Origin: a virus
Length of the DNA: 64,000 bases
IMG/VR virus record: IMGVR_UViG_3300008267_000013
Location: 1 to 64,000 of that record
Strand: one strand, 5' to 3'
Shown: piece by piece, positions 1 through 64,000 of the stretch
Numbering within the stretch: position 1 is the stretch's first letter
Layout of the letters: the number at the start of each line of letters is the position of its first letter
Program-made: the position numbers and the translations under genes
Notes under the pieces: model-generated
What the model saw: the letters and a program-made list of their open reading frames with translations, nothing else
What the model was told of the DNA's origin: nothing
Databases searched by the model: none

Positions 1-573
1 GGTTATGTTAACTTAAAGTTTGATGGACTACCACTACAACAAAAATCTGTAAAGTTGCATGTAACACAATTTTCTTATGAAATAAACAAAGAAATGGGAT
101 ATTTACAAATTCCTGAAAAAGAGCTAAAACATAATAAAAATCCAAAAAAATTTGTAGATGGTGAACCAAAATTAATACCAATTGCCTATAAGATAGACAT
201 AGAAGGTAAAATATTACAAACATTTGGTGAAACTGCAAAAGTGACAGGAAATTTTTATACGACTCCTAATATTACATTCAGAGATGTTATCGAATCTATA
301 TCAGACATAAGAGGTTCACGTGAGGATTATATACAAGATTTATATAAAATAATTAAAAATATAACAGGTAAAAATCCCGAACAATTCGCTCCTGCAATAC
401 TTAAATACTGTCTTTCTTATGCTAAACTTATGAAAGATTGGTATGTAGTGGATATAAATACAGGTCAATTTGCAGAAAAAAGTTACGATCCCGGGAGAGA
501 CAAACTCTCAGAAGAAGATAGATTATTCTACTATAATAGATGGCATGATTTGATTTTAAATAAAAGTCGGTAA
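1..573 (+). CDS. Unknown virion-region protein, 5' end cut by window edge
   Basis: The frame is open from base 1, before any start codon, so this is the last 190 codons of a longer gene. The product is lysine- and aromatic-rich with a charged C-terminus and no motif I recognise. It lies 21 bp upstream of a baseplate gp53-like gene and reads in the same direction, so a structural or baseplate role is likely by context only. Confidence 0.75.
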   Translation, partial: GYVNLKFDGLPLQQKSVKLHVTQFSYEINKEMGYLQIPEKELKHNKNPKKFVDGEPKLIPIAYKIDIEGKILQTFGETAKVTGNFYTTPNITFRDVIESISDIRGSREDYIQDLYKIIKNITGKNPEQFAPAILKYCLSYAKLMKDWYVVDINTGQFAEKSYDPGRDKLSEEDRLFYYNRWHDLILNKSR

Positions 574-594
574 ATTTAATAACGGAATAAGCAT

Positions 595-939
595 ATGAAT
601 AGATATTATAACACACAAAAAATCATAAATAATACCGACAGGGATAAAGCCCTGATGGATAAAAAAAATATTAAAAACATATTACAATATTCTATATATG
701 ATTTTGGTACACTAGGAAGTGATAATAAATTAAATTTAGATATAACTTACCACACTTTCCAAAGAAACGATAAATTGTATAATATAGCGCAAAAATATTA
801 TAATGATGCAAGTTTGGGATGGCTTATCTGTTATACAAATAATATTTCTAATGAATTACAGATTTTAGAAGGTCAAATGTTATCTATTTACTTACCATTA
901 GAAAATTTATTGGAGTTATTAAATGGCATCTCTAGATGA
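595..939 (+). CDS. Baseplate wedge protein, T4 gp53-like
   Basis: 114 aa. Residues about 50-85 carry the gp53/LysM-like signature: an aromatic residue, then N-D-K-L-Y-N-I-A, a Tyr-Tyr pair, D-A-S-L, and W-L-I followed by an Asn-rich turn. In T4, gp53 links baseplate wedges during assembly. The protein is shorter than T4 gp53 (about 196 aa), so only the core domain is present. The ATG follows a GGAA-type ribosome-binding site. The 3' end overlaps the next gene by 17 bp, which suggests translational coupling. The family call rests on this motif pattern, not on a search. Confidence 0.6.
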   Translation: MNRYYNTQKIINNTDRDKALMDKKNIKNILQYSIYDFGTLGSDNKLNLDITYHTFQRNDKLYNIAQKYYNDASLGWLICYTNNISNELQILEGQMLSIYLPLENLLELLNGISR

Positions 940-3709
940 GGGTATAGTACAAAGATATCTATATGCGATATCAGACGTTATAGCTGATGATATTGCAAAT
1001 TTTCAAAAAGATGATTTAAAAAATATATTACAATTAACAACCGATACAGCTGCCAGCAGAAAACCTCCCAGTAATAATAAAATAAATTATCTAGAAGACG
1101 AAGAAGAAGTTAAATGTCTTTCTAACCAGGCAAAGATATTAACCGAAGGCTTTTTAACTGACCCAGAATTAGCGCATGTTATGTATGGAGATCGTAACAA
1201 AGATAGTATCGATAAATACGGTCCACTAGACACCAGATACATGATATCAAGTAATTTTGTTATTTTTTATGATGGTATTCCATATATTTTTAATATAGAT
1301 ACTGCGAACAGAACAAATGATAAAGTTTTTTTCTCAAGCGTAGTTATTAAAAATGAATCAAAAAGTATATTAACTCTAAAATCAAATTATAAAATATCTT
1401 TAAAAGTTAATTTTACGTATTTTGAAGATTTATTAGAAGAATCTATTACAGCAGTAAATATATATAACACATATTCTATAAAAATTGCTCCAATCTATAT
1501 TTTATATCAATATTACAACCAAAACACAAGCCAGTTTGGAAAAGGCTTATCGGATGGTAATGGTATTTATTTAAATCAAAAATTAATCTTTAAAGATGAT
1601 ACCATCCAAGGCGCATCTTTAAGAGAAAAATTAAAAACTACAACAATAAATAAAAATTATCATTTAACTTATTTTAAGCACCACTTTGATGTTTTTAAAA
1701 CAGAAGAGCCTGTAGGCAATTATTATGATAATGAATTGCTTATAGAATATGTTGCTTATGAAACTGATGGTGTGGCAAATAGTTTAAATACTAGCATTAG
1801 TGGAAACACTAACAACTTTGTTCCACTGACAAACGGTAATTTGTACAAATTAATAAATAAAAATAATATTTCCCTCAGTTCGGTAGGTGTGTATGGCAAT
1901 GAGCTTGAAACCCTAGAAAAGGCACAGGATTATATAAAACAAGCTCAAATTGATTTAGCTAATTTAAGCGAGCCTTGTGTTTTACCAAATTCAAAAACAG
2001 CACAAATATCAGCGGCAAATCAACAAAGAATAAATAACATAAATACAAACCTGCAGAAATTAAGAAAAAATGCTGATAAGGTATTGAAAGCAACTATAAT
2101 TGAAAAATGTAGGATTTTTTCTATAGAAATACCAAATAGTTATTGGCCTTACTATCAAGTTGGTAATTTTTGGGAAACATTTACACAATCTTTTTCATTA
2201 GGAGAACTTTTGCAATTTACACTGAGTGGTGCTGGAGTTGGAGCGACGTTTGGTGCTCTTCCTGGCGCTGCTATTGGTGCTGGCGTTGGTGCCGGTATAT
2301 ATCTTGGGGCTCACGTTATAAGAAGTATAATGTCAAAGAAAATTTTGACTAGAAATATAGCTATACCAACCATAAGAAAACAGCAATATACGGTAAAAGA
2401 TTATGGTTTTAAACAACTTGCAAATCAGAAAACTATTTCTTATAACAAGCAGTCACAATGGACTGAAACTAATAATAAAGATGCAGATATATTTATGCGA
2501 ATGTTAGAAAATTTAAATATTTTAGACGCACCTGAGCAGGTTGACATGGGGAGCCAAGAGTTGTATTTTACAACTCTTGGTCAATTACTAAATATCCTTT
2601 ATTCATTTCCCGATATTGCTCCTAATTTATCTACAATTGTTGGTGGATATTTTATAGATGCATCACTAACGGGCAATGGCATGCCTTCATATAATAATTT
2701 ATGTAATCTTCCAATTTCATTATCTTATTTGGGAAAATTTCTCACCGCAACAACATTCGATACGGGTAAAGTGCTACATTATGATACTGATACTTATTTT
2801 AATAATATTTTTCAAAATTTAATAAAAAAAGTAACAAGAGAAGGGGAAATGTTAATACCAAGTACTACATTATCTAGTCCAAAACACTTAAGGGCAGCTA
2901 TTGAAGTATCTAGCGGTGATATAAATCCAGCTGATTACCTAGGACACCGCAAATCAGATTTATTAGAAGATAATGATATAAATAATTTAATATTAGATAT
3001 GTTTACTAGAAGAAATAAAATTTTTGATAATAGTCAAAACCAAAACAAAAAAATAAGAAAAATATATAAAATAATTTCTATAGAGGAAATGCAATTTTAT
3101 GATTTCTACAATGAATTTACAAAAGAAATGGATAAAATTGGACAAGCGCATAAAAAGTTTTTGTATAACTCAATAGAATTCCAAGAGTTTATAAATAAAA
3201 AACATTACATGCCGTGTATTATGCTACATAGAATAGCTGATACTGAGAGTTTATTAAAAACAAAAAATGTTAAATTTAGTAGAATAGATAATGCAAATTT
3301 AGATACTGGCAATTGGTTAAATGATGGAGATAATAGAAGATTTCCTTATCAAGCCAGCATGGATTTAAAAGCTATGATGAGTTTTTTTATAGATTTAGGT
3401 TCCTATGTGTTTGTGTGCCCCCCGATGGCTAAAAGTACTTCTATGTCTGTTAAGAATTTATTTGGCTTTGGAGGCTTGTATATGATCGATCAAGCTACCT
3501 TTGAATACAACTTTCAAAGATTAGAAAATGGAAATATAACAATACCTAATTTTGATTCAAGATTATCCGTTAGAGGATATATGATAAGCCATGGCGATAG
3601 AGTGATACCAAAACCAAAGCCTGTTCAAGAAAAAGCACCTGTACCTTGCCCACCGCCTCCAATACAACCGTGGGAAATCCAATATCTTTTTATTAGCCCC
3701 CCCTCTTGA
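923..3709 (+). CDS. Large virion protein with glycine-zipper hydrophobic segment
   Basis: 928 aa, the second largest gene in the window. SD TTGGAG lies upstream of ATG 923. The sequence is rich in Asn, Lys and Ile. Around residues 430-470 there is a striking Gly/Ala-rich hydrophobic stretch with regularly spaced glycines (G-A-G-V-G-A type), typical of glycine zippers that pack in or cross membranes. The C-terminus has a Pro-rich tail with a run of four prolines. Adjacent to gp53, it is probably a baseplate or tail component. The zipper could act in membrane contact during infection. I do not recognise the family. Confidence 0.65.
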   Translation: MASLDEGIVQRYLYAISDVIADDIANFQKDDLKNILQLTTDTAASRKPPSNNKINYLEDEEEVKCLSNQAKILTEGFLTDPELAHVMYGDRNKDSIDKYGPLDTRYMISSNFVIFYDGIPYIFNIDTANRTNDKVFFSSVVIKNESKSILTLKSNYKISLKVNFTYFEDLLEESITAVNIYNTYSIKIAPIYILYQYYNQNTSQFGKGLSDGNGIYLNQKLIFKDDTIQGASLREKLKTTTINKNYHLTYFKHHFDVFKTEEPVGNYYDNELLIEYVAYETDGVANSLNTSISGNTNNFVPLTNGNLYKLINKNNISLSSVGVYGNELETLEKAQDYIKQAQIDLANLSEPCVLPNSKTAQISAANQQRINNINTNLQKLRKNADKVLKATIIEKCRIFSIEIPNSYWPYYQVGNFWETFTQSFSLGELLQFTLSGAGVGATFGALPGAAIGAGVGAGIYLGAHVIRSIMSKKILTRNIAIPTIRKQQYTVKDYGFKQLANQKTISYNKQSQWTETNNKDADIFMRMLENLNILDAPEQVDMGSQELYFTTLGQLLNILYSFPDIAPNLSTIVGGYFIDASLTGNGMPSYNNLCNLPISLSYLGKFLTATTFDTGKVLHYDTDTYFNNIFQNLIKKVTREGEMLIPSTTLSSPKHLRAAIEVSSGDINPADYLGHRKSDLLEDNDINNLILDMFTRRNKIFDNSQNQNKKIRKIYKIISIEEMQFYDFYNEFTKEMDKIGQAHKKFLYNSIEFQEFINKKHYMPCIMLHRIADTESLLKTKNVKFSRIDNANLDTGNWLNDGDNRRFPYQASMDLKAMMSFFIDLGSYVFVCPPMAKSTSMSVKNLFGFGGLYMIDQATFEYNFQRLENGNITIPNFDSRLSVRGYMISHGDRVIPKPKPVQEKAPVPCPPPPIQPWEIQYLFISPPS

Positions 3710-3768
3710 TCTGCTTAGAACAATAGGTTTACAGTAAGTTAGATAAACAACCGGTTTAATATAATAAT

Positions 3769-5025
3769 ATGAAAACTATAATACCTAATAATTTATTTGA
3801 TGATTCTACAACAATTGGAAAATATGATTTAATGTCGTTTTACGATAATTACGTCTTACAAAAACAATATTATCCATATCAATTTAATGGCTGGGATGAT
3901 AAAAAATTTTATGGTATACTTGATCTAAATAAAACTCCAATTTATCCTAAGCAATCAGGATTATCGAATTATTTTAATAACGATGGAATGACACAAACAA
4001 ATATTAAATTTGTTGTTGATGCTTTTAAAGATATGAAAGCCTTTCAAGAAAGATTATTAAAAAAAGGAAGATCCGCGAACTCTTCAATATATTCTGTATT
4101 AAATGTTAAAGAGTCTACAATAGATTTTTCTTCTAAATACCACACCTTTTTAGGTAAAATATATAATATATTTATTAATGATTATATGACCGATATCATA
4201 AGGCAAGATACAAAAAATATATTTGATTTTTTTAAACATTTTATAATATTTGCCAAAATAATGTGTAAAATTACTGTACTCAACCGAAGTGCTTTTTTAA
4301 AAAGTAAACATACGCCACAATCAGTAAATGGCCTAAGAATTTCTCTAGAAAATCCAGATCCCAATACAAGCGTATTTATAAAAGGAAATAACTTTATAGG
4401 TAATCCCGAATTCGACTTATTTATAGAAACTGCATCAAAATTTGGATTTCTTATAGATAAGAATTATCCATGGGTTTTAGTAGCAGATATAGAATCCGTA
4501 TCTATGAAAAAATATATAAGAAAATATAATATAACTGATACCGAAAATTTGTTTGACACATTCTATCATAAAGCATATACTGCTGATCTTGAATCTTTAA
4601 AACATGTACTTATAGGTTTTTGGAATGGTTATGCGGCTAGTTTTGCTTCAACTGCTATATTAAAAGAGAACTTAGATTGTAAAAAATATTTTTATGAGCC
4701 CAATCATGCTAAACAGATAGACTCAAACATGTTTGATGTTATACTTGGCGCTAATTGGTTAATAAGAATGTATGCTCTAATAAGAGTTTTAGAAGAAAAA
4801 CTAAATATTACACAAAACCAATTTGAAATAATATTTCAAGAAGCCTGTAAAATAAATAAAATATCAACTGAAGAAAAAGCACTATTATACATTAATAAAA
4901 AATTACTAGAATATAGTGTTTCCGAGCAAGCAATTATAAGTGATAATTTGACAAACCCAGACATCATTGTTAGACTTATGAAGGAACAGTCTGCTACGGT
5001 TATCAATGAAACTATAAATTTTTAG
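3769..5025 (+). CDS. Unknown virion-region protein
   Basis: 418 aa, Asn/Lys/Ile-rich like its upstream neighbours. No catalytic motif or membrane segment is evident. A 59-bp AT-rich gap separates it from the 928-aa virion gene, and the next gene, a DNA polymerase, begins 7 bp downstream. The shared low-GC composition and orientation place it with the structural block. Function is unknown. Confidence 0.6.
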   Translation: MKTIIPNNLFDDSTTIGKYDLMSFYDNYVLQKQYYPYQFNGWDDKKFYGILDLNKTPIYPKQSGLSNYFNNDGMTQTNIKFVVDAFKDMKAFQERLLKKGRSANSSIYSVLNVKESTIDFSSKYHTFLGKIYNIFINDYMTDIIRQDTKNIFDFFKHFIIFAKIMCKITVLNRSAFLKSKHTPQSVNGLRISLENPDPNTSVFIKGNNFIGNPEFDLFIETASKFGFLIDKNYPWVLVADIESVSMKKYIRKYNITDTENLFDTFYHKAYTADLESLKHVLIGFWNGYAASFASTAILKENLDCKKYFYEPNHAKQIDSNMFDVILGANWLIRMYALIRVLEEKLNITQNQFEIIFQEACKINKISTEEKALLYINKKLLEYSVSEQAIISDNLTNPDIIVRLMKEQSATVINETINF

Positions 5026-5032
5026 AGGTCAT

Positions 5033-6241
5033 ATGTTTCAAACACTCGATGAAAAAGGTTCTTGTGTTGGCGTCTATTGCAATGGTGAATTAAGATTTAA
5101 AAATTATAAAGATACCATTTTTGATAAAACATGGAATTACGTACCTTTTTTAGAAGACATGGACATACAGTACGGTAATATTTACAGTGGTGGAAAATCA
5201 CTTGAAGAATGTTGCCCTGATAATTTAAAATTACAATGGCTACAAATTAATAAAAAACTTAAAGCTTTCGTTACATCTTTTGTTGAGTCAAAAGTAGAAC
5301 TAAGCGAGAATTGTTTTTTTGATCTAACCCCCGAAAGATTTTTAAAAGAATATTGTGAATTAAAAAACAGGATAACAGAGCATGTTTTCGAGACCCATTC
5401 TAAACCAGAAGAATATGAATTCTTTAAAGACTTTACTCAACTTATCAACCGCATTAGCCGTAGGAACCTTAGGATTGACAAAGATAGGATTGCAGATCGC
5501 TTATGGAGCATGGAAGGTAAGAAATTGTGGGAAAAGGTAAACAGCGGTCACACTTCAATAAAATTTAATTTATTCGGGTCTGTTACTGGTCGCTTGACAA
5601 TGACAGACAGAAGTTTCCCTATCCAGACGCTTAGTAAGAACCTGAGGGATATTATAAAGCCACAAAACGATTGGCTTGTGGAGATCGATCTAAACGCAGC
5701 TGAAATGCGTATTGCTCTTGCTCTAGCTGGCCAAAAACAACCTGAAGGTGACTTACACGAACAATGTGCCAAAGAAGTATTTAGAGGAGAAGTAACAAGA
5801 GCAGAAGCTAAAAATATAGCAACTAAATGGCTCTATAATTCCTCATCAACAGATGTTAAAAAATATAATTTAGAATTATCAAATTATTACAACAAAGAAA
5901 AACTATTATCTGAATACTGGAGAGATGGATACATCTACACACCTTATTCCAGAAAGATAGACTCTGACTATCATCATGCGATCTCATATCTAAACCAAAG
6001 CACTCTTATTGATATGTGGCACAGACAAATACTAAAGGTTGATAAATTGTTAAAAAATATGGATAGTTTTGTAGCGTTTCCTGTTCACGATTCTGTGGTA
6101 ATAGATCTAAAGGATTCTGAAAAGAAATTACTACCAGACCTAATTAGACAAATATCTGATACGCCATATGGTACGTTCCCGGTACGAGTAAAGATTGGTT
6201 CAGATTACGGAAATATGAAGAAAGTTAATATTAAGGTATAA
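5033..6241 (+). CDS. Family A DNA polymerase, palm/fingers only
   Basis: 402 aa. PolA-type polymerase motifs occur in order. S-V-T-G-R-L is near residue 182, followed by a P-I-Q-T-L segment. Motif A is E-I-D-L-N-A-A-E-M-R near 217-226, with the metal-binding Asp. Motif B (fingers) is R-A-E-A-K...L-Y near 255-268, and motif C is V-H-D-S near 350. It is much shorter than PolA (about 600 aa for the Klenow part) and has no 3'-5' exonuclease domain, so it should lack proofreading. SD GAGG precedes the ATG. A separate full DnaE-type polymerase is encoded at 27406, so this enzyme may do gap filling or be a partner rather than the main replicase. Confidence 0.82.
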   Translation: MFQTLDEKGSCVGVYCNGELRFKNYKDTIFDKTWNYVPFLEDMDIQYGNIYSGGKSLEECCPDNLKLQWLQINKKLKAFVTSFVESKVELSENCFFDLTPERFLKEYCELKNRITEHVFETHSKPEEYEFFKDFTQLINRISRRNLRIDKDRIADRLWSMEGKKLWEKVNSGHTSIKFNLFGSVTGRLTMTDRSFPIQTLSKNLRDIIKPQNDWLVEIDLNAAEMRIALALAGQKQPEGDLHEQCAKEVFRGEVTRAEAKNIATKWLYNSSSTDVKKYNLELSNYYNKEKLLSEYWRDGYIYTPYSRKIDSDYHHAISYLNQSTLIDMWHRQILKVDKLLKNMDSFVAFPVHDSVVIDLKDSEKKLLPDLIRQISDTPYGTFPVRVKIGSDYGNMKKVNIKV

Positions 6242-6242
6242 G

Positions 6243-7064
6243 ATGGATACTGTTATAGGTTTAGGAGCTGCAGGATGTAATATAGCTGACTGTTTTAAAA
6301 AGTATCCCCAATATACCATCTACAAAATAGACACAGACCTGGAAGAAGATGAAAATAATTACACAACTAAAGAACATAATACCCCAGAAGATTATGAAAA
6401 ATATTCACCTGATCTTTCAAACTTCTTACAACATATTAATGGTGATGTTTTATTTGTTGTTGCTGGTGGTGGGTTCATTTCAGGCATGTCGCTACAGGTA
6501 TTAAAACATATTAAACACTGCAATATAAATGTTTTATATATAAAACCTAACGATAATGATCTAAGCAGAGTGGGATTTCTACAAGAAAAACTAACAAGAA
6601 ACGTATTTCAAGAGTATGCTAGATCTGGTCTATTTAATATGCTGTATATTATTTCAAACGAGGATCTAGAAAACGTATTAGGCGAAGTGCCGATTTTAGA
6701 GTATAATAATAAGTTAAATGAATATCTTGCTGGAATGATACATTGGATAAATGTTTTTAAGAACACCGACCCAGTGCTTGACAACTTTTCAGAGCCAAGG
6801 CATAATTCTCGTATCGCAACTTTCGGAGTCCTTGATATCATTAAAGGTGAAGAAAGTTTGTTGTACGAACTTGACAATCTAACAGACAAGTGCTACTATT
6901 TTGCCATCAACGAAACATCATTAAAAACTGATGGCAAACTTCTTAGAAATATTAGAGAATTAACTTCCATAAACGAAATACGTGCTTCTTATGAGGTACA
7001 CTCAACAAAATATCCACAATCTTTTTGCTACTTTATAGCTTATACAAACGTATCGGGTAACTAA
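6243..7064 (+). CDS. Tubulin/FtsZ-like GTPase, divergent
   Basis: 273 aa. The N-terminus (V-I-G-L-G-A-A-G-C-N, residues 4-13) fits the first nucleotide-binding loop of FtsZ/tubulin. A second glycine loop, V-V-A-G-G-G-F-I-S-G-M-S, lies near residues 74-85, where FtsZ has G-G-G-T-G-T-G. That loop is followed by a helix and a beta strand as in the family. The T-G-T-G part is replaced, so GTP binding may be altered. Some jumbo phages encode tubulins (PhuZ) that position DNA. The gene starts 1 bp after the polymerase stop. Alternatives are another Rossmann-like fold. The call is based on motif shape only. Confidence 0.5.
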   Translation: MDTVIGLGAAGCNIADCFKKYPQYTIYKIDTDLEEDENNYTTKEHNTPEDYEKYSPDLSNFLQHINGDVLFVVAGGGFISGMSLQVLKHIKHCNINVLYIKPNDNDLSRVGFLQEKLTRNVFQEYARSGLFNMLYIISNEDLENVLGEVPILEYNNKLNEYLAGMIHWINVFKNTDPVLDNFSEPRHNSRIATFGVLDIIKGEESLLYELDNLTDKCYYFAINETSLKTDGKLLRNIRELTSINEIRASYEVHSTKYPQSFCYFIAYTNVSGN

Positions 7065-7067
7065 AAC

Positions 7068-7310
7068 ATGATTGCATACAAAGGGACATTTAAAAAGAAA
7101 AACGGTAGTGAGCGTACAATGCGTTTTGTGCGTATCCCAGACCTACCAGCAGAGTTTATTGCAGCAAAAATTAAAGGCGGTAATAAAAGTCACATCTTAT
7201 CCGAAGGGATGGAACTAGTATGGGACATTGACGAAAGTGATTTTAGAATTTTTAACCGCAAGAATGTAGTTGACAAGATCGAAGAGTTCGAATATACTTT
7301 TAACCAGTAG
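7068..7310 (+). CDS. Small SH3-like beta-barrel protein (WYL_2/DUF2693-like)
   Basis: 80 aa. The order K-G-T-F-K-K-K-N-G-S-E-R-T-M-R-F near the start, a D-L-P-x-E-F turn, and V-W-D...F-R-I-F-N toward the end resembles the small WYL_2/DUF2693 proteins common in large phages. These are predicted Sm/SH3-like barrels of unknown role. It lies between the FtsZ-like gene and the ssDNA-binding protein gene, 3 bp after its neighbour's stop. Confidence 0.55.
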   Translation: MIAYKGTFKKKNGSERTMRFVRIPDLPAEFIAAKIKGGNKSHILSEGMELVWDIDESDFRIFNRKNVVDKIEEFEYTFNQ

Positions 7311-7350
7311 GTTGGGAGATTTACCAACCTACCAACGAGGAGAAACACAC

Positions 7351-8118
7351 ATGGCGATTGACATTAGCAAGATGAAGGCGAAGCTAGCGGCTCTACAAGG
7401 CAAGGGTGGTGGCAAGACTGCGTTTTGGCGACCAGAAGAAGGTACTACGTATTCTGTACGTATTGTAAACACGCCAGATGGCGATCCATTCAAGGAAGCA
7501 TGGTTCCACTACGAAATTGGCAAGGGCTCACTACTTTGTCCAAAAAAGAATCATGGTAAGGATTGTGCTATCTGCAACTTTGCTAGCAAGCTGTTCAAAG
7601 AGAACACAGAACAAAGCAATGCGATGGCTAAAAAGTTTCTACCACGCCAACGCTTCTTCTCACCAGTAGTTGTACGTGGCGAAGAGAAAGAGGGCGTTAA
7701 GATCTGGGGTTATGGTAAGACTGTTTACCAGGATCTAATTAACCTAGTTCTAAATCCAGACTACGGAGATATTACTGATCCAGACAATGGTACAGATCTA
7801 TCACTAAAGTCTGACAAGGTGCCGGGTGCTTCATTCCCAACCACCAAGCTAACCCCAGCTCGTAAAACCAGCAAACTCTGCAATGGATCTACACAGGAAT
7901 GCAGCGAACTTCTATCTACAATTCCAAATTTCGATGAAATCCATGAAGTTAAATCATCAGAAGAGATTGCACGTATTCTAGACGAGCATCTTGCTACAGA
8001 TTCAGATACAGAAGCTGAATCTGACTCAAAGCAAACCACTAAATATGGTGGCGCTACGCCAGCTAAGAAGAAAGCAACAAATGATATTGATGCCGCGTTT
8101 TCAGATCTTCTTGGTTAA
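7351..8118 (+). CDS. Single-stranded DNA-binding protein, T4 gp32-like
   Basis: 255 aa from the ATG preceded by SD GAGGAG. The upstream frame extension is not needed. The N-terminus has the K-rich segment typical of gp32. Around residues 62-75 a zinc site of the form C-x4-H-x3-C-x2-C is visible, matching the gp32 zinc subdomain in the OB-fold core. The C-terminal third is acidic and Ser/Asp/Glu-rich and ends in a short D-I-D-A-A-F-x-D-L-L motif, as expected for recruiting replication partners. It sits just upstream of UvsX. Codon choice is less AT-rich than in the virion genes, which suggests high expression. Confidence 0.88.
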   Translation: MAIDISKMKAKLAALQGKGGGKTAFWRPEEGTTYSVRIVNTPDGDPFKEAWFHYEIGKGSLLCPKKNHGKDCAICNFASKLFKENTEQSNAMAKKFLPRQRFFSPVVVRGEEKEGVKIWGYGKTVYQDLINLVLNPDYGDITDPDNGTDLSLKSDKVPGASFPTTKLTPARKTSKLCNGSTQECSELLSTIPNFDEIHEVKSSEEIARILDEHLATDSDTEAESDSKQTTKYGGATPAKKKATNDIDAAFSDLLG

Positions 8119-8136
8119 TAGTAGTACATAATATGG

Positions 8137-8181
8137 TATACTGGGAAGGTAGGAGAAAACTCTTATCTTCCCAGTTTTTTT
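8137..8181 (+). promoter_or_regulatory. Terminator hairpin with overlapping -10 box
   Basis: ACTGGGAAG (8140-8148) pairs with CTTCCCAGT (8167-8175) and is followed by seven T, a typical intrinsic terminator for the ssDNA-binding gene. TATACT (8137-8142) overlaps the start of the left arm. A transcript starting about 7 nt later would lack that arm. The -35 match is weak, so the promoter part is tentative. Confidence 0.6.
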
Positions 8182-8194
8182 ATGGAGAATATAC

Positions 8195-9136
8195 ATGGCT
8201 AAAGGTTTTGATCTAGAAAATTATAAAAAAAGTATTGAAGTAAATAATGTTGAAAAAAAGAAAGATAAATTTGTTATTCTTGACGAATGCATTCAAGAAG
8301 TTGTTGGTATTCCCGGTATTCCGCTTGGACATGTCACCATGGTATATGGCAAGTCAGATACTGGCAAAACATCGCTTCTATTCCACGCGGCTGCAAAAGC
8401 TCAACAACAGGGCGTCCTTCCAATTTTTATCATGACAGAGGGTAAGGTAGATTGGACACGCGCCGAGAAGATGGGCGTTAACATGGACCAAGCTATCAAA
8501 AATGAAGAATGTATGTACCTTGAAGAGGCATTTACTTTTATTGATAAAATTGTTAGCGATGTTACAATGGGTGAACTACCACACGACGTATTAATCCTGT
8601 GGGATTCAGTCGGAAGCCTACCATCTAAGGATGAAGTTAAAGACAATGAAGATGGTACAACTGAAAAGAAAGCTAGCATGATGCGTGCAGCAAAAGCAAT
8701 TCGTGAAAACATGCGAATTGTGCAGCGTAAAATTAATGCTACACGTAACTATAGCTATCCTAAATACGTTGGTCTTATGATTTTAAACCAAGCCTATATT
8801 CAGCCACCATCTTTTGTTGGCGGTATGTCAAAACTTGTCCCATACGGCGGAGATGCAATTTGGTATGCAGCAAGTGCTGTATGGAAAATGGCGGGCAAAG
8901 GCAAGCTATCGGCCACAAAAGATGGCAAAGACTTTGATTTCGGATTGATATCAAAAATTAGTGTTGAAAAAAATCATATTAGTGATTTAGCCATGGCAGG
9001 TGATTTCGTAGTCACACCAGATGCTTTCCTACCAAATGAAAAAGGTGCTATTAAGAAATACAAGGATGATCACCGTGACCAATGGGGGAGTGCTACCATT
9101 ATGTCAGCCGAGACAGGTGAAATTTTAGACGAATAG
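8195..9136 (+). CDS. uvsX: UvsX/RecA-type recombinase
   Basis: 313 aa. Walker A G-K-S-D-T-G-K-T is at residues 52-59. The Walker B strand V-L-I-L-W-D-S is near 131-137. A Gln/Asn-rich sensor region (L-N-Q-A-Y) follows, as in RecA/UvsX. It polymerises on ssDNA and performs strand exchange for recombination-dependent replication and repair. The length is shorter than T4 UvsX (391 aa), mostly at the N-terminus. It lies directly after the ssDNA-binding gene, whose product it must displace or cooperate with. SD TGGAGA precedes the ATG. Confidence 0.9.
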   Translation: MAKGFDLENYKKSIEVNNVEKKKDKFVILDECIQEVVGIPGIPLGHVTMVYGKSDTGKTSLLFHAAAKAQQQGVLPIFIMTEGKVDWTRAEKMGVNMDQAIKNEECMYLEEAFTFIDKIVSDVTMGELPHDVLILWDSVGSLPSKDEVKDNEDGTTEKKASMMRAAKAIRENMRIVQRKINATRNYSYPKYVGLMILNQAYIQPPSFVGGMSKLVPYGGDAIWYAASAVWKMAGKGKLSATKDGKDFDFGLISKISVEKNHISDLAMAGDFVVTPDAFLPNEKGAIKKYKDDHRDQWGSATIMSAETGEILDE

Positions 9137-9143
9137 ATTCCAC

Positions 9144-9194
9144 TTGACAAGTAAAAGCCGCTGTTGTAGACTAACCTCTGCAATGGCGGTTTTT
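9144..9194 (+). promoter_or_regulatory. Sigma-70 promoter inside a terminator hairpin
   Basis: TTGACA (9144-9149), 17 bp, TAGACT (9167-9172). The -10 sits in the loop between CCGC..TTG and CAA..GCGG arms, which are followed by TTTTT. Read-through RNA from uvsX would form the terminator. RNA from this promoter starts near the right arm and would not. Confidence 0.72.
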
Positions 9195-9212
9195 CCTATA
9201 AGGGGACTATAT

Positions 9213-10142
9213 ATGAGTCTAGGCTTGATGTGCCAGTATCTAGAGGTTCGTAAGAAGCGAAATGGCGAAGAAGTCTATGAAAATTCTATAAACGAACAAT
9301 CGTTGCAATTAGGAGCATACAAAAATGGAAAATACACTACAGAAAGAATTCTTAACACATATAGAAACAATGTCGAAGAACACTTGCGAGTACTTCCTAA
9401 GCTCGTTGAAGGACGTATCAAGTCTTTCAGACTGTCAAGCTCTCTTTTCCCACTTTTTGAATTCAGTGGTGAGCTTGCAAAACGAGACAACCAGATTCTC
9501 AGAAGCCTTGAACTACTTGGAGAAGGTTTCAAGCGAAACGGAATCAGGGTAACTACACATCCAGGCCAGTTTACTGTCCTAAGCAGCGACAGTGATAAGG
9601 TTGTTGAGAACAGTATCAAGGAGCTTGAATATCATGCATGGGTGTTTGACCAGATGGGTCTAGAAAAAACACCTTTTTATGCAATAAATATTCATGGTGG
9701 TAAGTCTAATAGATCTGAGCGACTAATTAATGTAATCCAATCTCTTCCAACGTCTGTAAGAAACAGACTTACTCTGGAAAACGATGAAAAATGTTACAAT
9801 GTTAAACAGCTCTCTCGTATTAGTAGCGTTTGCAATATTCCTATTGTTCTCGATTCTCATCACTATAGGTTTAATAGTGGCGATATTGATTTCAACTCTG
9901 CGTTTGCTCTTTGCAATAGTAGTTGGAACGGTATCAAACCTCTACAACATCTATCAAACACTGAGATCGGCATGGAGAATGCGCCGTTCAATCAAAAGCG
10001 TGCGCATTCACAGCTGATCCACAGCGTTCCTGATTTGCAATTGAATGCAATTAGAGAAAATACTATTGACCTTGACATCGAAGCCAAGGCGAAGAATATT
10101 GCTGTTTTCAAAATGCGAAAGGATTTCAATATTGAATCATAA
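9213..10142 (+). CDS. uvsE: UV damage endonuclease (UvdE/UvsE family)
   Basis: 309 aa from the ATG with SD AGGGG. The M-S-L-G-L-M-C-Q-Y-L start, the L-F-P-L-F central segment, T-H-P-G-Q-F, and the late N-D-E-K and D-S-H-H-Y metal-ligand segments match the UVDE TIM barrel. The enzyme nicks DNA 5' of UV photoproducts. Length equals the bacterial family. Its own promoter/terminator element lies just upstream and it abuts the next gene. A sunlit or aquatic environment is a plausible reason for carrying it (inference). Confidence 0.9.
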   Translation: MSLGLMCQYLEVRKKRNGEEVYENSINEQSLQLGAYKNGKYTTERILNTYRNNVEEHLRVLPKLVEGRIKSFRLSSSLFPLFEFSGELAKRDNQILRSLELLGEGFKRNGIRVTTHPGQFTVLSSDSDKVVENSIKELEYHAWVFDQMGLEKTPFYAINIHGGKSNRSERLINVIQSLPTSVRNRLTLENDEKCYNVKQLSRISSVCNIPIVLDSHHYRFNSGDIDFNSAFALCNSSWNGIKPLQHLSNTEIGMENAPFNQKRAHSQLIHSVPDLQLNAIRENTIDLDIEAKAKNIAVFKMRKDFNIES

Positions 10143-10143
10143 A

Positions 10144-10476
10144 ATGGTAATAGTTATGCGTAGATTTCCAAGTATACGTAACGGAAAATATATTGCTCAA
10201 GCATGTCACGCAGCGTTAGGTGCAGCCGACCTGTCTTCAAAAGAGGATATTAGAGAATGGGCAAAAAACGGTAATACAAAAATAGTTGTTTATGTTGAAA
10301 ATGATCAATCTCTTTATGATTTAAAAGAAGCTTGCCGAAATGCTGGCCTTGTATCATATCTTGTGATAGATGCTGGCCGTACAGAATTTAACGGTCCAAC
10401 AGTAACAGCACTTGGTATAGGTCCACACGATTCTAGTATTTTAGATCCCATAACTAAACACTTACCACTTTTTTAG
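10144..10476 (+). CDS. Peptidyl-tRNA hydrolase 2 (PTH2) family protein
   Basis: 110 aa from ATG 10144. The N-terminal signature R-N-G-K-Y-I-A-Q-A-C-H-A-A matches PTH2 (Lys, Gln and His of the active site). A D-A-G-R-T-E segment and G-P-T-V-T-A-L-G-I-G-P complete the fold. PTH2 releases peptides from tRNA and is mainly archaeal and eukaryotic, unlike bacterial Pth. The length is the usual 110-120 aa. The start overlaps the uvsE end within 2 bp. It may rescue stalled peptidyl-tRNA during infection. Confidence 0.8.
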   Translation: MVIVMRRFPSIRNGKYIAQACHAALGAADLSSKEDIREWAKNGNTKIVVYVENDQSLYDLKEACRNAGLVSYLVIDAGRTEFNGPTVTALGIGPHDSSILDPITKHLPLF

Positions 10477-10487
10477 AAAGGATTTCA

Positions 10488-10808
10488 ATGTCGAAGTCTA
10501 ATAATAAAAATTCAAAGAAAATTATAAGTCTTCTTCTGGAAGCGTTTAACCGCTCAGAGGGAGAATATTCAGCGATACCGCAATGTTGTATAGAAGGTTA
10601 CATCTCTGGCAGAACTTATATGAACGTGCGTAACTGTTTAAGCGAGAAAGATCAGAAAAAACTAGAAAAATGGAATTATGTTCCATGCGAAAAATGTTTT
10701 AAACAGGGCAAAGTAGTTAAAATTAAAGATAATGGTACATCAGCGCAAGGCAAGGTTATGTTAGCTATTGCTGACTTCTATAGGAGTCAAGCGGAGATAA
10801 ATAAATGA
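10488..10808 (+). CDS. Cys-containing small protein, unknown
   Basis: 106 aa, basic. It contains I-P-Q-C-C-I-E near residues 31-37 and V-P-C-E-K-C near 65-70, which could together bind a metal. SD AAAGGA precedes the ATG. It overlaps the following gene by 4 bp (ATGA). I do not recognise a function. Confidence 0.7.
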   Translation: MSKSNNKNSKKIISLLLEAFNRSEGEYSAIPQCCIEGYISGRTYMNVRNCLSEKDQKKLEKWNYVPCEKCFKQGKVVKIKDNGTSAQGKVMLAIADFYRSQAEINK

Positions 10809-11272
10809 CAGAGCAATATACTAAAAGTCTATGCGAAAAGTATCCAATTATCTTTGGTAATAATTTTTATTTTGAATGTGGTGATGGATGGTATAATTTA
10901 ATTGATAATCTTTGTAAGATGATTTCGAATCACGATGAATGGATTAATTATAAGATCGATTTAGAAAAAAAGAATGGAATAACCAGCGAAGATTATGAAC
11001 ATGTCAACGTAGAAGCTGCACAAGTAAAAGAGAAATTTGGTGGTCTAAGATTCTATGTGCTTGGTGGTGATGAATATGTCCGTGGTTTAATTGATATGGC
11101 AGAAAAAATGTCTTATTCGATTTGTGAAGTTTGCGGACATAAAGGTGAAGAAAGAGATACAAGCTGGATTCGCACTCTTTGCGATATACATTACACAGAA
11201 TCAACAAAGAAAAAATTATCGTCAGATAACGACTTGACGATAGATATGTTTGATGTTACAGTAGCTCCATAA
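10805..11272 (+). CDS. Phage zinc-ribbon protein, paralog of the gene at 47130
   Basis: 155 aa. The pattern G-D-G-W-Y near the N-terminus, K-E-K-F-G-G-L-R-F-Y in the middle, and C-E-V-C-G...T-L-C near the C-terminus is shared with the 134-aa protein at 47130-47534 (P-G-W-Y, M-G-G-L-R-Y-Y, C-E-E-C-G, T-L-C). The Cys pairs suggest a zinc ribbon. I know this pattern from large phages but not its function. The ATGA overlap with the upstream gene indicates coupling. Confidence 0.75.
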   Translation: MTEQYTKSLCEKYPIIFGNNFYFECGDGWYNLIDNLCKMISNHDEWINYKIDLEKKNGITSEDYEHVNVEAAQVKEKFGGLRFYVLGGDEYVRGLIDMAEKMSYSICEVCGHKGEERDTSWIRTLCDIHYTESTKKKLSSDNDLTIDMFDVTVAP

Positions 11273-11289
11273 CCAACAAGGAGCAACAA

Positions 11290-11379
11290 ATGGATATCGA
11301 CGGCCCGCAGATCGAGGAAGTTATCATCAAGAAGACTGATGCTAGCAAGAAGACACGGAGGTATCTTCCAGCTAGCTAA
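11290..11379 (+). CDS. 29-aa micro-ORF overlapping the deaminase start
   Basis: A perfect SD (AAGGAG) stands 8 nt before an ATG that opens a 29-codon frame, ending at TAA 11377-11379. It overlaps the start of the deaminase in another frame. It may be a coupling peptide that brings ribosomes to the deaminase ATG, which has no good SD of its own, or the true start joined by a frameshift. Confidence 0.45.
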   Translation: MDIDGPQIEEVIIKKTDASKKTRRYLPAS

Positions 11380-11740
11380 AAAGTTAGCATCAACCTCTAC
11401 TTATGGTAACTTCCGCCACGGTGCAGTATTAATTGGTAGCGGTAATTCTATACTTGGTGTAGGTGTAAACAACGATAAATATAGTTCTGTCGGCGCTAAG
11501 TTTCGATCTGAGAATAAGGGAAATAGTACCTATCATGCAGAAATTGCAAGTATTATGAATATTTCACGTAATGTTACAAAAGGCTCAACTATCTTCGTTG
11601 CGAGAGCTGCTAAAGGTAGCAATGAAGATAGAATGAGCAAGCCTTGCCATATGTGTCACGAAGTGCTTAAAGCACAGGGCGTTAAAAAGGTATATTATAC
11701 AATCGATAATGATCATATAGGATTTTATAAAATTTCCTAA
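11339..11740 (+). CDS. Cytidine/dCMP deaminase-fold protein
   Basis: 133 aa. H-A-E (in T-Y-H-A-E-I-A-S) and P-C-H-M-C are the zinc ligands and proton shuttle of the cytidine deaminase superfamily (H-x-E...P-C-x-x-C). It could deaminate dCMP or free cytidine to feed dTMP synthesis with ThyX. The family also includes other nucleobase deaminases, so the substrate is unproven. The start lacks an SD and lies inside the 29-aa ORF. Confidence 0.75.
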   Translation: MLARRHGGIFQLAKKLASTSTYGNFRHGAVLIGSGNSILGVGVNNDKYSSVGAKFRSENKGNSTYHAEIASIMNISRNVTKGSTIFVARAAKGSNEDRMSKPCHMCHEVLKAQGVKKVYYTIDNDHIGFYKIS

Positions 11741-11764
11741 ACCTGGTATAATTGTTGATATTGA

Positions 11765-11782
11765 CCTAATTATATTAGGAGG
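11765..11782 (+). promoter_or_regulatory. SD-sequestering hairpin before endonuclease gene
   Basis: CCTAAT (11765-11770) pairs with ATTAGG (11774-11779), and the right arm is part of the SD AGGAGG. Outer pairing (GTTGATA with TATTAAC) can extend the stem. The loop side contains CTAATTATA, a motif also found in the other endonuclease hairpins. Confidence 0.6.
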
Positions 11783-11790
11783 TATTAACA

Positions 11791-12804
11791 ATGTCTATTG
11801 GGGTATATATAATACGTAATTTAGAAGCAAATAAATGCTATATCGGAAGCTCGATAAATATTGAGTATAGATTTAGAAGACACATATTGGCTCTACAAAA
11901 AAACAAACATCATTCTGTAAAATTACAGAGGTCATGGAATCTTCACAAAGAAGATAATTTTGTTTTTGAAATATTAGAAATTACTGATAAAAAAGATCTC
12001 TTAATAAGAGAACAATATTATATTGATTTATATAAATCTTATGAAGATGATAAAGGTTACAATATATGTCCTTTAGCTGGAAATACAATAGGTAGAAAAA
12101 CTTCTCAGACAACAATAGAAAAACTAAAGATTAGTTCGAGTGGACGAAAACACACCGAAGAAACAAAAAAAATAATCTCAAAAAAATTAAAAAACAGAGT
12201 TGTCTCCGAAGAAACAAAAGAAAAATTAAGTACAATATTTAAAGAAAAATTTAAAAACCCAGAAAACCATCCTTTTTATGGTAAAACACACATACAAGAG
12301 ACAATAGATAAGATAAAACAGACATTGAGCGAAAAAATGTCTGGCGAGAATAATCCATTTTATGGTAAAACTCACTCTATGGAAACAAGAAAGTTTTTAT
12401 CAGACATAAACACAGGTAAACCACTTTCAGAAGAGTGTAAAAAAAATATGTCTAAAGCACATATGAAGAATTTATATTCTGTTGAAGAAATAGACGAGAA
12501 AACCCGTAAAGATATTTATGACGATTACACTTCTGGTATGCGCATTATTGATTTAAAACTAAAATATAAATTTAGCACTTATGTTATTAAAAAATATTTA
12601 AATGAAATGGGAATCAACACAGGCGATAAAACGGGCTCAAGAAACCCATCAGCAAAAATGTCTTTTCAGACTGCCGAAGAAATAAGAAAAAAACACTTTG
12701 AAGAAAAAATATCAGTCTACAAGCTGAGTAAAAATTATAATGTATGTTATATGACAATTAAAAATATTATCTTGAATAAAACATGGATAAATCAAAATGA
12801 TTAA
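11791..12804 (+). CDS. Free-standing GIY-YIG homing endonuclease
   Basis: 337 aa. The GIY-YIG nuclease domain is at the N-terminus (G-V-Y-I-I-R...C-Y-I-G-S-S, then R-F-R-R-H and the catalytic Glu near residue 72). Several NUMOD3-type DNA-binding repeats follow (G-E-N-N-P-F-Y-G-K-T). A C-terminal helix-turn-helix segment completes it. The architecture is that of I-TevI/Seg enzymes that cut alleles lacking the gene. It is not inside an intron or intein here but sits between the deaminase and the exonuclease. Its SD is masked by a hairpin. Confidence 0.9.
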   Translation: MSIGVYIIRNLEANKCYIGSSINIEYRFRRHILALQKNKHHSVKLQRSWNLHKEDNFVFEILEITDKKDLLIREQYYIDLYKSYEDDKGYNICPLAGNTIGRKTSQTTIEKLKISSSGRKHTEETKKIISKKLKNRVVSEETKEKLSTIFKEKFKNPENHPFYGKTHIQETIDKIKQTLSEKMSGENNPFYGKTHSMETRKFLSDINTGKPLSEECKKNMSKAHMKNLYSVEEIDEKTRKDIYDDYTSGMRIIDLKLKYKFSTYVIKKYLNEMGINTGDKTGSRNPSAKMSFQTAEEIRKKHFEEKISVYKLSKNYNVCYMTIKNIILNKTWINQND

Positions 12805-12922
12805 GTATATTTTTATTATTACACTACTTGCTTCCTGCAATATGCCACTTGACACCAGACCAGCAGTTTGCAATAATACTCTACAGCATGATATTCATAG
12901 AGATCTATGCGGTGATAAATAA
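12797..12922 (+). CDS. Small putative lipoprotein, 41 aa
   Basis: Short signal sequence with a basic start and Ile/Phe-rich core, ending in L-A-S-C at residues 11-14, a classic lipobox. The mature part would be about 28 residues with two more Cys. The gene overlaps the endonuclease stop by 8 bp, and its TAA overlaps the next ATG. Small phage lipoproteins include outer-membrane spanins and exclusion proteins, but the position here, among replication genes, does not decide between them. Confidence 0.55.
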   Translation: MIKYIFIITLLASCNMPLDTRPAVCNNTLQHDIHRDLCGDK

Positions 12923-13893
12923 TGAAACGTATTCTAATAGTAGATTTCTTAAACGCGTTTCTACGGGCGCTTATGAGCGATCCACATAGAACTCAAAATG
13001 AAACCGCAGCAGGAGGGATTAGAGGATTCTTAAAGATCCTACAGAAAATGACACGTATCAGTAATCCTGATCGTGTCTTTATTTGTTATGATGGCGAAGG
13101 CGGTAGCAAGAAGCGTAAGCGTATGTTCAAGGAATATAAGGATGGACGTTCGCCTATATTTTTAAATCCCAATATAAAGAATAATAATCAAGAAGACGAA
13201 TTACAAAATCGTATATGGCAAGAAACAAGAACAGTAGAATATCTAAACCAATTACCAGTCGTACAATTAATGGTAGATGGTGTAGAAGCAGATGATATTA
13301 TTGCATATATTTGTAAAGATAAGAAGTTTGAAGATTATCAAAAAGTAATCTGTTCTAACGACAAAGACTTCATCCAGCTTTGTGACGATAAAACGGTGCT
13401 TTATAGACCAGTTAAAGATATAGCGTTAAACAAAAAAACTGTTTTAGAAGAGTACGGCATTCACCCCATTAATTTTGCACTTGCTAGGGCTATTTGTGGT
13501 GATAGTTCAGATAACCTAGAAGGAGTAAAAGGTGCTGGCTTGACAACAGTATCAAAAAGGTTTACATTTCTATCTGACGAGCACGAATACACACTTGAAG
13601 ATATCCTAAAACATTGCCGTGAACATGCCGGTGAAATTAAATTATATAAAAGTATTCTTCAAGCGCAGAAAAAAATCAAGCTAAATCAACGTGTTATGCA
13701 GTTGTCTTATAGACCTGTAACGGCCGAAACAAAAAAGAAAATTAATTCGGACATTAAGGGGGCAGAGTGTATACTTAATAAACCAGTTTTTGATAGCCTG
13801 GCCGTTGAAGATAGGATAGAAGATATAGATTTCACTATATTATTTACTAATATGTATAAATTAGTAAAAGAAAACTGCAAGGAGATTTCATAA
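12922..13893 (+). CDS. 5'-3' exonuclease / flap endonuclease (RNase H-like)
   Basis: 323 aa. The FEN-type acidic clusters are visible: I-V-D-F-L-N near the start, C-Y-D-G-E-G near residue 55, V-E-A-D-D-I near 120, and S-N-D-K-D-F near 145. The helix-hairpin-helix segment G-D-S-S-D-N-L-E-G-V-K-G-A-G is near 193-206. It removes RNA primers and flaps during lagging-strand synthesis, the role of T4 rnh or the PolA 5' domain. The separate polymerase at 5033 lacks this domain. It sits immediately before the helicase gene. Confidence 0.9.
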   Translation: MKRILIVDFLNAFLRALMSDPHRTQNETAAGGIRGFLKILQKMTRISNPDRVFICYDGEGGSKKRKRMFKEYKDGRSPIFLNPNIKNNNQEDELQNRIWQETRTVEYLNQLPVVQLMVDGVEADDIIAYICKDKKFEDYQKVICSNDKDFIQLCDDKTVLYRPVKDIALNKKTVLEEYGIHPINFALARAICGDSSDNLEGVKGAGLTTVSKRFTFLSDEHEYTLEDILKHCREHAGEIKLYKSILQAQKKIKLNQRVMQLSYRPVTAETKKKINSDIKGAECILNKPVFDSLAVEDRIEDIDFTILFTNMYKLVKENCKEIS

Positions 13894-13894
13894 A

Positions 13895-16318
13895 ATGCTA
13901 GCTTTTACTGGAGTTCAGAAAATGGAAGAGCGTACTAGTACGATTGAAAGTCCTACTTTTGCCGTACAAGGAACAAGATTTCAAGAAGCACTAGCGCAAC
14001 TAATTCTAGATGACTCTGTATTCTCAGCACAAATTGGTGAAGTACTAGATGTTAATTTCTTCGAACTTAAGTATTTAAGGCTATTTACGCAAAAAATTTA
14101 TGATTATCGCAAGAAATATAGCGTGCATCCATCGCGTGAAACAATCGGTACTATCCTAAGGGCTGAAATTAATACAGAATCAGAAGTACTACAGAAACAA
14201 GTACGTGAATATTACGCTCGTATTATTTCAACAGATAATGTCGATGGGGCCGAACACATCAAAGATGTATCTCTTGATTTCTGTAAGAAGCAGAAATTAA
14301 AAGAGGCAATGATTAAGAGCGTTGAGCTTATTAAATCTTCTTCTTTTGATGAAGTTTCAAAGGTAATCAATGACGCACTTAAACTGGGTACAGACAATAA
14401 TCATGGTTATGATTATTTGGCTGATTTTGAAAGCCGCTTCGTCCTTAAAGCACGTAATCCTATTAGTACTGGTTGGGATTATATTGACTCTATCACCCGT
14501 GGTGGCCTTGGGCGAGGTGAATTGGGGGTTGTTATCGCTCCTACTGGCTGTCATAGCCGTGGCACTAGAGTTTTAATGTCTGATGGTGCATTTAAAAACG
14601 TTGAAGACATTGTTGTTGGTGACAAACTACTCGGCCCAGACTCTAACAACAGAAATGTTCTACAGCTACATCGCGGAACACAGATGATGTATAGGGTGGT
14701 CCCCGTTAAAGGCGATTCGTTTGTAGTGAATGCTGGTCATATTTTATCTCTGCGAAACACACAGAACAATAAAATTGTAAACATTAGCGTGTCTGAGTAT
14801 CTCTCTAAGAACAAAAATTTTAAGCACTTGCACAAACTTTATAGAAGCGGCGCTGTTAGTTTTCAGAACTCTCAAAAAATGAATAATGCGTATTTTCTAG
14901 GAATTATGCTTGGAGATGGGTCTGTTACGTCTAAACAAATCTCATTCACGACTGAAGATGAAACCTTGATTAACGAAATTAAAGCAAGCGGAATGATAGA
15001 TGATGCTTTTCAAATTAAAAGTTGGGCCAAGGCTAATTCTTCCTGTAGATCTTATGCCTTAAATTATTCTAAAAATTCTAAGATTTTTAATTTCTTTAAT
15101 GATCTTAAATTGATCGGCACTAATTCTGGCAACAAGTTTATTCCACATAGTTACAAAACAGCCAGTATTTCTGATAGACTAGAGTTGCTTGCTGGGTTAT
15201 TAGATACTGATGGATCTTTAAACGACAAATGTTTTGATTATATTTCTAAATCAAAACAATTATCGGAAGATGTAGCATTTATCGCTAGAAGTGTTGGACT
15301 TGCTGCTTATGTAAATGAATGTGTAAAAACTTGTCAAAACGATTTTTCGGGAACATATCACCGCGTTTCTATTAGTGGTAACTGCTCTATTATTCCAACA
15401 AGGCTTAATAGAAAGAAGGCGGCGGCACGCAAGCAAATTAAAAACGTGCTAAACACTGGTTTTGCCGTTATCGAAGAAGGTGAAGATGATTATTATGGAT
15501 TCGAGGTAGATGGCGATAATCTATACCTTATGGGTGACTTTACTGTTACCCATAATAGTGGTAAATCAATGTGTCTTGTGCATATTGGAGCAGCAGCACT
15601 AAAAGCTGGCAAAAACGTTGTATACTATACCTTAGAGCTCCAAGATAAAGTAATCGGAGCTAGATTTGATAGTTGTTTGACTGGCATAAATCTATCAGAA
15701 GTGATAAACTACAAAGAACAAGTCCTAGACATGGTAAAGGATTTACCAGGAAAGCTCATTATTAAAGAATATCCCACTAAAAGCGCAAGCACTAATACAA
15801 TTAGATCGCACTTAGATAAACTTAAAATGCATGGTCATAACGTTGATATGATTATTGTTGATTATGCGGATCTACTCCGACCAGTTACGCGAGAAAAAGA
15901 GAAACGAGTAGAGCTTGAGAGCATCTATGAAGAGCTTCGCGGCCTAGCGCAGATGAATAATTGTACTCTATGGACGGCTTCGCAAACTAATCGTGGCGGA
16001 CTAAATGCAGAAGTGGTAACAATGGAAAGCATCAGCGAAGCGTTTAACAAGTGTTTCGTAGCAGATTTTATTTGCACAGTTAGTAGAACAATCAAAGACA
16101 AAGCTTCAAACGAAGGACGCATGTTTATTGCCAAGAATCGTAATGGACCAGATGGCATGGTTTATCCAATATTTATGGACACTAAGAACGTAAAAATCAA
16201 GGTCTTGCAAGAAAGCACAGAAAGTGCATCAGAAATCATAGCTAATTCTGCTAAAGATCAACAGAAAGCTCTGAAAGATAAATATCGTGCATTTAAAAAG
16301 GAACAAGGATCTACTTAG
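13895..16318 (+). CDS. dnaB: DnaB/gp41-type replicative helicase interrupted by an intein
   Basis: 807 aa precursor with an in-frame 336-residue intein (residues 219-554), leaving a 471-aa helicase. The extein is DnaB-like: an N-terminal helical domain, then a RecA-fold motor. The P-loop A-P-T-G/S-G-K-S is rebuilt only after splicing. Walker B I-I-V-D-Y-A-D and a later T-A-S-Q-T-N sensor follow. It unwinds DNA 5'-3' at the fork. SD GGAG precedes the ATG. No separate primase or loader is seen in this window. Confidence 0.92.
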   Translation: MLAFTGVQKMEERTSTIESPTFAVQGTRFQEALAQLILDDSVFSAQIGEVLDVNFFELKYLRLFTQKIYDYRKKYSVHPSRETIGTILRAEINTESEVLQKQVREYYARIISTDNVDGAEHIKDVSLDFCKKQKLKEAMIKSVELIKSSSFDEVSKVINDALKLGTDNNHGYDYLADFESRFVLKARNPISTGWDYIDSITRGGLGRGELGVVIAPTGCHSRGTRVLMSDGAFKNVEDIVVGDKLLGPDSNNRNVLQLHRGTQMMYRVVPVKGDSFVVNAGHILSLRNTQNNKIVNISVSEYLSKNKNFKHLHKLYRSGAVSFQNSQKMNNAYFLGIMLGDGSVTSKQISFTTEDETLINEIKASGMIDDAFQIKSWAKANSSCRSYALNYSKNSKIFNFFNDLKLIGTNSGNKFIPHSYKTASISDRLELLAGLLDTDGSLNDKCFDYISKSKQLSEDVAFIARSVGLAAYVNECVKTCQNDFSGTYHRVSISGNCSIIPTRLNRKKAAARKQIKNVLNTGFAVIEEGEDDYYGFEVDGDNLYLMGDFTVTHNSGKSMCLVHIGAAALKAGKNVVYYTLELQDKVIGARFDSCLTGINLSEVINYKEQVLDMVKDLPGKLIIKEYPTKSASTNTIRSHLDKLKMHGHNVDMIIVDYADLLRPVTREKEKRVELESIYEELRGLAQMNNCTLWTASQTNRGGLNAEVVTMESISEAFNKCFVADFICTVSRTIKDKASNEGRMFIAKNRNGPDGMVYPIFMDTKNVKIKVLQESTESASEIIANSAKDQQKALKDKYRAFKKEQGST
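14549..15556 (+). mobile_element. Intein with LAGLIDADG endonuclease in helicase Walker A
   Basis: Begins with Cys (C-H-S-R-G-T-R-V, splicing block A) and ends H-N before a +1 Ser, within the helicase P-loop. Two LAGLIDADG-type blocks are present (L-G-I-M-L-G-D-G and L-A-G-L-L-D-T-D-G), so the homing endonuclease appears complete. Block F/G near the end reads Y-G-F-E-V-D-G-D...T-V-T-H-N. The +1 nucleophile is Ser. Insertion in the P-loop makes helicase activity depend on splicing. Confidence 0.93.
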
Positions 16319-16344
16319 CTAACCATTCGAGAGAGAATATAGAA

Positions 16345-16431
16345 ATGTCAAACTTACTAACTCCAAGAGTCACATACGGTCCATTTGAATACGAAGCTGC
16401 TTATCAATTTTTTCAAAAAGAACAGTTATGA
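16345..16431 (+). pseudogene. Duplicated 5' fragment of nrdB
   Basis: 28 codons that match the start of the intact nrdB at 17072 (both read N-L-L-x-P-R-V-T-Y-G-P-F-E-Y), with many silent and several amino-acid differences. The frame stops at TGA overlapping the ATG of the HNH gene. It looks like the upstream exon left by an endonuclease insertion, while a complete nrdB was kept or rebuilt downstream. Confidence 0.8.
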
Positions 16432-17069
16432 GCACAAAAGTATGTAATAAATGTAATATAGAAAAAGATGTAAGTTTATTTGGCAAATCATCGAGAGAAA
16501 AAGATGGTTTTAAAAATAAATGTTTAGAATGTTACAGAATTTTTAGAATTGAAAATAGAGAAAAAATTAAAAATTATAAAAAAAAATATTATAAAAAAAA
16601 TCATGAAAAAATTTTAGTAGCTGGTAGGCAAAGATATAGTTTAAATACTGAGAAAGAACGTAAAAGAAAAAAAATTTATAGATCTAAACAAGATGTAAAA
16701 GATAGAAGAAATGCAAAAAGGAGAAAGTTATTAAAAGAAGATCCAAAATATAAACTAGAATTAAATATATCATCATCTATTAGAGATGACCTAAAAAATA
16801 GAAATGCAAGCAAAGCATTTATAAAATGGGAAATATATACTGGTTATTCGATAGATCAACTAAAGGAACATTTAGAAAAACATTTCAAGCCAGAGATGAA
16901 TTGGGAAAATCATGGTTCTTATTGGCACATAGATCATATTAGACCAAAAAGTTGGTTTAAATATACATCGCCTAATGATGAAGATTTTAAAAAATGTTGG
17001 TCATTAGAAAATTTACAGCCGTTAGAAGCTAAACTTAATATTATTAAAGGAAATAAATACGAGGGATAA
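16428..17069 (+). CDS. HNH homing endonuclease in the nrdB locus
   Basis: 213 aa. The N-terminal zinc finger C-x2-C...C-x2-C (residues 6-36) is followed by a very Lys-rich linker. The C-terminal HNH domain reads W-H-I-D-H-I-R-P, then C-W-S-L-E-N-L-Q-P-L and a final N...K-G-N-K. The gene starts within the stop of the nrdB 5' fragment and ends 2 bp before the intact nrdB. The composition is more AT-rich than nrdB, as expected for a recent insertion. Confidence 0.88.
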   Translation: MSTKVCNKCNIEKDVSLFGKSSREKDGFKNKCLECYRIFRIENREKIKNYKKKYYKKNHEKILVAGRQRYSLNTEKERKRKKIYRSKQDVKDRRNAKRRKLLKEDPKYKLELNISSSIRDDLKNRNASKAFIKWEIYTGYSIDQLKEHLEKHFKPEMNWENHGSYWHIDHIRPKSWFKYTSPNDEDFKKCWSLENLQPLEAKLNIIKGNKYEG

Positions 17070-17071
17070 AA

Positions 17072-18031
17072 ATGCCAAATCTACTAGAGCCAAGAGTAAC
17101 ATACGGACCTTTCGAGTACCAACCTGCATATGATTTTTTTTTAAAACAACAAATGGCTCATTGGCTCTTTATAGAAGTACAGATGGGTGGCGACGTTAAT
17201 GATTGGAAGTTAAACCTATCTGAAACAGATAGACACGTGATTGGAAGCATTCTCAAAGGATTTACACAGACAGAAATCTTTGTTGAGGATTATTGGTCCA
17301 ACAAAGTTGGTAATTGGTTCAAGAAACCTGAAATTCAAATGATGGCAAATACATTTGCCGGATTTGAAAGTATCCATGCTGCTGGATACTCATATCTTGA
17401 AGAATCACTTGGTATTCAAAATTACGAGTCATTTCTACATGACCCAGCCTCAAAAGCTAAGATCGACAGATTGATGAACACCAAGGGCAAAACCAAAAGA
17501 GAGATTGGTCTATCATTAGCAATATTCTCAGGCTTCAACGAAGGCGTAAATCTTTTTAGTTCATTTGCTGTTCTTATGTCATTTTCACAACGCAATATGC
17601 TTAAAGGACTTGGTCAAATTGTTAGCTGGTCCATCAAAGATGAATCATTACATAGTGAAGCTGGATGCTGGTTATTTCGTACATTTATGTCAGAACACCC
17701 AGAACTATGGACAGATGACTTTAAAAAAGAAATTTATGATGCTGCTCGCCTAACAGTTGAACTTGAAGATCAATTTATTGAAACTGCTTTTGCTAAAGGT
17801 GATCTACCAAATCTTTCCAAGCATGACTTAAAAAATTATATTCGTTATCGTGCAAATACTAAACTTCACGATCTTGGACTAAAACAAAATTGGAAGAACA
17901 TTGACAAAACCTCCCTTGAGAGGTTAGAATGGTTTGACGTTCTCTCCAGTGGTGTTGAAATGCAGGACTTTTTTGCACAGAAGGTTTCGGCGTACTCCAA
18001 AGGAATGGCTGATTTTGAGAATGTTTGGTAA
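17072..18031 (+). CDS. nrdB: Ribonucleotide reductase class Ia, beta subunit
   Basis: 319 aa. Diiron ligands are visible in F-E-S-I-H-A-A-G-Y-S, where E-x2-H-x3-Y gives the Glu, His and radical Tyr. Others are in T-E-I-F-V-E-D-Y, F-N-E-G-V-N and K-D-E-S-L-H. The protein holds the tyrosyl radical that starts NDP reduction in NrdA. It is shorter than E. coli NrdB (376 aa) but the catalytic core is complete. SD precedes ATG 17072. It is adjacent to the split nrdA. Confidence 0.93.
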   Translation: MPNLLEPRVTYGPFEYQPAYDFFLKQQMAHWLFIEVQMGGDVNDWKLNLSETDRHVIGSILKGFTQTEIFVEDYWSNKVGNWFKKPEIQMMANTFAGFESIHAAGYSYLEESLGIQNYESFLHDPASKAKIDRLMNTKGKTKREIGLSLAIFSGFNEGVNLFSSFAVLMSFSQRNMLKGLGQIVSWSIKDESLHSEAGCWLFRTFMSEHPELWTDDFKKEIYDAARLTVELEDQFIETAFAKGDLPNLSKHDLKNYIRYRANTKLHDLGLKQNWKNIDKTSLERLEWFDVLSSGVEMQDFFAQKVSAYSKGMADFENVW

Positions 18032-18042
18032 AGGATAAAAAT

Positions 18043-19161
18043 ATGACTCTTGAGGAACTAAAAGAAAAAGGCGAAGCTGGAGAATGGTTAAACTCTGAAG
18101 GGTTTCAAACTTTGTCCAGTGGCTATCTATTAAAAGGGGAAACCCCATTAGATATGTACAAACGTGTAGCTAAATCAGCTGCATCATATTATGATGAACC
18201 ATTACGTTCTCAATTAGAGAAAAGGTTCCTATCATATATTAAAAATAATTGGCTATGCTTGGCTACGCCTGTTGCCTCAAACTGCGGCAGCGACCGTGGA
18301 CTACCTATTTCATGCTATGGAAATTATATGCCAGATAGTATTTCTGGTATTTTTAAAACATATCATGAAGCTGCCATGTTAACAAAAAATGGTGGCGGTG
18401 TTGGAACATATATTGGTGGTATTCGTGCTAGAGGAGCTTCTATTAACGGTAATGGTCAAAGTGAAGGTGTAATACCTTGGTTAAGAGTATTGGAACAAAC
18501 ATTCCAGAGTGTTGGTCAGGGTGGAGTTAGACGAGGAGCTGTAGCAACTTATCTAGATGCTGACCATGGCGATATTGATGAGTTTATTGATATCCGCCGA
18601 CCAACTGGGGATATTTCGAGGCGTTGTCTCTCTAATAATTTCCATCATGCAGTCGTATATTCAGACGATTTTATGAATCGTGCATTAACTGGTGATAAGC
18701 ATGCTCGCGAGGTATGGGAAAAAGGTCTAAAAGCTCGTCTTGAGACTGGAGAACATTATATGATGTTCGGTGATAACGCTAATCGTAACTTACCGGACGG
18801 ATATATTAAAAATGATTTAAAAGTTAAAACAAGCCAGCTTTGCGTAGCTGGTGAGACTTTAATTACTGTATCAAGCAAAGATTTTGGTATAGTGGATTTA
18901 GAAATTAAAGACCTAAAACCATATATGGATAAACATAAAGATCTTTCTGTTTTATCTAACAATCTGGAAAATAGAAAAAATGAATTTAAAAAAGTTAAGG
19001 CATTTGCTCAGACTTCGCCAAAAGCAAAAGTATTAAAAATTACTGACGACAAAACAGGTAAATGTATTAAAGTAACGCCAGAACACAAAGTCTATACCAA
19101 AAATAGAGGATATGTTATGGCTAAAGATCTTAAAGCAGATGATGAATTAGTTTTTGAATAG
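18043..19161 (+). CDS. nrdA: NrdA N-terminal part fused to N-half of a split intein
   Basis: 372 aa from the ATG with SD AAGGAT. An upstream ATG at 18025 overlaps nrdB and is less likely. The first 266 aa are the NrdA N-extein, with P-V-A-S-N-C-G (redox-active Cys) and N-G-G-G-V-G. It lacks an ATP-cone, so overall activity regulation by dATP is probably absent. The last 106 aa are an intein N-fragment ending at a normal stop. NrdA therefore needs protein trans-splicing with the product of 20196-21230. Confidence 0.93.
   Translation: MTLEELKEKGEAGEWLNSEGFQTLSSGYLLKGETPLDMYKRVAKSAASYYDEPLRSQLEKRFLSYIKNNWLCLATPVASNCGSDRGLPISCYGNYMPDSISGIFKTYHEAAMLTKNGGGVGTYIGGIRARGASINGNGQSEGVIPWLRVLEQTFQSVGQGGVRRGAVATYLDADHGDIDEFIDIRRPTGDISRRCLSNNFHHAVVYSDDFMNRALTGDKHAREVWEKGLKARLETGEHYMMFGDNANRNLPDGYIKNDLKVKTSQLCVAGETLITVSSKDFGIVDLEIKDLKPYMDKHKDLSVLSNNLENRKNEFKKVKAFAQTSPKAKVLKITDDKTGKCIKVTPEHKVYTKNRGYVMAKDLKADDELVFE
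18841..19158 (+). mobile_element. Split intein, N-fragment (106 aa)
   Basis: Starts with Cys in C-V-A-G-E-T-L-I-T-V (block A) and contains block B T-P-E-H near residue 82. It ends with a stop after the A-K-D-L-K-A-D-D-E-L-V-F segment. No endonuclease domain is present in the fragment. Confidence 0.92.
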
Positions 19162-19169
19162 ATAAAAAT

Positions 19170-19227
19170 CCAGTAGAGTAATCTCGTTTAGTAACTAATT
19201 ATATTATCGAGATTACTCTACTGGAGG
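19170..19227 (+). promoter_or_regulatory. 17-bp perfect inverted repeat masking the SD of the endonuclease
   Basis: CCAGTAGAGTAATCTCG (19170-19186) is exactly complementary to 19208-19224. The right arm runs into the SD GGAGG (19223-19227). The 21-nt loop contains ACTAATTATA, a possible internal promoter element. Long transcripts would hide the SD, while RNAs started in the loop would not. Confidence 0.75.
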
Positions 19228-19234
19228 TTATACA

Positions 19235-20212
19235 ATGGAATGGAAAATCTATAAAATAACAAATTTGATAAATAATAAAATTTATATAGGTCAGACAAAA
19301 AACTCTATAAATGAAAGATTTAAAGGACATTGTACAGCTGCCAGACAAGGTATAAAATATAGATTTTATTATGCAATAAGAAAACATGGCGAAGAAAATT
19401 TTAAAATAGAACTTCTAGAAATAGCAAATTCAATAGAGGAAGCCTGTGAACTAGAAAAGAACTACATTAAAAAATATCAATCAACTCATCCGAGCATTGG
19501 ATATAACGCTACCAGTGGAGGCACAGGTGGTTGGATGATCGGAAGACTATCTGAAGAAGAACAAAATTTATGGAAAGATAAAGTTTCTAAAGCTAATACA
19601 GGCGAGAACAATTCTACATATTGCGGTACAACTGATGAAGAATTAATAAATTTATTAGTAAAATTTACTGAAAAATACAAATATATATGTGGTTTGCTAC
19701 CGCTGGTAGGGTTTGGGATAGAAAATGGTATAGATGTTCCCAAATCATTTACAAAGTTTAGATTTGATGGGAACTATGAAAATTTAGTTAAAGAAGTTGA
19801 ATTAAGAACTGGTATTAAGGCTGATGCGTATCCAAGAGGTGAAGAAAGAAAAATATCATCATATTATAAAAAACTTTCTTATCAAAAATCGTACAAAAGA
19901 AAACCAAAAATTAAAATAAAATACGAAGACATGATCAAAAACATTAGTAATTCTAAAAAATATGATAAAAATCCGCAATTTTGTGGAACAACCAATGAAA
20001 CACTAATAGAATTAGTAGAAAAATTCTATAAAGAATTTAATAAATTTCCAACACACAAAGAATTAATACTTTATGGGAAACATGAAAATATAAATGTTCC
20101 AACCGGGTTTACAGAAAGTAGATTTGGAGGAAAATTTATAAATTTAATTAAAATTGTAAATTTAAAGTATAATTTAAGCAAACCGGAGGCCGATAATGGC
20201 ACTGATAATTGA
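19235..20212 (+). CDS. GIY-YIG homing endonuclease between the split nrdA halves
   Basis: 325 aa. The N-terminal GIY-YIG domain reads K-I-Y-K-I-T...I-Y-I-G-Q-T, with R-F-K-G-H following. After it come two related repeats beginning with C-G-T-T-(D/N)-E. The second copy is fuller and includes F-P-T-H-K-E-L and F-G-G-K-F. These repeats look like a DNA-recognition module. Its 3' end overlaps the start of the intein C-fragment gene by 17 bp and contains that gene's SD (GGAGG). Confidence 0.9.
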   Translation: MEWKIYKITNLINNKIYIGQTKNSINERFKGHCTAARQGIKYRFYYAIRKHGEENFKIELLEIANSIEEACELEKNYIKKYQSTHPSIGYNATSGGTGGWMIGRLSEEEQNLWKDKVSKANTGENNSTYCGTTDEELINLLVKFTEKYKYICGLLPLVGFGIENGIDVPKSFTKFRFDGNYENLVKEVELRTGIKADAYPRGEERKISSYYKKLSYQKSYKRKPKIKIKYEDMIKNISNSKKYDKNPQFCGTTNETLIELVEKFYKEFNKFPTHKELILYGKHENINVPTGFTESRFGGKFINLIKIVNLKYNLSKPEADNGTDN

Positions 20213-20297
20213 AGAAATGGAAGAAGAAATTCCAGTATACGATATAACGGTGGAAGATAATCACAATTTTTATGCAAATGGCATTCTAGTACATAAC
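20196..20297 (+). mobile_element. Split intein, C-fragment (34 aa)
   Basis: Block F V-Y-D-I-T-V-E-D-N-H-N-F and block G I-L-V-H-N end at the junction with the +1 Cys (20298). Length and motifs are those of known naturally split inteins. Confidence 0.92.
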
Positions 20298-21230
20298 TGT
20301 TCGGAAATCTTTCTCTTCAACGATCAAGATCATACATTTGTTTGTTGCTTATCAAGCGTAAATCTTGCACGATACGATGAGTGGAAAAATGATCCACTAT
20401 TCCTAAAAGACTGTATCTATTTTCTAGATGGAATCATGGAAGAATTTATTCGCAAAGCACGTAAGATTGAAGGATTTGAGAAGGCTGTAAGATTCTCAGA
20501 AAAAAGTCGCGCACTTGGTCTTGGCGCTCTTGGATGGCACACCCTGTTGCAATCAAAACTAATTCCATTTGATTCATATCAAGCAATGATGCTGAATGCA
20601 GAAATCTTCCGCAAGATGGATCGTCTAACACTAGAAGCTTCAAAAGAATTAGCAGTATTAAAAGGGGTACCAGAATGGTGCATGGATACACGTAACAGTC
20701 ACCGATTAGCAATTGCACCAACTGTGTCTAATTCATTAATCTCAGGCGGTGTAAGCCAAGGGGTTGAACCTATTATTGCTAATTATTACGCTCAAAAAAC
20801 TGCAAAAGGTTCTTTTATCAGAAAAAATCCTGCACTTGAAGTACTACTTAAATCAAAAGGTCTAGATAGTTTTGATACATGGCAACAAATAAATGCAGAT
20901 GGCGGCAGTGTAAGAAATGTTAAAGGCTTGAGTGATCTTGAGAAAGAAGTGTTCTTGACCGCAAGAGAGATCAACCAACATACTATTATCAAGCAGGCTG
21001 CACAACGTCAAAAGTTTATTGATCAAGGACAAAGTATCAATCTATTCTTTACAACCCCAGCATCACTAAATTCTGATGACAAGAAGAAACTAGGCAAGTA
21101 CATTCACGAAGTGCATCTAGAGGCCTGGAAACAGGGTCTAAAGAGCCTATACTACCTACGTGGTGAGTCAGTCCTTAAATCAGATAGTGTCTATCGTAGT
21201 AGCGGTGAATGTAAGGCTTGTGAAGGATAA
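20196..21230 (+). CDS. nrdA: Split intein C-fragment fused to NrdA C-terminal part
   Basis: 344 aa. Residues 1-34 are the intein C-fragment, and residues 35-344 are the NrdA C-extein (310 aa). The joined NrdA would be 576 aa, well under E. coli NrdA (761 aa). The +1 Cys of the extein (C-S-E-I) aligns with the thiyl-radical cysteine of class I NrdA (C439 in E. coli). A second active-site Cys follows in C-C-L-S-S-V-N. The Y-Y pair for radical transfer is in S-L-Y-Y-L-R, and a C-terminal C-x2-C (E-C-K-A-C-E-G) handles re-reduction. Splicing is required to build the active site. Confidence 0.93.
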   Translation: MALIIEEMEEEIPVYDITVEDNHNFYANGILVHNCSEIFLFNDQDHTFVCCLSSVNLARYDEWKNDPLFLKDCIYFLDGIMEEFIRKARKIEGFEKAVRFSEKSRALGLGALGWHTLLQSKLIPFDSYQAMMLNAEIFRKMDRLTLEASKELAVLKGVPEWCMDTRNSHRLAIAPTVSNSLISGGVSQGVEPIIANYYAQKTAKGSFIRKNPALEVLLKSKGLDSFDTWQQINADGGSVRNVKGLSDLEKEVFLTAREINQHTIIKQAAQRQKFIDQGQSINLFFTTPASLNSDDKKKLGKYIHEVHLEAWKQGLKSLYYLRGESVLKSDSVYRSSGECKACEG

Positions 21231-21295
21231 ATTATGCTATAAAGCCATGATGATACTATTTATGTATTATTGGGTCTTTATTTTTGGAGAGTTAA

Positions 21296-21841
21296 GTGAA
21301 AATAACAAAAAGTGAATTAAAAATTATAATTCTAGAAGAACTTAAAAAAACCCTAGAAGAAGAAGAATTAGAAGAAATAGGGAAATTAGGTAGATATGTT
21401 GCTGGTGCGTTAGGAGGCGCAGCGATGCTTGCCACACCAGTATCTGCAATGGCTGATGCGGGCAGCTCAGAAAAGTTTAGCATTGGTAGTAGAATAAGTC
21501 CAAAACAAGATACACCAAATTTAGGTGATCTTGGTATTCGTGGTGCTGGTGCGAAGGCGCCAGCAGTATATGATATATATGGATACGATGGACAAATAAA
21601 AGATAATCAAAATGGTAAAGCTCTACGGTTTAAAGAGTTGGGAGGTGGCAGAGTACAACTTTATGATAAAGGTAAACCAATAGAAATTATAAAAAATAAT
21701 GAAATTGGTAAACAGGGTGATAAAAATAAGCGCTATACTGTAACCACAGATCTCAAATTAAGAGAACCATCTACGTTGGGAACGAGCGTCAGTAGAGGGG
21801 AGACTCCCAAAGGTAAAATAGTAAAACTTAAAAAGAAATAA
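21296..21841 (+). CDS. Tagged protein with hydrophobic segment, unknown
   Basis: 181 aa from GTG with SD TGGAGAG. The N-terminal helix has the K-x2-L-K-x-I-I-x-E-E-L pattern shared by other proteins here. It is followed by a Gly/Ala hydrophobic segment ending in A-M-A-D-A, which resembles a signal-peptidase site. The C-terminal half is beta-rich and repetitive in Gly and Lys, perhaps SH3-like. ACTATTTATG lies 32 bp upstream. It may be an internal or exported virion protein. Function is unknown. Confidence 0.6.
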   Translation: MKITKSELKIIILEELKKTLEEEELEEIGKLGRYVAGALGGAAMLATPVSAMADAGSSEKFSIGSRISPKQDTPNLGDLGIRGAGAKAPAVYDIYGYDGQIKDNQNGKALRFKELGGGRVQLYDKGKPIEIIKNNEIGKQGDKNKRYTVTTDLKLREPSTLGTSVSRGETPKGKIVKLKKK

Positions 21842-21852
21842 AGATATACAGC

Positions 21853-21900
21853 TTGACTCTTACAACACCCTGGCTTATACTAGCAGGGTGTTTTCTTTTT
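21853..21900 (+). promoter_or_regulatory. Sigma-70 promoter inside a terminator hairpin
   Basis: TTGACT (21853-21858), 17 bp, TATACT (21876-21881). The -10 is in the loop of AACACCCTG (21864-21872) / CAGGGTGTT (21884-21892), followed by a T-rich run. A near-copy of the hairpin is at 47081-47109. Confidence 0.75.
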
Positions 21901-21911
21901 AGGAGAGATAT

Positions 21912-22640
21912 ATGATTTATATGTTTGACATTGATGGTACATTGACTGATCCAAGACAAAAAATGACAGAAGGTTTTGCAGATATTTTTTACAGATGGAT
22001 GAAAGATAAGAAAGTATTTCTAGTAACCGGAAGTGATCCCGATAAGGTACAGGAACAAGTTCCTACTGAGGTCTTGAGTAAATGCGTAGGAATATTCACT
22101 TGTATGGGCAATCAGTTACATATAAAAGATAAACTAATCTACTCAAATAGAATAGAAATCCCAGAAGATCTCATAGTGTGGTTACAACAACAGGTTGATT
22201 TTTCAGATTGCCCAGAAAAAACTTCAAATCATTTAGAACACCGTCCAGGAATGTTAAACTTCTCTGTAGTTGGAAGAAACGCTACACAACAACAACGACT
22301 TGAATATTATGATTGGGATAAAAAGTCTGGAGAACGTAAGAGAATATGTAATTACATAAATCACAAATACCCAGAATTAGAAGCATGTGTTGGGGGACAA
22401 ATATCAATAGATATACAAGCTAGAGGAAAAAACAAATCTCAAGCATATGAATGGGTAAAAGAAAATTATGACGAACCAGTATATTTTTTTGGAGACCATT
22501 GCGAAGAAGGTGGTAATGATCATGCAATAGCAAAAGAGATTGACAAACCACACTCTAATGATTACTATATGAATGTATCAGGTCCATCAGACGTACTTGA
22601 TTTTATAACAACCTTGGAGGAAGAATGCTTAGACATTTAG
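21912..22640 (+). CDS. Eukaryotic-type phosphomannomutase-like HAD protein
   Basis: 242 aa. The HAD nucleophile motif D-I-D-G-T-L-T is at residues 6-12. The PMM cap signature reads R-P-G-M-L-N-F-S-V-V-G-R-N, and the late metal-binding motif is F-F-G-D...G-G-N-D-H. This matches the alpha-PMM family, which converts mannose-6-P to mannose-1-P. The length is near the family's 250 aa. It is the first gene after its own promoter. With a cupin at 31145 and a possible nucleotidyltransferase at 25213 it could supply GDP-sugar, but this is an inference. Confidence 0.8.
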   Translation: MIYMFDIDGTLTDPRQKMTEGFADIFYRWMKDKKVFLVTGSDPDKVQEQVPTEVLSKCVGIFTCMGNQLHIKDKLIYSNRIEIPEDLIVWLQQQVDFSDCPEKTSNHLEHRPGMLNFSVVGRNATQQQRLEYYDWDKKSGERKRICNYINHKYPELEACVGGQISIDIQARGKNKSQAYEWVKENYDEPVYFFGDHCEEGGNDHAIAKEIDKPHSNDYYMNVSGPSDVLDFITTLEEECLDI

Positions 22641-22864
22641 TAGAGAGATTTGAAAGAGAGGCTAGCGAATTTACAAAACGTAATATCACCCTATCCCACG
22701 ACTCATTTTATTCCGGGGAACAGAGGTCTTATTATAAAAAGCTTGTTGTTGATGGACGAGAAACAAGACATCACATAGATATCATGGAGTTGCAGGAAAC
22801 TGTAAGTCGTGGTAGAATGGCTGACAAAGTTCGTGCTGTAGCTGGTTTAATCCTACTAGGATAA
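22625..22864 (+). CDS. Small unknown protein
   Basis: 79 aa, charged, with a central S-Y-Y-K-K-L-V-V-D-G-R-E-T-R strand-like region and a hydrophobic C-terminus. It overlaps the phosphomannomutase-like gene by 16 bp with SD TTGGAGGAAG. I do not recognise the family. Confidence 0.65.
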   Translation: MLRHLVERFEREASEFTKRNITLSHDSFYSGEQRSYYKKLVVDGRETRHHIDIMELQETVSRGRMADKVRAVAGLILLG

Positions 22865-22876
22865 GGAGAATATAAA

Positions 22877-23179
22877 ATGAGCAGCGATCTAAAGACTGTT
22901 ATCACTGGTATCGACACTTACAAGGCCCCAGAAAAGACTAAGGAGGAGCGTCTTAAGGACTTCATTAAAAGTATGGCTACAATTGATGAGTCTATCCTTC
23001 CGTTTAAAGAACAAAAGACTGATCTAAAGAAGAGCTACGCTGATAATAATTATCTAAGCCGCGCAGAGCAAAAGATTGCTCTTAAAGCGTATCGCCTTAT
23101 TAAGGATAAAACGGATTTTGCACAACTTGATCAATTCTTTGAGAAAATCAAGGAGATGAAAGTTGTAAGTGAGGAGTGA
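22877..23179 (+). CDS. Small helical unknown protein
   Basis: 100 aa, Lys/Glu/Asp-rich and predicted mostly helical. It has good SD (AAGGAG) and better codon use than its AT-rich neighbours, which suggests expression at a good level. It lies just before the GroES-like gene. I see no motif that sets a function. Confidence 0.7.
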   Translation: MSSDLKTVITGIDTYKAPEKTKEERLKDFIKSMATIDESILPFKEQKTDLKKSYADNNYLSRAEQKIALKAYRLIKDKTDFAQLDQFFEKIKEMKVVSEE

Positions 23180-23180
23180 T

Positions 23181-23471
23181 ATGCCTACCAAACTAACACC
23201 AGTTAATAAAATGCTTGTTGTTGAAAAAGAAAACAGTATCAGCAAACAAGAAGAACTAGGATTTGTGCTACCTGAACGTGTAGTAATCACACGTCACACT
23301 AACGCTGTTCTAAAGAGCGCATCAGAAGGATCGCTATTTGAACGTTATGTAGGACAAAAATTAGTTATTGTAACTTCTATGATGGAAGACATAGAAGTCA
23401 AAGGTACGAAACACACTATCATACCAGAAAATGGTGTTGTTGCAGTTATTGCAGAAAGTGATTTGTTTTAA
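23181..23471 (+). CDS. groES: GroES-like co-chaperonin
   Basis: 96 aa from the ATG downstream of SD GAGGAG. The order of P-V-N-K-M-L-V-V-E-K, a mobile-loop region, F-V-L-P-E-R-V-V-I and a C-terminal E-N-G-V-V-A-V-I is that of Cpn10. The mobile loop is polar and divergent, as in T4 gp31. It should cap a GroEL ring, most simply the phage GroEL at 39470. Its stop overlaps the thyX start (TAATG). Confidence 0.75.
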   Translation: MPTKLTPVNKMLVVEKENSISKQEELGFVLPERVVITRHTNAVLKSASEGSLFERYVGQKLVIVTSMMEDIEVKGTKHTIIPENGVVAVIAESDLF

Positions 23472-24196
23472 TGGATAATAGTATTTATATATATGATGAC
23501 GGAATCGGACGGGTAGAGCTCGTAGATCATATGGGCGATCAGAAAAAGATCGTAAATGCAGCCCGTGTATCGTTTGGCAAAGATAACCATGCGCCACTCG
23601 ATGATCGTGACAAGAAACTAATTAAGTATCTTATTGAACATAAACATACAAGCGTGCTAGAACATAATATGGTAACATTTAAGTTTGTTGTTCCATTATA
23701 TGTTCGTTCACAACATCATCGTCACCGTACATGGAGTTACAATGAAATCAGTCGTCGCTATACAGCAGAAAATCTTATGTTTTACTCCCCTAAAACATTT
23801 AGAACTCAACATAGAAATAACCGACAAGCAAGTAATAACGACGAGCAAATTAACCCAAGACTTTTCGAAGCAAGAGTTATTGGTGTTGGAGAGCCGCTTA
23901 GTGCATCAGATGCAGTAAGGCAACATCATCTTGCTTCAGTTTCGTTATATGAAAATCTAATGCAGAAAGGCATATGTCGTGAGCAAGCCCGTGGTGTATT
24001 ACCACAGAATCTATATACAGAATATTATGGAACCTGTTCACTATCCAATCTACTTAAATTCATCGATTTAAGAACACATGAAGGCGCTCAATGGGAAATT
24101 CAGGTATTAGCTAAAGCTTGTTTAACGTTTGCAGAACGATTATGGCCTGATGTTATCAAAGCTTATTATGAGGTTAAAAATGCCAAGAACAGTTAA
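23471..24196 (+). CDS. thyX: Flavin-dependent thymidylate synthase ThyX
   Basis: 241 aa. The diagnostic ThyX motif R-H-R-x2-S-x-N-E-x-S-x-R-Y is present around residues 82-95 (R-H-R-T-W-S-Y-N-E-I-S-R-R-Y). The later R-E-Q-A-R-G-V-L-P and L-R-T-H segments match the FAD/dUMP site. It makes dTMP from dUMP using methylene-THF and NADPH. It works with the dUTPase at 33129 and the deaminase at 11339. The gene starts at the GroES stop and overlaps the next gene by 17 bp. Confidence 0.95.
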   Translation: MDNSIYIYDDGIGRVELVDHMGDQKKIVNAARVSFGKDNHAPLDDRDKKLIKYLIEHKHTSVLEHNMVTFKFVVPLYVRSQHHRHRTWSYNEISRRYTAENLMFYSPKTFRTQHRNNRQASNNDEQINPRLFEARVIGVGEPLSASDAVRQHHLASVSLYENLMQKGICREQARGVLPQNLYTEYYGTCSLSNLLKFIDLRTHEGAQWEIQVLAKACLTFAERLWPDVIKAYYEVKNAKNS

Positions 24197-24449
24197 AACA
24201 ATAAAAGATAATGATGGAAACGATTTAGAAGTATATACAGATAATTGCACTGTATGTTCTGTAGAGATGGTTTTTCCAAAAAGAGAAGCGGATGATCTTG
24301 AAAGCATGTTTCCTTTCCTAAGACAAAAAATTGAGGAATATAATCCTTGTATTAATTGTGCCATAGAGCAAGATAAAAAAGATAAAAAACCCTTTTTAAG
24401 CCCAGAAGAGTTTGAAATTATTAGAAAATCTCTAACAAACAATCAATAA
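24180..24449 (+). CDS. Small zinc-ribbon-like protein
   Basis: 89 aa. Two Cys pairs, C-T-V-C (about residue 23) and C-I-N-C (about residue 58), are spaced as in a zinc ribbon. Acidic and Lys-rich segments surround them. It begins inside the end of thyX. Role unknown. Confidence 0.65.
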   Translation: MPRTVKTIKDNDGNDLEVYTDNCTVCSVEMVFPKREADDLESMFPFLRQKIEEYNPCINCAIEQDKKDKKPFLSPEEFEIIRKSLTNNQ

Positions 24450-24452
24450 AAC

Positions 24453-25229
24453 GTGAATAAAATAATAACTTTAGATAGAATAGTTATTGGTTCTTCACTT
24501 GAAGCAGTATTATGCGCATTCTATAATAAATTAAAACTTATCTATACGCGTAATCTCCAACCAGACGTACACGATACAATTGAAGATTATGGATTGGGAA
24601 CTAGCAAGCATGACGCATGGAATAAACATACGTTCCAGCTATCTCTTGCCGGCTATACGCCTTTTGGTGATAAGATAAAACATATAAGATATGTTGATAA
24701 GAATACAATAAAAGTTATCACGAAAGAAGAAGGTGTATATACTGTTATTTTTCAAGAACTATATGTGTTTGATGACCATGAATTCTTAGACATACCGCCC
24801 CATCTTTCTTCCGATAAAGATGAAGTACGCATACTAGATTGGTTTAAAGTTGTAGAAGGTGATATATCATCACACGAATCAATACAGAACAAAAATAGAT
24901 TTATAAATCAAATTATATTTTATAAAGATAAAAAAGAAGTTTGTGTTGTATCATATGTAAAAACAGAAGAGTTAGACTCTAAGCAGGAACATCTTGTTAG
25001 AGTTAAAACAGAGAGTATATTAAGTAATCCAGGAAATGATATAATCCTTGATCATAGAGATAGACAGATATTTGATCTAGGAAAAAATATATATGAAGAT
25101 TTTGATAACGTAACATTTTCTTATGCTGATCATAAGATCATGTATGATTTAAGAAGAGTACGTGCTAAAATCGATTATATGAAATATTTACGCATCAAGC
25201 TTGGGATAGCAAATGATAGAGACGAATAA
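24453..25229 (+). CDS. Unknown protein, GTG start
   Basis: 258 aa. The start I-V-I-G-S-S-L-E-A-V-L-C resembles the first strand, Gly turn and helix of a dinucleotide-binding fold, but later Rossmann motifs are not clear. It overlaps the next gene by 17 bp, so the two are probably co-translated. Function unassigned. Confidence 0.6.
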   Translation: MNKIITLDRIVIGSSLEAVLCAFYNKLKLIYTRNLQPDVHDTIEDYGLGTSKHDAWNKHTFQLSLAGYTPFGDKIKHIRYVDKNTIKVITKEEGVYTVIFQELYVFDDHEFLDIPPHLSSDKDEVRILDWFKVVEGDISSHESIQNKNRFINQIIFYKDKKEVCVVSYVKTEELDSKQEHLVRVKTESILSNPGNDIILDHRDRQIFDLGKNIYEDFDNVTFSYADHKIMYDLRRVRAKIDYMKYLRIKLGIANDRDE

Positions 25230-26028
25230 AGATGTAGACCATCTAGCTGGTATTATACCAATAGCCGGCCAACCATTAGGCTTTAATATGCCATGGCATG
25301 ATTCACTTATGCCAATACATGAAAACTATCATGCTGTCGAGAGAGCAGTAAATACAGCTGCAGTTGCTGGCTGTAATACAATATGGATCGTTATGTATCG
25401 TGAAAGCCAACCAATTATAAGAAAGAAGCTTGGCGAATGGGTATATGATCCAGAATCAACTTGGAAAAATCCTTGGCCATGGCTACAATTAAAGCGTGTA
25501 CCAGTATATTATGTATCTATTAATGCTGTAGATAGAAAACGCCGTGATTCAATAGCGTGGAGTTGTCTATATGGAGCCAAGGTAGCATCTCAAACTTGTA
25601 AAAAAATAAGTAAATGGATACTACCAAAAAGATTTCTAGTAGTTAATCCGTATGGGGTAATTTCAGAAGAACAGATGAAAAATTGCCGTAGAGACTTAAG
25701 AGGCTCACAAGAAATTGTGTTTAACTGGGAGGGGAATAACTTTAAAGAGAATCTCTATACACCATTTACTTTTTCTCAAAAGCAATATGAAGAATGCCGC
25801 ATATATTTCAGAGATAGATATTCTGGTGACGAGACAATGCGTCACTTTAAAGAAATATTTAAACCGTTATCATTAGAAAAATATAAATCAATAGATGCAG
25901 AGTGGTTTTATAATATAGATGATTGGAATAGTTACTCTAATTTTATTAGATCCGAGCATAATAAATTATGTGAAAGACCAAAATATTTGGTAACCCATAA
26001 ATGGTGGGGACTTATAAAGGATACTTAA
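25213..26028 (+). CDS. Possible sugar nucleotidyltransferase-like protein
   Basis: 271 aa. The N-terminus I-I-P-I-A-G-Q-P-L-G-F followed by L-M-P-I and, after a helix, I-W-I-V resembles the first Rossmann unit of NTP-transferases (mannose-1-P guanylyltransferase type). The usual R-L/K signature is not intact. The rest is aromatic-rich with many Trp and Tyr. If real, it could join the mannose-related genes at 21912 and 31145. It may also be a glycosyltransferase of the same fold. Confidence 0.4.
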   Translation: MIETNKDVDHLAGIIPIAGQPLGFNMPWHDSLMPIHENYHAVERAVNTAAVAGCNTIWIVMYRESQPIIRKKLGEWVYDPESTWKNPWPWLQLKRVPVYYVSINAVDRKRRDSIAWSCLYGAKVASQTCKKISKWILPKRFLVVNPYGVISEEQMKNCRRDLRGSQEIVFNWEGNNFKENLYTPFTFSQKQYEECRIYFRDRYSGDETMRHFKEIFKPLSLEKYKSIDAEWFYNIDDWNSYSNFIRSEHNKLCERPKYLVTHKWWGLIKDT

Positions 26029-26029
26029 T

Positions 26030-26218
26030 GTGAGTAACGAAGAAGAAGAACTATACAATAAACTTAAGAATATGAAAAGAGAGAATGAGCTTCTTATGGT
26101 TATCTATGAAGAACTTGACGAACTTATATCCAGTGGATACAATGGAAAGTTGCAAGATGAATCTACGGAAGGATTATTCTATTCCATAAATGAATATAAG
26201 AAATGGAAATCATCATGA
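26030..26218 (+). CDS. Small coiled-coil protein
   Basis: 62 aa from GTG. Residues 4-35 are Glu/Lys/Leu-rich with heptad spacing, consistent with a coiled coil. Its stop overlaps the next ATG. Function unknown. Confidence 0.55.
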   Translation: MSNEEEELYNKLKNMKRENELLMVIYEELDELISSGYNGKLQDESTEGLFYSINEYKKWKSS

Positions 26219-26424
26219 GAACACGACACGATGATGTATGTTTGTGGTGGAAAGATTGGCATAGTTGTTCATGTGGATACCTAGAAGAGGAAGTTAGAGC
26301 AGAAAGAGTGCGAGAATGCCTAGAGATAATTCCTAATACTTTTGCTGCTTGCGGCGAACTATATGGAGATCAACCACAATATTGTTCCACATATTGTCTA
26401 GAGAAAGCTAGAGGTCACAAATGA
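26215..26424 (+). CDS. Small Cys/His-rich protein
   Basis: 69 aa. Start chosen at the ATGA overlap with the upstream stop. Clusters C-L-W-W, H-S-C-S-C and a C-terminal Y-C-S-T-Y-C could hold one or two zinc ions. It overlaps the downstream gene by 4 bp (ATGA). Function unknown. Confidence 0.6.
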   Translation: MRTRHDDVCLWWKDWHSCSCGYLEEEVRAERVRECLEIIPNTFAACGELYGDQPQYCSTYCLEKARGHK

Positions 26425-26687
26425 GCGGCGGACATTTTAACAATAATGATTATATTTATTACCGCGTATATGAATTTGCAGATCAGCTAGAAAACCACAT
26501 TCAGAACAACGACAAAGAAAATGATTATGGATATTGTCCAAACTATAGTCAAGAAGTCATAGAATTTCTAAAACCAAAAGTTGAAGAGATTCGCAAGATT
26601 GCCAAACTGATGAAAGAGATTGATTATCTTTATTCTGGTGACCATGGTGAAGATTCTTTCATGAAAATTGTCAAGGAGCAACAATGA
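26421..26687 (+). CDS. Conserved 'SGGHF' small protein
   Basis: 88 aa. It starts M-S-G-G-H-F and ends with S-G-D-H-G-E-D-S-F, a pairing I know from short proteins in many phages and bacteria without known function. The protein is mostly helical between. ATGA-type overlaps occur on both sides, so it is part of a tight operon. Confidence 0.7.
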   Translation: MSGGHFNNNDYIYYRVYEFADQLENHIQNNDKENDYGYCPNYSQEVIEFLKPKVEEIRKIAKLMKEIDYLYSGDHGEDSFMKIVKEQQ

Positions 26688-27322
26688 AATACGGAGGCGG
26701 CAGACCACCATCCAATAACTGGTCAGACAGGTACTGGAATATTAAACCAGGCGATTATATTCACGTTAGTTACTATTATTACCGTAGTGCGGCATTTGAA
26801 TATGAACAACAACCAGATGAAAAAGATTATATTGTGTTAGATAAAAAGATTCAATATAATCACGATCAAGGTGTCTTATGGGATGTAAAAGAAGTTAAGA
26901 CTGGTAAAGTTATCAAAGATTACCATCTCAACGAAATGACATCTATACATGATGAATGGACTGGACAAAAGCGTGCACAAGCCCGTAAGCTAACAGAAGC
27001 AGAAGTAAGTCATATAACAAGCAATCCGTTTTACGTTGTTGAGCCTATTCCTCCACCAACACATCCAGATGATATTGTATTCCATGATCCCAAAGGTAAA
27101 TATCCCAAATCAGGGAAACCAATTAAATACGATGATCCAAGGCCGGGAGAAGTCTGGTGCAATGCGGGTTGCGGTATGGGTAACGATAAGATAATAATTA
27201 AAGATTATGAACTATGGGGAACATCACTTCCAAAAGCAGTGTCGTATACAAGACTAAATGATGATACTATTTATCGTAAGCCGTTAGAATGGTTCAAAAG
27301 ATGTTTTCATAAAAGTAGATAA
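26684..27322 (+). CDS. Unknown protein with GDY/SH3-like start
   Basis: 212 aa. The N-terminal part has I-K-P-G-D-Y-I-H-V, comparable with the G-D-I strand of the small paralog family at 51580-57331, so an SH3-like barrel is possible. The middle is Pro-rich (P-I-P-P-P). A C-terminal P-G-E-V-W-C segment may be a second copy of the same barrel start. Function unknown. Confidence 0.55.
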   Translation: MKYGGGRPPSNNWSDRYWNIKPGDYIHVSYYYYRSAAFEYEQQPDEKDYIVLDKKIQYNHDQGVLWDVKEVKTGKVIKDYHLNEMTSIHDEWTGQKRAQARKLTEAEVSHITSNPFYVVEPIPPPTHPDDIVFHDPKGKYPKSGKPIKYDDPRPGEVWCNAGCGMGNDKIIIKDYELWGTSLPKAVSYTRLNDDTIYRKPLEWFKRCFHKSR

Positions 27323-27337
27323 CTGACGATACACAAC

Positions 27338-27390
27338 TTGACAGTGATTTGGAGGTCTGGTAGAATCTTTAAATTCTACTGGGCCTTTTC
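27338..27390 (+). promoter_or_regulatory. Sigma-70 promoter inside a terminator hairpin (dnaE)
   Basis: TTGACA (27338-27343), 17 bp, TAGAAT (27361-27366). GTAGAAT (27360-27366) pairs with ATTCTAC (27373-27379), and GGTC pairs with GGCC outside it, followed by TTTT. The -10 box lies in the left arm, so the promoter's RNA would begin in the loop or right arm and escape the terminator. Confidence 0.78.
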
Positions 27391-27405
27391 AATATTGGAG
27401 ATATA

Positions 27406-30400
27406 ATGTCTGATCGTAAGAAGCCATCGATTCCGTTTTATAATAGCCACGGTCACAGTACTTTTAGCATTTTTGATGGAATGGGATATCCAGATGAGCA
27501 TGCAGATTTTGCTTTTCAGAATGGTCTTGAAGGTATGGCGTTTACTGAACACGGGAATATGAATTCGTTCTCTTATGCTTTTCAAAAATCCAAGAAGATG
27601 AAGGATGAAGGAAAAGATTTCCGTATTGTCTACGGTATCGAAGCATATGTTCATCCAGATATTAGCCAGTGGAAGCTTGATAAGGATAAGATTAAAGAAG
27701 ACGCTAAACTTGCAAAGCAGGTAGATGATGATGTTGGTCTTGTTGTAGAAAATGAGGCTGAAACAAAGAAAGGTATCCGTAATGTTCTCAATGAAAGAAG
27801 CCATCTCGTACTTACAGCACAAAATCAGGTGGGACTTAATAATCTTTTTAAGCTGGTTTCTACTAGTTATCGTGGAGACAACTTTTATCGCTTCCCACGT
27901 ATTGATTATGCTGCACTTAGCAAGTATAATGAAGGTATCATCGCATCTTCTGCTTGCATTGGCGGCGTCTTCGGGAATGACTATTGGCGTAATCGTGATA
28001 ACGGGGATGCAGCTGTCCTCGCAGCTATGGAAAAAACTGTTCAAAGCATGATGGATATCTTTGGTGACCGCTTCTACGGAGAGTTACAGTGGGCTAATTA
28101 TCGTGAGCAACATATTATTAATCAATTTATCATTCAATTAAGTAAAGTTCACGGATTCCAACTAGTTAGCACTTGCGATGCACACTTCCCTTCACCAGAT
28201 TTGTGGAAAGATCGTGAAATTTATAAGATGCTCGGCTGGATGAGTAAAAGTGAAGTCAACCTTGATACCCTACCTACAAAACTTGATGATATGGAATACC
28301 AGCTTTATCCAAAGAATGGTGACGAGCTGTTTGCATCATATAAGCAATTTTCAAATGCTCTTGGATTTTCTTACGATGATAAATTGGTAGAAGAGAGCAT
28401 TGCGCGCACCTCTGATATTCTAAAGAATCGTATTGAAAAGTATACGCCAGATACAAATATCAAGCTTCCTGATTTTGTAGTTCCGGCTGGTCAAACTGCT
28501 GACGCTACACTTGCCAAACTTGCTGTTGAGAACCTAAAAAGCACTGGTCTATATAAGAACAGCGAATATGTTGATCGCCTTAAAGAAGAATTACATACAA
28601 TTAAGGATCGTGGCTTCTCAAAGTATTTCCTTACTATGAAAACAATTTCAGACAAAGCATCTGAAATACAATTGGTTGGAAGCGGTCGTGGAAGTGGTGC
28701 GGGCTCGCTTCTTTCATATCTACTTGGTATTACACAAGTTGATCCAATTAAGTATAAACTACAGTTCTCACGGTTTATTCGAAAGGCTGATAATTCAGGG
28801 TATCCAGATATCGACTACGACTGTGCTGATCCAATGGAAATCAAGGATATGATGATAAAGGAATTCGGTGAAAATACCGTTGTTCCAATTAGCAACTATA
28901 ACACCCTACAGATTCGCTCCTTGGTTAAAGATATTTCTAAACTTTATGGTGTGGAATTTCAAAAGGTAAATGAAGTAACAAGTAAGATGTTAAACGAGGC
29001 TATTCCTACTGCAAAAAAAGATCATGGAATTACAGCCGGTGTATATAATCCAACATGGGAGGAGCTAAAGAAATATTCACCAACTCTTAATGCATACCTA
29101 CAGGAATACCCAGATGTAGCTACACACGTAGAGACTCTACAAGGTCAAATTCGTAGCATTTCAAGACATGCTGGTGGCGTTCTATTTGCTGATAACTTAG
29201 ATAAGCACATGCCACTAATTAATAGCGGTGGAGTAACACAAACTCCTTGGACGGAGGGACAAACAGTACGCCATCTTGAACCATTAGGATTTATTAAATT
29301 TGATATTCTTGGACTTGCTTCTCTACGCATGATTGAAACAGCAATCAAACATGTTTTAAAGAGAAAACTTGGTATTAATAATCCAACATTCGATGATGTT
29401 AAAAAGTTCTATAACGAGAATCTTCATCCGAACGTTATCGATTTAAATGACCAGTTCGTGTATGAGAATATTTTTCAAAAAGGAAAGTTTATTGGAACAT
29501 TCCAATTTACTCAAGAAGGAGCGCAAAAGTTCTGTATCGATGCAAAACCAAAAAACATCGTAGATATCGCCGCCATTACTTCTATTTATCGCCCCGGTCC
29601 ATTATCTGCCAACGTAGATAAAAAATATATTGAGGCTAAAAGCAATCCACAAAACATAAAATACATTCATCCTTTTGTGGAAGAAGTTACACGTGATACT
29701 TTTGGATTTATTATCTTCCAAGAGCAATTATCATTACTGGCGCACAAGCTAGGACGTGATATTTCACTAGACGAAGGTAATGAATTGCGTAAGGTTCTAA
29801 CAAAGAAGGGAACCGGCAAGGAAGCAGAAGTTAAGAATAAGCTATATAGCAAATTTATTGGCGGATGCTTAGACAAGGGTATCCATGAAGAAGATGCTAT
29901 TGAATTATGGAAGACAATGGAATTCTTCTCAGGTTACGGTTTTAATCTTTCGCACGCTATTTGTTATTCAATCCTTTCGTTCCAATGCGCTTGGTTATTA
30001 AGCTATTTCCCAAGTGAATGGATGTGTTCTTTCCTTGATAAAGAACCGGAGGATCGTAAAGAACAAGCTATTTCTCTTGTTAAGAGTTATAGTTATAAGA
30101 TCCGCAGCCTTGATATTAATAAATCAGGAACTGTATGGGAAGTTGACGCAGATAATGACACAACACTTGTTCAACCATTATCTTCAATCAAGGGTCTTGG
30201 CGATACTGCAATCGCTGAAATTATGAACAATCGACCTTTTAATACTGTTGAAGAGTTGCTATTCAATGAAAAGGTTGCGTATAATAAACTAAACAAACGT
30301 GGCCTTGATGCTTTGTGCCGTAGTGGTGCGCTGAATAACTTGATGGATGACCGTTTTACTGGTATGAAGCACTTCTGGAGCGTTGTAGCTGTTGATCGTC

Positions 30401-30834
30401 CAAAGTCACTCAAGAAACTAAAAGAAAACATTGAACTATATAAACCAGAAGGTGATTTTACAGATGAGGAAAAGATAGAACATATGACAGCACTCACAGG
30501 TGTTTATCCAATCAACCTTGTTCTTACGGAGGAAATAAGGGATAAATTAGCGAAGAAAAGCATTGCTCCACTTGGTGGAGTTGAAGAGTGTAAAGAATGT
30601 GGCCTTGTATGGTTTATACCTCGCAAAAAAGACATAAAGTCTACCAAGAATGGTAAACCATATTGGATTCTATCTGTAACAGACAGTACAAATACGATAA
30701 GCGAAGTTAAATGTTGGGGTATTAGAGAAACTGATGTTATACACATGAATAGACCTTATCTATGTAAAATCAATAAAGATTCATATGGTTATTCAATACG
30801 TAATTTTAAAGAACAAATACGGCTATTAGGATAG
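27406..30834 (+). CDS. dnaE: DNA polymerase III alpha subunit (DnaE family)
   Basis: 1142 aa, close to bacterial DnaE (about 1160). The N-terminal PHP domain starts with H-G-H-S-T-F and has T-E-H-G-N-M and later D-A-H-F. The palm has G-S-G-R-G-S-G-A-G-S-L near 425-435 and the catalytic P-D-I-D-Y-D near 466. A fingers segment R-P-G-P-L-S-A-N is also present. A helix-hairpin-helix (I-K-G-L-G-D-T-A-I) and an OB-fold complete the C-terminus. It is the likely main replicase. It has its own promoter and SD GGAG. Confidence 0.95.
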   Translation: MSDRKKPSIPFYNSHGHSTFSIFDGMGYPDEHADFAFQNGLEGMAFTEHGNMNSFSYAFQKSKKMKDEGKDFRIVYGIEAYVHPDISQWKLDKDKIKEDAKLAKQVDDDVGLVVENEAETKKGIRNVLNERSHLVLTAQNQVGLNNLFKLVSTSYRGDNFYRFPRIDYAALSKYNEGIIASSACIGGVFGNDYWRNRDNGDAAVLAAMEKTVQSMMDIFGDRFYGELQWANYREQHIINQFIIQLSKVHGFQLVSTCDAHFPSPDLWKDREIYKMLGWMSKSEVNLDTLPTKLDDMEYQLYPKNGDELFASYKQFSNALGFSYDDKLVEESIARTSDILKNRIEKYTPDTNIKLPDFVVPAGQTADATLAKLAVENLKSTGLYKNSEYVDRLKEELHTIKDRGFSKYFLTMKTISDKASEIQLVGSGRGSGAGSLLSYLLGITQVDPIKYKLQFSRFIRKADNSGYPDIDYDCADPMEIKDMMIKEFGENTVVPISNYNTLQIRSLVKDISKLYGVEFQKVNEVTSKMLNEAIPTAKKDHGITAGVYNPTWEELKKYSPTLNAYLQEYPDVATHVETLQGQIRSISRHAGGVLFADNLDKHMPLINSGGVTQTPWTEGQTVRHLEPLGFIKFDILGLASLRMIETAIKHVLKRKLGINNPTFDDVKKFYNENLHPNVIDLNDQFVYENIFQKGKFIGTFQFTQEGAQKFCIDAKPKNIVDIAAITSIYRPGPLSANVDKKYIEAKSNPQNIKYIHPFVEEVTRDTFGFIIFQEQLSLLAHKLGRDISLDEGNELRKVLTKKGTGKEAEVKNKLYSKFIGGCLDKGIHEEDAIELWKTMEFFSGYGFNLSHAICYSILSFQCAWLLSYFPSEWMCSFLDKEPEDRKEQAISLVKSYSYKIRSLDINKSGTVWEVDADNDTTLVQPLSSIKGLGDTAIAEIMNNRPFNTVEELLFNEKVAYNKLNKRGLDALCRSGALNNLMDDRFTGMKHFWSVVAVDRPKSLKKLKENIELYKPEGDFTDEEKIEHMTALTGVYPINLVLTEEIRDKLAKKSIAPLGGVEECKECGLVWFIPRKKDIKSTKNGKPYWILSVTDSTNTISEVKCWGIRETDVIHMNRPYLCKINKDSYGYSIRNFKEQIRLLG

Positions 30835-30869
30835 ATTGGTTACTATTTAAAGTATTACGAGGAATAAAT

Positions 30870-31136
30870 ATGAAACTTGTCATCAAAAATAGATTAAATG
30901 AAAATATAACTCCACAAATGTTAGATAGTAGTAGTTTTAGAACTGCAATTACGAATAGTTTAAAACATATGAATAACAGCCAGGATGTTAAACAAACAGG
31001 TTTAAACATTTTAGATAGTGAGGGAAGACCAACTATTAAGGGATATTATTTGTTTAGAGATGGCGATAATTTTTCAGTTTATCACCTCAGCGATCCTTCA
31101 AAAAAGTTTCCAATACAAATAAGCGATTATATATAG
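30870..31136 (+). CDS. Small unknown protein
   Basis: 88 aa with SD CGAGG. It contains a mid-protein L-D-S-E-G-R-P-T-I-K-G-Y-Y-L-F strand pattern. The N-terminus K-L-V-I-K-N-R-L-N-E-N is weakly like the tagged proteins nearby. ACTATTTAAA lies about 25 bp upstream. Function unknown. Confidence 0.6.
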   Translation: MKLVIKNRLNENITPQMLDSSSFRTAITNSLKHMNNSQDVKQTGLNILDSEGRPTIKGYYLFRDGDNFSVYHLSDPSKKFPIQISDYI

Positions 31137-31144
31137 GATAGTTA

Positions 31145-31483
31145 ATGTTAGAAACTAGACCATGGGGTTATTTCGTTGTTCTGGAGGATAGAGAAACCCA
31201 CAAGCTTAAAAGAATAGTAGTCAATCCATCTGGTGCATTAAGCTATCAATCGCACAGCAAAAGGATGGAAGTTTGGACAATTATAAGCGGAGAGGGTACT
31301 TTTATATTAGATGGCATACCACAAATAGTTACAGCTGGTATGATCTGTAGGATTCCAAGAGGTTCTAAGCATAGAATGATAAACAAATCTGATGTTCCCT
31401 TGGAATTCATAGAAGTTCAACTTGGTGAATATTTTGGGGAAGATGATATCGTAAGATATCAGGACGAATATAATAGAGTATAA
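31145..31483 (+). CDS. Cupin, type II phosphomannose isomerase-like
   Basis: 112 aa. R-P-W-G-Y-F near the start, then Q-S-H-x-K-R-M-E-V-W and G-E-G-T-F-I-L-D-G, and finally I-P-R-G-S-K-H-R match the cupin domain of mannose-6-P isomerase/mannose-1-P guanylyltransferase. The His and Glu metal ligands are present. It is a single cupin without the transferase domain. It could interconvert fructose-6-P and mannose-6-P and so feed the phosphomannomutase-like protein. Confidence 0.8.
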   Translation: MLETRPWGYFVVLEDRETHKLKRIVVNPSGALSYQSHSKRMEVWTIISGEGTFILDGIPQIVTAGMICRIPRGSKHRMINKSDVPLEFIEVQLGEYFGEDDIVRYQDEYNRV

Positions 31484-31495
31484 CTATTTATAAAC

Positions 31496-31831
31496 ATGAA
31501 ACTAAAAATAAAAGAAAAAATTAAAGAAATCGATAATGAACAAGAAGAAGATGATCTAAAATCTCATCGTTTCGACAAACAACATTTAAAATCTGAGGCA
31601 ACTCGTCTAGATCGCATGATGCATGATTTAGCTGTACCGCTTCAAGAAAAAGTACCACTACAAATAGCTCAAGAGTATTTCTCTGTTTATGGTTCTGAGG
31701 GTGAGCGAATGAAAATAGCTGACCTTGTAGATAAAGAAGGTTTAGTTCGTATCGCTGATATATTTGTAATGGCTAAAATTCAAGATAATGTTGATTTAAG
31801 TTGGCACTTAGATAAATACAACAAGGAATAA
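31496..31831 (+). CDS. Unknown charged helical protein
   Basis: 111 aa. The start is K-L-K-I-K-E-K-I-K-E-I, an amphipathic charged helix, and the rest is helical and acidic. ACTATTTATA ends 4 bp before the ATG and no SD is visible, so expression may be leaderless or coupled. Function unknown. Confidence 0.6.
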   Translation: MKLKIKEKIKEIDNEQEEDDLKSHRFDKQHLKSEATRLDRMMHDLAVPLQEKVPLQIAQEYFSVYGSEGERMKIADLVDKEGLVRIADIFVMAKIQDNVDLSWHLDKYNKE

Positions 31832-31836
31832 ATAAT

Positions 31837-32190
31837 ATGAAGATGACAAAAAAAGATCTAAAAGCAATTATCATGGAAGAATTACAAAACATGCAAGAGC
31901 AACAAGACGGTTTTGAAATGGAAATTGACATGGGAGTTCTATTCCAAGGCAATATGGTTAGAGTTACAGTCTCTGAATCAGAGACTTCACGCGATAGAAT
32001 AGTTATAAAAAAAATAAATGGTGAAGATGCTAAACAATTTGTAGAAGCAGTTGTACAAGAAGTACCTTTTGAAGTAGAAATGAGCAAACTCAGCAGAGAT
32101 GAGCAAAATGCCTTAGCTACAGCAATGGAAAAAGAGAAAAAGGGCGAATGGTCAGACTGGGCAGCAGATCAAGCCGCTAATAGAAGATAG
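31837..32190 (+). CDS. Unknown protein with shared N-terminal tag
   Basis: 117 aa. The first 16 residues (K-M-T-K-K-D-L-K-A-I-I-M-E-E-L) are the tag also seen at 21296 and 43515. The remainder is acidic, with beta-prone residues 24-50. Function unknown. A capsid-internal protein is a possibility based only on the tag. Confidence 0.62.
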   Translation: MKMTKKDLKAIIMEELQNMQEQQDGFEMEIDMGVLFQGNMVRVTVSESETSRDRIVIKKINGEDAKQFVEAVVQEVPFEVEMSKLSRDEQNALATAMEKEKKGEWSDWAADQAANRR

Positions 32191-32195
32191 TTCGC

Positions 32196-32274
32196 TAGAC
32201 AAGCGCCACTTCGTGTGATATAGTTTCTTTAGCCTAATGGATAGGCAACAGGAGCAAATCATGAAGTGGCGCTT
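32196..32274 (+). promoter_or_regulatory. Promoter within a start-codon-sequestering hairpin
   Basis: TAGACA (32196-32201), 17 bp, TATAGT (32219-32224). AAGCGCCACTTC (32201-32212) is perfectly complementary to 32263-32274. With GTG/CAT the helix covers the ATG at 32261. A nested hairpin GCCTA/TAGGC and the SD AGGAG are in the loop. The promoter's RNA starts near 32231 and lacks the left arm, so only read-through RNA would hide the start codon. Confidence 0.75.
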
Positions 32275-32488
32275 TAATCATTCTGACCTCTCAGTTAATC
32301 CAGAAACATCAAAAATTGAATCTACAACAGCTGTAAGGATTGAAAGTGGTGGCGTTGAAATGACGCTATATGTATCCGATGTGCCAGAAGAGCATATTGT
32401 TGGAACACGTAAGGCTCTAGTGGATTCCGGTAATTTATTGCGACGTATTGGTCTTGAAATGCTCAGAAAAGCAGAGAAGATCAACTAA
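32261..32488 (+). CDS. Small unknown protein under hairpin control
   Basis: 75 aa from the ATG with SD AGGAG. The upstream in-frame ATG 32237 has no SD. The first codons (M-K-W-R-F) form the right arm of the 12-bp inverted repeat. The protein has a beta-rich V-E-M-T-L-Y-V-S-D-V segment and a charged C-terminal helix. Function unknown. Confidence 0.65.
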   Translation: MKWRFNHSDLSVNPETSKIESTTAVRIESGGVEMTLYVSDVPEEHIVGTRKALVDSGNLLRRIGLEMLRKAEKIN

Positions 32489-32733
32489 TGTCCACAAAAT
32501 TACAATTAAATGTCGCCTATCATAACAAAGGCGAACCATATCCACAACATGACTTCTCACATCTAAAAAATATAGACATAACAAAACTGTCTAAACATCC
32601 TTGTTATTCTAACGGGGATATCGTAGAGAAACTAGAATCTCAATATAATAAGAATTCTAAGTTGACAAAGGGTGAGTATTTCTATTATACTATCTTTGTA
32701 GAACATGATTTCGGGAGGAATTCATGCGAATAG
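32488..32733 (+). CDS. Small unknown protein
   Basis: 81 aa. It overlaps its upstream neighbour by 1 bp and the nucleotidylyltransferase by 10 bp. Its last third contains the promoter for the downstream gene. Lys/Asn/Tyr-rich, no motif recognised. Confidence 0.55.
   Translation: MSTKLQLNVAYHNKGEPYPQHDFSHLKNIDITKLSKHPCYSNGDIVEKLESQYNKNSKLTKGEYFYYTIFVEHDFGRNSCE
32662..32691 (+). promoter_or_regulatory. Sigma-70 promoter
   Basis: TTGACA (32662-32667) and TATACT (32686-32691) with an 18-bp spacer, about 32 bp before the ATG of the cytidylyltransferase-like gene. ACAAAG/CTTTGT arms flank the -10 region. Confidence 0.65.
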
Positions 32734-33128
32734 TAGCTGCAAGTGGATATTTTAATCCATTACATGTCGGACACGTAGAATATCTTGAAAAAGCTAAAGG
32801 CTTAGGAGATAAGCTTATTGTTATTGTTAATAATGATTTTCAAGTTAAGCTGAAGGGTTCTAAAGATTTTATGAGTGAACAGGAACGGTTAACGATTATT
32901 CGTTCACTAAGATGTGTTGATATGGCTATTCTAGCTGTTGACACAGATCCATCTGTCTGTAAATCTCTAGAGATCATCCGTCCTCATGTATTTGCCAAAG
33001 GTGGCGATAGATTCACGTACGAAATCCCAGAATCAAAGATCTGTAGGGAACTAGGAATTGCTATTGTTGACGGTCTAGGAAATAAAATTCAAAGCTCATC
33101 ATGGCTATTAAGCCGGAAGGATGGATAA
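32724..33128 (+). CDS. Cytidylyltransferase-like nucleotidyltransferase
   Basis: 134 aa. The start A-S-G-Y-F-N-P-L-H-V-G-H-V-E-Y-L is the G-x-F-x2-H-x-G-H class I nucleotidyltransferase motif (GCT/RfaE type). A later G-G-D-R-F-T fits the K-G-G-D-R segment of the family. It activates a phosphorylated small molecule with CTP or ATP. The substrate cannot be told. SD GGGAGG is strong. It may link to the sugar genes nearby. Confidence 0.8.
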   Translation: MRIVAASGYFNPLHVGHVEYLEKAKGLGDKLIVIVNNDFQVKLKGSKDFMSEQERLTIIRSLRCVDMAILAVDTDPSVCKSLEIIRPHVFAKGGDRFTYEIPESKICRELGIAIVDGLGNKIQSSSWLLSRKDG

Positions 33129-33587
33129 ATGTCAGATGTAATACTGCAATGGAAGAAACTATCAGCAAGTGCAAAGGGTCCGCAAAAGGCGCATGGTGAA
33201 GATGCAGCTTGGGATTTGTTTGCGGACTGTTTCAATAGTCCTTCGAATACTGGCTACATTTCAATTCAACCAGGGGAAACAAAAATTGTGCCAACTGGTC
33301 TGGCTATTATGCCGGAACAGGGTTGGTCTTGCGATATTCGTGGCCGCAGTGGAATGAATAGCAAGGGTAAATTTGCTATTCTTGGACTCGTTGATTCTTA
33401 TTATACCGGTCCTTGGGGCATTGTAATACACAATGGTACAGATAAAGAAGTAACAATCCAACATCACGATAAGATCGCCCAGTTTACAGTGCAGCGTGTA
33501 TACGACACACGGCTTGTAGAAGTTGAAGACTTTGATGTAAGTGGCGACAAGCGCGGTTCTCATGGGTTCGGATCAACAGGTGGCTAA
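33129..33587 (+). CDS. dut: dUTPase
   Basis: 152 aa, trimeric dUTPase length. Motifs in order: D-A-A-W-D-L-F-A; R-G-R-S-G-M; G-L-V-D-S-Y-Y-T-G with the catalytic Asp; D-K-I-A-Q-F; and the C-terminal Gly-rich arm R-G-S-H-G-F-G-S-T-G. It converts dUTP to dUMP, keeping uracil out of DNA and supplying ThyX. Confidence 0.93.
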   Translation: MSDVILQWKKLSASAKGPQKAHGEDAAWDLFADCFNSPSNTGYISIQPGETKIVPTGLAIMPEQGWSCDIRGRSGMNSKGKFAILGLVDSYYTGPWGIVIHNGTDKEVTIQHHDKIAQFTVQRVYDTRLVEVEDFDVSGDKRGSHGFGSTGG

Positions 33588-33988
33588 TGGGTGCTGTCAA
33601 AAATAGAAGGAATAGGCACGCTAAAAAGCGAGCAGAGCAGCGTTACAATGTATTACTTAATCGTGAAGATCGTAGGGTTATAGCAGCTAAAATTCGTGAT
33701 AATAACTCTATTTTTATTGGCAGGACCACAAGTACAAAATCTATTCATCTAGTAAAATACAAAGATGAAGAGTATATAGCAGTATACAGTTCTTCTACCA
33801 ACTGTCTTGTTACGTTTTTACCAAAAGATTGTAGAATCTACAAGCAATACTTAGAATCTAAGGCGGCACAAAATGAATCGAAAACAACGCCGACAGCTGA
33901 AAAAGCTAGCAGGCGAAAAAGCAACATCGACAATAGATTTGATGTTGAATATGCCGAGCGAATGCTCAGTCTGCCAGAATCCATATGA
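33587..33988 (+). CDS. Basic protein with N-terminal H-A-K-K-R-A motif
   Basis: 133 aa. The N-terminus N-R-R-N-R-H-A-K-K-R-A-E-Q-R-Y is very basic and could bind nucleic acid. A beta-rich middle follows. The start overlaps the dUTPase stop. Its 3' end overlaps the next gene by 116 bp, so the C-terminal third may be under constraint from two frames. Function unknown. Confidence 0.6.
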   Translation: MGAVKNRRNRHAKKRAEQRYNVLLNREDRRVIAAKIRDNNSIFIGRTTSTKSIHLVKYKDEEYIAVYSSSTNCLVTFLPKDCRIYKQYLESKAAQNESKTTPTAEKASRRKSNIDNRFDVEYAERMLSLPESI

Positions 33989-34094
33989 TAAAACTAATCG
34001 AGAAATGGCAATGACATGGTTTGTTGAAGTCTATAACAGTCAAAAAATAGTTAAATTAACCTGCCCAGAATGCCACAATAAAAACAATGGATGA
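33873..34094 (+). CDS. Zinc-ribbon protein starting M-N-R-K-Q-R-R
   Basis: 73 aa. A basic start, then C-S-V-C (about residue 31) and C-P-E-C (about 64) around W-F-V-E-V and V-K-L-T. I know this layout from many phages as a zinc-ribbon protein of unknown role. SD AAGGCGG is in place, and the frame overlaps the upstream gene by 116 bp. Confidence 0.7.
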   Translation: MNRKQRRQLKKLAGEKATSTIDLMLNMPSECSVCQNPYDKTNREMAMTWFVEVYNSQKIVKLTCPECHNKNNG

Positions 34095-34407
34095 ATACGG
34101 TACATCAAAAAAGAAATATGTATTCCATGACCATGACCATCTCCATGCGAAGTTGGTTGTTAAACTTATGGAAGATGGTATAAAGCAGGGCATTCTCTTT
34201 AGAGAGTTTTTAAAGGCTTATTCAGAGGATAACCCTGATATACGTAAGTGGGTTGAAAATAATCCAAATATGAAAATTAGCAATCGTTCGATGGCTAAAA
34301 GAAAGATGCAACAACGAAAGCTTGAGTTGATAAATAAAAAGTTTAACCTTGATCAAAAAGAGGTTGATGAAATATTTGACATCCTAGCGGATGAATTTGG
34401 TGATTAA
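34087..34407 (+). CDS. Unknown helical protein
   Basis: 106 aa, highly charged, with a His-rich N-terminal H-D-H-D-H-L-H that might bind metal. The C-terminal half is helical (D-Q-K-E-V-D-E-I-F-D-I-L). Overlaps both neighbours (by 8 bp and 1 bp). Function unknown. Confidence 0.65.
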   Translation: MDEYGTSKKKYVFHDHDHLHAKLVVKLMEDGIKQGILFREFLKAYSEDNPDIRKWVENNPNMKISNRSMAKRKMQQRKLELINKKFNLDQKEVDEIFDILADEFGD

Positions 34408-34655
34408 TGGACTATTTAGGATGTACGGATCAATGTCGAAAAGATAAATGCCCATGCAGCAGAGAAGCGTGCCGGCATTGGATGGATTACAAAGAAGATT
34501 TAAATTGTAGTGTTATAGCGGCTGAAGATCATGGACCTATGACACTTGAGGAAGTCAGTAAAAGAATTGGTTTAACTCTTGTACGCGTTAAACAAATTGA
34601 AGATGCGGCAATGAATAAGATGAAAAAAAGAATTTTGCCAATACTTCATGAATAA
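34407..34655 (+). CDS. Mini sigma-70 region 4-like HTH protein
   Basis: 82 aa. Residues 45-78 (M-T-L-E-E-V-S-K-R-I-G-L-T, then V-R-V-K-Q-I-E-D-A-A) match the region 4.2 helix-turn-helix of sigma-70, including the R-V-x-Q-I-E recognition helix. The N-terminal third has five Cys in C-x3-C, C-x-C and C-R-H spacing, possibly a zinc site. No other sigma regions are present. It could bind RNA polymerase beta-flap or -35 DNA as a phage transcription switch, comparable in principle with T4 gp55/AsiA-type factors. Confidence 0.75.
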   Translation: MDYLGCTDQCRKDKCPCSREACRHWMDYKEDLNCSVIAAEDHGPMTLEEVSKRIGLTLVRVKQIEDAAMNKMKKRILPILHE

Positions 34656-34679
34656 TTTTTTACTTTTGAGGTAGTAGAT

Positions 34680-34689
34680 ACTATTTATT
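34680..34689 (+). promoter_or_regulatory. ACTATTTATT motif, possible phage promoter element
   Basis: One of several intergenic copies of A-C-T-A-(A/T)-T-T-A-T, here in an 82-bp AT-rich gap before the acidic core-like gene, which has SD TAGGAG. See the finding on this motif. Confidence 0.4.
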
Positions 34690-34737
34690 ATGTATTTTGC
34701 CAATTTTTGGATATTATAAATCCCTAGGAGATAAATA

Positions 34738-35496
34738 ATGGCTGATAAGAAATTACTAGAAGAGGCAACTATTCGCAGATTCATGAAACTAGCGAATATT
34801 GCTCCAACTGAGAAAGGCGTACTAACTGAAGGTACCATGAAAGTTAAACTATCCGGTCAAGAACCAGCTGGTGGCCGTGCTGCGTTCCCAATGGCTAGCC
34901 AAGGTGTACGTGGTCCAGTACGCGAAGAAGCTGAAGAGGAAATGAAAAAAGAAGGTTGGATGAAAGAAGCCGACGAAGAAGAAGCCGCTCCAGAAGCTGA
35001 TGCAGCTGATATGGGCGACATGGCAGGCGACGATATGGGCGCCCCAGCGGAAGGGGGTGATCTAGAGTCTGCTGTTGCAAGCGTTGTTGATGCATTAAAT
35101 GGTCTACTAGCTGCTGCGGGTATGGAAGATAAAGAAGTAGAACTAGACTCTGGATCAGAAGAAGGTGGCGAAGAAGCTGCTGGTATGGAAGATGAAATGG
35201 CTGCTCCAATGGCCGAAGCCAAAGAAGAAGAAGAAAAAGAAGGTAAAAAAGAAGAAGAGGAAGAAGAACTAGAAGAAAGCATTGAACTAGTTGACGACAC
35301 TCTTATCGAGAAACTTGTACAACGCGTATCAGCTCGTCTAGTTGCTGAAGCTCGCAAACAAAAAGATGCTAAACTAGCCGAAGCTAAAAAAGGCGGCGCT
35401 GGTAACTGGCTAGCCAAGCCAAAACACTCCAAGCCACCAAAAGCCAAAGGTAACCCAACCAAAGGTGGCACTCCATTCAAGGGTGGAAAGAAATAG
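34738..35496 (+). CDS. Acidic, Ala/Glu-rich core or scaffold-like protein
   Basis: 252 aa, extremely rich in Glu, Ala and Gly in the middle, with a basic Gly/Lys/Pro C-terminus. The N-terminus E-A-T-I-R-R-F-M-K-L-A-N-I resembles the tags of neighbouring proteins and has L-x-E sites suited to a prohead protease. A strong terminator follows, so it is expressed as a defined unit. It is a good candidate for a prohead core or internal head protein, but there is no family match I can name. Confidence 0.65.
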   Translation: MADKKLLEEATIRRFMKLANIAPTEKGVLTEGTMKVKLSGQEPAGGRAAFPMASQGVRGPVREEAEEEMKKEGWMKEADEEEAAPEADAADMGDMAGDDMGAPAEGGDLESAVASVVDALNGLLAAAGMEDKEVELDSGSEEGGEEAAGMEDEMAAPMAEAKEEEEKEGKKEEEEEELEESIELVDDTLIEKLVQRVSARLVAEARKQKDAKLAEAKKGGAGNWLAKPKHSKPPKAKGNPTKGGTPFKGGKK

Positions 35497-35515
35497 TATT
35501 AAGCGGTAAATATTA

Positions 35516-35548
35516 AAAAGAGCGGCTGGGTGACCGGTCGCTCTTTTT
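35516..35548 (+). terminator. Intrinsic terminator
   Basis: AAAAGAGCGG-type left arm (35516-35525) pairs with GTCGCTCTTTTT (35537-35548). The core AGAGCG/CGCTCT is followed by five T. Confidence 0.85.
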
Positions 35549-35602
35549 GTTTGTTCTTTACAAGATATTTTGTAAGTGTTAAGATGTATCGGAGGTGAAA
35601 AA

Positions 35603-35968
35603 ATGGTAGATGCTTTTATGTTTTTTGTACTTGGTGTTGTAACGATGAGAGTGTTGCAATTCCTGTTGGGTATAGTTCCAAATTATTATATATTTAAACA
35701 AGCTGAGTACTCAGCGTTTAGAATACTGGCTGATGTTCATTTACAAAAATTAACTGTTATGAAGATAATTGAGGCTTGTTATTTTGATACAGGCAGGGGA
35801 GATGAATTTTTAGCTATACAAAATGAAGTAAATAAACGCTACAATGATATAATTAGTAAGTGTATAGAACGTATCAAGACTTCACTACCATACAAAACTA
35901 CTTATAATAATCTACAAGAAGCAATAGAAACTCTGATAGAGGAGAAAAGAAATGAACATCAAAGATGA
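35603..35968 (+). CDS. Membrane-anchored small protein
   Basis: 121 aa from the ATG with SD GGAGGTG. Residues 4-32 are hydrophobic (F-M-F-F-V-L-G-V-V) and form one N-terminal TM helix. The rest is helical and charged, probably cytoplasmic. Overlaps the next gene by 17 bp. Function unknown. Confidence 0.65.
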   Translation: MVDAFMFFVLGVVTMRVLQFLLGIVPNYYIFKQAEYSAFRILADVHLQKLTVMKIIEACYFDTGRGDEFLAIQNEVNKRYNDIISKCIERIKTSLPYKTTYNNLQEAIETLIEEKRNEHQR

Positions 35969-36143
35969 GGCAATGCTGGAAACAATTAGAAAAATGATCG
36001 TAGAAGCAAAGAAGGAAATGGGTAATAAGAAAATCCTAACAGAAGGTAAAACGGCAAAGGAAGTATTTAATCAACACGACAAGAATCTTAAAGAATATAT
36101 TCTTGAGAATGTTTTAAAGACCCTATCAGAAACACAAAAGTAA
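35952..36143 (+). CDS. Small tagged helical protein
   Basis: 63 aa. The start L-E-T-I-R-K-M-I-V-E-A-K-K fits the shared amphipathic N-terminal pattern with an I-V-E protease-like site. The remainder is Lys/Glu-rich helix. SD GAGGAG. Function unknown. Confidence 0.62.
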   Translation: MNIKDEAMLETIRKMIVEAKKEMGNKKILTEGKTAKEVFNQHDKNLKEYILENVLKTLSETQK

Positions 36144-36421
36144 TGACCGTAAAAGATCCTAAAAAAATCATTAGAAATCTTTTCGATAAATATGCCACCA
36201 AAGAAGAAAATGTGGTGTATGCAGAAAAACTATTTATTATAAATACAGTTATAAATTATTTATTTAAAGATAAACATTATACTTCCATAGACAAGGTAAA
36301 ATTAGTTGAATATGGTGAAATTATTAATAAATATTTAAAGGATGAAGTTGACATCTACTGGAAAGATGATACACTAATGGTTGAGGATGTTGAGGGTGTT
36401 AGAAAACCTAGCGGGGTATAA
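36143..36421 (+). CDS. Small unknown protein
   Basis: 92 aa, starting at the upstream stop (TAATG). Mostly helical with hydrophobic residues 28-40. The C-terminus is acidic. No motif recognised. Confidence 0.6.
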   Translation: MTVKDPKKIIRNLFDKYATKEENVVYAEKLFIINTVINYLFKDKHYTSIDKVKLVEYGEIINKYLKDEVDIYWKDDTLMVEDVEGVRKPSGV

Positions 36422-36422
36422 A

Positions 36423-36725
36423 ATGAGGCCAACTGCTTGGAAGCTTTATGAATCTAATGATTGTGTTACCTACAGGATTCAATTTGATGAAGTACCTTGG
36501 AAGTTCAAGAAAGCATTGCATGAAGCTATGAAAGATTGGAAATCTGGTCCATATGGTTGGCATAAAACAACTGGTAACCAACTATATACGTTTAGTAAAG
36601 AATTTAAGAATCTGGAAGACTGGACGCAATGGGCCGAATCATTCCCTATCCAGATAACCGAGAAGCGTGTGTGGGGCGACCGGGAAAAAATCATTCTACA
36701 CGGAAAGAAGACAAAAAATGGCTAG
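36423..36725 (+). CDS. Small Trp-rich unknown protein
   Basis: 100 aa from the ATG 1 bp after the upstream stop. Seven Trp residues and an alternating beta/alpha pattern. It overlaps the start of the ClpP-like gene by 8 bp. Function unknown. Confidence 0.6.
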   Translation: MRPTAWKLYESNDCVTYRIQFDEVPWKFKKALHEAMKDWKSGPYGWHKTTGNQLYTFSKEFKNLEDWTQWAESFPIQITEKRVWGDREKIILHGKKTKNG

Positions 36726-37386
36726 AATCACAAAGAAGAGCAAGATCTCAGGTGAACAAGAAATTGCTGTTGAAGAGGATGAATCCGGAAACCTAATTAT
36801 TATGCAGCCACCAGCTGCTCCAGAGGTTAAGTTTCGTAAAATTGGTTTAATTGGCGATGTTGACGAAGAGAAAAGCGCGGACATTATTCAGTCTCTATAT
36901 GCACTCAAAGAAATGGGTAGAATCGAAATCCCTCCTGCTACTAAGCGAAGCAAGCCAAAGATCTCCTATGATCCAATCGATTTTATCATCTCGACTCACG
37001 GTGGAAGTGCTAGTGATATGTTTGCGATGTACGATGTGATGCGTGATGTACGCTCAGATGGCTGCGAAATCCACACTTTTGGTGTTGGTAAGGTTATGAG
37101 TGCAGGTGTGTTGCTTCTAGCTGCTGGAACAAAAGGTGAGCGTAAAATTGGTAAGCATTGCCGTGTTATGATGCACTCAGTTATTGGTGGTAACAGCGGC
37201 CCAATCTTTAATCTTGAGAACGAGATGAAAGAAGTACGCGCAACTCAAGAACGTTATATTCAAGCTCTTAAATCAGAAACAAAAATGTCCATTAAACAGA
37301 TTAATAATTTCTTTAATCGCCATGTTGATATCTATTTATCGGCTGAAGAAGCAGTTAAATTAGGAATTGCTGACATTGTAGTTTAA
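36718..37386 (+). CDS. clpP: ClpP-like serine protease
   Basis: 222 aa. S-T-H-G-G-S-A-S-D (oxyanion/Gly loop) is present. The nucleophile is in G-K-V-M-S-A-G-V-L-L-L-A-A-G, the His in R-V-M-M-H-S, and the Asp is probably in the A-D-I-V C-terminus or nearby. The N-terminal 40 residues are a phage-specific extension. ClpP with a host Clp ATPase degrades proteins. In phages the same fold also acts as prohead protease. It precedes tagged putative internal proteins, which could be its substrates. Confidence 0.85.
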   Translation: MARITKKSKISGEQEIAVEEDESGNLIIMQPPAAPEVKFRKIGLIGDVDEEKSADIIQSLYALKEMGRIEIPPATKRSKPKISYDPIDFIISTHGGSASDMFAMYDVMRDVRSDGCEIHTFGVGKVMSAGVLLLAAGTKGERKIGKHCRVMMHSVIGGNSGPIFNLENEMKEVRATQERYIQALKSETKMSIKQINNFFNRHVDIYLSAEEAVKLGIADIVV

Positions 37387-37400
37387 GGAAGAACATTTAA

Positions 37401-39461
37401 ATGATAAAGAAGAAAGATATAGACCTAGGCTCTATTGTTAAGCAGAGTATCTTAGAATCCAAGAAAGATCTTGGAATTATAGCAGAACAAGAGAATTCCA
37501 AAACAAATAAGAAAAAATTTGTTTACAGGGAGTTTGATCCAATAAGAGACATAAAACTAGTTGACATGAACCCCGGTGCTTGGAGTCTTGCTGGAAATCC
37601 TGATGCTAATGATATTGATGCGGTTTTACAGAATTTAGTAGAAGCCGGCGAAGACCCAATACAGAAAATCAAAAGTTTATTTAAAAATTTAAATGAATTG
37701 ATGAAAGTTACCAAAACATCAGCAGGTTTAACAATAAGTAAAAGCGCTAGAGAATTTTCGTCACAGCAAGAAAAATTTTCTCATGCACAAATCATGAGAT
37801 TACTGTACACAATGTTTGTTGAAAGTAAACCAGGTGTTACAGGAACATGGTTTGAATCTTTTATAGCTAGAGCAGTTGGAGGTTACTCCACAAACAGAGA
37901 CGATATAACCATAGAAGATGTGAGAGTTGGTAATAACTTCCTAAGTTTGAAAGTTATCTCATCAGGAACTGATATAACTGGTTCCAAGTTCAATTTAGCA
38001 AGAGGTATATTATCTGCCGAAGAAGCTGGTGGCGCTGATTCGGGAATCATATATTTAGTGTGCGTAAAAGATACAAATAGTTTTCCTATGTATTTTGAAA
38101 CATTTTCATTTAAAATAAATAAAAATAACTTTTTCAAGTTTGTTTGCAGAAAACCAAACCCAACCGCAGATGAAATAAAAGCGCAAGCAGAGAGTATTCT
38201 TGGCCGTTTTATAGACGCTTTACCAGATAACTTAAAAACTAATCCTAACTTTAAAAAAACACTATCCGAGAATCTAATATTAGAAGGAAGACCAGTAACA
38301 TCAATAAAAATAAAACAATTAACTGCCGCAGCAGAAAATTATGCTACTGATAAGCTTGGTTGGAATAAGCAAGCAGGTGATTTGATTTCACACTTTTTCA
38401 CAAAATATTTTGAAGATTTAGTTGAAAATGTTTATAGTGTTTCTTTAAATATTAAAATAGGTGATAAAAGTCTTTACGAAGCATTAAGCGGCACTAAAGA
38501 AACTAAGGCATTATTTCCAGGATTCAATGAATTAAAAAAATTAATGAATCCAAATGATAAACCACAACAATCGTTTATAAATGACGTTCTTTATTCTAAA
38601 ATAATGCAAGGCTATTATAATCTCTCTGATAATCACAATGTGTGGTCGTTCGCGGAAACTATTGAGCCAGATAAAAATATTAGAAATCTAGCTGTAAGAG
38701 TAAATAATAGAGAAGTATTATCACCTGAAGAATATAAAATAATTGATGATCACTTAAAAAATAATAGTAGTAAATATGTAAACGCTTGGAAAACATTTGT
38801 AGAAAATGAAAAGGTTGTTAGTTTCTTTAAATTTCTTGATGAGTTTGCTTATTATGCACAAAAAGCACAAAAAGAAGCATCATCCAGCGCCAACCCAGAA
38901 CAACCTGCTTTAGCTCAACCAGAAATCCCTAGTCAGCCGCAGACAGGACTTCAAAACAAAACTTCATCGTATATTGATCTATTCTTTAAGTACGTTAAGA
39001 CAAACTCTGAAACATTCAAAATATTAAGTCAATCAGAAAATAGTAAGCAATTAGAGGAATCTAAAAAAGATACCGGCTCAAGATTCGAAATGTCTATCAG
39101 TTTAGCTAAAACTTTAGCTAATACTTCCGAGGCTGAACTTGATGATGCGTATGATACTGTGTACGTTGATACAAAATTTTTATTGAAAGAAGGAACACAA
39201 CTAGAAAATGAATTAAAAAATGATATATTTATGAAATTGTTTAAAGATAAACACGACTTAGAACAAAGATATTTACAATATTTCGCCTATGGAGAACTTG
39301 AGGGTGCTAAATTATTAACTAGTGTTGTTGATGATTTAAAGAAAGATTCTACAGATTTCTTACAGGGATTAGCTAATAAACAGCCCGTACAAGAAAATAA
39401 AAACAATAAACACTTGACAAAACAATGGGCAATGGATATATTCAATAAGTTGATCAAATAG
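37401..39461 (+). CDS. Large protein with N-terminal tag, unknown
   Basis: 686 aa. The N-terminus D-L-G-S-I-V-K-Q-S-I-L-E-S-K-K is like the tags of nearby proteins, with I-L-E as a possible cleavage site. The central part has D-I-T-I-E-D-V-R-V...L-S-L-K-V, an arrangement like a PD-(D/E)xK nuclease core but not decisive. A Pro/Gln-rich linker lies near residues 495-515. Between ClpP and GroEL, it may be an injected internal head protein. Confidence 0.55.
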   Translation: MIKKKDIDLGSIVKQSILESKKDLGIIAEQENSKTNKKKFVYREFDPIRDIKLVDMNPGAWSLAGNPDANDIDAVLQNLVEAGEDPIQKIKSLFKNLNELMKVTKTSAGLTISKSAREFSSQQEKFSHAQIMRLLYTMFVESKPGVTGTWFESFIARAVGGYSTNRDDITIEDVRVGNNFLSLKVISSGTDITGSKFNLARGILSAEEAGGADSGIIYLVCVKDTNSFPMYFETFSFKINKNNFFKFVCRKPNPTADEIKAQAESILGRFIDALPDNLKTNPNFKKTLSENLILEGRPVTSIKIKQLTAAAENYATDKLGWNKQAGDLISHFFTKYFEDLVENVYSVSLNIKIGDKSLYEALSGTKETKALFPGFNELKKLMNPNDKPQQSFINDVLYSKIMQGYYNLSDNHNVWSFAETIEPDKNIRNLAVRVNNREVLSPEEYKIIDDHLKNNSSKYVNAWKTFVENEKVVSFFKFLDEFAYYAQKAQKEASSSANPEQPALAQPEIPSQPQTGLQNKTSSYIDLFFKYVKTNSETFKILSQSENSKQLEESKKDTGSRFEMSISLAKTLANTSEAELDDAYDTVYVDTKFLLKEGTQLENELKNDIFMKLFKDKHDLEQRYLQYFAYGELEGAKLLTSVVDDLKKDSTDFLQGLANKQPVQENKNNKHLTKQWAMDIFNKLIK

Positions 39462-39469
39462 GAGGAACC

Positions 39470-41035
39470 GTGAAGGTTTACAACAAAGAATCAGATTTAA
39501 ATCAAAAAATTGTATCAGGTGTTAAAAAGTTAGCCGAAGCTGTTGGAACAACATTGGGGCCAAAAGGCCGTAATGTTATAATTCAACAAAAAGGTAAGAC
39601 GCCATTCATAACAAAAGATGGAATTTCAGTCGCTTCTCATATTGAATTTGAAGATCCGTTTGAGAACGCTGGCGCTCAAGTTTTAAAGCAAGTATCGCAG
39701 AGGACAGTAGAGGATTGTGGTGATGGTACGACAACATCAACAATTCTTGCAGCTGCTGTATTAACTAAATCGCAGAAGTACATAACTGCTGGTTCTTCCC
39801 CGACAGATATTCGTCGCGGTATGGAGAAGGCTGTTGAAGGCATTGTTGCTAATTTAAAGGATCTTGCAAAGCCAATCTCAAGTGTAGAAGATATTGAACA
39901 TATAGCGACAATATCAGCAAACGGTGATAAAAAAATTGGTAAACTAATTGCGACAGCTGTTGATAAAGCAGGTGTCGATGGAGCCATTTCTATCGAAGAA
40001 GGCCGCGCTCTAGAAACAAAATTAGATATCGTAGAAGGATTTCAGTTTGACGCTGGTTACGCCTCTCCGCAATTTATTACCGATGAACGCAAGGGTTCTG
40101 TAAGATATGAAAACGCTCTTGTTCTCGTAACAGACCAAGATATGGAACATATTGATGATATGATCCCTGTTCTAGAGATTGCAGCACGTGATAAGCGCCC
40201 ACTTGTTATTGTTGCCGAATCTGTTGAAGGACAGGCTCTTGCAGCTCTTATCATGAACGCAGTACGTGGTACAATGCGTGTTATGGCTATTAAAGCCCCA
40301 CGATATGGTCAAGAACGCAAGAATCTATTAAAAGATCTCTCAATATCAGTTGGAGCTAAGTTTATTTCCAAAGAACACGGCATGTTGCTAAGAGATGTCA
40401 AATTGGTAGATCTAGGCTCAGTTAAGAGCGTAGAATCATTAAAGAATTGGTCAACATTTGTTGGCGGAAAGGGTGATCATGAAGAAATTGAAAAGCGCAT
40501 TGAATCACTTAAAAATGAAATTACTCAAACCGATGACCTATCTGAATGTAGCCGCATCCAGGATCGTATCACAAGACTCGCAGCAGGCGTGGCTATTATA
40601 TCTGTTGGGGGAGTTACAGAAGTAGATATGATTGAGCGTAAACACCGTATCGAAGATGCGTTATCCGCAGTTAAGAGCGCTCAAGAGGAGGGAATATTAC
40701 CTGGTGGTGGCGTAGCTCTGCTGCGTGCAATAGCAGGATTAAATGTTACAGGTGACAATCAAGATGAAGAATTTGGTATACAAATCATCAAAGACGCATG
40801 TGAAGCTCCTATCCGTAAGATAGCCGAAAACTGTAATGAAAAAGCGGATGTCATCATCAATAATTTAACTGGTCGCGATACTTGGATTGGTTATGATTTT
40901 AAAGATGGAATATATGTAAATTTCCAAACGGTTGGAGTGCTCGATCCTGCAAAAGTAACACGCTGCGCTCTTCAAAATGCTGTGTCAGCAGCCTCAACTT
41001 TATTGACAACAAATTACGCCATTATTGAAGTCTGA
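39470..41035 (+). CDS. groEL: GroEL-type chaperonin
   Basis: 521 aa from GTG with SD AGGAGG. Hallmarks: T-L-G-P-K-G-R-N-V near residue 30, D-G-T-T-T-S near 85, and a late G-G-G-V-A-L-L-R. The usual C-terminal Gly-Gly-Met tail is missing and it is slightly shorter than E. coli GroEL (548 aa). Phage GroELs can work with altered co-chaperonin needs. The GroES-like protein at 23181 is the natural partner. It probably folds the phage's own capsid proteins. Confidence 0.95.
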   Translation: MKVYNKESDLNQKIVSGVKKLAEAVGTTLGPKGRNVIIQQKGKTPFITKDGISVASHIEFEDPFENAGAQVLKQVSQRTVEDCGDGTTTSTILAAAVLTKSQKYITAGSSPTDIRRGMEKAVEGIVANLKDLAKPISSVEDIEHIATISANGDKKIGKLIATAVDKAGVDGAISIEEGRALETKLDIVEGFQFDAGYASPQFITDERKGSVRYENALVLVTDQDMEHIDDMIPVLEIAARDKRPLVIVAESVEGQALAALIMNAVRGTMRVMAIKAPRYGQERKNLLKDLSISVGAKFISKEHGMLLRDVKLVDLGSVKSVESLKNWSTFVGGKGDHEEIEKRIESLKNEITQTDDLSECSRIQDRITRLAAGVAIISVGGVTEVDMIERKHRIEDALSAVKSAQEEGILPGGGVALLRAIAGLNVTGDNQDEEFGIQIIKDACEAPIRKIAENCNEKADVIINNLTGRDTWIGYDFKDGIYVNFQTVGVLDPAKVTRCALQNAVSAASTLLTTNYAIIEV

Positions 41036-41082
41036 TAACTATTTATTAGAGGCGGTATTTTTCATGAAAGGGGGGTAGCGAA

Positions 41083-41403
41083 ATGGACCAACAAAATAGC
41101 TTTAGAGATATAGAAGAAGTGATGATCGAAATTAAGATTGGAACTGAGAGAATAACCAGCAAATTAGAGCAGTTAGGCGATACCATCTCTAAGCTTGAGA
41201 GTTCCATTTCACGTATAGATAGTGCTATCTCCTCTCAAGAAAGAAGACTAATTGTTTTAGAGCAATCTGTTCCTAGAAATTTATTGGAAGACCTAGCACT
41301 TCTGAAGAATTCACAAGCTAATCAAACAAAGCTTATGTGGCTTATAGGTGGTGCTGCTGTTTCTGGTTGGTTAAAAACAATCTTTACCTTGATAACTCAG
41401 TAA
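41083..41403 (+). CDS. Coiled-coil protein with C-terminal TM helix (XhlA/holin-like)
   Basis: 106 aa. Residues 15-75 have heptad-like Ile/Leu spacing (coiled coil), and a single hydrophobic helix (W-L-I-G-G-A-A-V-S-G-W-L) ends the protein. This matches the layout of XhlA-type holin-associated proteins. SD GGGGG is present. ACTATTTATT lies 36 bp upstream. It has its own terminator. Not near the endolysin, so a lysis role is uncertain. Confidence 0.55.
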   Translation: MDQQNSFRDIEEVMIEIKIGTERITSKLEQLGDTISKLESSISRIDSAISSQERRLIVLEQSVPRNLLEDLALLKNSQANQTKLMWLIGGAAVSGWLKTIFTLITQ

Positions 41404-41410
41404 GAGTGTG

Positions 41411-41453
41411 TTACAATTACCGGGAAGTGGCTTATGCTGCTTCTCGGTTTTTT
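41411..41453 (+). promoter_or_regulatory. Promoter-like sequence inside a terminator hairpin
   Basis: ACCGGGAAG (41419-41427) pairs with CTTCTCGGT (41440-41448) followed by six T. TATGCT (41433-41438) is in the loop, and TTACAA (41411-41416) is 16 bp upstream. Same design as at 9144, 21853 and 27338. Confidence 0.65.
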
Positions 41454-41465
41454 ATTGGAGGATAT

Positions 41466-41783
41466 ATGAACGTTAAAATTAGTTTTACAATACCAATTGA
41501 AGAATTACCAAATAAGATTTATGGGATTCTTAAAGAAAATGTTAATAAATTAGAAGATGCAGGTGAAATGTTAAACCAAGTATCAATAAACCAGAGTAAC
41601 TTAATATCTTCTATTAAAAATATAGATTCTATAAGAAAGTTACTACTTACAGTTGATACGCAGCTTGGAGATTGCTATAATATCCTTCTTGGTTACAACA
41701 AAGCAGTAACAGAATCTTTGTATCCAAAAGAAGAAGGGGTAAATAATGCAGTCGATGTGGACAACGACTCTTCACAAGGGTGA
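41466..41783 (+). CDS. Small helical protein, unknown
   Basis: 105 aa from the ATG with SD GGAGG. After a short beta start, a long helical region with Ile/Leu/Val heptads suggests a coiled coil. The 3' end overlaps the next gene by 38 bp. Function unknown. Confidence 0.6.
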   Translation: MNVKISFTIPIEELPNKIYGILKENVNKLEDAGEMLNQVSINQSNLISSIKNIDSIRKLLLTVDTQLGDCYNILLGYNKAVTESLYPKEEGVNNAVDVDNDSSQG

Positions 41784-41952
41784 TATAGTAAAGATTCCTC
41801 AGAACACTCATCTTTTTAGGGGAACATCGTTTTTTGTACCAGATAAACCAATATACGGAATAATTACAGAAGAAATAGAAGGTTATTACGATATTATGGT
41901 AAATGGCGAGAATTGGCTAGCCTTTAAGTGTGAAGTATACCCAGGGAGATAA
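41746..41952 (+). CDS. GDI-family small protein
   Basis: 68 aa. K-G-D-I-V-K-I-P near the start, then a beta-rich body, as in the array at 51580-57331, but without the K-V-A end. Starts inside the upstream frame. An SH3-like barrel is inferred. Confidence 0.6.
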   Translation: MQSMWTTTLHKGDIVKIPQNTHLFRGTSFFVPDKPIYGIITEEIEGYYDIMVNGENWLAFKCEVYPGR

Positions 41953-41953
41953 C

Positions 41954-42232
41954 ATGGTTAGATTTACAGAAGTTTATCAGAAACAAGGTACTAATCAATA
42001 TAGTATGAGAGAGATTACTATCAACCCACAACACGTTGTAGCCTTTAGGGAAGATCCAGGTGTTCAGTCTGCATTAAATGAAAATAGACTACCAGAAGGT
42101 CTTTCTAAGAATATTGGCTTTACTCGTATCTATTTAAATTCAGGGCAGTTTAGTCTAAATGTTGTTGTAGCTGGTTCGCCAGAGATGGTGGAACAAAAAA
42201 TGTCCACCTCTAAGAAGCTGCTCAAGGGCTAA
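41954..42232 (+). CDS. Small beta-rich protein, unknown
   Basis: 92 aa from the ATG with SD GGGAG, 1 bp after the upstream stop. Alternating hydrophobic residues in I-T-I-N-P-Q-H-V-V-A-F and F-S-L-N-V-V-V suggest a small beta fold. Function unknown. Confidence 0.62.
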   Translation: MVRFTEVYQKQGTNQYSMREITINPQHVVAFREDPGVQSALNENRLPEGLSKNIGFTRIYLNSGQFSLNVVVAGSPEMVEQKMSTSKKLLKG

Positions 42233-42235
42233 TCT

Positions 42236-42634
42236 ATGGCAGAAGATAATCAAGATGATGATGAACTAAAAGATTATTTTGTTGTTAAGTTTGAAAAATT
42301 CCTTCAGCTGATGGAAGAAATAGAACACAAATATCAAATACTTGCTGATTTAATTCATGAACAAGTATTAGCTACATTACCAGACTTTTGGGAAGGTACT
42401 CCTATAAAAGATCTAATGAGGTTTTTTGTAGATGTATCCGATTTAAGAGACTTTTTGGAAGATAAAATAAACAACGCTTCCGACGATGAAGTTAAGTTAG
42501 CTGCAAAATATAATATAAAAGATGTTTTGATGAAAACAGAAGAACTAGCAAGGATGAATGTCCTACTTGTTTCAGTAGAGGAGCTAGAAGCAAGAATTGA
42601 AATAGAACATAAAATTTCTATACAGACCCATTGA
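42236..42634 (+). CDS. Acidic helical protein, unknown
   Basis: 132 aa, strongly acidic and almost wholly helical. Heptads in the C-terminal part (E-E-L-E-A-R-I-E-I) suggest a coiled coil. No SD beyond the weak upstream context. The last codons overlap the promoter of the hsp20 gene. Confidence 0.6.
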   Translation: MAEDNQDDDELKDYFVVKFEKFLQLMEEIEHKYQILADLIHEQVLATLPDFWEGTPIKDLMRFFVDVSDLRDFLEDKINNASDDEVKLAAKYNIKDVLMKTEELARMNVLLVSVEELEARIEIEHKISIQTH

Positions 42635-42687
42635 CAAGTTTAAAGTAGTGATTACACTATAGACATACCGCGCCACTGGCGCTTTTT
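42631..42687 (+). promoter_or_regulatory. Sigma-70 promoter followed by terminator-like leader hairpin
   Basis: TTGACA (42631-42636), 16 bp, TACACT (42653-42658). GCGCC-ACT-GGCGC (42670-42682) plus five T follows. Here the hairpin lies downstream of the expected start, so it would be in the leader and could attenuate or cap the hsp20 mRNA. Confidence 0.62.
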
Positions 42688-42704
42688 CAAAAGGAGAAAA
42701 ACGT

Positions 42705-43067
42705 ATGTCAATACTAGTTCGTGAGTTCGACAATCTATTTAGCAGCACGGCTTCAACCACTTGGGCAGATAGCCCAAGTTATGGTGCATATCACCAACAT
42801 ACCCGGGAGGATGAGATCCTTATCGAAGTACCACTTGTTGGGATGACTAAAGAAAATGTATCTGTTGATGTAAGTGATAATGTTTTAGCAGTTATAGCTA
42901 AAACTGATAACACAACACGATATACTAGAAACTTTAGTCAGAAGTGGATCCTAACAAAGGATTCTGATGCCGAGAATATTTCTGCTAAACTTGAAAATGG
43001 TTTACTTTCTGTACGTATTCCACGCACCAAACCAGCAAAGAAAGTTATTAATGTATCTGTTATTTAA
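42705..43067 (+). CDS. Small heat shock protein Hsp20
   Basis: 120 aa. The alpha-crystallin core is clear: I-L-I-E-V-P-L-V-G-M, then F-S-Q-K-W-I-L, and the closing L-E-N-G-L-L-S-V-R-I-P. The C-terminal I-N-V-S-V-I resembles the I-x-I oligomer motif. Marine T4-like phages often carry hsp20. It holds unfolding proteins, probably capsid parts. SD AAGGAG. Confidence 0.9.
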   Translation: MSILVREFDNLFSSTASTTWADSPSYGAYHQHTREDEILIEVPLVGMTKENVSVDVSDNVLAVIAKTDNTTRYTRNFSQKWILTKDSDAENISAKLENGLLSVRIPRTKPAKKVINVSVI

Positions 43068-43084
43068 TAATAATTAAGTAATGG

Positions 43085-43114
43085 GCGAGCAGACTAAAAT
43101 CTGCTCGCTTTTTT
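43085..43114 (+). terminator. Intrinsic terminator
   Basis: GCGAGCAGA (43085-43093) pairs perfectly with TCTGCTCGC (43100-43108), followed by six T. It ends the hsp20 transcript. Confidence 0.92.
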
Positions 43115-43149
43115 ATTGCTTTATATATATTATAAAGCTATTTATAGTC

Positions 43150-43473
43150 ATGAGATTAATATTATTAGACAAACGTGAATTAGAAATGGGTATTGAAAAA
43201 GAGAGTACCGAACACGGAATGTCATATGAAGAAGCTCGCAGAACAGCCATTGATCACCTAAAAGAACGACCTGATTATTATTCTGTAGCTGAAAAGGCTG
43301 GCCTTGAAGAAGAGGGTCTTGAAGAATGGACTGATTCTATTTTCACTAAAGAAAAAACAGGCGGCAGAACTGGTCGTTTAAAGAAACATTGGAACAAACA
43401 AAAGAGAAGTGGTAAGAAACAATTCGCGGATATTCCAGTTGGGGCTAGCGGCGGAATGTTTACAGACGAATAG
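43150..43473 (+). CDS. Small conserved phage protein (E-H-G...Y-Y pattern)
   Basis: 107 aa from the ATG 3 bp after GCTATTTATA. It has E-H-G-M-S-Y-E-E-A-R and D-H-L-K-E-R-P-D-Y-Y-S, a pairing seen in many phage proteins of unknown function (DUF5661-like by memory). The C-terminus is very basic. No SD is seen, so the start may be leaderless. Confidence 0.6.
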   Translation: MRLILLDKRELEMGIEKESTEHGMSYEEARRTAIDHLKERPDYYSVAEKAGLEEEGLEEWTDSIFTKEKTGGRTGRLKKHWNKQKRSGKKQFADIPVGASGGMFTDE

Positions 43474-43514
43474 TTCTGTGATACACTATATAAGTTTTAT
43501 AGAAGGATAATAAC

Positions 43515-43925
43515 ATGAAGATTACAAAAGAAAGACTAGAACAACTAATCCAGGAAGAACTAGCTGTTGGTGTTATAAGCCCAGAAGAGATGAAAGGTGG
43601 CGAAGAACCACGCGATCCAGATGGCTATGAGGGCCGTATGGCAAAGCAAAATCTATGGAAAATCTGCGAATACGCCAGAACTCTACATGATCTCATAGGC
43701 GACGATGAAAATCTAGAACCATGGGTAGAAGAGAAAATTGCGGTAGCAGCATTTATGATGGATTCAGTTGGACACTATATGGAATATGAGAAACACCGCT
43801 CACACGAAGGCTCAGAAGGTGAGATGGACCATGCTGATTTTGATGGTGGTCACGAAGAAGAGGGTGATGAGGAATATGAATTTGAATTCGAACCCGAAGA
43901 AGGCGAAGAAGAAGAGGAACTATAA
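43515..43925 (+). CDS. Tagged acidic protein
   Basis: 136 aa. The N-terminal tag K-I-T-K-E-R-L-E-Q-L-I-Q-E-E-L matches 21296 and 31837. The C-terminal 30 residues are almost all Glu/Asp/Gly. SD AAGGAT. The stop overlaps the next start (TAATG). Possibly an internal head protein. Function unknown. Confidence 0.65.
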   Translation: MKITKERLEQLIQEELAVGVISPEEMKGGEEPRDPDGYEGRMAKQNLWKICEYARTLHDLIGDDENLEPWVEEKIAVAAFMMDSVGHYMEYEKHRSHEGSEGEMDHADFDGGHEEEGDEEYEFEFEPEEGEEEEEL

Positions 43926-45010
43926 TGTTAACAAGAAAAGAAACTCGTAAAGTTCTTGTTGAATGGAAAAACTTTCTTCAAGAAGGTGAAGGTAAGAAAA
44001 TAGCAGTTGTTGATTTAGACGGAACTGTTTTCGAGAAGGGATTAAACCTAGCAAATATCCCAGAGGGAACAGTTGCTGGTCCAATTAAATACTTCGCCTT
44101 ATCGTCTGTTGAATCATTAACTCCAAACGCTAAATCAAGCAATGGTATTTTTAATGGTAATGATGAAATATTTACTGATGTTATCAAGCAAGTTAATGAT
44201 TTAAAGAAGCAAGGTCACAAGGTTGTTATGTTAACAGCTAGATCCGTTCCAAACTTCGCTGATTATAAGGCCAAAAATGATCCTAATCTTAATTTTGTAG
44301 ATTCAGGTGTTACCTTAATTGAAACTAACGGTGAGTTATTAAACAAACTAAGCCAACTTGTAAGAGATATTGGTTTAGAAGTTGATGAAATTTATCCACT
44401 AAACGCTCCCGAAGAAGGCAAAAAACATGCCAAGAAAGCAGAATCATACAAGAAAGATGCAATAATCAACATTGTCAGAGATGCCTCAGAAGTAATCATT
44501 TTCGAAGATGATAGAGAAATAAAAGTAGCTCTACAAAATAAGCTACATAAAGAGTTACCAGATGTTCTTGTTAATTTTGCAAATGTTGGCCCAGCGATAA
44601 CAGATACCGCACGCGAAGAAGATGCTGCTGCCAAAGAACAGGTTAAAACTACAGCTTTAAAGGTAGTAGAAGCAATCTTTGGTGAAGGTACTTATGTAAG
44701 ACCACAGGGTAGACCATCAGACACAATAGTTAAAATGCGCGATATTCTATATCCTGCACAAATTAGCAGCGAAGAAGACGACATTCTGCAATCAGTTATT
44801 AAAATTTATACAAATGCTACAAAGAAGCTAACCTTCAAAGATTTTGAAATTGTCAGTAATCTAAAAGATAATAAAGCGCTATTAAAGAAGTTTAAAGCAG
44901 CCTATAAAGAAGCTAGTAAAGAGCAAGGGTTCACACCAGAACCTGATGAGATGGGTGATCAACTTAAAGAATCCTTAAATAAATTGAGAGTTATATTAAA
45001 AAATAAGTAG
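43925..45010 (+). CDS. HAD-superfamily phosphatase-like protein, tagged
   Basis: 361 aa. After an N-terminal T-R-K-E-T-R-K-V-L-V-E-W helix comes the HAD motif I A-V-V-D-L-D-G-T-V (about residues 27-35). Motif II is V-V-M-L-T-A-R-S near 100, and motif IV F-E-D-D-R-E is near 196. The C-terminal 150 residues are helical and specific. The substrate is unknown. It resembles polynucleotide or nucleotide phosphatases only in fold. Confidence 0.75.
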   Translation: MLTRKETRKVLVEWKNFLQEGEGKKIAVVDLDGTVFEKGLNLANIPEGTVAGPIKYFALSSVESLTPNAKSSNGIFNGNDEIFTDVIKQVNDLKKQGHKVVMLTARSVPNFADYKAKNDPNLNFVDSGVTLIETNGELLNKLSQLVRDIGLEVDEIYPLNAPEEGKKHAKKAESYKKDAIINIVRDASEVIIFEDDREIKVALQNKLHKELPDVLVNFANVGPAITDTAREEDAAAKEQVKTTALKVVEAIFGEGTYVRPQGRPSDTIVKMRDILYPAQISSEEDDILQSVIKIYTNATKKLTFKDFEIVSNLKDNKALLKKFKAAYKEASKEQGFTPEPDEMGDQLKESLNKLRVILKNK

Positions 45011-45018
45011 TTTTCAGA

Positions 45019-45028
45019 ACTAATTATA
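45019..45028 (+). promoter_or_regulatory. ACTAATTATA motif, possible phage promoter element
   Basis: Located in the gap after the HAD gene, 59 bp before the next ATG. Identical to the motif in the endonuclease hairpin loop at 19194 and before the endolysin at 48237. Confidence 0.4.
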
Positions 45029-45087
45029 TATGTAGGGAAAGGAGAATATAATTTTAACGGGCTTGATACGCCAAGGATAAACCCAGA

Positions 45088-45360
45088 ATGTGTACCATTT
45101 GTAAAAAGTTTAAAAAGGGAACGATTGATACCGACGAAGCAAGAGATTTGTTAGAGGAGTCACTAGAGTTCCTGAGTGAAGAACACATCGAAGAAGTAGA
45201 ACAGATGATCTTTGAAGCAGAAGATACATATGAATACATGATGGAACGCCACCTTGATAAGCTAGAATTAGACGGTGGCCCTGGCTATGAAGATGACGAA
45301 GATTATATTATCGAAGAAGATCTTCACGAAGAAGAAATCCCAGAAGATGATGACGAATAA
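45088..45360 (+). CDS. Acidic small protein with C-x2-C
   Basis: 90 aa. C-T-I-C at residues 2-5, then a strongly acidic helix; the last 25 residues are nearly all Glu/Asp. SD AAGGAT is 13 nt upstream. Function unknown. The charge is suited to mimicking nucleic acid or binding basic proteins, but that is a guess. Confidence 0.6.
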   Translation: MCTICKKFKKGTIDTDEARDLLEESLEFLSEEHIEEVEQMIFEAEDTYEYMMERHLDKLELDGGPGYEDDEDYIIEEDLHEEEIPEDDDE

Positions 45361-45381
45361 TTTATAAGGATAGAAATACAG

Positions 45382-45409
45382 CCACCGCATAGAAATGTGC
45401 GGTGGTTTT
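45382..45409 (+). terminator. Intrinsic terminator
   Basis: CCACCGCA (45382-45389) pairs with TGCGGTGG (45398-45405), followed by TTTT. It lies before the acyltransferase-like gene. Confidence 0.85.
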
Positions 45410-45423
45410 CTATTTATTACAGC

Positions 45424-46119
45424 ATGAAATTATATTTCAATCACGAAATGGGTTTTGGTAAGATGATGCATGAAACAATGCTTTATTATCCATTTGGTGC
45501 AACATTTGAACCACATGAGCGTTCACACGCATTGGAAACAGGTTGGTTCCCCATTAATAATGTTATGTGGTTTCAAAGCCGCTCAACAAGAATAAACTTA
45601 AAAAAGTATTCACCATCGGAGAAAGTGTTAAAGCTTTCAAAGAGCATAAAATATTATCCAGATGTCAATATGACACCTGTTAAAAAAGCGCGTCTCCAGG
45701 AGATATATGATAAATATGTCCAACATAAAGGTTTCCGCGATTTATCATTAACAGTTGATGATATGATTGCAAACTCAAGCGGACATGTGTATTATGTACA
45801 CAATAACAAGATAATAGGTTTTACATTCTATAAGATAATCGGCAAGAATTATCTCTCAATAGAGTTTGCTTGGGATTATGAATTACCAAAGTTATCACTT
45901 GGACATGTTAGTATATATTTTGAAAGTCTGTTTGCAAAAACGCAGCGTTGCGAGTATATGTATCTCTCTGCTGGTTATGAGTCATGCTCGCTTTATAAAG
46001 CAGACTATAAAGGGTTTGAGTGGTGGAAAGGGTATGAGTGGTCAGATGATGTTGACAAGTTCAAGAGCCTATGCTACATTGATGAGCAAGTGAAGATCTT
46101 GAACTTTGAGAGCACATGA
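45424..46119 (+). CDS. Aminoacyl-tRNA-protein transferase (ATE/Bpt)-like GNAT protein
   Basis: 231 aa from the ATG just after TCTATTTATT. F-Q-S-R-S-T-R-I-N-L and the Y-S-P-S-E-K-V-L-K-L segment resemble the W-x2-S-R-S-x-R-I core of arginyl/leucyl-tRNA-protein transferases. The later H-V-Y-Y-V...I-G-F-T-F and Y-L-S-A-G-Y-E fit the GNAT-like second half. Such enzymes add an amino acid to protein N-termini and mark them for degradation. It may modify host or phage proteins. Confidence 0.55.
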   Translation: MKLYFNHEMGFGKMMHETMLYYPFGATFEPHERSHALETGWFPINNVMWFQSRSTRINLKKYSPSEKVLKLSKSIKYYPDVNMTPVKKARLQEIYDKYVQHKGFRDLSLTVDDMIANSSGHVYYVHNNKIIGFTFYKIIGKNYLSIEFAWDYELPKLSLGHVSIYFESLFAKTQRCEYMYLSAGYESCSLYKADYKGFEWWKGYEWSDDVDKFKSLCYIDEQVKILNFEST

Positions 46120-46340
46120 AGCTCCATACAATAGAAATTGGTGATCTTGTTTCACACTGCGGCATACCAAAAACGCTTGGTGTAGCATACGAACAAGTTG
46201 ATTGTCCATCAAGTGCTTTTTATGCGGTACACTGGATTGTGCATCCTGACATTGACATGTACGGCGACTATGGTATAATCGACATCAAGTGGTTGAGGCC
46301 ATTCAAACCTTGGCGTGGATTCTATAAGCGAGAAGATTAA
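46116..46340 (+). CDS. GDI-like small protein
   Basis: 74 aa. I-E-I-G-D-L-V near the start fits the GDI family. The body has several Trp and His residues. The ATG overlaps the upstream TGA. A downstream open frame (about 46333-46401) encodes plausible protein without a start, so the gene may have been shortened by a frameshift. Confidence 0.6.
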   Translation: MKLHTIEIGDLVSHCGIPKTLGVAYEQVDCPSSAFYAVHWIVHPDIDMYGDYGIIDIKWLRPFKPWRGFYKRED

Positions 46341-46401
46341 GATGGGATGAACGTGGAATAACCACGATCAATATCGATGAAGAAGGATGGGAGTTTGTAT
46401 A

Positions 46402-46632
46402 ATGATTAAAAAACTTAAACAACTTTATTACAGATGGCTTAGAAGAGGAATGGTACCAGAAGATGAAGTTTATATTGTGTTGCGAAGACCAGATGCAGAA
46501 ATAGGGCTTGTTAATATAGAAAGTGTACATAAGACTCTAAAAAGTGCTATCTCTGGCCGCAATAGACTAATCCGCAATAGTGGCGATATTGATGGTTACC
46601 AAATTGAAAGATATGGAATGTGGAGATCCTAA
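46402..46632 (+). CDS. Small basic protein, unknown
   Basis: 76 aa from the ATG with SD GGGAG. Basic N-terminal helix (K-K-L-K-Q-L-Y-Y-R-W-L-R-R), then a beta-rich V-Y-I-V-L-R-R. Function unknown. Confidence 0.6.
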   Translation: MIKKLKQLYYRWLRRGMVPEDEVYIVLRRPDAEIGLVNIESVHKTLKSAISGRNRLIRNSGDIDGYQIERYGMWRS

Positions 46633-46725
46633 ATGTCTCAAGGCACAAGCCTCTTCGTAACTTTCCTGTTCGTGTTCATTAATGGTATCATAGCAGGAAT
46701 AGCAATAGCTGGCGCAGGAAAGTAG
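46633..46725 (+). CDS. 30-aa single-TM micropeptide
   Basis: The ATG has SD GGAG 8 nt upstream. After six polar residues, the rest is one hydrophobic helix (V-T-F-L-F-V-F-I-N-G-I-I-A-G) ending in G-K. Too short for standard gene finding but well placed between two genes. Membrane function inferred. Confidence 0.55.
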   Translation: MSQGTSLFVTFLFVFINGIIAGIAIAGAGK

Positions 46726-46735
46726 AAGAAGTTAC

Positions 46736-46764
46736 TTGACAAGAAACAAGAAGTGAAGTATAGT
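46736..46764 (+). promoter_or_regulatory. Sigma-70 promoter
   Basis: TTGACA (46736-46741), exactly 17 bp, TATAGT (46759-46764), 39 bp before the next ATG. The leader contains a short hairpin (GCCC/GGGC) and SD AGGAG. Confidence 0.8.
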
Positions 46765-46803
46765 AAGTCTACAACAACCGCCCTGCGGGGCAAGGAGAAA
46801 ACA

Positions 46804-47046
46804 ATGGCTCGCTCAACTCGTAACACCCGTTCTACGGCTACTGCTTCAACCACCGGCAACGTACGCCGCAGCGCCAAGCGTAGCATCACCAACTACACCT
46901 TCACCTATCAACGTGATCGTGTAAGCCGCCGTGCTGGCTCATCCTATCTAAACATTGCTCCACGGGGCGATGGGTCACCAGTTACGATGACTCTACAGGA
47001 GGCCCGCAGCCTATATAACTTCCTAGAGGCGGCACTAGGTCAGTAA
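46804..47046 (+). CDS. Small Arg/Thr/Ser-rich basic protein
   Basis: 80 aa from the ATG with SD AGGAG. Residues 1-30 are Arg/Thr/Ser/Ala-rich and unstructured. The rest is compact with S-Y-L-N-I-A-P-R and A-R-S-L-Y-N-F-L-E. The codon use is GC-richer than its neighbours and it has a strong promoter, so it is probably abundant. It may bind nucleic acid. Confidence 0.65.
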   Translation: MARSTRNTRSTATASTTGNVRRSAKRSITNYTFTYQRDRVSRRAGSSYLNIAPRGDGSPVTMTLQEARSLYNFLEAALGQ

Positions 47047-47080
47047 TCCTTAACCCGTAGTATAAAAGGAATATGAAGCG

Positions 47081-47109
47081 ACACCCTGCTACTTATACTA
47101 GCAGGGTGT
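47081..47109 (+). terminator. Terminator-like hairpin, copy of the element at 21864
   Basis: ACACCCTGCTA (47081-47091) pairs with TAGCAGGGTGT (47099-47109). The loop holds TATACT, as at 21876. The T-run is poor and no -35 is seen here, so it may be only a partial copy of the promoter/terminator element. Confidence 0.6.
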
Positions 47110-47129
47110 TTGCTTAGGAGGACAGATGT

Positions 47130-47534
47130 ATGCAGGACACAGAAGAAAGTATAGCTCTTGCTAAAAAGCTATATGATAGATACCGTAGAATATTCAAGAA
47201 ACAAATTCATATAGATCACCACCCTGGCTGGTATCCTATAATAGAAGATCTAACACACGATTTATATGAGCTGTCGCTAGAATATTCAGAAGGCTCTATA
47301 AATGTGGAATGTGTACGCGATAAGATGGGTGGTTTAAGATATTATGTTGAGTATCATCTACCAGATGAAGAAATAATGGAGATTGAGAAACTTATAAGAA
47401 AGTATGAGAAACAGTCTCTAAAGACTTGCGAAGAGTGTGGCGAATCTGGTAGTATGTGTTCACCGAAGATCTTTTGGTTTGTAACACTTTGTGCTAAATG
47501 TAGAGAAAGATATGGGGATATAAATGGAAGCTAA
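47130..47534 (+). CDS. Zinc-ribbon protein, paralog of 10805
   Basis: 134 aa. Shares P-G-W-Y, M-G-G-L-R-Y-Y and the C-E-E-C-G...T-L-C-A-K-C zinc-ribbon end with the protein at 10805-11272. SD GGAGGA. The two copies are 36 kb apart and diverged, so the duplication is old. Function unknown. Confidence 0.75.
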   Translation: MQDTEESIALAKKLYDRYRRIFKKQIHIDHHPGWYPIIEDLTHDLYELSLEYSEGSINVECVRDKMGGLRYYVEYHLPDEEIMEIEKLIRKYEKQSLKTCEECGESGSMCSPKIFWFVTLCAKCRERYGDINGS

Positions 47535-47772
47535 GAACTATTTACTAATAGCTAGAAGCGGTGATGGTTTTATGCATGAGAAGGTTAATCTCATGTGTGA
47601 CGTAGAAACAGCAAAGTTAGTTTTGAAACTAATGATGCAGACCTCCCCTCGTCTAGTTAGAGGTGAGATTATCGATGGTAATAGGACTCATATTGGCGAT
47701 TTCTCTGTTAAGCCATCTGTATTTATATACCGTGATGGCGAAACATTTTCAGAAGAAATGAGTTGGCGATGA
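47524..47772 (+). CDS. Small unknown protein
   Basis: 82 aa, overlapping its neighbour by 11 bp. A beta-alpha-beta pattern with a hydrophobic V-E-T-A-K-L-V-L-K-L helix. Its TGA overlaps the next ATG. Function unknown. Confidence 0.62.
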   Translation: MEAKNYLLIARSGDGFMHEKVNLMCDVETAKLVLKLMMQTSPRLVRGEIIDGNRTHIGDFSVKPSVFIYRDGETFSEEMSWR

Positions 47773-47984
47773 TCAAGTTTAAGTATGAGAAGGGTGATAT
47801 CGTTACTTTTACATTTGTGGAAGGCGCAACAACCTATAATAATGGTGTTGTAATCAACCGCTGGCAAACTGATGCAAAGCGCAAAGGTGGAAAGCGAGCA
47901 ATTTATGAGATTGCAAGCATGAATCACTGCATGAACAGTTTCTCTATTGGAGAAAGCTGTATCTTAAAGAAGATTAGTGAATGA
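47769..47984 (+). CDS. GDI-family small protein
   Basis: 71 aa from the ATGA overlap. K-G-D-I-V-T-F-T near the start and a beta-rich body. Ends K-K-I-S-E rather than K-V-A. Confidence 0.62.
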   Translation: MIKFKYEKGDIVTFTFVEGATTYNNGVVINRWQTDAKRKGGKRAIYEIASMNHCMNSFSIGESCILKKISE

Positions 47985-48241
47985 AATATAAGTGGTCGGC
48001 AGGCGATCTAGTAGAATTTATACCAGGAAATTATCTCTTTAGGGGTTATAATACCTCTTTCTGGCTTGAAGGGGCTGGTATAATATATGGTATTGAGGAT
48101 GATCATTACATTATAAGAGTGTACAATCTACGTAGAACATCTACTAAAAACCTTGCTACTTATGACATTGGTGAAACAATGATGAAACTACCTGCTAAAG
48201 ATTGCGATATGCAGGAGTGTTTTAGATCTCTAGAGGACTAA
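47981..48241 (+). CDS. GDI-family small protein
   Basis: 86 aa from an ATGA overlap. A-G-D-L-V-E-F-I starts the barrel, followed by Y-I-I-R-V-Y-N-L. Lies directly before the endolysin. Similar in its middle (F-R-G-x-x-x-x-F) to the protein at 41746. Confidence 0.62.
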   Translation: MKYKWSAGDLVEFIPGNYLFRGYNTSFWLEGAGIIYGIEDDHYIIRVYNLRRTSTKNLATYDIGETMMKLPAKDCDMQECFRSLED

Positions 48242-48258
48242 TTATAGCAGGAGGTCTG
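48237..48258 (+). promoter_or_regulatory. ACTAATTATA motif and SD hairpin before endolysin
   Basis: ACTAATTATA (48237-48246) is followed by AGCAG-GAGGT-CTGCT, a 5-bp stem with the SD GGAGG exposed in its loop, then the ATG. A late-type promoter here would give a short leader. Lysis genes are typically late, which supports the motif idea. Confidence 0.45.
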
Positions 48259-48260
48259 CT

Positions 48261-48857
48261 ATGTCCTTGATTTCTGAAGAACAGCTAAAAAAGATTTTTA
48301 AAAATTGCAAAGACGATAAAATTAAATTTTATTGTGATGCTTTCAATAAAGTATTTCCAATATATGAAATTAATACACCAAACCGTATTGCTGGTTTCCT
48401 TGGACAAGTTGCTGTTGAATCAGGTGAACTTAAATACGACGTAGAACTTCCATCTAAATGGAACAAAAAGAACCCTAAAGATCCTAAGGAGCCAATTGGT
48501 ACGCTATATGAGGGCCGCGCCAACCTAGGCAATAAAACGCTTGGTGATGGCCCTAAGTTTATTGGCAGAGGTATATTACAGTTAACTGGTAGAGCAAACT
48601 ACGAAACAATGTCTAAAAAACTAGGTTTAGATCTAGTTAATAGTCCAGAATTGGCAGCAACACCAGAAGTCTCTACTAAGATTGCATGCCAATACTTCAA
48701 AGATAGGGGTTTATTATCTCTATGCGATGTATGGAACCTGGATGAAGTGACACGCCGCGTCAACGGTAATGCCAAGCTTCACCTAAAAGAAAGGATAGAA
48801 TATTCAGAGCGGGCATTAAAAGTGTTAAAGGATAAGAAGGAGTATGCGAACTGTTAA
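48261..48857 (+). CDS. Endolysin, glycoside hydrolase family 19
   Basis: 198 aa. R-I-A-G-F-L-G-Q-V-A-V-E-S-G-E-L has the catalytic Glu (about residue 53). Y-E-G-R-A-N-L-G-N and F-I-G-R-G-I-L-Q-L-T-G-R-A-N-Y are the GH19 signatures. It cleaves the peptidoglycan glycan chain. There is no signal peptide, so a holin is needed. Candidates are the TM proteins just downstream. The 3' end overlaps the next gene by 14 bp. Confidence 0.92.
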   Translation: MSLISEEQLKKIFKNCKDDKIKFYCDAFNKVFPIYEINTPNRIAGFLGQVAVESGELKYDVELPSKWNKKNPKDPKEPIGTLYEGRANLGNKTLGDGPKFIGRGILQLTGRANYETMSKKLGLDLVNSPELAATPEVSTKIACQYFKDRGLLSLCDVWNLDEVTRRVNGNAKLHLKERIEYSERALKVLKDKKEYANC

Positions 48858-49065
48858 AGGAAGAGCGACTGTTGCTGATGTAGTTGTGATGCTATTTGTA
48901 GTAATATTTGCATTAATTGTATTACTCGGAATACAATGTAAGAAGGTTGAGCGCACTGATCACCTATCTAATTGTTTAAAGGTATGCTATCCTAAAGACG
49001 TAGACGAAGATAGTTCTAGAATATATTGTCATTGTAAGGAGAATGTTGATGAGAGCGCAAAATAA
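48844..49065 (+). CDS. Single-TM Cys-rich protein, tandem paralog 1
   Basis: 73 aa. A 20-residue TM segment (V-V-V-M-L-F-V-V-I-F-A-L-I-V) follows a short basic N-terminus. The outside part has N-C-L-K-V-C-Y-P and Y-C-H-C. The next gene has the same design. Placement right after the endolysin suggests a role in lysis (holin or spanin-like). Cys spacing suggests disulfides in the periplasm. Confidence 0.6.
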   Translation: MRTVKGRATVADVVVMLFVVIFALIVLLGIQCKKVERTDHLSNCLKVCYPKDVDEDSSRIYCHCKENVDESAK

Positions 49066-49285
49066 AACGAAAACGAACCCTAAAGTAAATTACTTAGGTA
49101 TGCTCGTTATAACGTGGATTCTTATATTTATGACAATCCCATTCTTTTATCAGACTTGGAAAGAGCGAGCTGAGGCAAAGGCCCAGTTGACAGAATGTGA
49201 AAGAATGTGTTATCCTAGCCAAATCTTGGAAGACGGTGAAAATTATTGTTACTGTAAGCCATACGTGAAATCAAATCTTCCTTAG
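49049..49285 (+). CDS. Single-TM Cys-rich protein, tandem paralog 2
   Basis: 78 aa. The ATG at 49049 is chosen because SD AGGAG is 7 nt upstream; ATG 49043 is too close. TM segment L-V-I-T-W-I-L-I-F-M-T-I. The tail has E-C-E-R-M-C-Y-P and Y-C-Y-C, matching paralog 1. Overlaps it by 17 bp. Confidence 0.6.
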   Translation: MRAQNKTKTNPKVNYLGMLVITWILIFMTIPFFYQTWKERAEAKAQLTECERMCYPSQILEDGENYCYCKPYVKSNLP

Positions 49286-49295
49286 AGGAATAATA

Positions 49296-49439
49296 ATGAA
49301 TCCCAGGCAATTCTATCTTATCGTGGACAAGTGGGGTAATATAATTGCATATAGGGATTTTTCTTGGTCACCAAGTGATGTGTCACCATATAAAGTTATG
49401 CACTGGACAGGAATAGTATTTGTGGAGTGGAAGAAATAA
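49296..49439 (+). CDS. 47-aa protein related to its downstream neighbour
   Basis: SD AGAGG precedes the ATG. It ends with H-W-T-G-I-V-F-V-E, which parallels K-W-T-G-K-S-F-V-E at the end of the next protein, so the two are probably paralogs. TAATG overlap with the next gene. Function unknown. Confidence 0.55.
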   Translation: MNPRQFYLIVDKWGNIIAYRDFSWSPSDVSPYKVMHWTGIVFVEWKK

Positions 49440-49681
49440 TGGTTCTTAAATATTTTTATCGTGTCTACGACACAGAAAGTGAGATACCGATGATTCTTAA
49501 TCCGTGTTATGTTGTTGTTGACAAAGATGGTGATTTTGTTGACGCCTCAAGCGCCAAACTGCCACCATCTGCTCTTGATCACGTTTTGGAACGAGTCAAT
49601 AGACAATTTCCAGAGAACAAACCATTTCGAGTTGTTAAATGGACAGGTAAAAGTTTTGTAGAACTAACTCCTGTAACTTAA
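49439..49681 (+). CDS. Small unknown protein
   Basis: 80 aa. Beta-rich start (Y-F-Y-R-V-Y-D), V-V-V-D-K-D-G-D in the middle, and the W-T-G-K-S-F-V-E ending shared with the upstream protein. Function unknown. Confidence 0.62.
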   Translation: MVLKYFYRVYDTESEIPMILNPCYVVVDKDGDFVDASSAKLPPSALDHVLERVNRQFPENKPFRVVKWTGKSFVELTPVT

Positions 49682-49695
49682 AGGATTTAATATAA

Positions 49696-49911
49696 ATGTG
49701 GAATATTGCAGTTGTAAGTAAAACTAACAAAGATGATATTAAATGGTTTGTAAATGGATATGATGGCCGTCCGTTAAGATTTATAGAGTATGGTACAGCT
49801 GAACGTGAAGCTCTATATATGAATAACGGAACTGCTGGTGCAATATTTCTTGAAGATGATCTAGAATATCGTGTTATACTAGAACAGAAAGAAGCATGGT
49901 ATGACAATTAG
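49696..49911 (+). CDS. Small unknown protein
   Basis: 71 aa. Contains W-F-V-N-G-Y-D-G-R-P-L-R-F, a beta hairpin-like segment, and an acidic C-terminal part. Overlaps the next gene by 11 bp. Function unknown. Confidence 0.6.
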   Translation: MWNIAVVSKTNKDDIKWFVNGYDGRPLRFIEYGTAEREALYMNNGTAGAIFLEDDLEYRVILEQKEAWYDN

Positions 49912-50101
49912 GAATAGCGCTATATGTTTAGAATGCAATACAGAAGTGGAGAGTAAACACCGCCATGACTACGTTAGATGCCCTTGTGGTAATGTTGCTG
50001 TTGATGGCGGTAAGGATTACTTTAAACGTTCTGTACGAAACGTTGCAATGTTTAAAGACACAAGTATCTGTGAAGCCAGAGGGGACAATGGAACTAACTG
50101 A
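49901..50101 (+). CDS. Small zinc-binding protein (HRHDY/CPC)
   Basis: 66 aa. C-L-E-C near residue 9, H-R-H-D-Y-V-R-C-P-C near 21-30, and V-D-G-G follow a pattern common in phage zinc-finger proteins. Function unknown. Confidence 0.68.
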   Translation: MTIRNSAICLECNTEVESKHRHDYVRCPCGNVAVDGGKDYFKRSVRNVAMFKDTSICEARGDNGTN

Positions 50102-50333
50102 TAAACAATATTTTTGTTTTACAAACTATACATATGATAAAGAATTTTATGTTATGACCACAAATGCTTCCGAGACAGGTGAATGGGAAACATGCGTATT
50201 TTGTAACGACCCAGTCACAGGTGTCAGGGACTTTGAAAGTTTGGTTGAGCAAATAAGATTCAATTCACAAGATGAAGCAAAACAAATGCATTCTGATGTT
50301 CTTTACAAGTGGAATACACTTGGAGTAGTTTAA
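50088..50333 (+). CDS. Small protein, paralog of 51338
   Basis: 81 aa from the ATG with SD AGGGG. W-E-T-C-V-F and S-Q-D-E-A-K-Q-M-H-S-D-V-L-Y-K-W match W-E-T-K-V-F and E-H-E-A-D-V-G-H-K-K-V-L-A-K-W of the protein at 51338. The ncRNA begins just after its stop. Function unknown. Confidence 0.68.
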   Translation: MELTDKQYFCFTNYTYDKEFYVMTTNASETGEWETCVFCNDPVTGVRDFESLVEQIRFNSQDEAKQMHSDVLYKWNTLGVV

Positions 50334-50334
50334 A

Positions 50335-50685
50335 AATATAAATGGTAGTTGGCTTAATGGTAGCCATCTTTAATCAGTGAGACAAAATCCCGAGGCGTAT
50401 GCTAGCAATCCAAATACTGGACAGAATGCGAAAGCCCCGAAAAATACTTCTTACGAACCCCGATAGAGTAAGAGGTTATTGTAACAACGGTGTTGTACGT
50501 TTAGTAGGGTAACTGTGGCTAGCTGAGAGGAGGCCCGGGTTGGGGAATGGGACAAATGGACTGACTGAACTAACCACTTCGTTTTAATTAACAGGTGGAG
50601 CCGATAAAAAGGCCGATACAAGTCCATCTCTTAGGTGTAACAACAGGCCATTTATATTGCCCTCCTCGTAAGGGGAGGGTTTTTT
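50335..50685 (+). ncRNA. Structured non-coding RNA of ~350 nt, unknown class
   Basis: No ORF covers this stretch. The ends pair: AATATAAATGG (50335-50345) with CCATTTATATT (50648-50658), perfect over 11 bp, and GTTG (50348-50351) with CAAC (50641-50644). Inside are several hairpins, including TGGCT/AGCCA near the 5' end, CTTCTTAC/GTAAGAGG, GTAACAAC/GTTGTAC and CCACTT/AGGTGG, plus ATGGACT paired with AGTCCAT. A strong terminator (CCCTCC...GGAGGG, 50660-50679, then six T) ends it. A weak promoter (TTTACA, TAGTTT) lies at 50302-50331. It lacks the hallmarks of tmRNA, 6S RNA, group I/II introns and a normally ordered RNase P RNA. Confidence 0.7.
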
Positions 50686-50694
50686 ATTGGTAGC

Positions 50695-50723
50695 TTGACT
50701 TGATATAGACTACCATGTAGAAT
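50695..50723 (+). promoter_or_regulatory. Sigma-70 promoter giving a leaderless mRNA
   Basis: TTGACT (50695-50700), 17 bp, TAGAAT (50718-50723). The ATG at 50731 is 7 nt after the -10, exactly where transcription should start. No SD is present. Confidence 0.72.
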
Positions 50724-50730
50724 GTACCCT

Positions 50731-51351
50731 ATGGAAAACAACATCGTTAACGATCCACAAATTAATGATCGACTCCAGCAGCTTCTACAGAAACCATTAA
50801 CTCCCAAGCATTTAAATGTAATAAAATCATTTAGTGATTTCTGGAGTAAGTATCAATATTTAACTATCAAGCAAGTTTCTTTTCTGGACAATATAGAATC
50901 AAGTTATAATGATGACTATAACTCTTGGAGAGCAAACTTCGGAGATGATAAAAAAGAACTACTAAAGATGGCGGTTAACTATTACCAAAATAGTCAGTAT
51001 TTTATGGAGATTGTAAATAATTATTACATGGACAAAAATTACATTCCAACTCGTAGACAATACGAAAGAATGTGTGAGAATAAGTATGTAAAGCGAGCCA
51101 TAGGATATTACAAGTCTAATCCATTATATGAATTGGGCGACATAATTACTCCTAGAGCTCGTTATCTTTATAAAATAAGCGATACTTTAACCGTAGGTAT
51201 AATCAATAAAATTGGTGAACCTTCGTTTCTAAACGGAACCAGATTGTACGATGTAATGTGGTTAGGCGGAACAAAATTTTCTAAAATGTTTGAGAGAGAA
51301 ATAAAAATTTACAGACACCCCAAAAAGGAGAAGAAAGATGGCACAACGTAA
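50731..51351 (+). CDS. Helical protein with C-terminal GDI domain
   Basis: 206 aa. An in-frame ATG at 50722 overlaps the -10 box, so 50731 is preferred. The first 130 residues are helical. Residues about 134-206 start with E-L-G-D-I-I and contain a GDI-type barrel ending in K-I-Y-R-H. It is the only case here of a GDI module fused to another domain. Its mRNA should be leaderless. Overlaps the next gene by 14 bp. Confidence 0.65.
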   Translation: MENNIVNDPQINDRLQQLLQKPLTPKHLNVIKSFSDFWSKYQYLTIKQVSFLDNIESSYNDDYNSWRANFGDDKKELLKMAVNYYQNSQYFMEIVNNYYMDKNYIPTRRQYERMCENKYVKRAIGYYKSNPLYELGDIITPRARYLYKISDTLTVGIINKIGEPSFLNGTRLYDVMWLGGTKFSKMFEREIKIYRHPKKEKKDGTT

Positions 51352-51583
51352 CATTACAGAAGATGGCAAATACTATGTTTCAACTTCTAGTTCTCAGCAA
51401 AACTGGGAGACCAAGGTGTTTATGATTGATAAGGATGGCAAGATGCTCTTTGATGTTGCTCTTGAGGAAAAGAATTATTCCAACGAACACGAGGCTGATG
51501 TTGGTCACAAGAAGGTTCTTGCAAAATGGTGTGGCAGAATCGACGCCGAGGAAGAGTTGGGTATAGGGGAAGGCGGTTATTGA
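51338..51583 (+). CDS. Small protein, paralog of 50088
   Basis: 81 aa with SD AAGGAG. Shares W-E-T-K-V-F and the H-K-K-V-L-A-K-W helix with the 50088 protein. The C-terminus is acidic and Gly-rich. Its TGA overlaps a TTG start of the first array gene. Confidence 0.7.
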   Translation: MAQRNITEDGKYYVSTSSSQQNWETKVFMIDKDGKMLFDVALEEKNYSNEHEADVGHKKVLAKWCGRIDAEEELGIGEGGY

Positions 51584-51765
51584 TTTTGTTTGTTCCCGGT
51601 GATATTGTAGAGAAAAAATATAAACCATTTCGTCTTATAAGGCACTTTATGGTTGTCGAAGGTGAACATCCTTATTATAACTGTTATGATATTGATAGTG
51701 AAAACTTCGTAAAAAATATCCTTCTTTCTAATACATTGTTGTGGAAAGTTGAAAAATTAGCCTAG
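51580..51765 (+). CDS. GDI-family protein 1 of the array (TTG start)
   Basis: 61 aa. P-G-D-I-V-E-K starts the barrel and it ends K-L-A. No ATG fits; the TTG overlaps the upstream TGA as TTGA. SD-like GAAGGCGG is upstream. Confidence 0.6.
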   Translation: MILFVPGDIVEKKYKPFRLIRHFMVVEGEHPYYNCYDIDSENFVKNILLSNTLLWKVEKLA

Positions 51766-51774
51766 GTTTATAAT

Positions 51775-52002
51775 ATGTATAATACAGGTGATATTCTAGA
51801 AAGAATTATAATAAGTAACATAGATAGAATGAATCCTATATTTAGAGATGACAATATACATTTCTTGATAGTTGATAAAAGAGAATATTTTCTAGAAGTA
51901 TCTGGCAAGTGTGCAGTTATTTACACACTTATGTCACTAAAGACCAATCAACATCACACAATCAGTTTGAGAGATACACGTAATTGGAAAAAAGTAGCAT
52001 AA
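51775..52002 (+). CDS. GDI-family protein 2
   Basis: 75 aa. T-G-D-I-L-E-R, then H-F-L-I-V, Y-T-L-M-S-L and the ending W-K-K-V-A. It shows the full family pattern. Confidence 0.7.
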   Translation: MYNTGDILERIIISNIDRMNPIFRDDNIHFLIVDKREYFLEVSGKCAVIYTLMSLKTNQHHTISLRDTRNWKKVA

Positions 52003-52018
52003 TAGGTGACACCATGAG

Positions 52019-52228
52019 ATGGAGCAGGAAGAAAAGATAAACGGAGTTGGCGATATAATAGTAGAATGTTATATGAATAGCGTTCGCGGCGAGCAACATT
52101 ATATTATAATAGATCAAAACTATTATCAATATGAATTACTGCCACTAAATGCAGCCAATAAAGATTATCAATCATCGTTCCTGTTATTAAAAAGTACGGT
52201 TGTCATGTATTATATAAGAGTCGCTTAA
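52019..52228 (+). CDS. GDI-family protein 3
   Basis: 69 aa. V-G-D-I-I-V-E, H-Y-I-I-I, ending I-R-V-A. The stop TAA overlaps the next ATG (TTAATG). Confidence 0.66.
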   Translation: MEQEEKINGVGDIIVECYMNSVRGEQHYIIIDQNYYQYELLPLNAANKDYQSSFLLLKSTVVMYYIRVA

Positions 52229-52617
52229 TGAGATATAACATAGGAGATGTTATAGAAGCAGATTATGTATCGCATAAGCAAATATATTACATTAAAGATA
52301 TAATAGCAGATGAATACATACTAAGAACAATAGATGGTGATTTACAAAGAGATCTTCATTGTCTGCTAACAAATGTTAGCAATATAACGTACAAAAAGGT
52401 TGATATGTCGCTTACTAAAGATATGATGATATCAGTAGATTCAGAAATTCAATATTATAGCAACCAAGAACTAATTACTTATAATATATCATATACTGAA
52501 TTAAACAATAAATATCCTAATTCTTATTTTAAATACAGAGTAGATCGTAGTACAGAAGAGCTATTAACCAGAGGATTAGAACCATCTGATGCCAGTAAAA
52601 GCAGAGGTGATAGTTAA
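52228..52617 (+). CDS. GDI-family protein 4, extended
   Basis: 129 aa. I-G-D-V-I-E-A starts the barrel, which ends near Y-K-K-V at residue 55. A further 70 residues of unknown type follow, perhaps a fusion with a second unit that lost its start. Overlaps the next gene by 29 bp. Confidence 0.62.
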   Translation: MRYNIGDVIEADYVSHKQIYYIKDIIADEYILRTIDGDLQRDLHCLLTNVSNITYKKVDMSLTKDMMISVDSEIQYYSNQELITYNISYTELNNKYPNSYFKYRVDRSTEELLTRGLEPSDASKSRGDS

Positions 52618-52792
52618 TGTAGGTGATATTATTAAAGTAAAGAGTGCTGAAACAGAATTCAGTGGCCTCTACCTAGTATTAGAAATAAAATCAACTCAAG
52701 GAATAAAAATATATAATCTGCAGGATCTAAGATTCCCAGACACATTCTGGACTTTTTTTAGCGATGATGATATATTGGAAATACTGGCGTAA
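52589..52792 (+). CDS. GDI-family protein 5
   Basis: 67 aa. V-G-D-I-I-K-V, L-Y-L-V-L, ending I-L-A. It starts inside the previous gene. Confidence 0.62.
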   Translation: MPVKAEVIVNVGDIIKVKSAETEFSGLYLVLEIKSTQGIKIYNLQDLRFPDTFWTFFSDDDILEILA

Positions 52793-52795
52793 AAA

Positions 52796-53032
52796 ATGAT
52801 GCCTTCACACGATAGATTAAGAGAAGTAAGATACGATGTGGGCGATCTTGTCAAACGTTATAATATGCTTGACTCGGATAAAGAGGCCACATCATGCGTA
52901 TATTTAATACTAGCTGTAAATATCGATGAAGAAGGTTGGGTCTGGTACTACTGCTACAGTTTCGGATCAGGTACATATCGTGAATTTTTGATGGATGATA
53001 ATTCCGCTCGTAAATATGTTAAATTAGCGTAG
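52796..53032 (+). CDS. GDI-family protein 6
   Basis: 78 aa. V-G-D-L-V-K-R, V-Y-L-I-L, Y-Y-C-Y-S and the ending Y-V-K-L-A. ATGATG start 3 bp after the upstream stop. Confidence 0.66.
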   Translation: MMPSHDRLREVRYDVGDLVKRYNMLDSDKEATSCVYLILAVNIDEEGWVWYYCYSFGSGTYREFLMDDNSARKYVKLA

Positions 53033-53044
53033 AAAAGAGGACAT

Positions 53045-53260
53045 ATGCGTAAATTTAAAGATGGTGATAAGGTATCTGTTAAATCGTGTGAAGAATTAGA
53101 GATGCCATGCAGCGTTGAGGGTCTTGATGATTGGATTCCAAAATTAACCTCTTTGGATGGTCGTACTATTTATATGTATAAAGTAACTGGTCGTCACGCA
53201 AAGCGCGGTAATGCAGTATCGGTTCGCGTATCAGAAAGTCAATTAGAACTTTGGAGTTAA
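53045..53260 (+). CDS. Small barrel-like protein in the array
   Basis: 71 aa with SD AGAGG. D-G-D-K-V-S-V replaces G-D-I, and it lacks the K-V-A end. It is more like a KOW/SH3 domain and may be a distant member. Confidence 0.6.
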   Translation: MRKFKDGDKVSVKSCEELEMPCSVEGLDDWIPKLTSLDGRTIYMYKVTGRHAKRGNAVSVRVSESQLELWS

Positions 53261-53261
53261 T

Positions 53262-53447
53262 ATGAAAAGTTTTGAGTTGGGTGATATTGTACATGATTTT
53301 GAATATGACCAATATTATCTAATCACACACATTAAACAATCAGATACATATAAGTACCTGTATTCATTGATGGATTTAGAAGATTCATCAAGAGTTATAG
53401 GGGCATCACTAGCAAATCTTAAAAAATTATACAAGAAGGTAGCATAA
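53262..53447 (+). CDS. GDI-family protein 8
   Basis: 61 aa, one of the shortest complete units. L-G-D-I-V-H-D, Y-Y-L-I-T, ending Y-K-K-V-A, encoded by AAG-AAG-GTA-GCA. Confidence 0.68.
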   Translation: MKSFELGDIVHDFEYDQYYLITHIKQSDTYKYLYSLMDLEDSSRVIGASLANLKKLYKKVA

Positions 53448-53448
53448 A

Positions 53449-53604
53449 ATGAGCTCCGAAAGATGGATAAGATTGATATTATCATCCATAGTTGGAGCAA
53501 CTGCTTATGTAATTATAGCAGTTATATACACGCATTATAAAACTCACGATAAATATACGGTCTATAATAAGTCGCCGCTAACAATAGGGCCGTATAAAAA
53601 ATGA
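53449..53604 (+). CDS. 51-aa single-TM protein
   Basis: ATG 1 bp after the upstream stop. The segment S-I-V-G-A-T-A-Y-V-I-I-A-V-I-Y is a TM helix after a basic start, with a polar C-terminus probably outside the cytoplasm. Its TGA overlaps the next ATG. It is an insertion in the GDI array. Function unknown. Confidence 0.58.
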   Translation: MSSERWIRLILSSIVGATAYVIIAVIYTHYKTHDKYTVYNKSPLTIGPYKK

Positions 53605-53822
53605 GCAACGAGCGAATATTTAAGCCGGGGGATATAATAAAGTATATACCAGACAAAGATAGCAAGATAAAAGAAGCCTTTGAACAGGAACTATATATAG
53701 TTATATCAGCTGGTCCTTATATATTTGAAGAGGGTTTCCAAATGGTTGAAAAAATGCATCTGATATCTGGTGTTATACAGATGCGTCCCATAATGATTAA
53801 TAGATGGGAAATATTGGCTTGA
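53601..53822 (+). CDS. GDI-family protein 9
   Basis: 73 aa. P-G-D-I-I-K-Y, L-Y-I-V-I, ending W-E-I-L-A. Both ends overlap neighbours (ATGA, TTGA). Confidence 0.66.
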   Translation: MSNERIFKPGDIIKYIPDKDSKIKEAFEQELYIVISAGPYIFEEGFQMVEKMHLISGVIQMRPIMINRWEILA

Positions 53823-53995
53823 AGTTTAGAGTAGGTGATATAATAAGAGCAATCAATAAATCAACTGGTATATATGTTCACTTCCTAATTTATAGGATTG
53901 AAAAGTGGCACTATGTAGCTTACTGTATTGAAGATGGTATGCCAAGCGTATCAATCAGTCCAATATACGATAATGATTTTGAAAAGGTTGCTTAG
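53819..53995 (+). CDS. GDI-family protein 10 (TTG start)
   Basis: 58 aa. K-F-R-V-G-D-I-I-R, H-F-L-I-Y, ending F-E-K-V-A. The TTG overlaps the upstream TGA, as at 51580. No closer ATG exists. Confidence 0.62.
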   Translation: MKFRVGDIIRAINKSTGIYVHFLIYRIEKWHYVAYCIEDGMPSVSISPIYDNDFEKVA

Positions 53996-54016
53996 ATCAG
54001 TAAGTTGTGCTATAGT
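53988..54016 (+). promoter_or_regulatory. Sigma-70-like promoter
   Basis: TTGCTT (53988-53993), 17 bp, TATAGT (54011-54016), 30 bp before the TM protein gene. The -35 overlaps the K-V-A codons of the previous gene. Confidence 0.55.
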
Positions 54017-54046
54017 ATTTAAACTAACTAACTCAAGGAGGAAAAT

Positions 54047-54271
54047 ATGAGCAAAGTTAGCATCGTACTAAGTATTGCCGTTGGATTGTGGTCAGCGACT
54101 GCTCTTGGAGTCGGTACCGCATGGTTGTTCAGTAGAACTAGACCAGTACAAGTTGTAAGACTCGACAATAACTGTGTAACTGTTCAGCAGGGTATGTTTC
54201 ACCGACTAGAATGTTATAACAGCAATGTTCCACCTCATGATCCCGTGGAACAGATTGGTTATGCAGAGTAA
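54047..54271 (+). CDS. Single-TM protein with Cys-containing tail
   Basis: 74 aa with SD AAGGAGG. Residues 4-28 are hydrophobic (I-V-L-S-I-A-V-G-L-W), followed by a polar tail with two Cys. It has its own promoter and a perfect terminator. Topology suggests the tail faces the periplasm. Function unknown. Confidence 0.62.
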   Translation: MSKVSIVLSIAVGLWSATALGVGTAWLFSRTRPVQVVRLDNNCVTVQQGMFHRLECYNSNVPPHDPVEQIGYAE

Positions 54272-54297
54272 TAATAAATAGATATAGCCAATTCAGC

Positions 54298-54326
54298 GGC
54301 TGGTGTGTGAACACCAGCCGTTTTTA
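54298..54326 (+). terminator. Intrinsic terminator
   Basis: CGGCTGGTG pairs perfectly with CACCAGCCG around a TGTGAA loop, followed by five T. It ends the TM-protein transcript and is followed by a new promoter. Confidence 0.92.
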
Positions 54327-54334
54327 TTATCTGC

Positions 54335-54363
54335 TTGACAACAAACATACGTTGACCTATACT
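54335..54363 (+). promoter_or_regulatory. Sigma-70 promoter giving a leaderless mRNA
   Basis: TTGACA (54335-54340), 17 bp, TATACT (54358-54363). The ATG at 54373 is 9 nt after the -10, within 2-3 nt of the expected start of transcription. No SD. Confidence 0.78.
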
Positions 54364-54372
54364 ATCAACACG

Positions 54373-54600
54373 ATGGATACACCACAGGTTGGCGACATAT
54401 GGAAGAACAACTGGTCAAGTAACCTCAACACACATAATTGCGGCGAAACTCACTACCTATTGATAAAGAAGGTAGAGCCCGACAACTCCAAGGATACAAA
54501 GTGGGTAGCATTTTCTTATAAGAGATATAAGGAAGTACTCATCTATATTGATAACTATTCAAATGAGATAGTTACAAATAGTTTCACAAGGGTATCTTGA
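54373..54600 (+). CDS. GDI-family protein 11 (leaderless)
   Basis: 75 aa. V-G-D-I-W-K-N, H-Y-L-L-I, ending T-R-V-S. The longer upstream frame would include the promoter, so this ATG is chosen. Confidence 0.7.
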   Translation: MDTPQVGDIWKNNWSSNLNTHNCGETHYLLIKKVEPDNSKDTKWVAFSYKRYKEVLIYIDNYSNEIVTNSFTRVS

Positions 54601-54601
54601 T

Positions 54602-54784
54602 ATGCTATCATCAACTATAGAACCTGGTGACATCTGGAAGAATGATAACTCACAATTCCATAATATCATTATTGAACCCGACATCGTAAACCCTTGGTGG
54701 ATTACATGGGTTATTGAATTGGGCGAATATAATCTCTATCATAAAGATGATTTTGATATGCGTTGGTGGAGGAAAGTAGCATGA
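54602..54784 (+). CDS. GDI-family protein 12
   Basis: 60 aa. P-G-D-I-W-K-N, H-N-I-I-I, ending W-W-R-K-V-A. The start motif is nearly the same as in protein 11, so they are probable sister copies. The stop overlaps the next ATG. Confidence 0.68.
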   Translation: MLSSTIEPGDIWKNDNSQFHNIIIEPDIVNPWWITWVIELGEYNLYHKDDFDMRWWRKVA

Positions 54785-54984
54785 GTAGCAGAGACGCAAA
54801 GTGGGATGTTGGCGATATTATCAGAGAAGAATGGGGTGACGAATCAAGGCATTTCCTAATAATGAGTGTATGTTTGTGGGAAACAAGTATTGATACTTAT
54901 GAGTGTCGTGTTTTAGAGACAGGACAAACCATGAACATAACTCCACATTATAGTCCACCAAACATGTTGAGAAAAGTCGCATGA
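54781..54984 (+). CDS. GDI-family protein 13
   Basis: 67 aa from the ATGA overlap. V-G-D-I-I-R-E, H-F-L-I-M, Y-E-C-R-V-L-E-T-G, ending L-R-K-V-A. Confidence 0.7.
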   Translation: MSSRDAKWDVGDIIREEWGDESRHFLIMSVCLWETSIDTYECRVLETGQTMNITPHYSPPNMLRKVA

Positions 54985-55205
54985 GGACTCTTAAATTCAG
55001 CATCGGAGATATCATAACACGCGGCAAGCCACACCATGATATGTTCAAAGATAATTGGCGTAAGTTCTATCTTATACATGATATAATCTATGAAGAAGAG
55101 CAAAAAGAATATAGATATTGTTTATACAGTTTCCAAACAGGTTCTTGGAGCGGCTATTTCCCAGCAGGTGAACTTGTAGAACCTTTTCTATTCAAGGTAG
55201 CCTAA
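54981..55205 (+). CDS. GDI-family protein 14
   Basis: 74 aa. I-G-D-I-I-T-R, F-Y-L-I-H, Y-R-Y-C-L-Y-S-F-Q-T-G, ending F-K-V-A. Stop CCTAATG overlaps the next start. Confidence 0.7.
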   Translation: MRTLKFSIGDIITRGKPHHDMFKDNWRKFYLIHDIIYEEEQKEYRYCLYSFQTGSWSGYFPAGELVEPFLFKVA

Positions 55206-55360
55206 TGAATCCACAAGTTGGTGACATATGGAAGATAGGAGATCACTATCATTATCTTGTCTTAGAAGAGAGACTTGACTACTGGGGGGAGAAGCAGTAT
55301 TATATGTACATCCTTGAGAGAGACATGTACGACTGCCTCTCATTAGATTTAATAGAGTGA
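55205..55360 (+). CDS. GDI-family protein 15, shortened by TGA
   Basis: 51 aa. V-G-D-I-W-K-I, H-Y-L-V-L, ending at TGA. The eight codons after the TGA read W-N-G-T-K-V-V-stop in the same frame, like the usual family ending (W-x-x-x-K-V-A). The TGA probably replaced a TGG (Trp) codon. Confidence 0.6.
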   Translation: MNPQVGDIWKIGDHYHYLVLEERLDYWGEKQYYMYILERDMYDCLSLDLIE

Positions 55361-55384
55361 TGGAATGGTACAAAAGTGGTGTAA

Positions 55385-55594
55385 ATGTCTAAACCTCATC
55401 AAGTTGGTGATGTTGTCATGGTTGAAAATGACTGGATTGCTTATGAGAATGGTAGTTTGGTTTACGAAACAGGACAAAATCATTATCTTATACTTGAACG
55501 CTGCGATTATACCTGTACCTATACAACGATTCATCTGCAAAGCGGCAAGCATATCCTTACAAGTATGTTAGATAACGCAACAAAGGTCGCCTAA
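55385..55594 (+). CDS. GDI-family protein 16
   Basis: 69 aa. V-G-D-V-V-M-V, H-Y-L-I-L, ending T-K-V-A encoded by AAG-GTC-GCC before TAATG. Confidence 0.68.
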   Translation: MSKPHQVGDVVMVENDWIAYENGSLVYETGQNHYLILERCDYTCTYTTIHLQSGKHILTSMLDNATKVA

Positions 55595-55830
55595 TGGAAC
55601 TCAAGAATATCCTACTTCTCGATAAAAACAAGAAAGTGTATTATACACATTATGAAGTTGGAGATATTCTTAGACACGAAGCAGAAATTAGTGCTCATTA
55701 TCTGGTAGAAGATATACGCGTAGAAGATAATCTTGGAGTTTACTCGCTTAGAGTTCTTGAAAATAACGATATCTTTTCATGGGACGTAGAAATAGTAGAT
55801 AAAGCCCGCAAAATCAAGAGGGTCGCATGA
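55594..55830 (+). CDS. GDI-family protein 17
   Basis: 78 aa. A longer N-terminal lead precedes V-G-D-I-L-R-H. H-Y-L-V-E, ending K-R-V-A. Stop overlaps the next start. Confidence 0.68.
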   Translation: MELKNILLLDKNKKVYYTHYEVGDILRHEAEISAHYLVEDIRVEDNLGVYSLRVLENNDIFSWDVEIVDKARKIKRVA

Positions 55831-56027
55831 TGGAACACCAATACGAGCCCGGTGATATTCTTGCAGTTGATGAACCTTGGTCCAATGAAACATTTTATTA
55901 CTTGATAGAGGGTGAGCTTGATTCTGTTCATGCGTACATGGAATTAATGTATCCTTACCGCTGTCTAAGTGATGGCAAGACAGGATGGGGTAAATTCAAT
56001 GCGCCTTCAACAAGGAAAGTCGCATGA
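55827..56027 (+). CDS. GDI-family protein 18
   Basis: 66 aa. P-G-D-I-L-A-V, Y-Y-L-I-E, L-S-D-G-K, ending T-R-K-V-A. Confidence 0.68.
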   Translation: MMEHQYEPGDILAVDEPWSNETFYYLIEGELDSVHAYMELMYPYRCLSDGKTGWGKFNAPSTRKVA

Positions 56028-56209
56028 TGAATATGTTCCAAATAGGTGATATAGTAAAATGTACAACTACTAACATGATAGAACACATGCTCATACTTGA
56101 CACACAACCAGACTACTGGTATATTGTCCTGTGTCTAGAATCCGGCTTTACAAAAACACATAAGATGTGGCCGAATCAAATCCCAAGAGTATATATGAAG
56201 GTCGCATGA
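56024..56209 (+). CDS. GDI-family protein 19
   Basis: 61 aa. I-G-D-I-V-K-C, H-M-L-I-L, L-C-L-E-S-G, ending M-K-V-A. Confidence 0.68.
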   Translation: MMNMFQIGDIVKCTTTNMIEHMLILDTQPDYWYIVLCLESGFTKTHKMWPNQIPRVYMKVA

Positions 56210-56412
56210 TGTTTAAAACCAAGTATCAGATTGGCGACATTATCGAGGGTAGTCACATACCTGGCGCAAAAATACACCTGCTAATTGAAAACATTACCTA
56301 TATGGGCAAGAAGCCATTTGAGTATTGTGTACGGAATCTTGAAGAAGATTTGATATATGAAAAGTCAGTAGAAAGAACCGATAAAAGTCTTTATTACAAC
56401 AAGGTTGGCTAG
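56206..56412 (+). CDS. GDI-family protein 20
   Basis: 68 aa from the ATGA overlap. I-G-D-I-I-E-G, H-L-L-I-E, ending N-K-V-G. Its stop TAG runs directly into the promoter of the next unit. Confidence 0.68.
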   Translation: MMFKTKYQIGDIIEGSHIPGAKIHLLIENITYMGKKPFEYCVRNLEEDLIYEKSVERTDKSLYYNKVG

Positions 56413-56413
56413 C

Positions 56414-56442
56414 TTGACAACCCTAACCTCTTGCGCTACTAT
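56414..56442 (+). promoter_or_regulatory. Sigma-70 promoter giving a leaderless mRNA
   Basis: TTGACA (56414-56419), 17 bp, TACTAT (56437-56442), then 6 nt to ATG 56449. No SD. Confidence 0.72.
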
Positions 56443-56448
56443 ACAACC

Positions 56449-56673
56449 ATGACGCCACGATACGAACCCGGCGATATCCTTCACCATTCAGGTATGGAAG
56501 GTATTGAGTTTTATTGTTTGGTGATGGACGTTGAGACCGTATCAAACTGTATTATAAACGGTAACTACGAACATCGTAGAATTTATACTCTTCTTTGTAT
56601 GGATGACGGAGAAGTGTATAGATTCAATACAGCAAACATTGATTGTAGTGTTTATTATAGGAAGGTTGCGTAG
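56449..56673 (+). CDS. GDI-family protein 21 (leaderless)
   Basis: 74 aa. P-G-D-I-L-H-H, F-Y-C-L-V-M, L-C-M-D-D-G-E, ending Y-R-K-V-A. First copy of the tandem duplication. Confidence 0.72.
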   Translation: MTPRYEPGDILHHSGMEGIEFYCLVMDVETVSNCIINGNYEHRRIYTLLCMDDGEVYRFNTANIDCSVYYRKVA

Positions 56674-56674
56674 C

Positions 56675-56703
56675 TTGACAACCATCACTTCTTGAGGCAC
56701 TAT
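56675..56703 (+). promoter_or_regulatory. Sigma-70 promoter giving a leaderless mRNA
   Basis: TTGACA (56675-56680), 17 bp, CACTAT (56698-56703), then 6 nt to ATG 56710. Copy of the element at 56414. Confidence 0.7.
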
Positions 56704-56709
56704 ACAACC

Positions 56710-56934
56710 ATGAAGCCCCGATACGAACCCGGTGACATCCTTTATCATCAAGGCAGCGGCTTTGGTGAATTTTATTGTTTAGTTATGGATATCGAACACA
56801 AGACAAGACCAGATCCAAGAGGTAGAAAGTGGCCTTTTGATGTCTACGTTCTTCTTGGTATGGATGACGGCGAGACTTATACAATAAGTACTCAAAATAT
56901 TGACTGTAGTGTATACTATAAAAAGGTTGCATGA
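56710..56934 (+). CDS. GDI-family protein 22 (leaderless)
   Basis: 74 aa, second copy of the tandem duplication. P-G-D-I-L-Y-H, F-Y-C-L-V-M, L-G-M-D-D-G-E, ending Y-K-K-V-A, then ATGA. Confidence 0.72.
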   Translation: MKPRYEPGDILYHQGSGFGEFYCLVMDIEHKTRPDPRGRKWPFDVYVLLGMDDGETYTISTQNIDCSVYYKKVA

Positions 56935-57137
56935 CAAAGTATCAGATAGGCGATATCATCCGTGTTGAAGTTTCTCACAGAGAAGAACCACTCATCTTCT
57001 TGATTGAAGATATTATAAATGAAAATCGGCGCGATGCCGCCCTATATTGTGTTAGAGATTTAGAATCAAACGAGACAAAGAAAGTGTTTAGCAACACCCT
57101 AGATAAACGCGATCTAACCGTTTGGAAGGTGACCTAA
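56931..57137 (+). CDS. GDI-family protein 23
   Basis: 68 aa. I-G-D-I-I-R-V, I-F-L-I-E, Y-C-V-R-D-L-E, ending W-K-V-T. Resembles protein 20 (56206) over the start and middle. Confidence 0.68.
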   Translation: MTKYQIGDIIRVEVSHREEPLIFLIEDIINENRRDAALYCVRDLESNETKKVFSNTLDKRDLTVWKVT

Positions 57138-57331
57138 TGGAACCTCAAACTGGGGACATATGGGAATACAATTTCGACACACCAGATTATCACTTAACAT
57201 ATAACCTGTTGGTGCTAGGGAGCGGCATCATGTTCAGCAATTATTATCTGTGTCTTATACTAGAAACAGGTAGCATACAAGAGGCAAGTTTCATGCCAAC
57301 ACCCAAAGAAACATACGAGAAGGTTGCATGA
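57137..57331 (+). CDS. GDI-family protein 24, last of the array
   Basis: 64 aa. T-G-D-I-W-E-Y, Y-N-L-L-V, L-I-L-E-T-G, ending Y-E-K-V-A. Its ATGA leads into a frame that stops after two codons, as if the next unit had been deleted. Confidence 0.68.
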   Translation: MEPQTGDIWEYNFDTPDYHLTYNLLVLGSGIMFSNYYLCLILETGSIQEASFMPTPKETYEKVA

Positions 57332-57392
57332 TTTAAAAAACGAATAGGTAGAAGAAGTAGGAGGACGGGGGGGTCACAAAACCAAAGAAGGT

Positions 57393-57402
57393 ACTATTTA
57401 TA
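57393..57402 (+). promoter_or_regulatory. ACTATTTATA motif, possible promoter of the RNA below
   Basis: An exact copy of the motif found at 31483, here in non-coding DNA, directly upstream of the structured region. Confidence 0.4.
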
Positions 57403-57409
57403 TATAGAA

Positions 57410-57695
57410 AACAAAGATAGGTTCCATGCTGAGAAGACGCACGGTGATCACCACAAAAGAAAAGGTGATCCACAGCCAAGCGGACGCATGGACTGTGTCC
57501 ATCTTCAAAGTGCAAACGAACCAGTTGATGGACGCCGGAAGCAGGATCTGAACCCTGAACCGGCTAAAAAGAGAATGAAAAACCCCACAGTCCACAGGGC
57601 GTGGAACCCCTGATAGTTTTCAAGAGGCGGCAATCACCAGGGACAAAAGATTGCTGACCACTTGGTTGGACAGATCAACTGGGGGTTTTGTTATT
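57410..57695 (+). ncRNA. Possible second structured RNA
   Basis: No coding potential. Pairings: GATCACC (57446-57452) with GGTGATC (57464-57470); GTCCATC (57497-57503) with GATGGAC (57527-57533); AAAACCCC (57579-57586) with GGGGTTTT (57682-57689); and GCAATC (57630-57635) with GATTGC (57649-57654). The last helix side ends in GGGGGTTTTGTT, which could terminate. It is distinct in sequence from the RNA at 50335. Confidence 0.45.
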
Positions 57696-57768
57696 AAACT
57701 AAAAGCTGGTTAGGCCCATGGTGCTGATGATGGAGCCGCAAACTAACAAACAAAAAAAGATCCAGCCA

Positions 57769-57882
57769 CCAGTAGAGGTAGGAGGACCAGTCCCAGTCAT
57801 AGAAGTAGAAGATCCTGGAGAGAGGTGAGGTATAGCACTACAAGTAGAGTAGGATAAGCACTAGTGCCAGTAGAGGTAGGAG
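57769..57882 (+). repeat. Purine-rich repeats
   Basis: CCAGTAGAGGTAGGAG occurs exactly at 57769-57784 and 57867-57882. Around them (57740-57975) the + strand is dominated by A and G with many AGTAGAG/GGTAGG variants. No gene is seen. The strand bias could allow triplex or R-loop formation. Confidence 0.7.
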
Positions 57883-58228
57883 TATACCAGGAGGGGAGGG
57901 AGTAGAGGGGAAACAAATAGATCCCATACCCACCCATCCATAAGGTAGAGGGAGTAGGGGGAGGGGTATGACTAGGTAAAGTTCTATAGCAAACCCAGTA
58001 TAATAAAAAGTGGACGAGATGGACCGGCGAAGCGGTCCTGCTCTCCCAGTTGAGGAAGAGGAAAGAATCAGATGCTAGTAAATAAGCATACTGCCCTTAT
58101 ACAATAGGTTGTGGTAATTGAAAAAAAGGTATACAATTGCTTATTATAAGTTATTATCTACTGGTTAAATGTGGCAATTGGTGTCAAAGCGGGGCAAGAA
58201 GTGGCATCGAGTGCCAACACAGCTTTAG

Positions 58229-58411
58229 CCCTTATTTTATAGGGTTTTCGAACAAGCCCATCCGGAAACCCCTTATTTTAAGCTAGATTGTGATAAATTT
58301 TATTTTTATAACATGGATCCCCTATAGATTAAGACATAATAGAATAGCCCCTTCACCATTAAGCCTAAAATAAGGCAAAACGTGATTTCACAAAATGCCT
58401 TAAAATAAGGC
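58229..58411. repeat. Four iteron-like palindromes plus AT-rich flank
   Basis: Related imperfect palindromes at 58229-58244 (CCCTTATTTTATAGGG), 58271-58282 (CCTTATTTTAAG), 58363-58376 (GCCTAAAATAAGGC) and 58397-58411 (GCCTTAAAATAAGGC). An AT-rich stretch follows at 58431-58464. This could be a replication origin, or binding sites for a repressor. Confidence 0.55.
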
Positions 58412-58555
58412 ACTTCCGAATATTAGACGTATATGTTGAATATATGATAAATATATATTATATGCGGCACCCCTACTCTAATAAATTTAGTATACCACCG
58501 ATGTTGGCAGGTGTCCAGTAGCGTCTATTCAATAGATATGGAAAAAGGGTAAAGG

Positions 58556-58589
58556 GTGGGGGCTAGCCGGGTCAGTAGTCCTTTTTTTT
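58556..58589 (+). terminator. Possible terminator with GGCTAGCC core
   Basis: A GGGGGCTAGCCGGG hairpin is followed about 13 nt later by eight T on the + strand. It is the + strand counterpart of the CTAG terminators of the minus-strand block. Confidence 0.5.
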
Positions 58590-58604
58590 GTTAGATAGGG
58601 CAGG

Positions 58605-58662
58605 AAGAAAAAAGGATATAGCAGGGGCCTAGCCCCCTCCGCTCCCCCCTTTATTAACAGGG
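58605..58662 (-). terminator. Double-hairpin terminator after the MoxR gene
   Basis: On the minus strand: CTCCCC...GGGGGAG hairpin with an AATAAA loop, then GGGG-CTAG-GCCCC, then about 9 nt and six T. Same design as at 59896, 61204 and 62857. Confidence 0.7.
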
Positions 58663-58685
58663 GAGGGAAGGCTTGACTCGCGGTG

Positions 58686-59747
58686 CTACTCCTTCTTCTT
58701 GACACCCGCCAGCATGGAGGTGATGAACGGCTTGACACCCTCCTGCTTGTGGAACTTGAGAACAAACGGAAGCAGTCCCTTGCTGCTGTTCATGTTGGTG
58801 TAGAACTTCATAGCTGCCTCAGAGGGCAGGGAGAGGAAGTACTTGCGGAGGTTTTCCATATGGTCAGCCTCCATACTGTCACCCAGCTTGCCGCTGTCGA
58901 TGATCTTGTCAACCATCGCAACGTGATCGTTCAGCTTCCAGCCCTTCGTCTTTGCCTTGCCCTCCAGAATATCCTCAACCGTCACCTGAGACTCATACTT
59001 ATCGGCAAAGTCTCGGAAAGAAACAGCCGCCTCGAAACCAACGAAACCCGTGGAGATATTGAAAACAGTTGAAAGGTTACGCTTGAAATCACCCTCCATC
59101 AGCTTGCCAGCCTCAATTGTGCGGCTCAATCGCTCCCAGCTACGACGGGAGGGATAAACCTTGCCCGGTTCAAACTCCTTTGTATGCTCAAGGTGCGCCT
59201 TATTGTGTCGGATAAAATCAACAAGGATGGGGTTGCAGCGATCCTTTGCATAATCAATCCAATCCTCAACAGACGGCTCAACATCAAAAACAGTCCAGCG
59301 GTCCAGTTCGGCAGGGTCCATATCGTTGACCTGATACTGAGCAGCGTGGATTCCACCGTTGACAGCAGCAAACAGCAGGGTATCGGGATGCAGCCTGTGA
59401 CCATTAAGCTGTCGGCTGTCCGCAAGCTGGAAGAAGCCCTGCCGCACCTCAGTTGTCGCACGGTCAATCTCGTCCATGAACAGGACAACAGCCTCGCTGC
59501 ACGCACGCTTGTACCAATCGGGGGGATTCCAAGCGGTCGAATCGCCGTCAATAACAGGCAAGCCAACAAGATCGCCCTCGCTCATCTGCGAGGCTCGACG
59601 TTCCACTACCGGCAAACCCTTCTTCTCGGCAAACTGGTACACCAGTTCACTCTTGCCGACACCGTGACGACCCCGGATCATAACAGGGTAACGGCTATCA
59701 GCGATCATGTGGACAAAAGAATTAAACGTCTTGAAATCAACAGCCAT
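58686..59747 (-). CDS. MoxR-family AAA+ ATPase
   Basis: 353 aa. Walker A G-R-H-G-V-G-K-S is at residues 26-33, and Walker B V-V-L-F-M-D-E-I-D-R-A is near 87-97. A-A-V-N fits sensor 1, and the arginine-finger region follows. MoxR ATPases act with VWA proteins as chaperones to activate or remodel complexes. Here the VWA partner is directly upstream in the same orientation. Two tandem promoters precede it, and its leader has a GACGGC/GCCGTC hairpin. GC-rich compared with the + strand genes. Confidence 0.9.
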   Translation of the reverse strand: MAVDFKTFNSFVHMIADSRYPVMIRGRHGVGKSELVYQFAEKKGLPVVERRASQMSEGDLVGLPVIDGDSTAWNPPDWYKRACSEAVVLFMDEIDRATTEVRQGFFQLADSRQLNGHRLHPDTLLFAAVNGGIHAAQYQVNDMDPAELDRWTVFDVEPSVEDWIDYAKDRCNPILVDFIRHNKAHLEHTKEFEPGKVYPSRRSWERLSRTIEAGKLMEGDFKRNLSTVFNISTGFVGFEAAVSFRDFADKYESQVTVEDILEGKAKTKGWKLNDHVAMVDKIIDSGKLGDSMEADHMENLRKYFLSLPSEAAMKFYTNMNSSKGLLPFVLKFHKQEGVKPFITSMLAGVKKKE

Positions 59748-59788
59748 TGTCGGACCTCGTTGACGGCTCCATGCCGTCCATGTGGGAG

Positions 59789-59883
59789 AAGTTACAACGT
59801 GCAGATGGGGTTGTCAAGCAGTTGGTGGGTGGTGCATCAGCCGCGAACAGGTACACAATATTGCATGGGGGGGTTGGTGTCAA
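59789..59883 (-). promoter_or_regulatory. Two tandem sigma-70 promoters for the MoxR gene
   Basis: Minus strand: distal TTGACA (59883-59878), 17 bp, TATTGT (59860-59855); proximal TTGACA (59817-59812), 17 bp, TAACTT (59794-59789). They are 66 bp apart with no gene between. Confidence 0.75.
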
Positions 59884-59895
59884 GTTGAGCGATCA

Positions 59896-59952
59896 TATAA
59901 AAAGGGATGGGCTGCGGGGCTAGCCCCCCTTCAAGCACCTTTTATCGGTGCC
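59896..59952 (-). terminator. Double-hairpin terminator between VWA and MoxR genes
   Basis: Minus strand: GGCACC...GGTGC hairpin with an AUAAAA loop, then GGGGCTAGCCCC, about 11 nt, then five T. The new promoters begin right after it. Confidence 0.72.
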
Positions 59953-59966
59953 ATCGGGGGTACACT

Positions 59967-61139
59967 TTAACCCTTCTTGCTATTCTTCACTTCAACAACA
60001 ATCTCGTTTGTCTGGAAGTATGGACTCTCCTTACCGGCACGGTCAGTCATCCACATACGTCGGACACGGCAAGGAACAGGCGCAGGAGCCTGCATATCGG
60101 TTAAAACAATAAGCCCATCAATTTCGGGGTGCTTGTTGACCCACTTGGTTGGTGCATCGAAGTCGGTGCCGCCGCACATAACACGCTCAGTCCTGTGCTT
60201 CTGTCCTTTCTTCCATTCATACACCAGCTTATCGCCTACCTCAGTATCAAAAGGTACAACGGTGAAAGTTACCAGCTTCGACAGACCATTCAATTCAGCA
60301 AAGAACATGGAAAGCATCTCGTCGCTAACAGAACCGCTCTGGTCAATAGCAATTGCAATATGTGCAGAATGGTTTGTCTTGCGACCGGGATGGATATATG
60401 GGAACCGCTTGTTGATACGCTTGATTGTGTTGGAACGATTCGCCCGCTGTGCGTTGCCAATAAAGTTGCGGAGGATTGCACGCCAATCAACCGATCCGTT
60501 GACGAATTGCAGGATCGCCCGCTTAACGTCCTCGTGCATATTGCCGAATCCACGGCTAGACTTGGAGGCTTCCTCGACGCCCTTCTTCATAGCCTCACGC
60601 AGACGCTCCCGTGCAATAGCCTTGCTGTCACCGTTCGCCTCGTTCTCTCCCCATCCATCGTGATCGTCAAAGGAATCCTGACCATCACCAAAGTTGGGAT
60701 CATTCTCTGCCTTCTCCTCCAACAGCTTCATATATTGTTCAGCCGAGAGGTAATCATCGAAACCAAACTTGGACGGGAAAACACCAAACTCTGGAATCTC
60801 GTCCTTGATATGGCAGTTGATCGACATATCAGTTGCCATGTTCCACATACGGCTCACTTGCTTGCCATCAGGGTTGCGGCTCAATACGTGTTCAAAGATC
60901 AAGTGGTAGAACTCATGCTTGAGAACACCCGTTCGCTGCTTGTCGGGCAATCCATCAAAGAACGCTTGGTTGTATGCCATATCAAAGAAGCCGTCATCGG
61001 TGATACGAACACCAGCAGTAGGAATATTATTGTTAGGGTGCTTGTTGACAGACCGGCTCATAGCAGCAAAGAATGGCTCCTCACGCAGAAGCCGGAAAAC
61101 ATCATGCTCAAGGTTGTAGTCGCTCAAGGTTGTCTCCAT
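59967..61139 (-). CDS. VWA domain / putative metallopeptidase (DUF2201-like)
   Basis: 390 aa. The N-terminal part has a zinc motif K-H-E-F-Y-H (H-E-x2-H) near residue 74 and F-E-H shortly after. The C-terminal VWA domain has the MIDAS start D-Q-S-G-S-V-S (about 269-275), with a later T-D and D-M-Q. This is the DUF2201 architecture that pairs with MoxR ATPases. The linker (about 150-185) is acidic and Gly-rich. The start codon sits at the foot of a GCCGC/GCGGC hairpin, with no clear SD. Confidence 0.85.
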   Translation of the reverse strand: METTLSDYNLEHDVFRLLREEPFFAAMSRSVNKHPNNNIPTAGVRITDDGFFDMAYNQAFFDGLPDKQRTGVLKHEFYHLIFEHVLSRNPDGKQVSRMWNMATDMSINCHIKDEIPEFGVFPSKFGFDDYLSAEQYMKLLEEKAENDPNFGDGQDSFDDHDGWGENEANGDSKAIARERLREAMKKGVEEASKSSRGFGNMHEDVKRAILQFVNGSVDWRAILRNFIGNAQRANRSNTIKRINKRFPYIHPGRKTNHSAHIAIAIDQSGSVSDEMLSMFFAELNGLSKLVTFTVVPFDTEVGDKLVYEWKKGQKHRTERVMCGGTDFDAPTKWVNKHPEIDGLIVLTDMQAPAPVPCRVRRMWMTDRAGKESPYFQTNEIVVEVKNSKKG

Positions 61140-61162
61140 GCCGCTCTGTGCGGCGTCCAGTC

Positions 61163-61191
61163 AATCTATGGCAAGCATCGGCACTTGTCAA
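61163..61191 (-). promoter_or_regulatory. Sigma-70 promoter for the VWA gene
   Basis: Minus strand TTGACA (61191-61186), 17 bp, TAGATT (61168-61163), 23 bp before the ATG. The leader contains the GCCGC/GCGGC hairpin. Confidence 0.78.
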
Positions 61192-61203
61192 GCTGGGCTG
61201 GTG

Positions 61204-61257
61204 GAAAAAAGATGGGTCAGAGGGGGCTGGTCCCCCTTCACCACCGTTTATTGGTGG
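61204..61257 (-). terminator. Double-hairpin terminator
   Basis: Minus strand: CCACC...GGTGG hairpin with an AATAAA loop, then GGGGG-ACCA-GCCCCC, about 10 nt, and six T. A promoter follows at once. Confidence 0.72.
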
Positions 61258-61270
61258 CTCGGGGCGGCAG

Positions 61271-61900
61271 CTAGGCGATGGGCTTCCAACCGTAGACCTT
61301 TTTGTCGAGCCGATCATGGCCTTGGAAGTCTCGGAGAACTCTACCCATATCGGGCTGTCCATCGTTTGAGGGTGATAACAGCTTTGGGGGGTGGTCCCAA
61401 CTATAGAGCGGACGGCTGTAGTCCTTTAGAGTGGGATGGAGCAGGCTGCGATCAAGGGTTGTGATGCAGATTGGTGCGGTGATGTTACGGCTCATATCAT
61501 GGAGCGGCATAACGTTGATGTTGATATGAGCAACGTGTTGGTAGCGGATCAAATCATCACAACCATTGGGAGTTTCGGGATAGTACCCACTAGCAGACTT
61601 TAAGATGGTACGAACAGTTTTCTTGTACTTTACATTACGGTACTCAAGGTAGTTACCAAAATAGCCGTGTACGCACTCATTGGGATCAGAGATGATGCAG
61701 TTAACATAATCGCCAGCATGATAATCATATGCTTCAATGATGGCACCTGATCCATATCCGCTGGCAATCAGGAGCTGCACTTGACGCAACCGCTCGCCTC
61801 CAACATGACGCCTAACAGCTTCAATCTGTGACAGGCGAACTCGGCAGACAGACTGGTTGTGATTGTACTCGCGGCAGTATCCACATTGACGATCACCCAT
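61271..61900 (-). CDS. Protein with a retroviral-type CCHC zinc knuckle
   Basis: 209 aa with SD AGGAGG. The first 20 residues contain C-G-Y-C-R-E-Y-N-H-N-Q-S-V-C, exactly C-x2-C-x4-H-x4-C, the zinc knuckle that binds single-stranded nucleic acid. The middle (Y-D-Y-H-A-G-D-Y-V-N-C-I-I) may be a GDI-like barrel. The rest is unknown. It lies in an operon with GDI proteins. Confidence 0.7.
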   Translation of the reverse strand: MGDRQCGYCREYNHNQSVCRVRLSQIEAVRRHVGGERLRQVQLLIASGYGSGAIIEAYDYHAGDYVNCIISDPNECVHGYFGNYLEYRNVKYKKTVRTILKSASGYYPETPNGCDDLIRYQHVAHININVMPLHDMSRNITAPICITTLDRSLLHPTLKDYSRPLYSWDHPPKLLSPSNDGQPDMGRVLRDFQGHDRLDKKVYGWKPIA

Positions 61901-61910
61901 GATTGGCCTC

Positions 61911-62102
61911 CTAAGCAGCTATATAGAACGGATTGTCGGGTAGGTCAAGTCCAAAAGGGCTTGTGTAGGTTGAATACGTCCCATCGTTCAATACATAGAT
62001 ATGTAGCTGGTGGACATCGTTTGGATATACCTTATCCTCATAGATTAACCAGTATGTCCCATCATGCTTTCTACATAGGATATCACCAACTTGGACCATC
62101 AT
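61911..62102 (-). CDS. GDI-family protein, minus strand 1
   Basis: 63 aa. V-G-D-I-L-C-R, Y-W-L-I-Y, Y-V-L-N-D-G, ending Y-I-A-A. The ATGATG overlaps the stop of the upstream gene. Confidence 0.68.
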   Translation of the reverse strand: MMVQVGDILCRKHDGTYWLIYEDKVYPNDVHQLHIYVLNDGTYSTYTSPFGLDLPDNPFYIAA

Positions 62103-62434
62103 GCCTTGCCCTTGTGGTTAGCTACACCAGAAAAGGTTGCCACAGTTTCGAACTTGATACCAGTTTCCTTGGCACGATATGCCAATTGACAGTTCTTACC
62201 TGTATTCAGGCCGCTATTAGCCGCCCAATAACGGAGGTAGTCTTTTCTATCATCCTGTGATTGGAACCGCAAGATCTGGACTTGGGCCTGCTTACCCTCT
62301 CCAGAAGAGATACCAGCATAACGAACAGTAGACTCCTCAGAACAAATTTCACAATGGGTGGAGAGGCCACCAGCACGACGCTTGGCAGGCGAACGATGAT
62401 CAAACTGTTCGCCGCACACTTGACAGGTTCTCAT
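62099..62434 (-). CDS. Zinc-finger protein, unknown
   Basis: 111 aa from the ATG with SD GGAGG; a GTG 15 bp upstream overlaps that SD. C-Q-V-C-G near the start and H-C-E-I-C near residue 30 form a zinc ribbon. The C-terminal part contains Y-L-R-Y-W-A-A-N-S-G-L-N. Ends K-G-K-A, with AAGG again as SD for the next gene. Confidence 0.68.
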   Translation of the reverse strand: MRTCQVCGEQFDHRSPAKRRAGGLSTHCEICSEESTVRYAGISSGEGKQAQVQILRFQSQDDRKDYLRYWAANSGLNTGKNCQLAYRAKETGIKFETVATFSGVANHKGKA

Positions 62435-62622
62435 GCTAACTTCCTCCACTTAATTCTTTCAAACTGATTATCCAAGTCCATGAACCAATCCCCAACCTCA
62501 CCATCTTCAAGTTTCAAGCACAGATGGTAATCGAGATCATCGATATAGTCAAGCACAAGCAGGGTGGCAGTTCCATACTGGGGATAACTATATTCCCAGA
62601 TGTCACCAATGTTGACAGTCAT
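62431..62622 (-). CDS. GDI-family protein, minus strand 2
   Basis: 63 aa. I-G-D-I-W-E-Y, T-L-L-V-L, L-K-L-E-D-G, ending W-R-K-L-A. Closest in start to proteins 11, 12 and 24 of the array. Confidence 0.7.
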   Translation of the reverse strand: MTVNIGDIWEYSYPQYGTATLLVLDYIDDLDYHLCLKLEDGEVGDWFMDLDNQFERIKWRKLA

Positions 62623-62807
62623 GCCAGCACCTTAAACTCTGCCATGCCAAACTGGTATCTAACGTTTCTACCATTAGTCAGCGAGATAGTATCGTAAATA
62701 TATCCATCTACATCCTTATCAAGCCTGACAATAAGAAAAATATTATCGTCTCTATCCCAATCGTACTGGACAATATCCCCGACATGGCACAGCGGTTCGT
62801 TGCTCAT
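62619..62807 (-). CDS. GDI-family protein, minus strand 3 (leaderless)
   Basis: 62 aa. V-G-D-I-V-Q-Y, I-F-L-I-V, ending F-K-V-L-A. Six nt separate its ATG from the -10 box, so the mRNA should be leaderless. Confidence 0.72.
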   Translation of the reverse strand: MSNEPLCHVGDIVQYDWDRDDNIFLIVRLDKDVDGYIYDTISLTNGRNVRYQFGMAEFKVLA

Positions 62808-62813
62808 GAGAGA

Positions 62814-62842
62814 AACCTACAGCGGGGCAGTTGGGTTGTCAA
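62814..62842 (-). promoter_or_regulatory. Sigma-70 promoter giving a leaderless mRNA
   Basis: Minus strand TTGACA (62842-62837), 17 bp, TAGGTT (62819-62814), then 6 nt to ATG 62807. Confidence 0.75.
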
Positions 62843-62856
62843 GCGGCAGAAAACGA

Positions 62857-62889
62857 TAAAAGGGTAGGAGAGGGGGACTAGCCCCTCTC
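62857..62889 (-). terminator. CTAG-loop terminator after the tRNA cluster
   Basis: Minus strand: GAGAGGGG-CTAG-TCCCCCTCTC, then CTACCC and TTTT. It ends tRNA transcription before the GDI operon promoter. Confidence 0.75.
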
Positions 62890-62907
62890 GTAGCGGGTAT
62901 TTCTAGA

Positions 62908-62982
62908 TGGTGCTTTCGGGAAGAGTTGCACTTCCATCACGAACTTTACAAGAGTTGTATTTTGCTATTAAACTACGAAAGC
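62908..62982 (-). tRNA. tRNA-Thr(UGU)
   Basis: Acceptor GCTTTCG pairs with CGAAAGC, discriminator A, and CCA is encoded. The anticodon loop CTTGTAA gives UGU. T arm GGAAG/CTTCC with loop TGCAACT (unusual G for T). One anticodon-stem mismatch is possible at its outer pair. Reads ACA codons, common in this AT-rich genome. Confidence 0.85.
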
Positions 62983-63054
62983 TAGGAGTAATAAGCACTA
63001 ATTACATTATATAGTATACCACAAATAGAATAGTATTTAAATGTTTTTTGTTGT

Positions 63055-63126
63055 TGGAGGCCCGTGAGCGAGTTGAACGCTCTTAGCAGATTTAGAAGAT
63101 CCGCCGCTGAATCCGTCAGACGGGCC
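63055..63126 (-). tRNA. tRNA-Arg(UCU)-like, short D arm
   Basis: Acceptor GGCCCGT pairs with ACGGGCC, CCA encoded. Anticodon loop CTTCTAA gives UCU. The T arm GAGCG/CGCTC with loop TTCAACT is canonical. Only 16 nt lie between the acceptor and anticodon stems (CTGA...TCAG may pair), about 4-5 fewer than normal, so the D arm is reduced. It may be degenerate or specialised. Confidence 0.65.
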
Positions 63127-63131
63127 ATAAA

Positions 63132-63647
63132 CTATCTTTTCTTGCTCAGACGTTCTTTTTTCTTTTTTTCATTATTGGCAGATTTGCATAATTCACACCT
63201 ACATTTTCTATATTGATAGGTATTAGGTGTTCCGTGAACCCAAGTAGAGGGATCACTTGTTGTACCACCTCTGGTGGTTACTTGTTTTGTCTGTCCGTAT
63301 TTTCCGGCACACTCTCTAGAACAGAATGGACCAGCTTTGCCCTTCTTAATGTTTCCTCTTACATCACGCGCTTCTCTTATAAATTCTTTTTCACAAAGTG
63401 GACAAATATGTTTACTAAGTTCAGCAATAGGAGCGTGCATCCTACTATGTTCTTCTCTTGATAGTATCTCTAGGTTCTCTATCCTATTATCTAGTTTGTT
63501 TTCATTTAGATGATGCACAACTTCATCAGTAGTCAGTCTCCTACCAATATGTTGTTCCATAATCCAACGATGTTCTAGATAATATCTAGATTTACCATCT
63601 ATCTTAACGCAAATATACTTGTAACCTTCTTTAGAAACGTGTGGCAT
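63132..63647 (-). CDS. HNH homing endonuclease in the tRNA cluster
   Basis: 171 aa. The N-terminal HNH domain reads L-E-H-R-W-I-M-E-Q-H-I-G-R, D-E-V-V-H-H-L-N-E-N-K and D-N-R-I-E-N-L. The C-terminal part has two Cys pairs (C-P-L-C and C-S-R-E-C) and a final C-R-C-E-L-C, likely zinc fingers for DNA recognition. It sits between tRNA-Leu and tRNA-Arg. SD AGGAGG is masked by an inverted repeat. It could promote spread of the nearby group I intron or of itself. Confidence 0.9.
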   Translation of the reverse strand: MPHVSKEGYKYICVKIDGKSRYYLEHRWIMEQHIGRRLTTDEVVHHLNENKLDNRIENLEILSREEHSRMHAPIAELSKHICPLCEKEFIREARDVRGNIKKGKAGPFCSRECAGKYGQTKQVTTRGGTTSDPSTWVHGTPNTYQYRKCRCELCKSANNEKKKKERLSKKR

Positions 63648-63652
63648 AATTA

Positions 63653-63711
63653 CCTCCTATTAGCCCCTCTACCATAATTAGTTAGTTGTGGCGGAAAAGG
63701 CTAACAGGAGG
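63653..63711 (-). promoter_or_regulatory. SD-masking inverted repeat before the HNH gene
   Basis: Minus strand: CCTCCTGTTAGCC (63711-63699) pairs with GGCTAATAGGAGG (63665-63653), 12 of 13 bp, covering the SD AGGAGG. The loop has ACTAATTATG (63682-63673). Confidence 0.7.
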
Positions 63712-63716
63712 TGTCA

Positions 63717-63768
63717 TGGTCCCAGCTGAGCGAGTCGAACGCTCAATCCCGTAAGGGCGGTTGATTTT
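63717..63768 (-). tRNA. tRNA-Leu(UAA), 3' exon only in window
   Basis: Starts with AAAATCAACC, so the intron splits the anticodon between U34 and A35. A variable arm (GCCC/GGG), T arm GAGCG/CGCTC with loop TTCGACT, acceptor 3' AGCTGGG, discriminator A and CCA follow. The 5' exon lies beyond 64000. Confidence 0.85.
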
Positions 63769-64000
63769 CTTACCACTTCAGCTTTCGCTGCCATCTTTCG
63801 ATGTTTGTGGTCTGGACTATGCCTTCACCTTTTAATCTTTCGATCAGTCAGGTGGGTGCCGTCTAGTCTCTACACGTTCTAGATATTTCTATCTAGCTTC
63901 GCTCGGCGTTGCCAGTTAAGGGTTCACCGAATTTGACACCATTCAGATAGAGGATTTCGCCTCTACTGCTCAATTAAATAAGTCAACTGTGTATGCCATT
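63769..64000 (-). other. Group I intron in tRNA-Leu(UAA), 3' part
   Basis: On the minus strand the conserved core elements are readable: P/Q near 63917-63901 (CTTAACTGGCAACGCCGAGC), R near 63875-63855 (GTGTAGAGACTAGAC), and S near 63823-63814 (GGCATAGTCC). Two GAAA tetraloop hairpins follow, and the intron ends with G at 63769. The position is the same as that of the cyanobacterial and plastid tRNA-Leu(UAA) introns. No ORF inside the visible part. Confidence 0.9.

Follow-up and report, generated by a model that had tools for sequence, protein, structure and literature searches.

The stretch analysed here (the window) comprises positions 1 to 64,000 of the 87.8-kb virus record IMGVR_UViG_3300008267_000013. 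Between 51580 and 57331 it carries a tandem run of 22 to 23 tiny genes, all of them versions of one small beta-barrel protein, with three other genes interspersed. A terminator-like hairpin within the run would split the array into two transcription units. The features are listed below, with the last four residues of each unit and its leave-one-out HMM score in bits; the degenerate unit and the two probable membrane proteins are read from their sequences.

51580..51765, +, unit 1, ends EKLA; TTG start overlaps previous stop; 21.4 bits
51775..52002, +, unit 2, KKVA; 25.7 bits
52019..52228, +, unit 3, IRVA; TAATG overlap with next gene; 17.4 bits
52228..52617, +, degenerate or fused unit: N-terminal GDV...KKVD domain, then C-terminal extension; weak HMM match, best-domain E 0.004
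52589..52792, +, unit, EILA; 22.4 bits
52796..53032, +, unit, VKLA; 31.6 bits
53045..53260, +, interspersed non-member, GDK protein; 1:1 ortholog in the relative G001, 61% identity
53262..53447, +, unit, KKVA; 29.4 bits
53449..53604, +, interspersed non-member, small probable membrane protein
53601..53822, +, unit, EILA, weakest member; 15.0 bits
53804..53995, +, unit, EKVA; 34.8 bits
54047..54271, +, interspersed non-member, small probable membrane protein
54295..54322, +, terminator-like hairpin, 12-pair stem and U tail
54335..54363, +, promoter-like TTGACA-17-TATACT directly ahead of the array's second half; 11/12 consensus matches
54376..54600, +, unit, TRVS; 19.7 bits
54602..54784, +, unit, RKVA; ATGA overlap; 22.0 bits
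54781..54984, +, unit, RKVA; ATGA overlap; 37.9 bits
54981..55205, +, unit, FKVA; TAATG overlap; 25.8 bits
55205..55360, +, short unit, ends DLIE; 29.3 bits; 50% identical to L021:7348-7533 in a related locus
55385..55594, +, unit, TKVA; TAATG overlap; 22.4 bits
55594..55830, +, unit, KRVA; ATGA overlap; 32.4 bits
55827..56027, +, unit, RKVA; ATGA overlap; 25.3 bits
56024..56209, +, unit, MKVA, the one modelled; 36.2 bits
56206..56412, +, unit, NKVG; ATGA overlap with preceding gene; 22.2 bits
56414, promoter-like TTGACA box upstream of unit 56449..56673
56449..56673, +, unit, RKVA; 47.3 bits; 60% identical to unit 56710..56934 (closest pair)
56710..56934, +, unit, KKVA; ATGA overlap; 46.7 bits
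56931..57137, +, unit, WKVT; TAATG overlap; 39.5 bits
57137..57331, +, last array unit, EKVA, no gene directly after; 26.9 bits
58686..59747, -, MoxR-like AAA ATPase, synteny anchor flanking the locus (Pfam AAA_5 2e-9, PHROG 1297)
59967..61139, -, DUF2201 metallopeptidase/VWA-like partner of MoxR, synteny anchor (Pfam PF13203 and PF09967)
61911..62102, -, unit outside main array; 17.9 bits
62431..62622, -, unit outside main array, RKLA; 22.3 bits
62619..62807, -, unit outside main array, KVLA; ATGA overlap with 62431-62622; 24.4 bits

An earlier note, made from the sequence alone, had described 24 near-gapless tandem paralogs here, with a GDI start, an h-h-L-I strand, an aromatic strand and a K-V-A end. 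Small ORFs of this description are present, and ten array junctions indeed overlap as ATGA or TAATG. That they form one family was borne out by leave-one-out HMMs, in which all 26 units of the virus record scored 15-47 bits, as against 14 for the best shuffle (200 composition-preserving shuffles per unit); these are 22 in the array, the three on the minus strand at 61911-62807 and a fourth minus-strand unit just beyond the window, at 65855-66067 (-) of the record. When the GDI and KVA ends were stripped, 41 of 47 cores ranked first against 100 shuffles and 46 came within the top 6, so the cores stay homologous without these ends; unit 53601-53822 failed this core-only test. The count of 24 had to be revised: beyond the 22 clear units, the N-terminal half of 52228-52617 is an extra one, degenerate or fused, whereas 53045-53260 (absent from the array HMM listing), 53449-53604 and 54047-54271 do not belong. 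As for the relatives proposed elsewhere, the three minus-strand units were retained and the five upstream candidates were not. The array HMM did not recognise those at 41746, 46116, 47769 and 47981 (E 0.17-2.2), each of which has one syntenic ortholog in G001, at 37-59% identity; nor did it recognise the C-terminus of 50731 (50722; E 2.1), for which no G001 match was listed. All five would be at most distant SH3-like cousins outside the expansion.

Related viral loci were fetched through their MoxR genes. At least one unit was found in 66 of these 73 loci, at least three in 60 and at least ten in 36, and the relatives' profile gave 740 real matches and zero decoy matches. The commonest dialect among them reads 'MKVGDLV...LEVISESR'. 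Profile-profile comparison (hhalign) of the KVA dialect of the window with this SESR dialect gave 88.6% (P 2.6e-6), and the SESR profile finds the units at 56024 (E 1.4e-4) and 62619 (E 3e-4) in the present genome. This profile comparison, on which the kinship of the dialects rests, together with the shared MoxR-flanking site, indicates that the SESR arrays belong to the same family as the window units.

The two dialects were also compared at their junctions. In the SESR dialect the tail is the start of the next gene read in another frame, through a 14-nt overlap: 170 of 170 SESR-type tails hold an in-phase GTG start of the following GD gene 14 nt before their end, an overlap of exactly 14 nt occurs at 648 junctions, and gene spacing is 1 mod 3 in 686 of 801 cases. 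The conserved tail thus exists because of the overlap, which rules out a sorting tail acting at the protein level and makes SESR a trap for motif-based annotation. The window shows a modest Shine-Dalgarno signal, its duplex energy averaging -3.9 versus -2.3 kcal/mol at random positions. We ruled out that KVA is a mere ribosome-binding site, since its codons vary synonymously, the last and the non-overlapping units keep it and this signal is modest.

Exchange of single genes was observed in the SESR dialect, the KVA dialect of the window being without a near-identical relative. Among blocks matching at 90% identity or more, 72% of the ends lay within 30 bp of a junction as against 16% for random positions, and 86 of the 87 blocks with both ends at junctions span exactly one gene. 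Between loci L032 and L072 neighbouring blocks are 99.5% identical, and single cassettes have been swapped or reordered. Selection against broken genes could also place breakpoints at gene boundaries, and junction-directed recombination is therefore not proven.

Comparison of the window with G001, its nearest relative, revealed how fast the units are replaced. The syntenic flanking genes are well conserved (GroEL 81%, MoxR 77%, a lysozyme-like gene 72% and VWA 69% identity), but only 2 of the 26 units find any match, at 36-39%, and clear orthologs are lacking for all array genes. At this syntenic site beside the MoxR/VWA genes, relatives have replaced their units almost completely. Related virus records reach about 190-200 kb. 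Searches of cultured phages found no cultivated relative: tblastn of two proteins of this virus gave no match, MoxR gave distant matches only (<60% identity) and a junction 40-mer gave short matches only, the one inspected (Det7) being antisense to a gene. A link to a Halobacteriovorax host, from arrays on contigs binned with its MAG, was too weak to use. We take this locus to be a hypervariable accessory island belonging to a lineage of large, uncultivated tailed phages.

Two other explanations were weighed. The units might work with the MoxR AAA ATPase and VWA/metallopeptidase encoded next to them, as clients or adaptors, each barrel choosing a target that this pair would then load or remodel. 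Arrays do adjoin MoxR/VWA genes in most of the loci, but this adjacency is biased, as the loci were found by MoxR; moreover, several MoxR loci (L039, L056, L057 and L067, with about 10-kb flanks) are without any unit, and the MoxR/VWA genes lie on the strand opposite to the array in the window, in L003 and for part of L021, which makes this explanation very unlikely. Alternatively, all units could serve dosage, doing one job, for instance as one abundant structural or decoy protein, with drift being incidental. A common fold and signals of coupled expression would suit such a role, but within one array identity is low (one pair at 60%, the others mostly at 20-47% or undetectable), surfaces and loop lengths are hypervariable, and replaced units give way to non-orthologous ones, not to copies, so that we regard it as highly improbable.

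The one unit modelled, 56024-56209, was confidently predicted by AlphaFold2 to be a five-stranded SH3-like barrel (pLDDT 94.3); a model of the SESR dialect, made from a poor representative, reached pLDDT 69 and carries no weight here. Foldseek neighbours of the barrel were PWWP, Tudor, KOW and designed SH3 folds, with probability up to 1.0 and no E below 0.001. Of the SH3/PemK-like fold suggested earlier, the SH3 part is thus supported, while the PemK-like variant found no support, no PemK or MazF being among the listed Foldseek or Pfam matches. Scans of the units against Pfam and PHROGs gave no convincing family and no relative of known function, only scattered PHROG matches of unknown function; a viral-contig search with one unit or with 53045 gave nothing new, and no report of such an array was found in open-licence papers. 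The conserved positions (7-11, 23-24, 33, 38 and 60) are mostly hydrophobic, plus G8-D9, whereas most outward positions exceed 3 bits of entropy, strand-outward sites and loops being near-maximal, and loop lengths differ. A conserved core under a hypervariable surface is what a diversified binding scaffold would show and is consistent with the set of binding modules that the earlier note had proposed.

The same fold would also fit KOW-like regulators associated with nucleic acid, RNA polymerase or ribosomes, tuning host or phage transcription or translation much as the KOW domains of NusG/Spt5 or T4 MotB do. The SESR profile weakly matches Spt5 KOW (E 9e-4) and NusG KOW (E 0.09-0.12), and Pfam KOWx_SPT5 appears in 1 of 47 SESR members (E 0.025); the Foldseek list includes PWWP-ssDNA complexes and the C-terminal domain of kin17, which contains a KOW; and T4 MotB, for which a KOW domain is predicted at the N-terminus, is a tight DNA binder (PMC7827196). 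Against this, most KVA-clade units are acidic, with net charge averaging -3.5, which speaks against a generic binding of nucleic acids, and the entropy analysis of the units gave no conserved surface patch hinting at one common ligand. The KVA profile found no match, and no KOW chain, among PDB sequences. We hold such a regulatory role to be rather unlikely.

Selection was estimated on the unit cores of the related arrays. The two larger bins gave a dN/dS of 0.23-0.26 and the closest pairs one of 0.43; only 0.9% of pairs exceeded 1, and the MoxR baseline was 0.12-0.15. The cores are under purifying selection, at a dN/dS of about 0.25, and positive selection was not seen in these arrays. The diversity thus stems from turnover of whole genes and from old divergence, not from positive selection now acting within them. 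A quasi-neutral or selfish expansion, in which short repeated junctions ease duplication and shuffling of cassettes and most copies add little to the phage, would agree with the very fast turnover, with core values about twice those of MoxR, with the 0.43 of the closest pairs and with the fused or degenerate unit at 52228. It is nevertheless unlikely, given the low dN/dS, a hydrophobic core kept despite extreme divergence and the retention of arrays (three or more units) in 60 of the 73 loci.

We are highly confident of the architecture, namely one barrel family with dense overlapping junctions at a syntenic site, with unit turnover and, in relatives, single-cassette exchange. That the units bind, and act in host takeover or counter-defence, we would affirm or deny with about the same readiness, and we judge likewise the fuller reading of the array as a translationally coupled, fast-replaced set of small binding barrels serving these ends. 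Filling the island is one small SH3-like (KOW/Tudor-type) beta-barrel, expanded specifically in this lineage, and in relatives a junction encodes the end of one gene as well as the ribosome-binding site and start of the gene after it. On the fuller reading, the array genes would be expressed together through translational coupling. Homologous recombination between the short repeated junctions would move barrels in and out with the operon intact; each product would bind a different macromolecule, mainly a protein, of the host or of a rival element, and act as a host-takeover or counter-defence factor. Somewhat more tentatively, we propose a previously undescribed diversification system, in which dozens of SH3-like binder variants may be held as single-gene cassettes with dual-coded ends and swapped singly by recombination between short repeated junctions, the operon unbroken, giving a putatively integrase-free host-binding repertoire.

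Many counter-defence and host-takeover proteins come from phage accessory loci, a main source of them, but such loci tend to look like sets of small ORFs with nothing in common. In this one a single scaffold occupies the locus, and its variants can be traced through dozens of uncultivated phages by profile and by junction DNA. Single-cassette exchange is visible between near-identical genomes; a large natural set of ready-made binders thus becomes searchable, and diversification of accessory proteins with an intact operon becomes testable.

Among known systems, the SPO1 host-takeover module (Herelleviridae) resembles the array as a compact phage gene cluster, but its genes are not known to be one expanded family, nor is it known to have the shared fold, dual-coded junctions and single-gene cassette exchange of the array. 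That module comprises 24 genes with largely novel products, and those characterised each target a different host process (PMC10531801). T4 MotB compares as an early accessory protein of a phage whose N-terminal domain is predicted to be KOW-like (PMC7827196), but it consists of two domains, varies little among T-even phages and has no paralog array. The SH3-like barrels of the KOW/Tudor/PWWP type (NusG, Spt5, uL24 and kin17) share the fold and, in the SESR dialect, a weak profile similarity to KOW, whereas the units have no curated family match, are mostly acidic in the KVA clade and occur as stand-alone genes in tandem, not as one domain of a larger protein. In integron and polymorphic-toxin cassette arrays, constant junctions flank variable one-gene cassettes that are exchanged as units. 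The phage array seems to work in the same way, but its junctions are coding on both sides, through the stop/start overlap, and all of its cassettes share one fold.

We tabulated ORFs over the window and the remainder of the 87,792-base virus record, of which the window covers bases 1-64000, and aligned the proposed units, i.e. the small 'GDI...KVA' genes. In a leave-one-out test one unit at a time was removed from a 26-unit profile, the profile was rebuilt, and the removed unit was scored alongside 200 shuffled versions of its own sequence; each of the 26 units outscored all of its shuffles. With the GDI start and the final four residues cut off (47 units, relatives included), 41 cores still ranked first of 101 and 46 ranked in the top six. 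Since cores without both ends still score, the array units are indeed a real family, independent of their common ends, as the earlier note had proposed for the tandem paralogs at 51580-57331. Its count of 24 there is revised to 22 units and one degenerate fused member, and its three minus-strand relatives are confirmed by the profile, along with a fourth elsewhere in the record.

51580-57331, plus strand: 22 main array units (leave-one-out profile)
52228-52617, plus strand: degenerate fused unit, counted as a member beside the 22
61911-62807, minus strand: three units (leave-one-out profile)
65855-66067: further unit, same record, outside the window

The five upstream candidates which had also been taken for relatives (41746, 46116, 47769, 47981 and 50722, the last as the C-terminus of 50731) failed the profile test for the array family, as did 53045-53260 inside the array. 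Apart from 50722, each of these has one ortholog in the corresponding place of G001, the contig of the window's nearest relative, and therefore behaves like an ordinary stable gene.

The SH3-like barrel suggested for the fold was supported by AlphaFold2, run on one unit (56024-56209, 47 sequences), which gave five strands with a mean pLDDT of 94.3 and pTM of 0.79. Foldseek gave this model high-probability neighbours among PWWP, Tudor, KOW and designed SH3 barrels, none with an E-value <0.001, and its viral matches were mostly uncharacterised proteins. Conserved alignment columns are G8-D9 and hydrophobic positions 7, 10, 11, 23, 24, 33, 38 and 60, while many outward-facing and loop positions exceed 3 bits of entropy, loop lengths differ, and most units are acidic, with a net charge averaging -3.5. 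The variation looks like a common scaffold with diversified surfaces, a pattern which by itself indicates no ligand.

Using the neighbouring MoxR protein (AAA ATPase) as query against viral contigs we obtained 72 loci, and a scan with 50722 added one more (L075). Two MoxR-scan loci (L003, L021) carry KVA-type arrays and most of the others carry arrays of 'MKVGDLV...LEVISESR' (SESR) genes. Units are present in 66 of the 73 loci, with three or more in 60 and ten or more in 36; reversed-sequence decoys gave zero. A third dialect, 'GDL...LGMI...WYG...' with an arginine/lysine-rich, helix-like C-terminal tail, occurs at L011:2679-7311 and L017:3445-7599. In the near-full-length records that were scanned, nearly all start-motif matches, among those listed, cluster in one genome region. 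Compared profile to profile, the KVA and SESR dialects gave 88.6% (P 2.6e-6), and the SESR profile picks up two window units at E <1e-3. The same profile matches Spt5 and NusG weakly, which favours the main rival to host-protein binding, namely that the units are KOW-like regulators. No relative was found in cultured phages with two of the virus's own proteins, MoxR and a junction 40-mer as queries. An SESR-type junction lies on two contigs binned into a Halobacteriovorax MAG (PBIO01000016.1, PBIO01000025.1), a weak lead towards a predatory-bacterium host.

In SESR arrays the junction is dual-coded. We selected 170 genes for SESR-type tails, and each has the GTG start of the next GD gene exactly 14 nt ahead of its own end: AGT GAA AGT CGG TGA reads S-E-S-R-stop and, one base on, GTG AAA GTC GGT GA(T) reads M-K-V-G-D, with the Shine-Dalgarno GGAGG within the preceding L-E-V codons (consensus TTTGGAGGTTATCAGTGAAAGTCGGTGATTTGGT). 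An overlap of 14 nt is present at 648 junctions, and in 686 of 801 cases the genes are spaced 1 mod 3, the value this overlap demands, the loci being partly redundant in both counts. The conserved SESR tail thus arises as a side effect of the overlap, and every gene is a cassette flanked by near-identical junctions of ~30 bp. In the window, ATGA or TAATG overlaps occur at ten array junctions and one minus-strand junction, with a modest Shine-Dalgarno signal across the K-V-A codons. These codons vary synonymously (GTC/GTT/GTA/GTG for V, GCA/GCC/GCT/GCG for A) and the last array unit retains KVA though no gene follows it; KVA is therefore conserved as protein. The array also holds transcription-like signals.

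54295-54322: terminator-like hairpin, within the array
54335: promoter-like box, within the array
56414-56449 and 56675-56710: near-identical promoter-like boxes, TTGACA-17-TACTAT/CTATAC

Together, the hairpin and the boxes at 54335 and 56414 point to at least two transcription units, and the few bases separating the ends of the two near-identical boxes from start codons suggest that their transcripts may be almost leaderless. The ~1.2 kb at 57333-58530, which separate the array from the convergent MoxR gene, have no convincing ORFs and many AGTAGAGGTAGGAG-like purine repeats.

Where DNA blocks of >=90% identity begin or end inside arrays, a junction lies no more than 30 bp away in 72% of cases, versus 16% for random positions. 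Among 164 internal blocks, 87 have both ends at junctions, and 86 of those 87 cover exactly one gene each (reciprocal comparisons counted separately). Between two of the related loci, L032 and L072, neighbouring blocks are 99.5% identical while single cassettes are replaced at two sites and reordered at a third. Recombination is the mechanism we infer rather than observe, because selection against broken genes would also leave breakpoints at gene ends. Unit cores are under purifying selection: the two larger divergence bins give a dN/dS of 0.23-0.26 and the closest 49 pairs 0.43, with 0.9% of pairs >1, compared with 0.12-0.15 for MoxR. In the window's own clade turnover is seen indirectly, judging from sequence comparison with G001, where array-flanking genes are syntenic and 69-81% identical and just 2 of 26 units have any match (36-39%).

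Other genes of the window also drew our attention. An Rfam group I intron match (51 bits, 63789-63990, minus strand) adjoins an HNH_3 endonuclease gene (63132-63647, minus strand). Read off translations, intein-like insertions seem to be present in the helicase and ribonucleotide reductase genes (13895-16318 and 18025-21230), and a GIY-YIG-like endonuclease ORF (19235-20212) lies inside the reductase split. The 45397-46119 product, 80% identical in G001, has an arginine-tRNA-protein transferase C-terminal domain (PF04377, E 1e-6) and is possibly an N-degron enzyme of a phage; the 6243-7064 protein, with a GLGAAGCN start, a GGGF motif and no match in a PHROG search, may be a tubulin/FtsZ-like GTPase.

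Taken together, the locus is best read as a hypervariable accessory island with a repertoire of one small barrel, which would be expressed through coupled translation and renewed by replacing one cassette at a time. Its most likely use would be the binding of diverse host proteins in takeover or counter-defence. This reading has precedents in two phages. SPO1 carries a host-takeover module with 24 genes, and those of its products that are characterised inhibit replication, transcription, division and glycolysis (PMC10531801); in T4, the early protein MotB binds DNA and is predicted to have a KOW-like domain (PMC7827196).

Follow-up and report, generated by a model that had tools for sequence, protein, structure and literature searches.

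C-terminal codons double as the Shine–Dalgarno sequence of the next gene in tandem arrays of small phage paralogs

INTRODUCTION

What keeps the last residues of neighbouring small proteins alike, when the proteins themselves are mostly only 15–30% identical to one another? The question is raised by the window analysed here, a stretch of 64,000 nt (positions 1 to 64,000 of IMG/VR record IMGVR_UViG_3300008267_000013) that is part of the 87.8-kb record of an uncultured phage. On its + strand, at 51.57–57.33 kb, lie ∼24 divergent small paralogs of 60–80 aa, which form one very divergent family, and four further units of this family are found on the − strand at 61.9–66.1 kb. An N-terminal V-G-D-I is typical of the array units, most C-termini read [K/R][V/L][A/S/T/G], and consecutive array genes abut or share 1 or 4 nt (TAATG, ATGATG, ATGA). 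The original prediction for this locus held that the Lys-Val-Ala codons at the ends also serve as the ribosome-binding site (RBS) of the following gene, that the RBS may thereby keep the conserved ending, and that the shared junction would be a natural point for recombination.

Shine–Dalgarno (SD) sequences inside upstream genes and overlaps of −4 and −1 are established (PMC12548453; PMC2784483), and an effect of overlap on synonymous codons is likewise given as established in a passage of PMC2784483 that cites Eyre-Walker 1996.

MATERIALS AND METHODS

With the neighbouring AAA ATPase gene as query, 72 related loci were obtained, two of which carry K-V-A arrays; searching for the junction pattern (AAGG) then yielded two more K-V-A phages (C and D). 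Together with the window, these four related phages, likewise uncultured, form a K-V-A set of five phages with 113 usable units, which are paralogs whose tails may share descent. AAGG-based discovery could bias the K codons in phages C and D, and K-codon counts should lean on phages A, B and the window. Units were classed by the sequence at their junction, with a handful of automatic calls corrected by hand, giving TAATG (31), ATGATG (10), ATGA (21), other coupled (25) and uncoupled (26) ends; in the TAATG, ATGATG and ATGA classes the distance from stop codon to next start lies within about −8 to +3 nt.

In the recoding test, the last seven codons were randomly recoded synonymously using the arrays' own codon usage (300 recodings), and SD tetramers and anti-SD pairing energy were scored over the 16 nt that precede the next start.

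Pfam and PHROGs searched with array units gave no family. No relatives were found for unit 56449–56670 in viral_contigs, nor for unit 56206–56409 and an ESR-type unit in INPHARED; gene 50722–51348 beside the array returned one weak locus as query, and Klebsiella phage KP8, listed by the viral fold search, has no such array in its annotation table.

RESULTS

The AAGG motif at junctions of the window

Features of the locus are collected in Table 1. The window has 18 copies of AAGGTNGC compared with 5.1 ± 2.2 in shuffles, 8 of the 18 being located at array ends (53.4–57.3 kb), and AAGGTNGCNTRATG occurs 3 times compared with an expectation of 0.01. AAGG precedes the next start by 4 nt in the ATGA form and by 7 nt in the CTAATG form, exactly as predicted. 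The predicted junction motif is enriched and non-random, but its presence at ‘many’ junctions was an overstatement: among the 12 units in 54602–57331, four ends with a following gene carry it exactly (55205, 55594, 56209 and 56934), one comes close (57137, AAGGTGACCTAATG), and five junctions deviate: two read AAAGTCGC, one AAAGTAGC and one AGGGTCGC, and the unit ending at 55360 is without K-V-A. Beyond the TGA of the unit ending at 55360 the frame reads WNGTKVV-TAA-ATG, so an old junction is still visible there. A clear SD is absent at some coupled junctions, e.g. before 52228, 52796 and 54981, and unit 54373..54600, with its ATG 9 nt after the −10 element and without SD, is leaderless-like. 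Among non-array genes of the window, 28 of 37 have an SD.

Table 1. Features of the array and of the further family units
Feature	Position	Strand	Basis
Left part of array (unit ends in the next two rows)	51580..53995	+	
Unit ends, left part	51765 (KLA), 52002 (KVA), 52228 (RVA), 52792 (ILA)	+	
Unit ends, left part	53032 (KLA), 53447 (KVA), 53822 (ILA), 53995 (KVA)	+	
Small non-family genes interspersed in left part	53045-53260, 53449-53604		
Unit with C-terminal extension; barrel runs on past ...YKKVD	52228..52617	+	
Unit, first after promoter-like TTGACA-17-TATACT	54373..54600	+	
Unit, end R-K-V-A; ATGA junction with GGAGGAAAGTAGCATG	54602..54784	+	
Unit, end R-K-V-A (AGAAAAGTCGCATGA)	54781..54984	+	
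Unit, end F-K-V-A; junction AAGGTAGCCTAATG	54981..55205	+	
Unit, end LIE at TGA	55205..55360	+	sequence
Unit, end T-K-V-A; junction AAGGTCGCCTAATG	55385..55594	+	
Unit, end K-R-V-A; junction GAGGGTCGCATGATG	55594..55830	+	
Unit, end R-K-V-A; junction AAGGAAAGTCGCATGATG	55827..56027	+	
Unit, end M-K-V-A; junction AAGGTCGCATGATG	56024..56209	+	
Unit, end N-K-V-G (AAG GTT GGC TAG); next start +36 nt	56206..56412	+	
Promoter-like TTGACA-17-TACTAT, ending 6 nt before next ATG	56414..56448	+	sequence
Unit, end R-K-V-A (AAG GTT GCG TAG), uncoupled	56449..56673	+	
Near copy of promoter-like sequence 56414..56448	56675-56709		
Unit, end K-K-V-A; junction AAGGTTGCATGA	56710..56934	+	
Unit, end W-K-V-T; junction AAGGTGACCTAATG	56931..57137	+	
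Last unit, end E-K-V-A (AAG GTT GCA TGA), no gene after	57137..57331	+	
Unit, end Y-I-A-A; following gene with own GGAGG after stop	61911..62102	−	
Two coupled units, ends K-V-L-A and R-K-L-A, ATGA junctions	62431..62807	−	

Ends 56412 and 56673 bear AAGGTTG, with the next start 36 nt downstream behind its own promoter-like TTGACA-17-(T/C)ACTAT; end 57331 bears AAGGTTGCATGA, whose ATG opens just a 2-codon frame, and the gene after end 53995 has an AAGGAGG of its own. The last unit and these three other uncoupled units of the window still end AAG-GTT-G(C/G)N. Conservation of K-V-A where no gene follows had been named beforehand as counting against the prediction, and the last unit does retain K-V-A, as do the units before separately promoted genes. 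Moreover, AAG was not enriched at the C-terminal K of window units (11/17 versus 43/86 at interior Lys, P = 0.30), and coupled and uncoupled ends gave 7/10 and 4/7 (P = 0.64). Taken alone, these Lys codon counts looked like a refutation. An alternative is conservation of K-V-A at the protein level only, as a closing strand or a C-terminal signal, with AAGG as a by-product of Lys-Val codons; the persistence of K-V-A or [hydrophobic]-Ala without a following gene (57331, 53995, 56412, 56673, and 15/26 uncoupled units in all) speaks for this alternative, as does the fact that the ending belongs to the predicted barrel.

Synonymous codons are selected for SD at coupled ends

At coupled junctions, SD tetramers were found in 51 of 70 cases, compared with 22.1 ± 3.3 expected under recoding, and the anti-SD energy was −5.33 kcal/mol (n = 70), compared with −3.05 ± 0.21 kcal/mol; none of the 300 recodings reached either value. 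At uncoupled ends, the observed number was 5 of 26 (3.1 ± 1.3 expected). The window alone gave 10 of 12 (5.3 ± 1.6, P = 0.0025), and all five phages were separately significant while their uncoupled ends were negative; A, B and the window, sets obtained without AAGG-based discovery, are among the positives. From this SD excess over synonymous recoding it follows that the C-terminal codons double as the RBS of the next gene, as predicted, and the SD bias at coupled ends holds in the four related phages as well.

Recent tandem duplication or gene conversion, instead of RBS selection, could also make junctions alike, and the adjacent units 56449 and 56710, which are 58% identical and have a promoter region in common, are the kind of pair that it would leave. 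But most units are only 15–30% identical, which means that synonymous sites are saturated, uncoupled ends of the same arrays are without SD bias, and the synonymous likeness of junctions is not equal at coupled and uncoupled ends; we regard this origin of the likeness as highly improbable.

Purine-coded residues slide with the type of overlap

Selection also reaches the amino acids. K, R or E stands at aa −3 in 93% of TAATG/ATGATG units versus 43% of ATGA units, and at aa −4 in 29% versus 86%; no label shuffle was as extreme (0/20,000; 0/5,000 when stratified by phage), with most of the slide coming from phage C (G009) and little being added by phage B and the window. The purine-coded residue stays about 11–8 nt ahead of the next start, which is aa −3 for TAATG and aa −4 for ATGA. 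ATGATG junctions have the residue pattern of the TAATG class, which suggests that their second ATG is the real start.

The hydrophobic residue at −2 and the terminal Ala do not slide with overlap type. Coupled ends have terminal Ala somewhat more often (53/62 versus 15/26, P = 0.01), but with no slide and with Ala at 15 of 26 uncoupled ends, hydrophobic-Ala does not appear to be explained by the RBS. The predicted role of the RBS in keeping the conserved end thus stands for the K/R/E at aa −3/−4, which tracks the RBS, but not for hydrophobic-Ala, which is common without a coupled gene: the RBS shapes the K of K-V-A, not the whole ending.

Conservation for the protein's sake is the better account of V-A. 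For codons and K/R/E it is contradicted by SD-biased synonymous codons at coupled ends only, by the shift of the purine-coded residue between −3 and −4, and by the GAG:GAA contrast in distant relatives (see below), and as an explanation of the junction we consider it unlikely. The terminal [hydrophobic]-Ala could also be a ClpXP-type C-terminal degradation signal, making the units short-lived early proteins. ssrA tags have -LAA/-LVA endings, which the penultimate V/I/L/Y resembles, and 80 of the 113 units of the five phages have Ala as their final residue; but position −3 is mostly K, R or F, not L, and the tails of distant relatives are ESR, VIA or VVK, and such a signal seems to us quite unlikely.

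A predicted SH3-like barrel fold of the units

AF2 modelled unit 56206–56409 as an SH3-like barrel (pLDDT 94), with a bridge at residues 65–66 just before V-G, and a unit of the distant type at pLDDT 91, with L-E-V-L-S as its last strand (residues 62–66) and E-S-R outside the strand. The predicted models are small five-strand barrels closed by the C-terminal strand. In unit 52228..52617 the closing strand is retained though it is not the protein end. VIA matches were Tudor, KOW, CarD and TraI domains (Z 6.5–7.9, rmsd about 2–3 Å, 55–65 residues), whereas no Foldseek hit had E below 0.001. The models thus share their predicted fold with SH3-like barrels such as Tudor, KOW, CarD-N and the TraI translocation-signal domain, from which the array units differ in having no sequence family match. 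This generic likeness gives the fold and does not imply a function.

A dual-coded junction in distant relatives

Loci at 50–60% ATPase identity carry a second array type, whose junction reads ..TTGGAGGTNATCAGTGAAAGTCGGTGATTTGGT. Frame A encodes L-E-V-I-S-E-S-R-stop, and frame B starts with GTG (or ATG) and continues V/M-K-V-G-D-L-V. In this 14-nt overlap, the M-K-V-G-D codons of the next gene are also read as the upstream tail E-S-R-stop, and the L-E-V-I-S codons contain GGAGGT, the Glu of L-E-V making GGAGG. The tail follows the codons of the next gene (GTC/GTA gives ESR, GTT gives ESW, GTG gives ESG) and its N-terminus (M-Q gives ASR, M-K-I gives ENR); because of this variation, the overlap is true dual coding. 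An ESR-type tail was present in 369 of 395 new units with the 14-nt overlap versus 12 of 151 without a coupled gene, and in 0 of 35 where the overlap was 4 or 1 nt. The Glu codon of L-E-V was GAG:GAA 205:6 at overlaps versus 21:21 at uncoupled ends, which was replicated in 781 units outside the first set (294:6 versus 28:13, P = 3e-9). The junction is therefore stronger and tighter in distant relatives than in the K-V-A arrays. hhalign joined the two array types via the N-terminal motif (probability 89), and their common descent is likely from this similarity.

Units are shuffled at junctions in distant relatives

For orthologous units of the second type at 80–95% identity, the next unit was the same in 12 comparisons and different in 80, whereas larger flanking genes at the same identity kept their neighbour in 126 of 170; over all loci, unit pairs of at least 80% identity had unlike followers in 119 cases and like followers in 14. 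DNA identity in the second type is ∼0.85 in the unit and 0.92–1.0 in its last 15 nt, and has fallen to the chance level (0.25) by 10 nt past the stop codon, with apparent breakpoints 1–11 nt past the stop (5–95%). Of the homology tracts, 78% and 74% had their ends at junctions, compared with 6% and 2% within units; the conserved motif itself adds a few bases to the tracts, so that a crossover cannot be placed exactly within it. The junction as a shuffling point is thus clearly supported in distant relatives. Homologous units of the K-V-A type likewise mostly have unlike neighbours and are too diverged for breakpoint mapping. The predicted recombination point is therefore seen near base resolution in distant relatives, whereas the window's own array is only compatible with it, since no relative from the IMG/VR scans is close enough for breakpoints.

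A UvsX/RecA-like recombinase gene lies at 8195–9136. A RecT search was negative. In an integron-type gene cassette array a tyrosine recombinase would act on the junction; PF00589 had no match in 9 viral records including that of the window, records which may be fragments.

DISCUSSION

Taken as a whole, the locus is best explained, and in our judgement very probably, as a polycistronic array of SH3-like barrels in which the SD of each gene lies inside the C-terminal codons of the gene upstream. With no room between array genes, the SD would have to be placed there, at about −11 to −8 from the next start. Selection for SD then acts on synonymous choice (AAG, AGG, GAG) and favours K, R or E at aa −3 for TAATG or at aa −4 for ATGA, while the hydrophobic residue and Ala, as closing strand of the barrel or chain end, would be kept for the protein's sake. 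Ribosomes would initiate at the junction starts in coupling with termination upstream. In distant relatives, L-E-V-I-S holds the SD, the next start and N-terminus are also read as the upstream E-S-R-stop, and units recombine at the repeated junction motif, presumably by homologous recombination. Whether the junction is a triple-use module, serving as closing strand, as the following gene's SD and start (with the N-terminus in relatives) and as short repeated recombination homology of an integrase-free cassette array, appears to us evenly balanced.

In translational coupling, −4 and −1 are the commonest arrangements, and the SD lies in the last codons of the upstream gene, as here (PMC12548453; PMC2784483); in the present arrays dozens of paralogs are subject to one and the same constraint, which becomes visible as residues sliding with overlap type. 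Cluster K mycobacteriophages have Start-Associated Sequences (SAS) repeated before starts (PMC3203893), which are likewise short SD-core sequences just upstream of many starts of one genome. SAS are a 13-bp motif at the RBS position of genes of many families (PMC3203893); unlike these, the array motif is itself coding, within the genes of one paralogous family, and in relatives it specifies the N-terminus of the following protein as well. The 13-bp SAS consensus GGGATAGGAGCCC, with up to 2 mismatches, had 0 matches before starts.

Mosaic phages have module-boundary sequences, with recombination joints at gene boundaries, as is the case in the arrays. Unlike module boundaries, one repeated motif serves every array unit here, so that any two units can be joined without loss of stop, RBS, start or frame. 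The open-access literature searched, which lacks most subscription papers, does not describe such arrays. Three features appear to be new: the signature at the level of residues, dual coding at a junction that recurs along the array, and the exchange of units at this junction.

The arrays offer a natural replicate series of more than a thousand units, in which the need for an RBS is written into protein ends and residues are shifted by one codon so that the RBS does not move. An alignment of E-S-R-like tails would suggest a conserved motif, while they are actually a by-product of the next gene, which calls for caution in motif-based annotation. One short DNA motif acts together on protein ends, translation and, in related phages, gene shuffling, a compact way for phages to shuffle small genes with expression unbroken. 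If the triple use of the junction is true, any unit would be exchangeable with expression and frame intact, which would allow diversification of a small phage protein family.

Promoter-like sequences and irregular units in the array

Three array units are preceded by promoter-like sequences, each with an ATG only 6–9 nt past the end of the −10 element, and the SD is absent in two of these three cases. Thus, transcripts starting from these sequences would be leaderless or nearly so.

Two units have irregular ends. In one, the frame continues after the TGA stop as WNGTKVV-TAA-ATG; judged from its sequence, this TGA appears to be a premature stop, with the former K-V-V junction lying beyond it. 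In the other, the closing strand (..YKKVD) is followed by a 70-aa extension. About 1.3 kb without a clear gene, containing purine-rich and GTAG/AGTA-rich stretches, separates the converging + and − gene sets.

Features in the window
Feature	Position	Strand	Basis
DnaB-like helicase with Hint/LAGLIDADG intein	13895–16318		
Ribonucleotide reductase reading frame	18025–21230		
GIY-YIG-like gene	19235–20212		
Unit with 70-aa extension	52228–52617	+	
TTGACA-17-hexamer promoter-like sequences	54335–54372, 56414–56448, 56675–56709		sequence
Unit with TGA stop before K-V-V	55205–55385	+	
Gap between converging gene sets	57340–58680		
Group I intron	63789–63990	−	Rfam RF00028, 51.4 bits

Intein, intein-like segment, intron and related loci

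The ribonucleotide reductase frame is apparently broken by an intein-like segment, inside which the GIY-YIG-like gene lies, and an HNH-like gene adjoins the group I intron.

Outside the window, locus L268 (7480–7870) has ESR-type junctions. The contig that holds them carries the label of a WOR-3 bacterial chromosome (MAG) and is possibly a phage contig or prophage. In locus L063 (3809–4025) the N-terminal motif of one unit is doubled in tandem (VKVGDLVRMKVGDLVRMWDE); unequal exchange at the junction may have left this trace.
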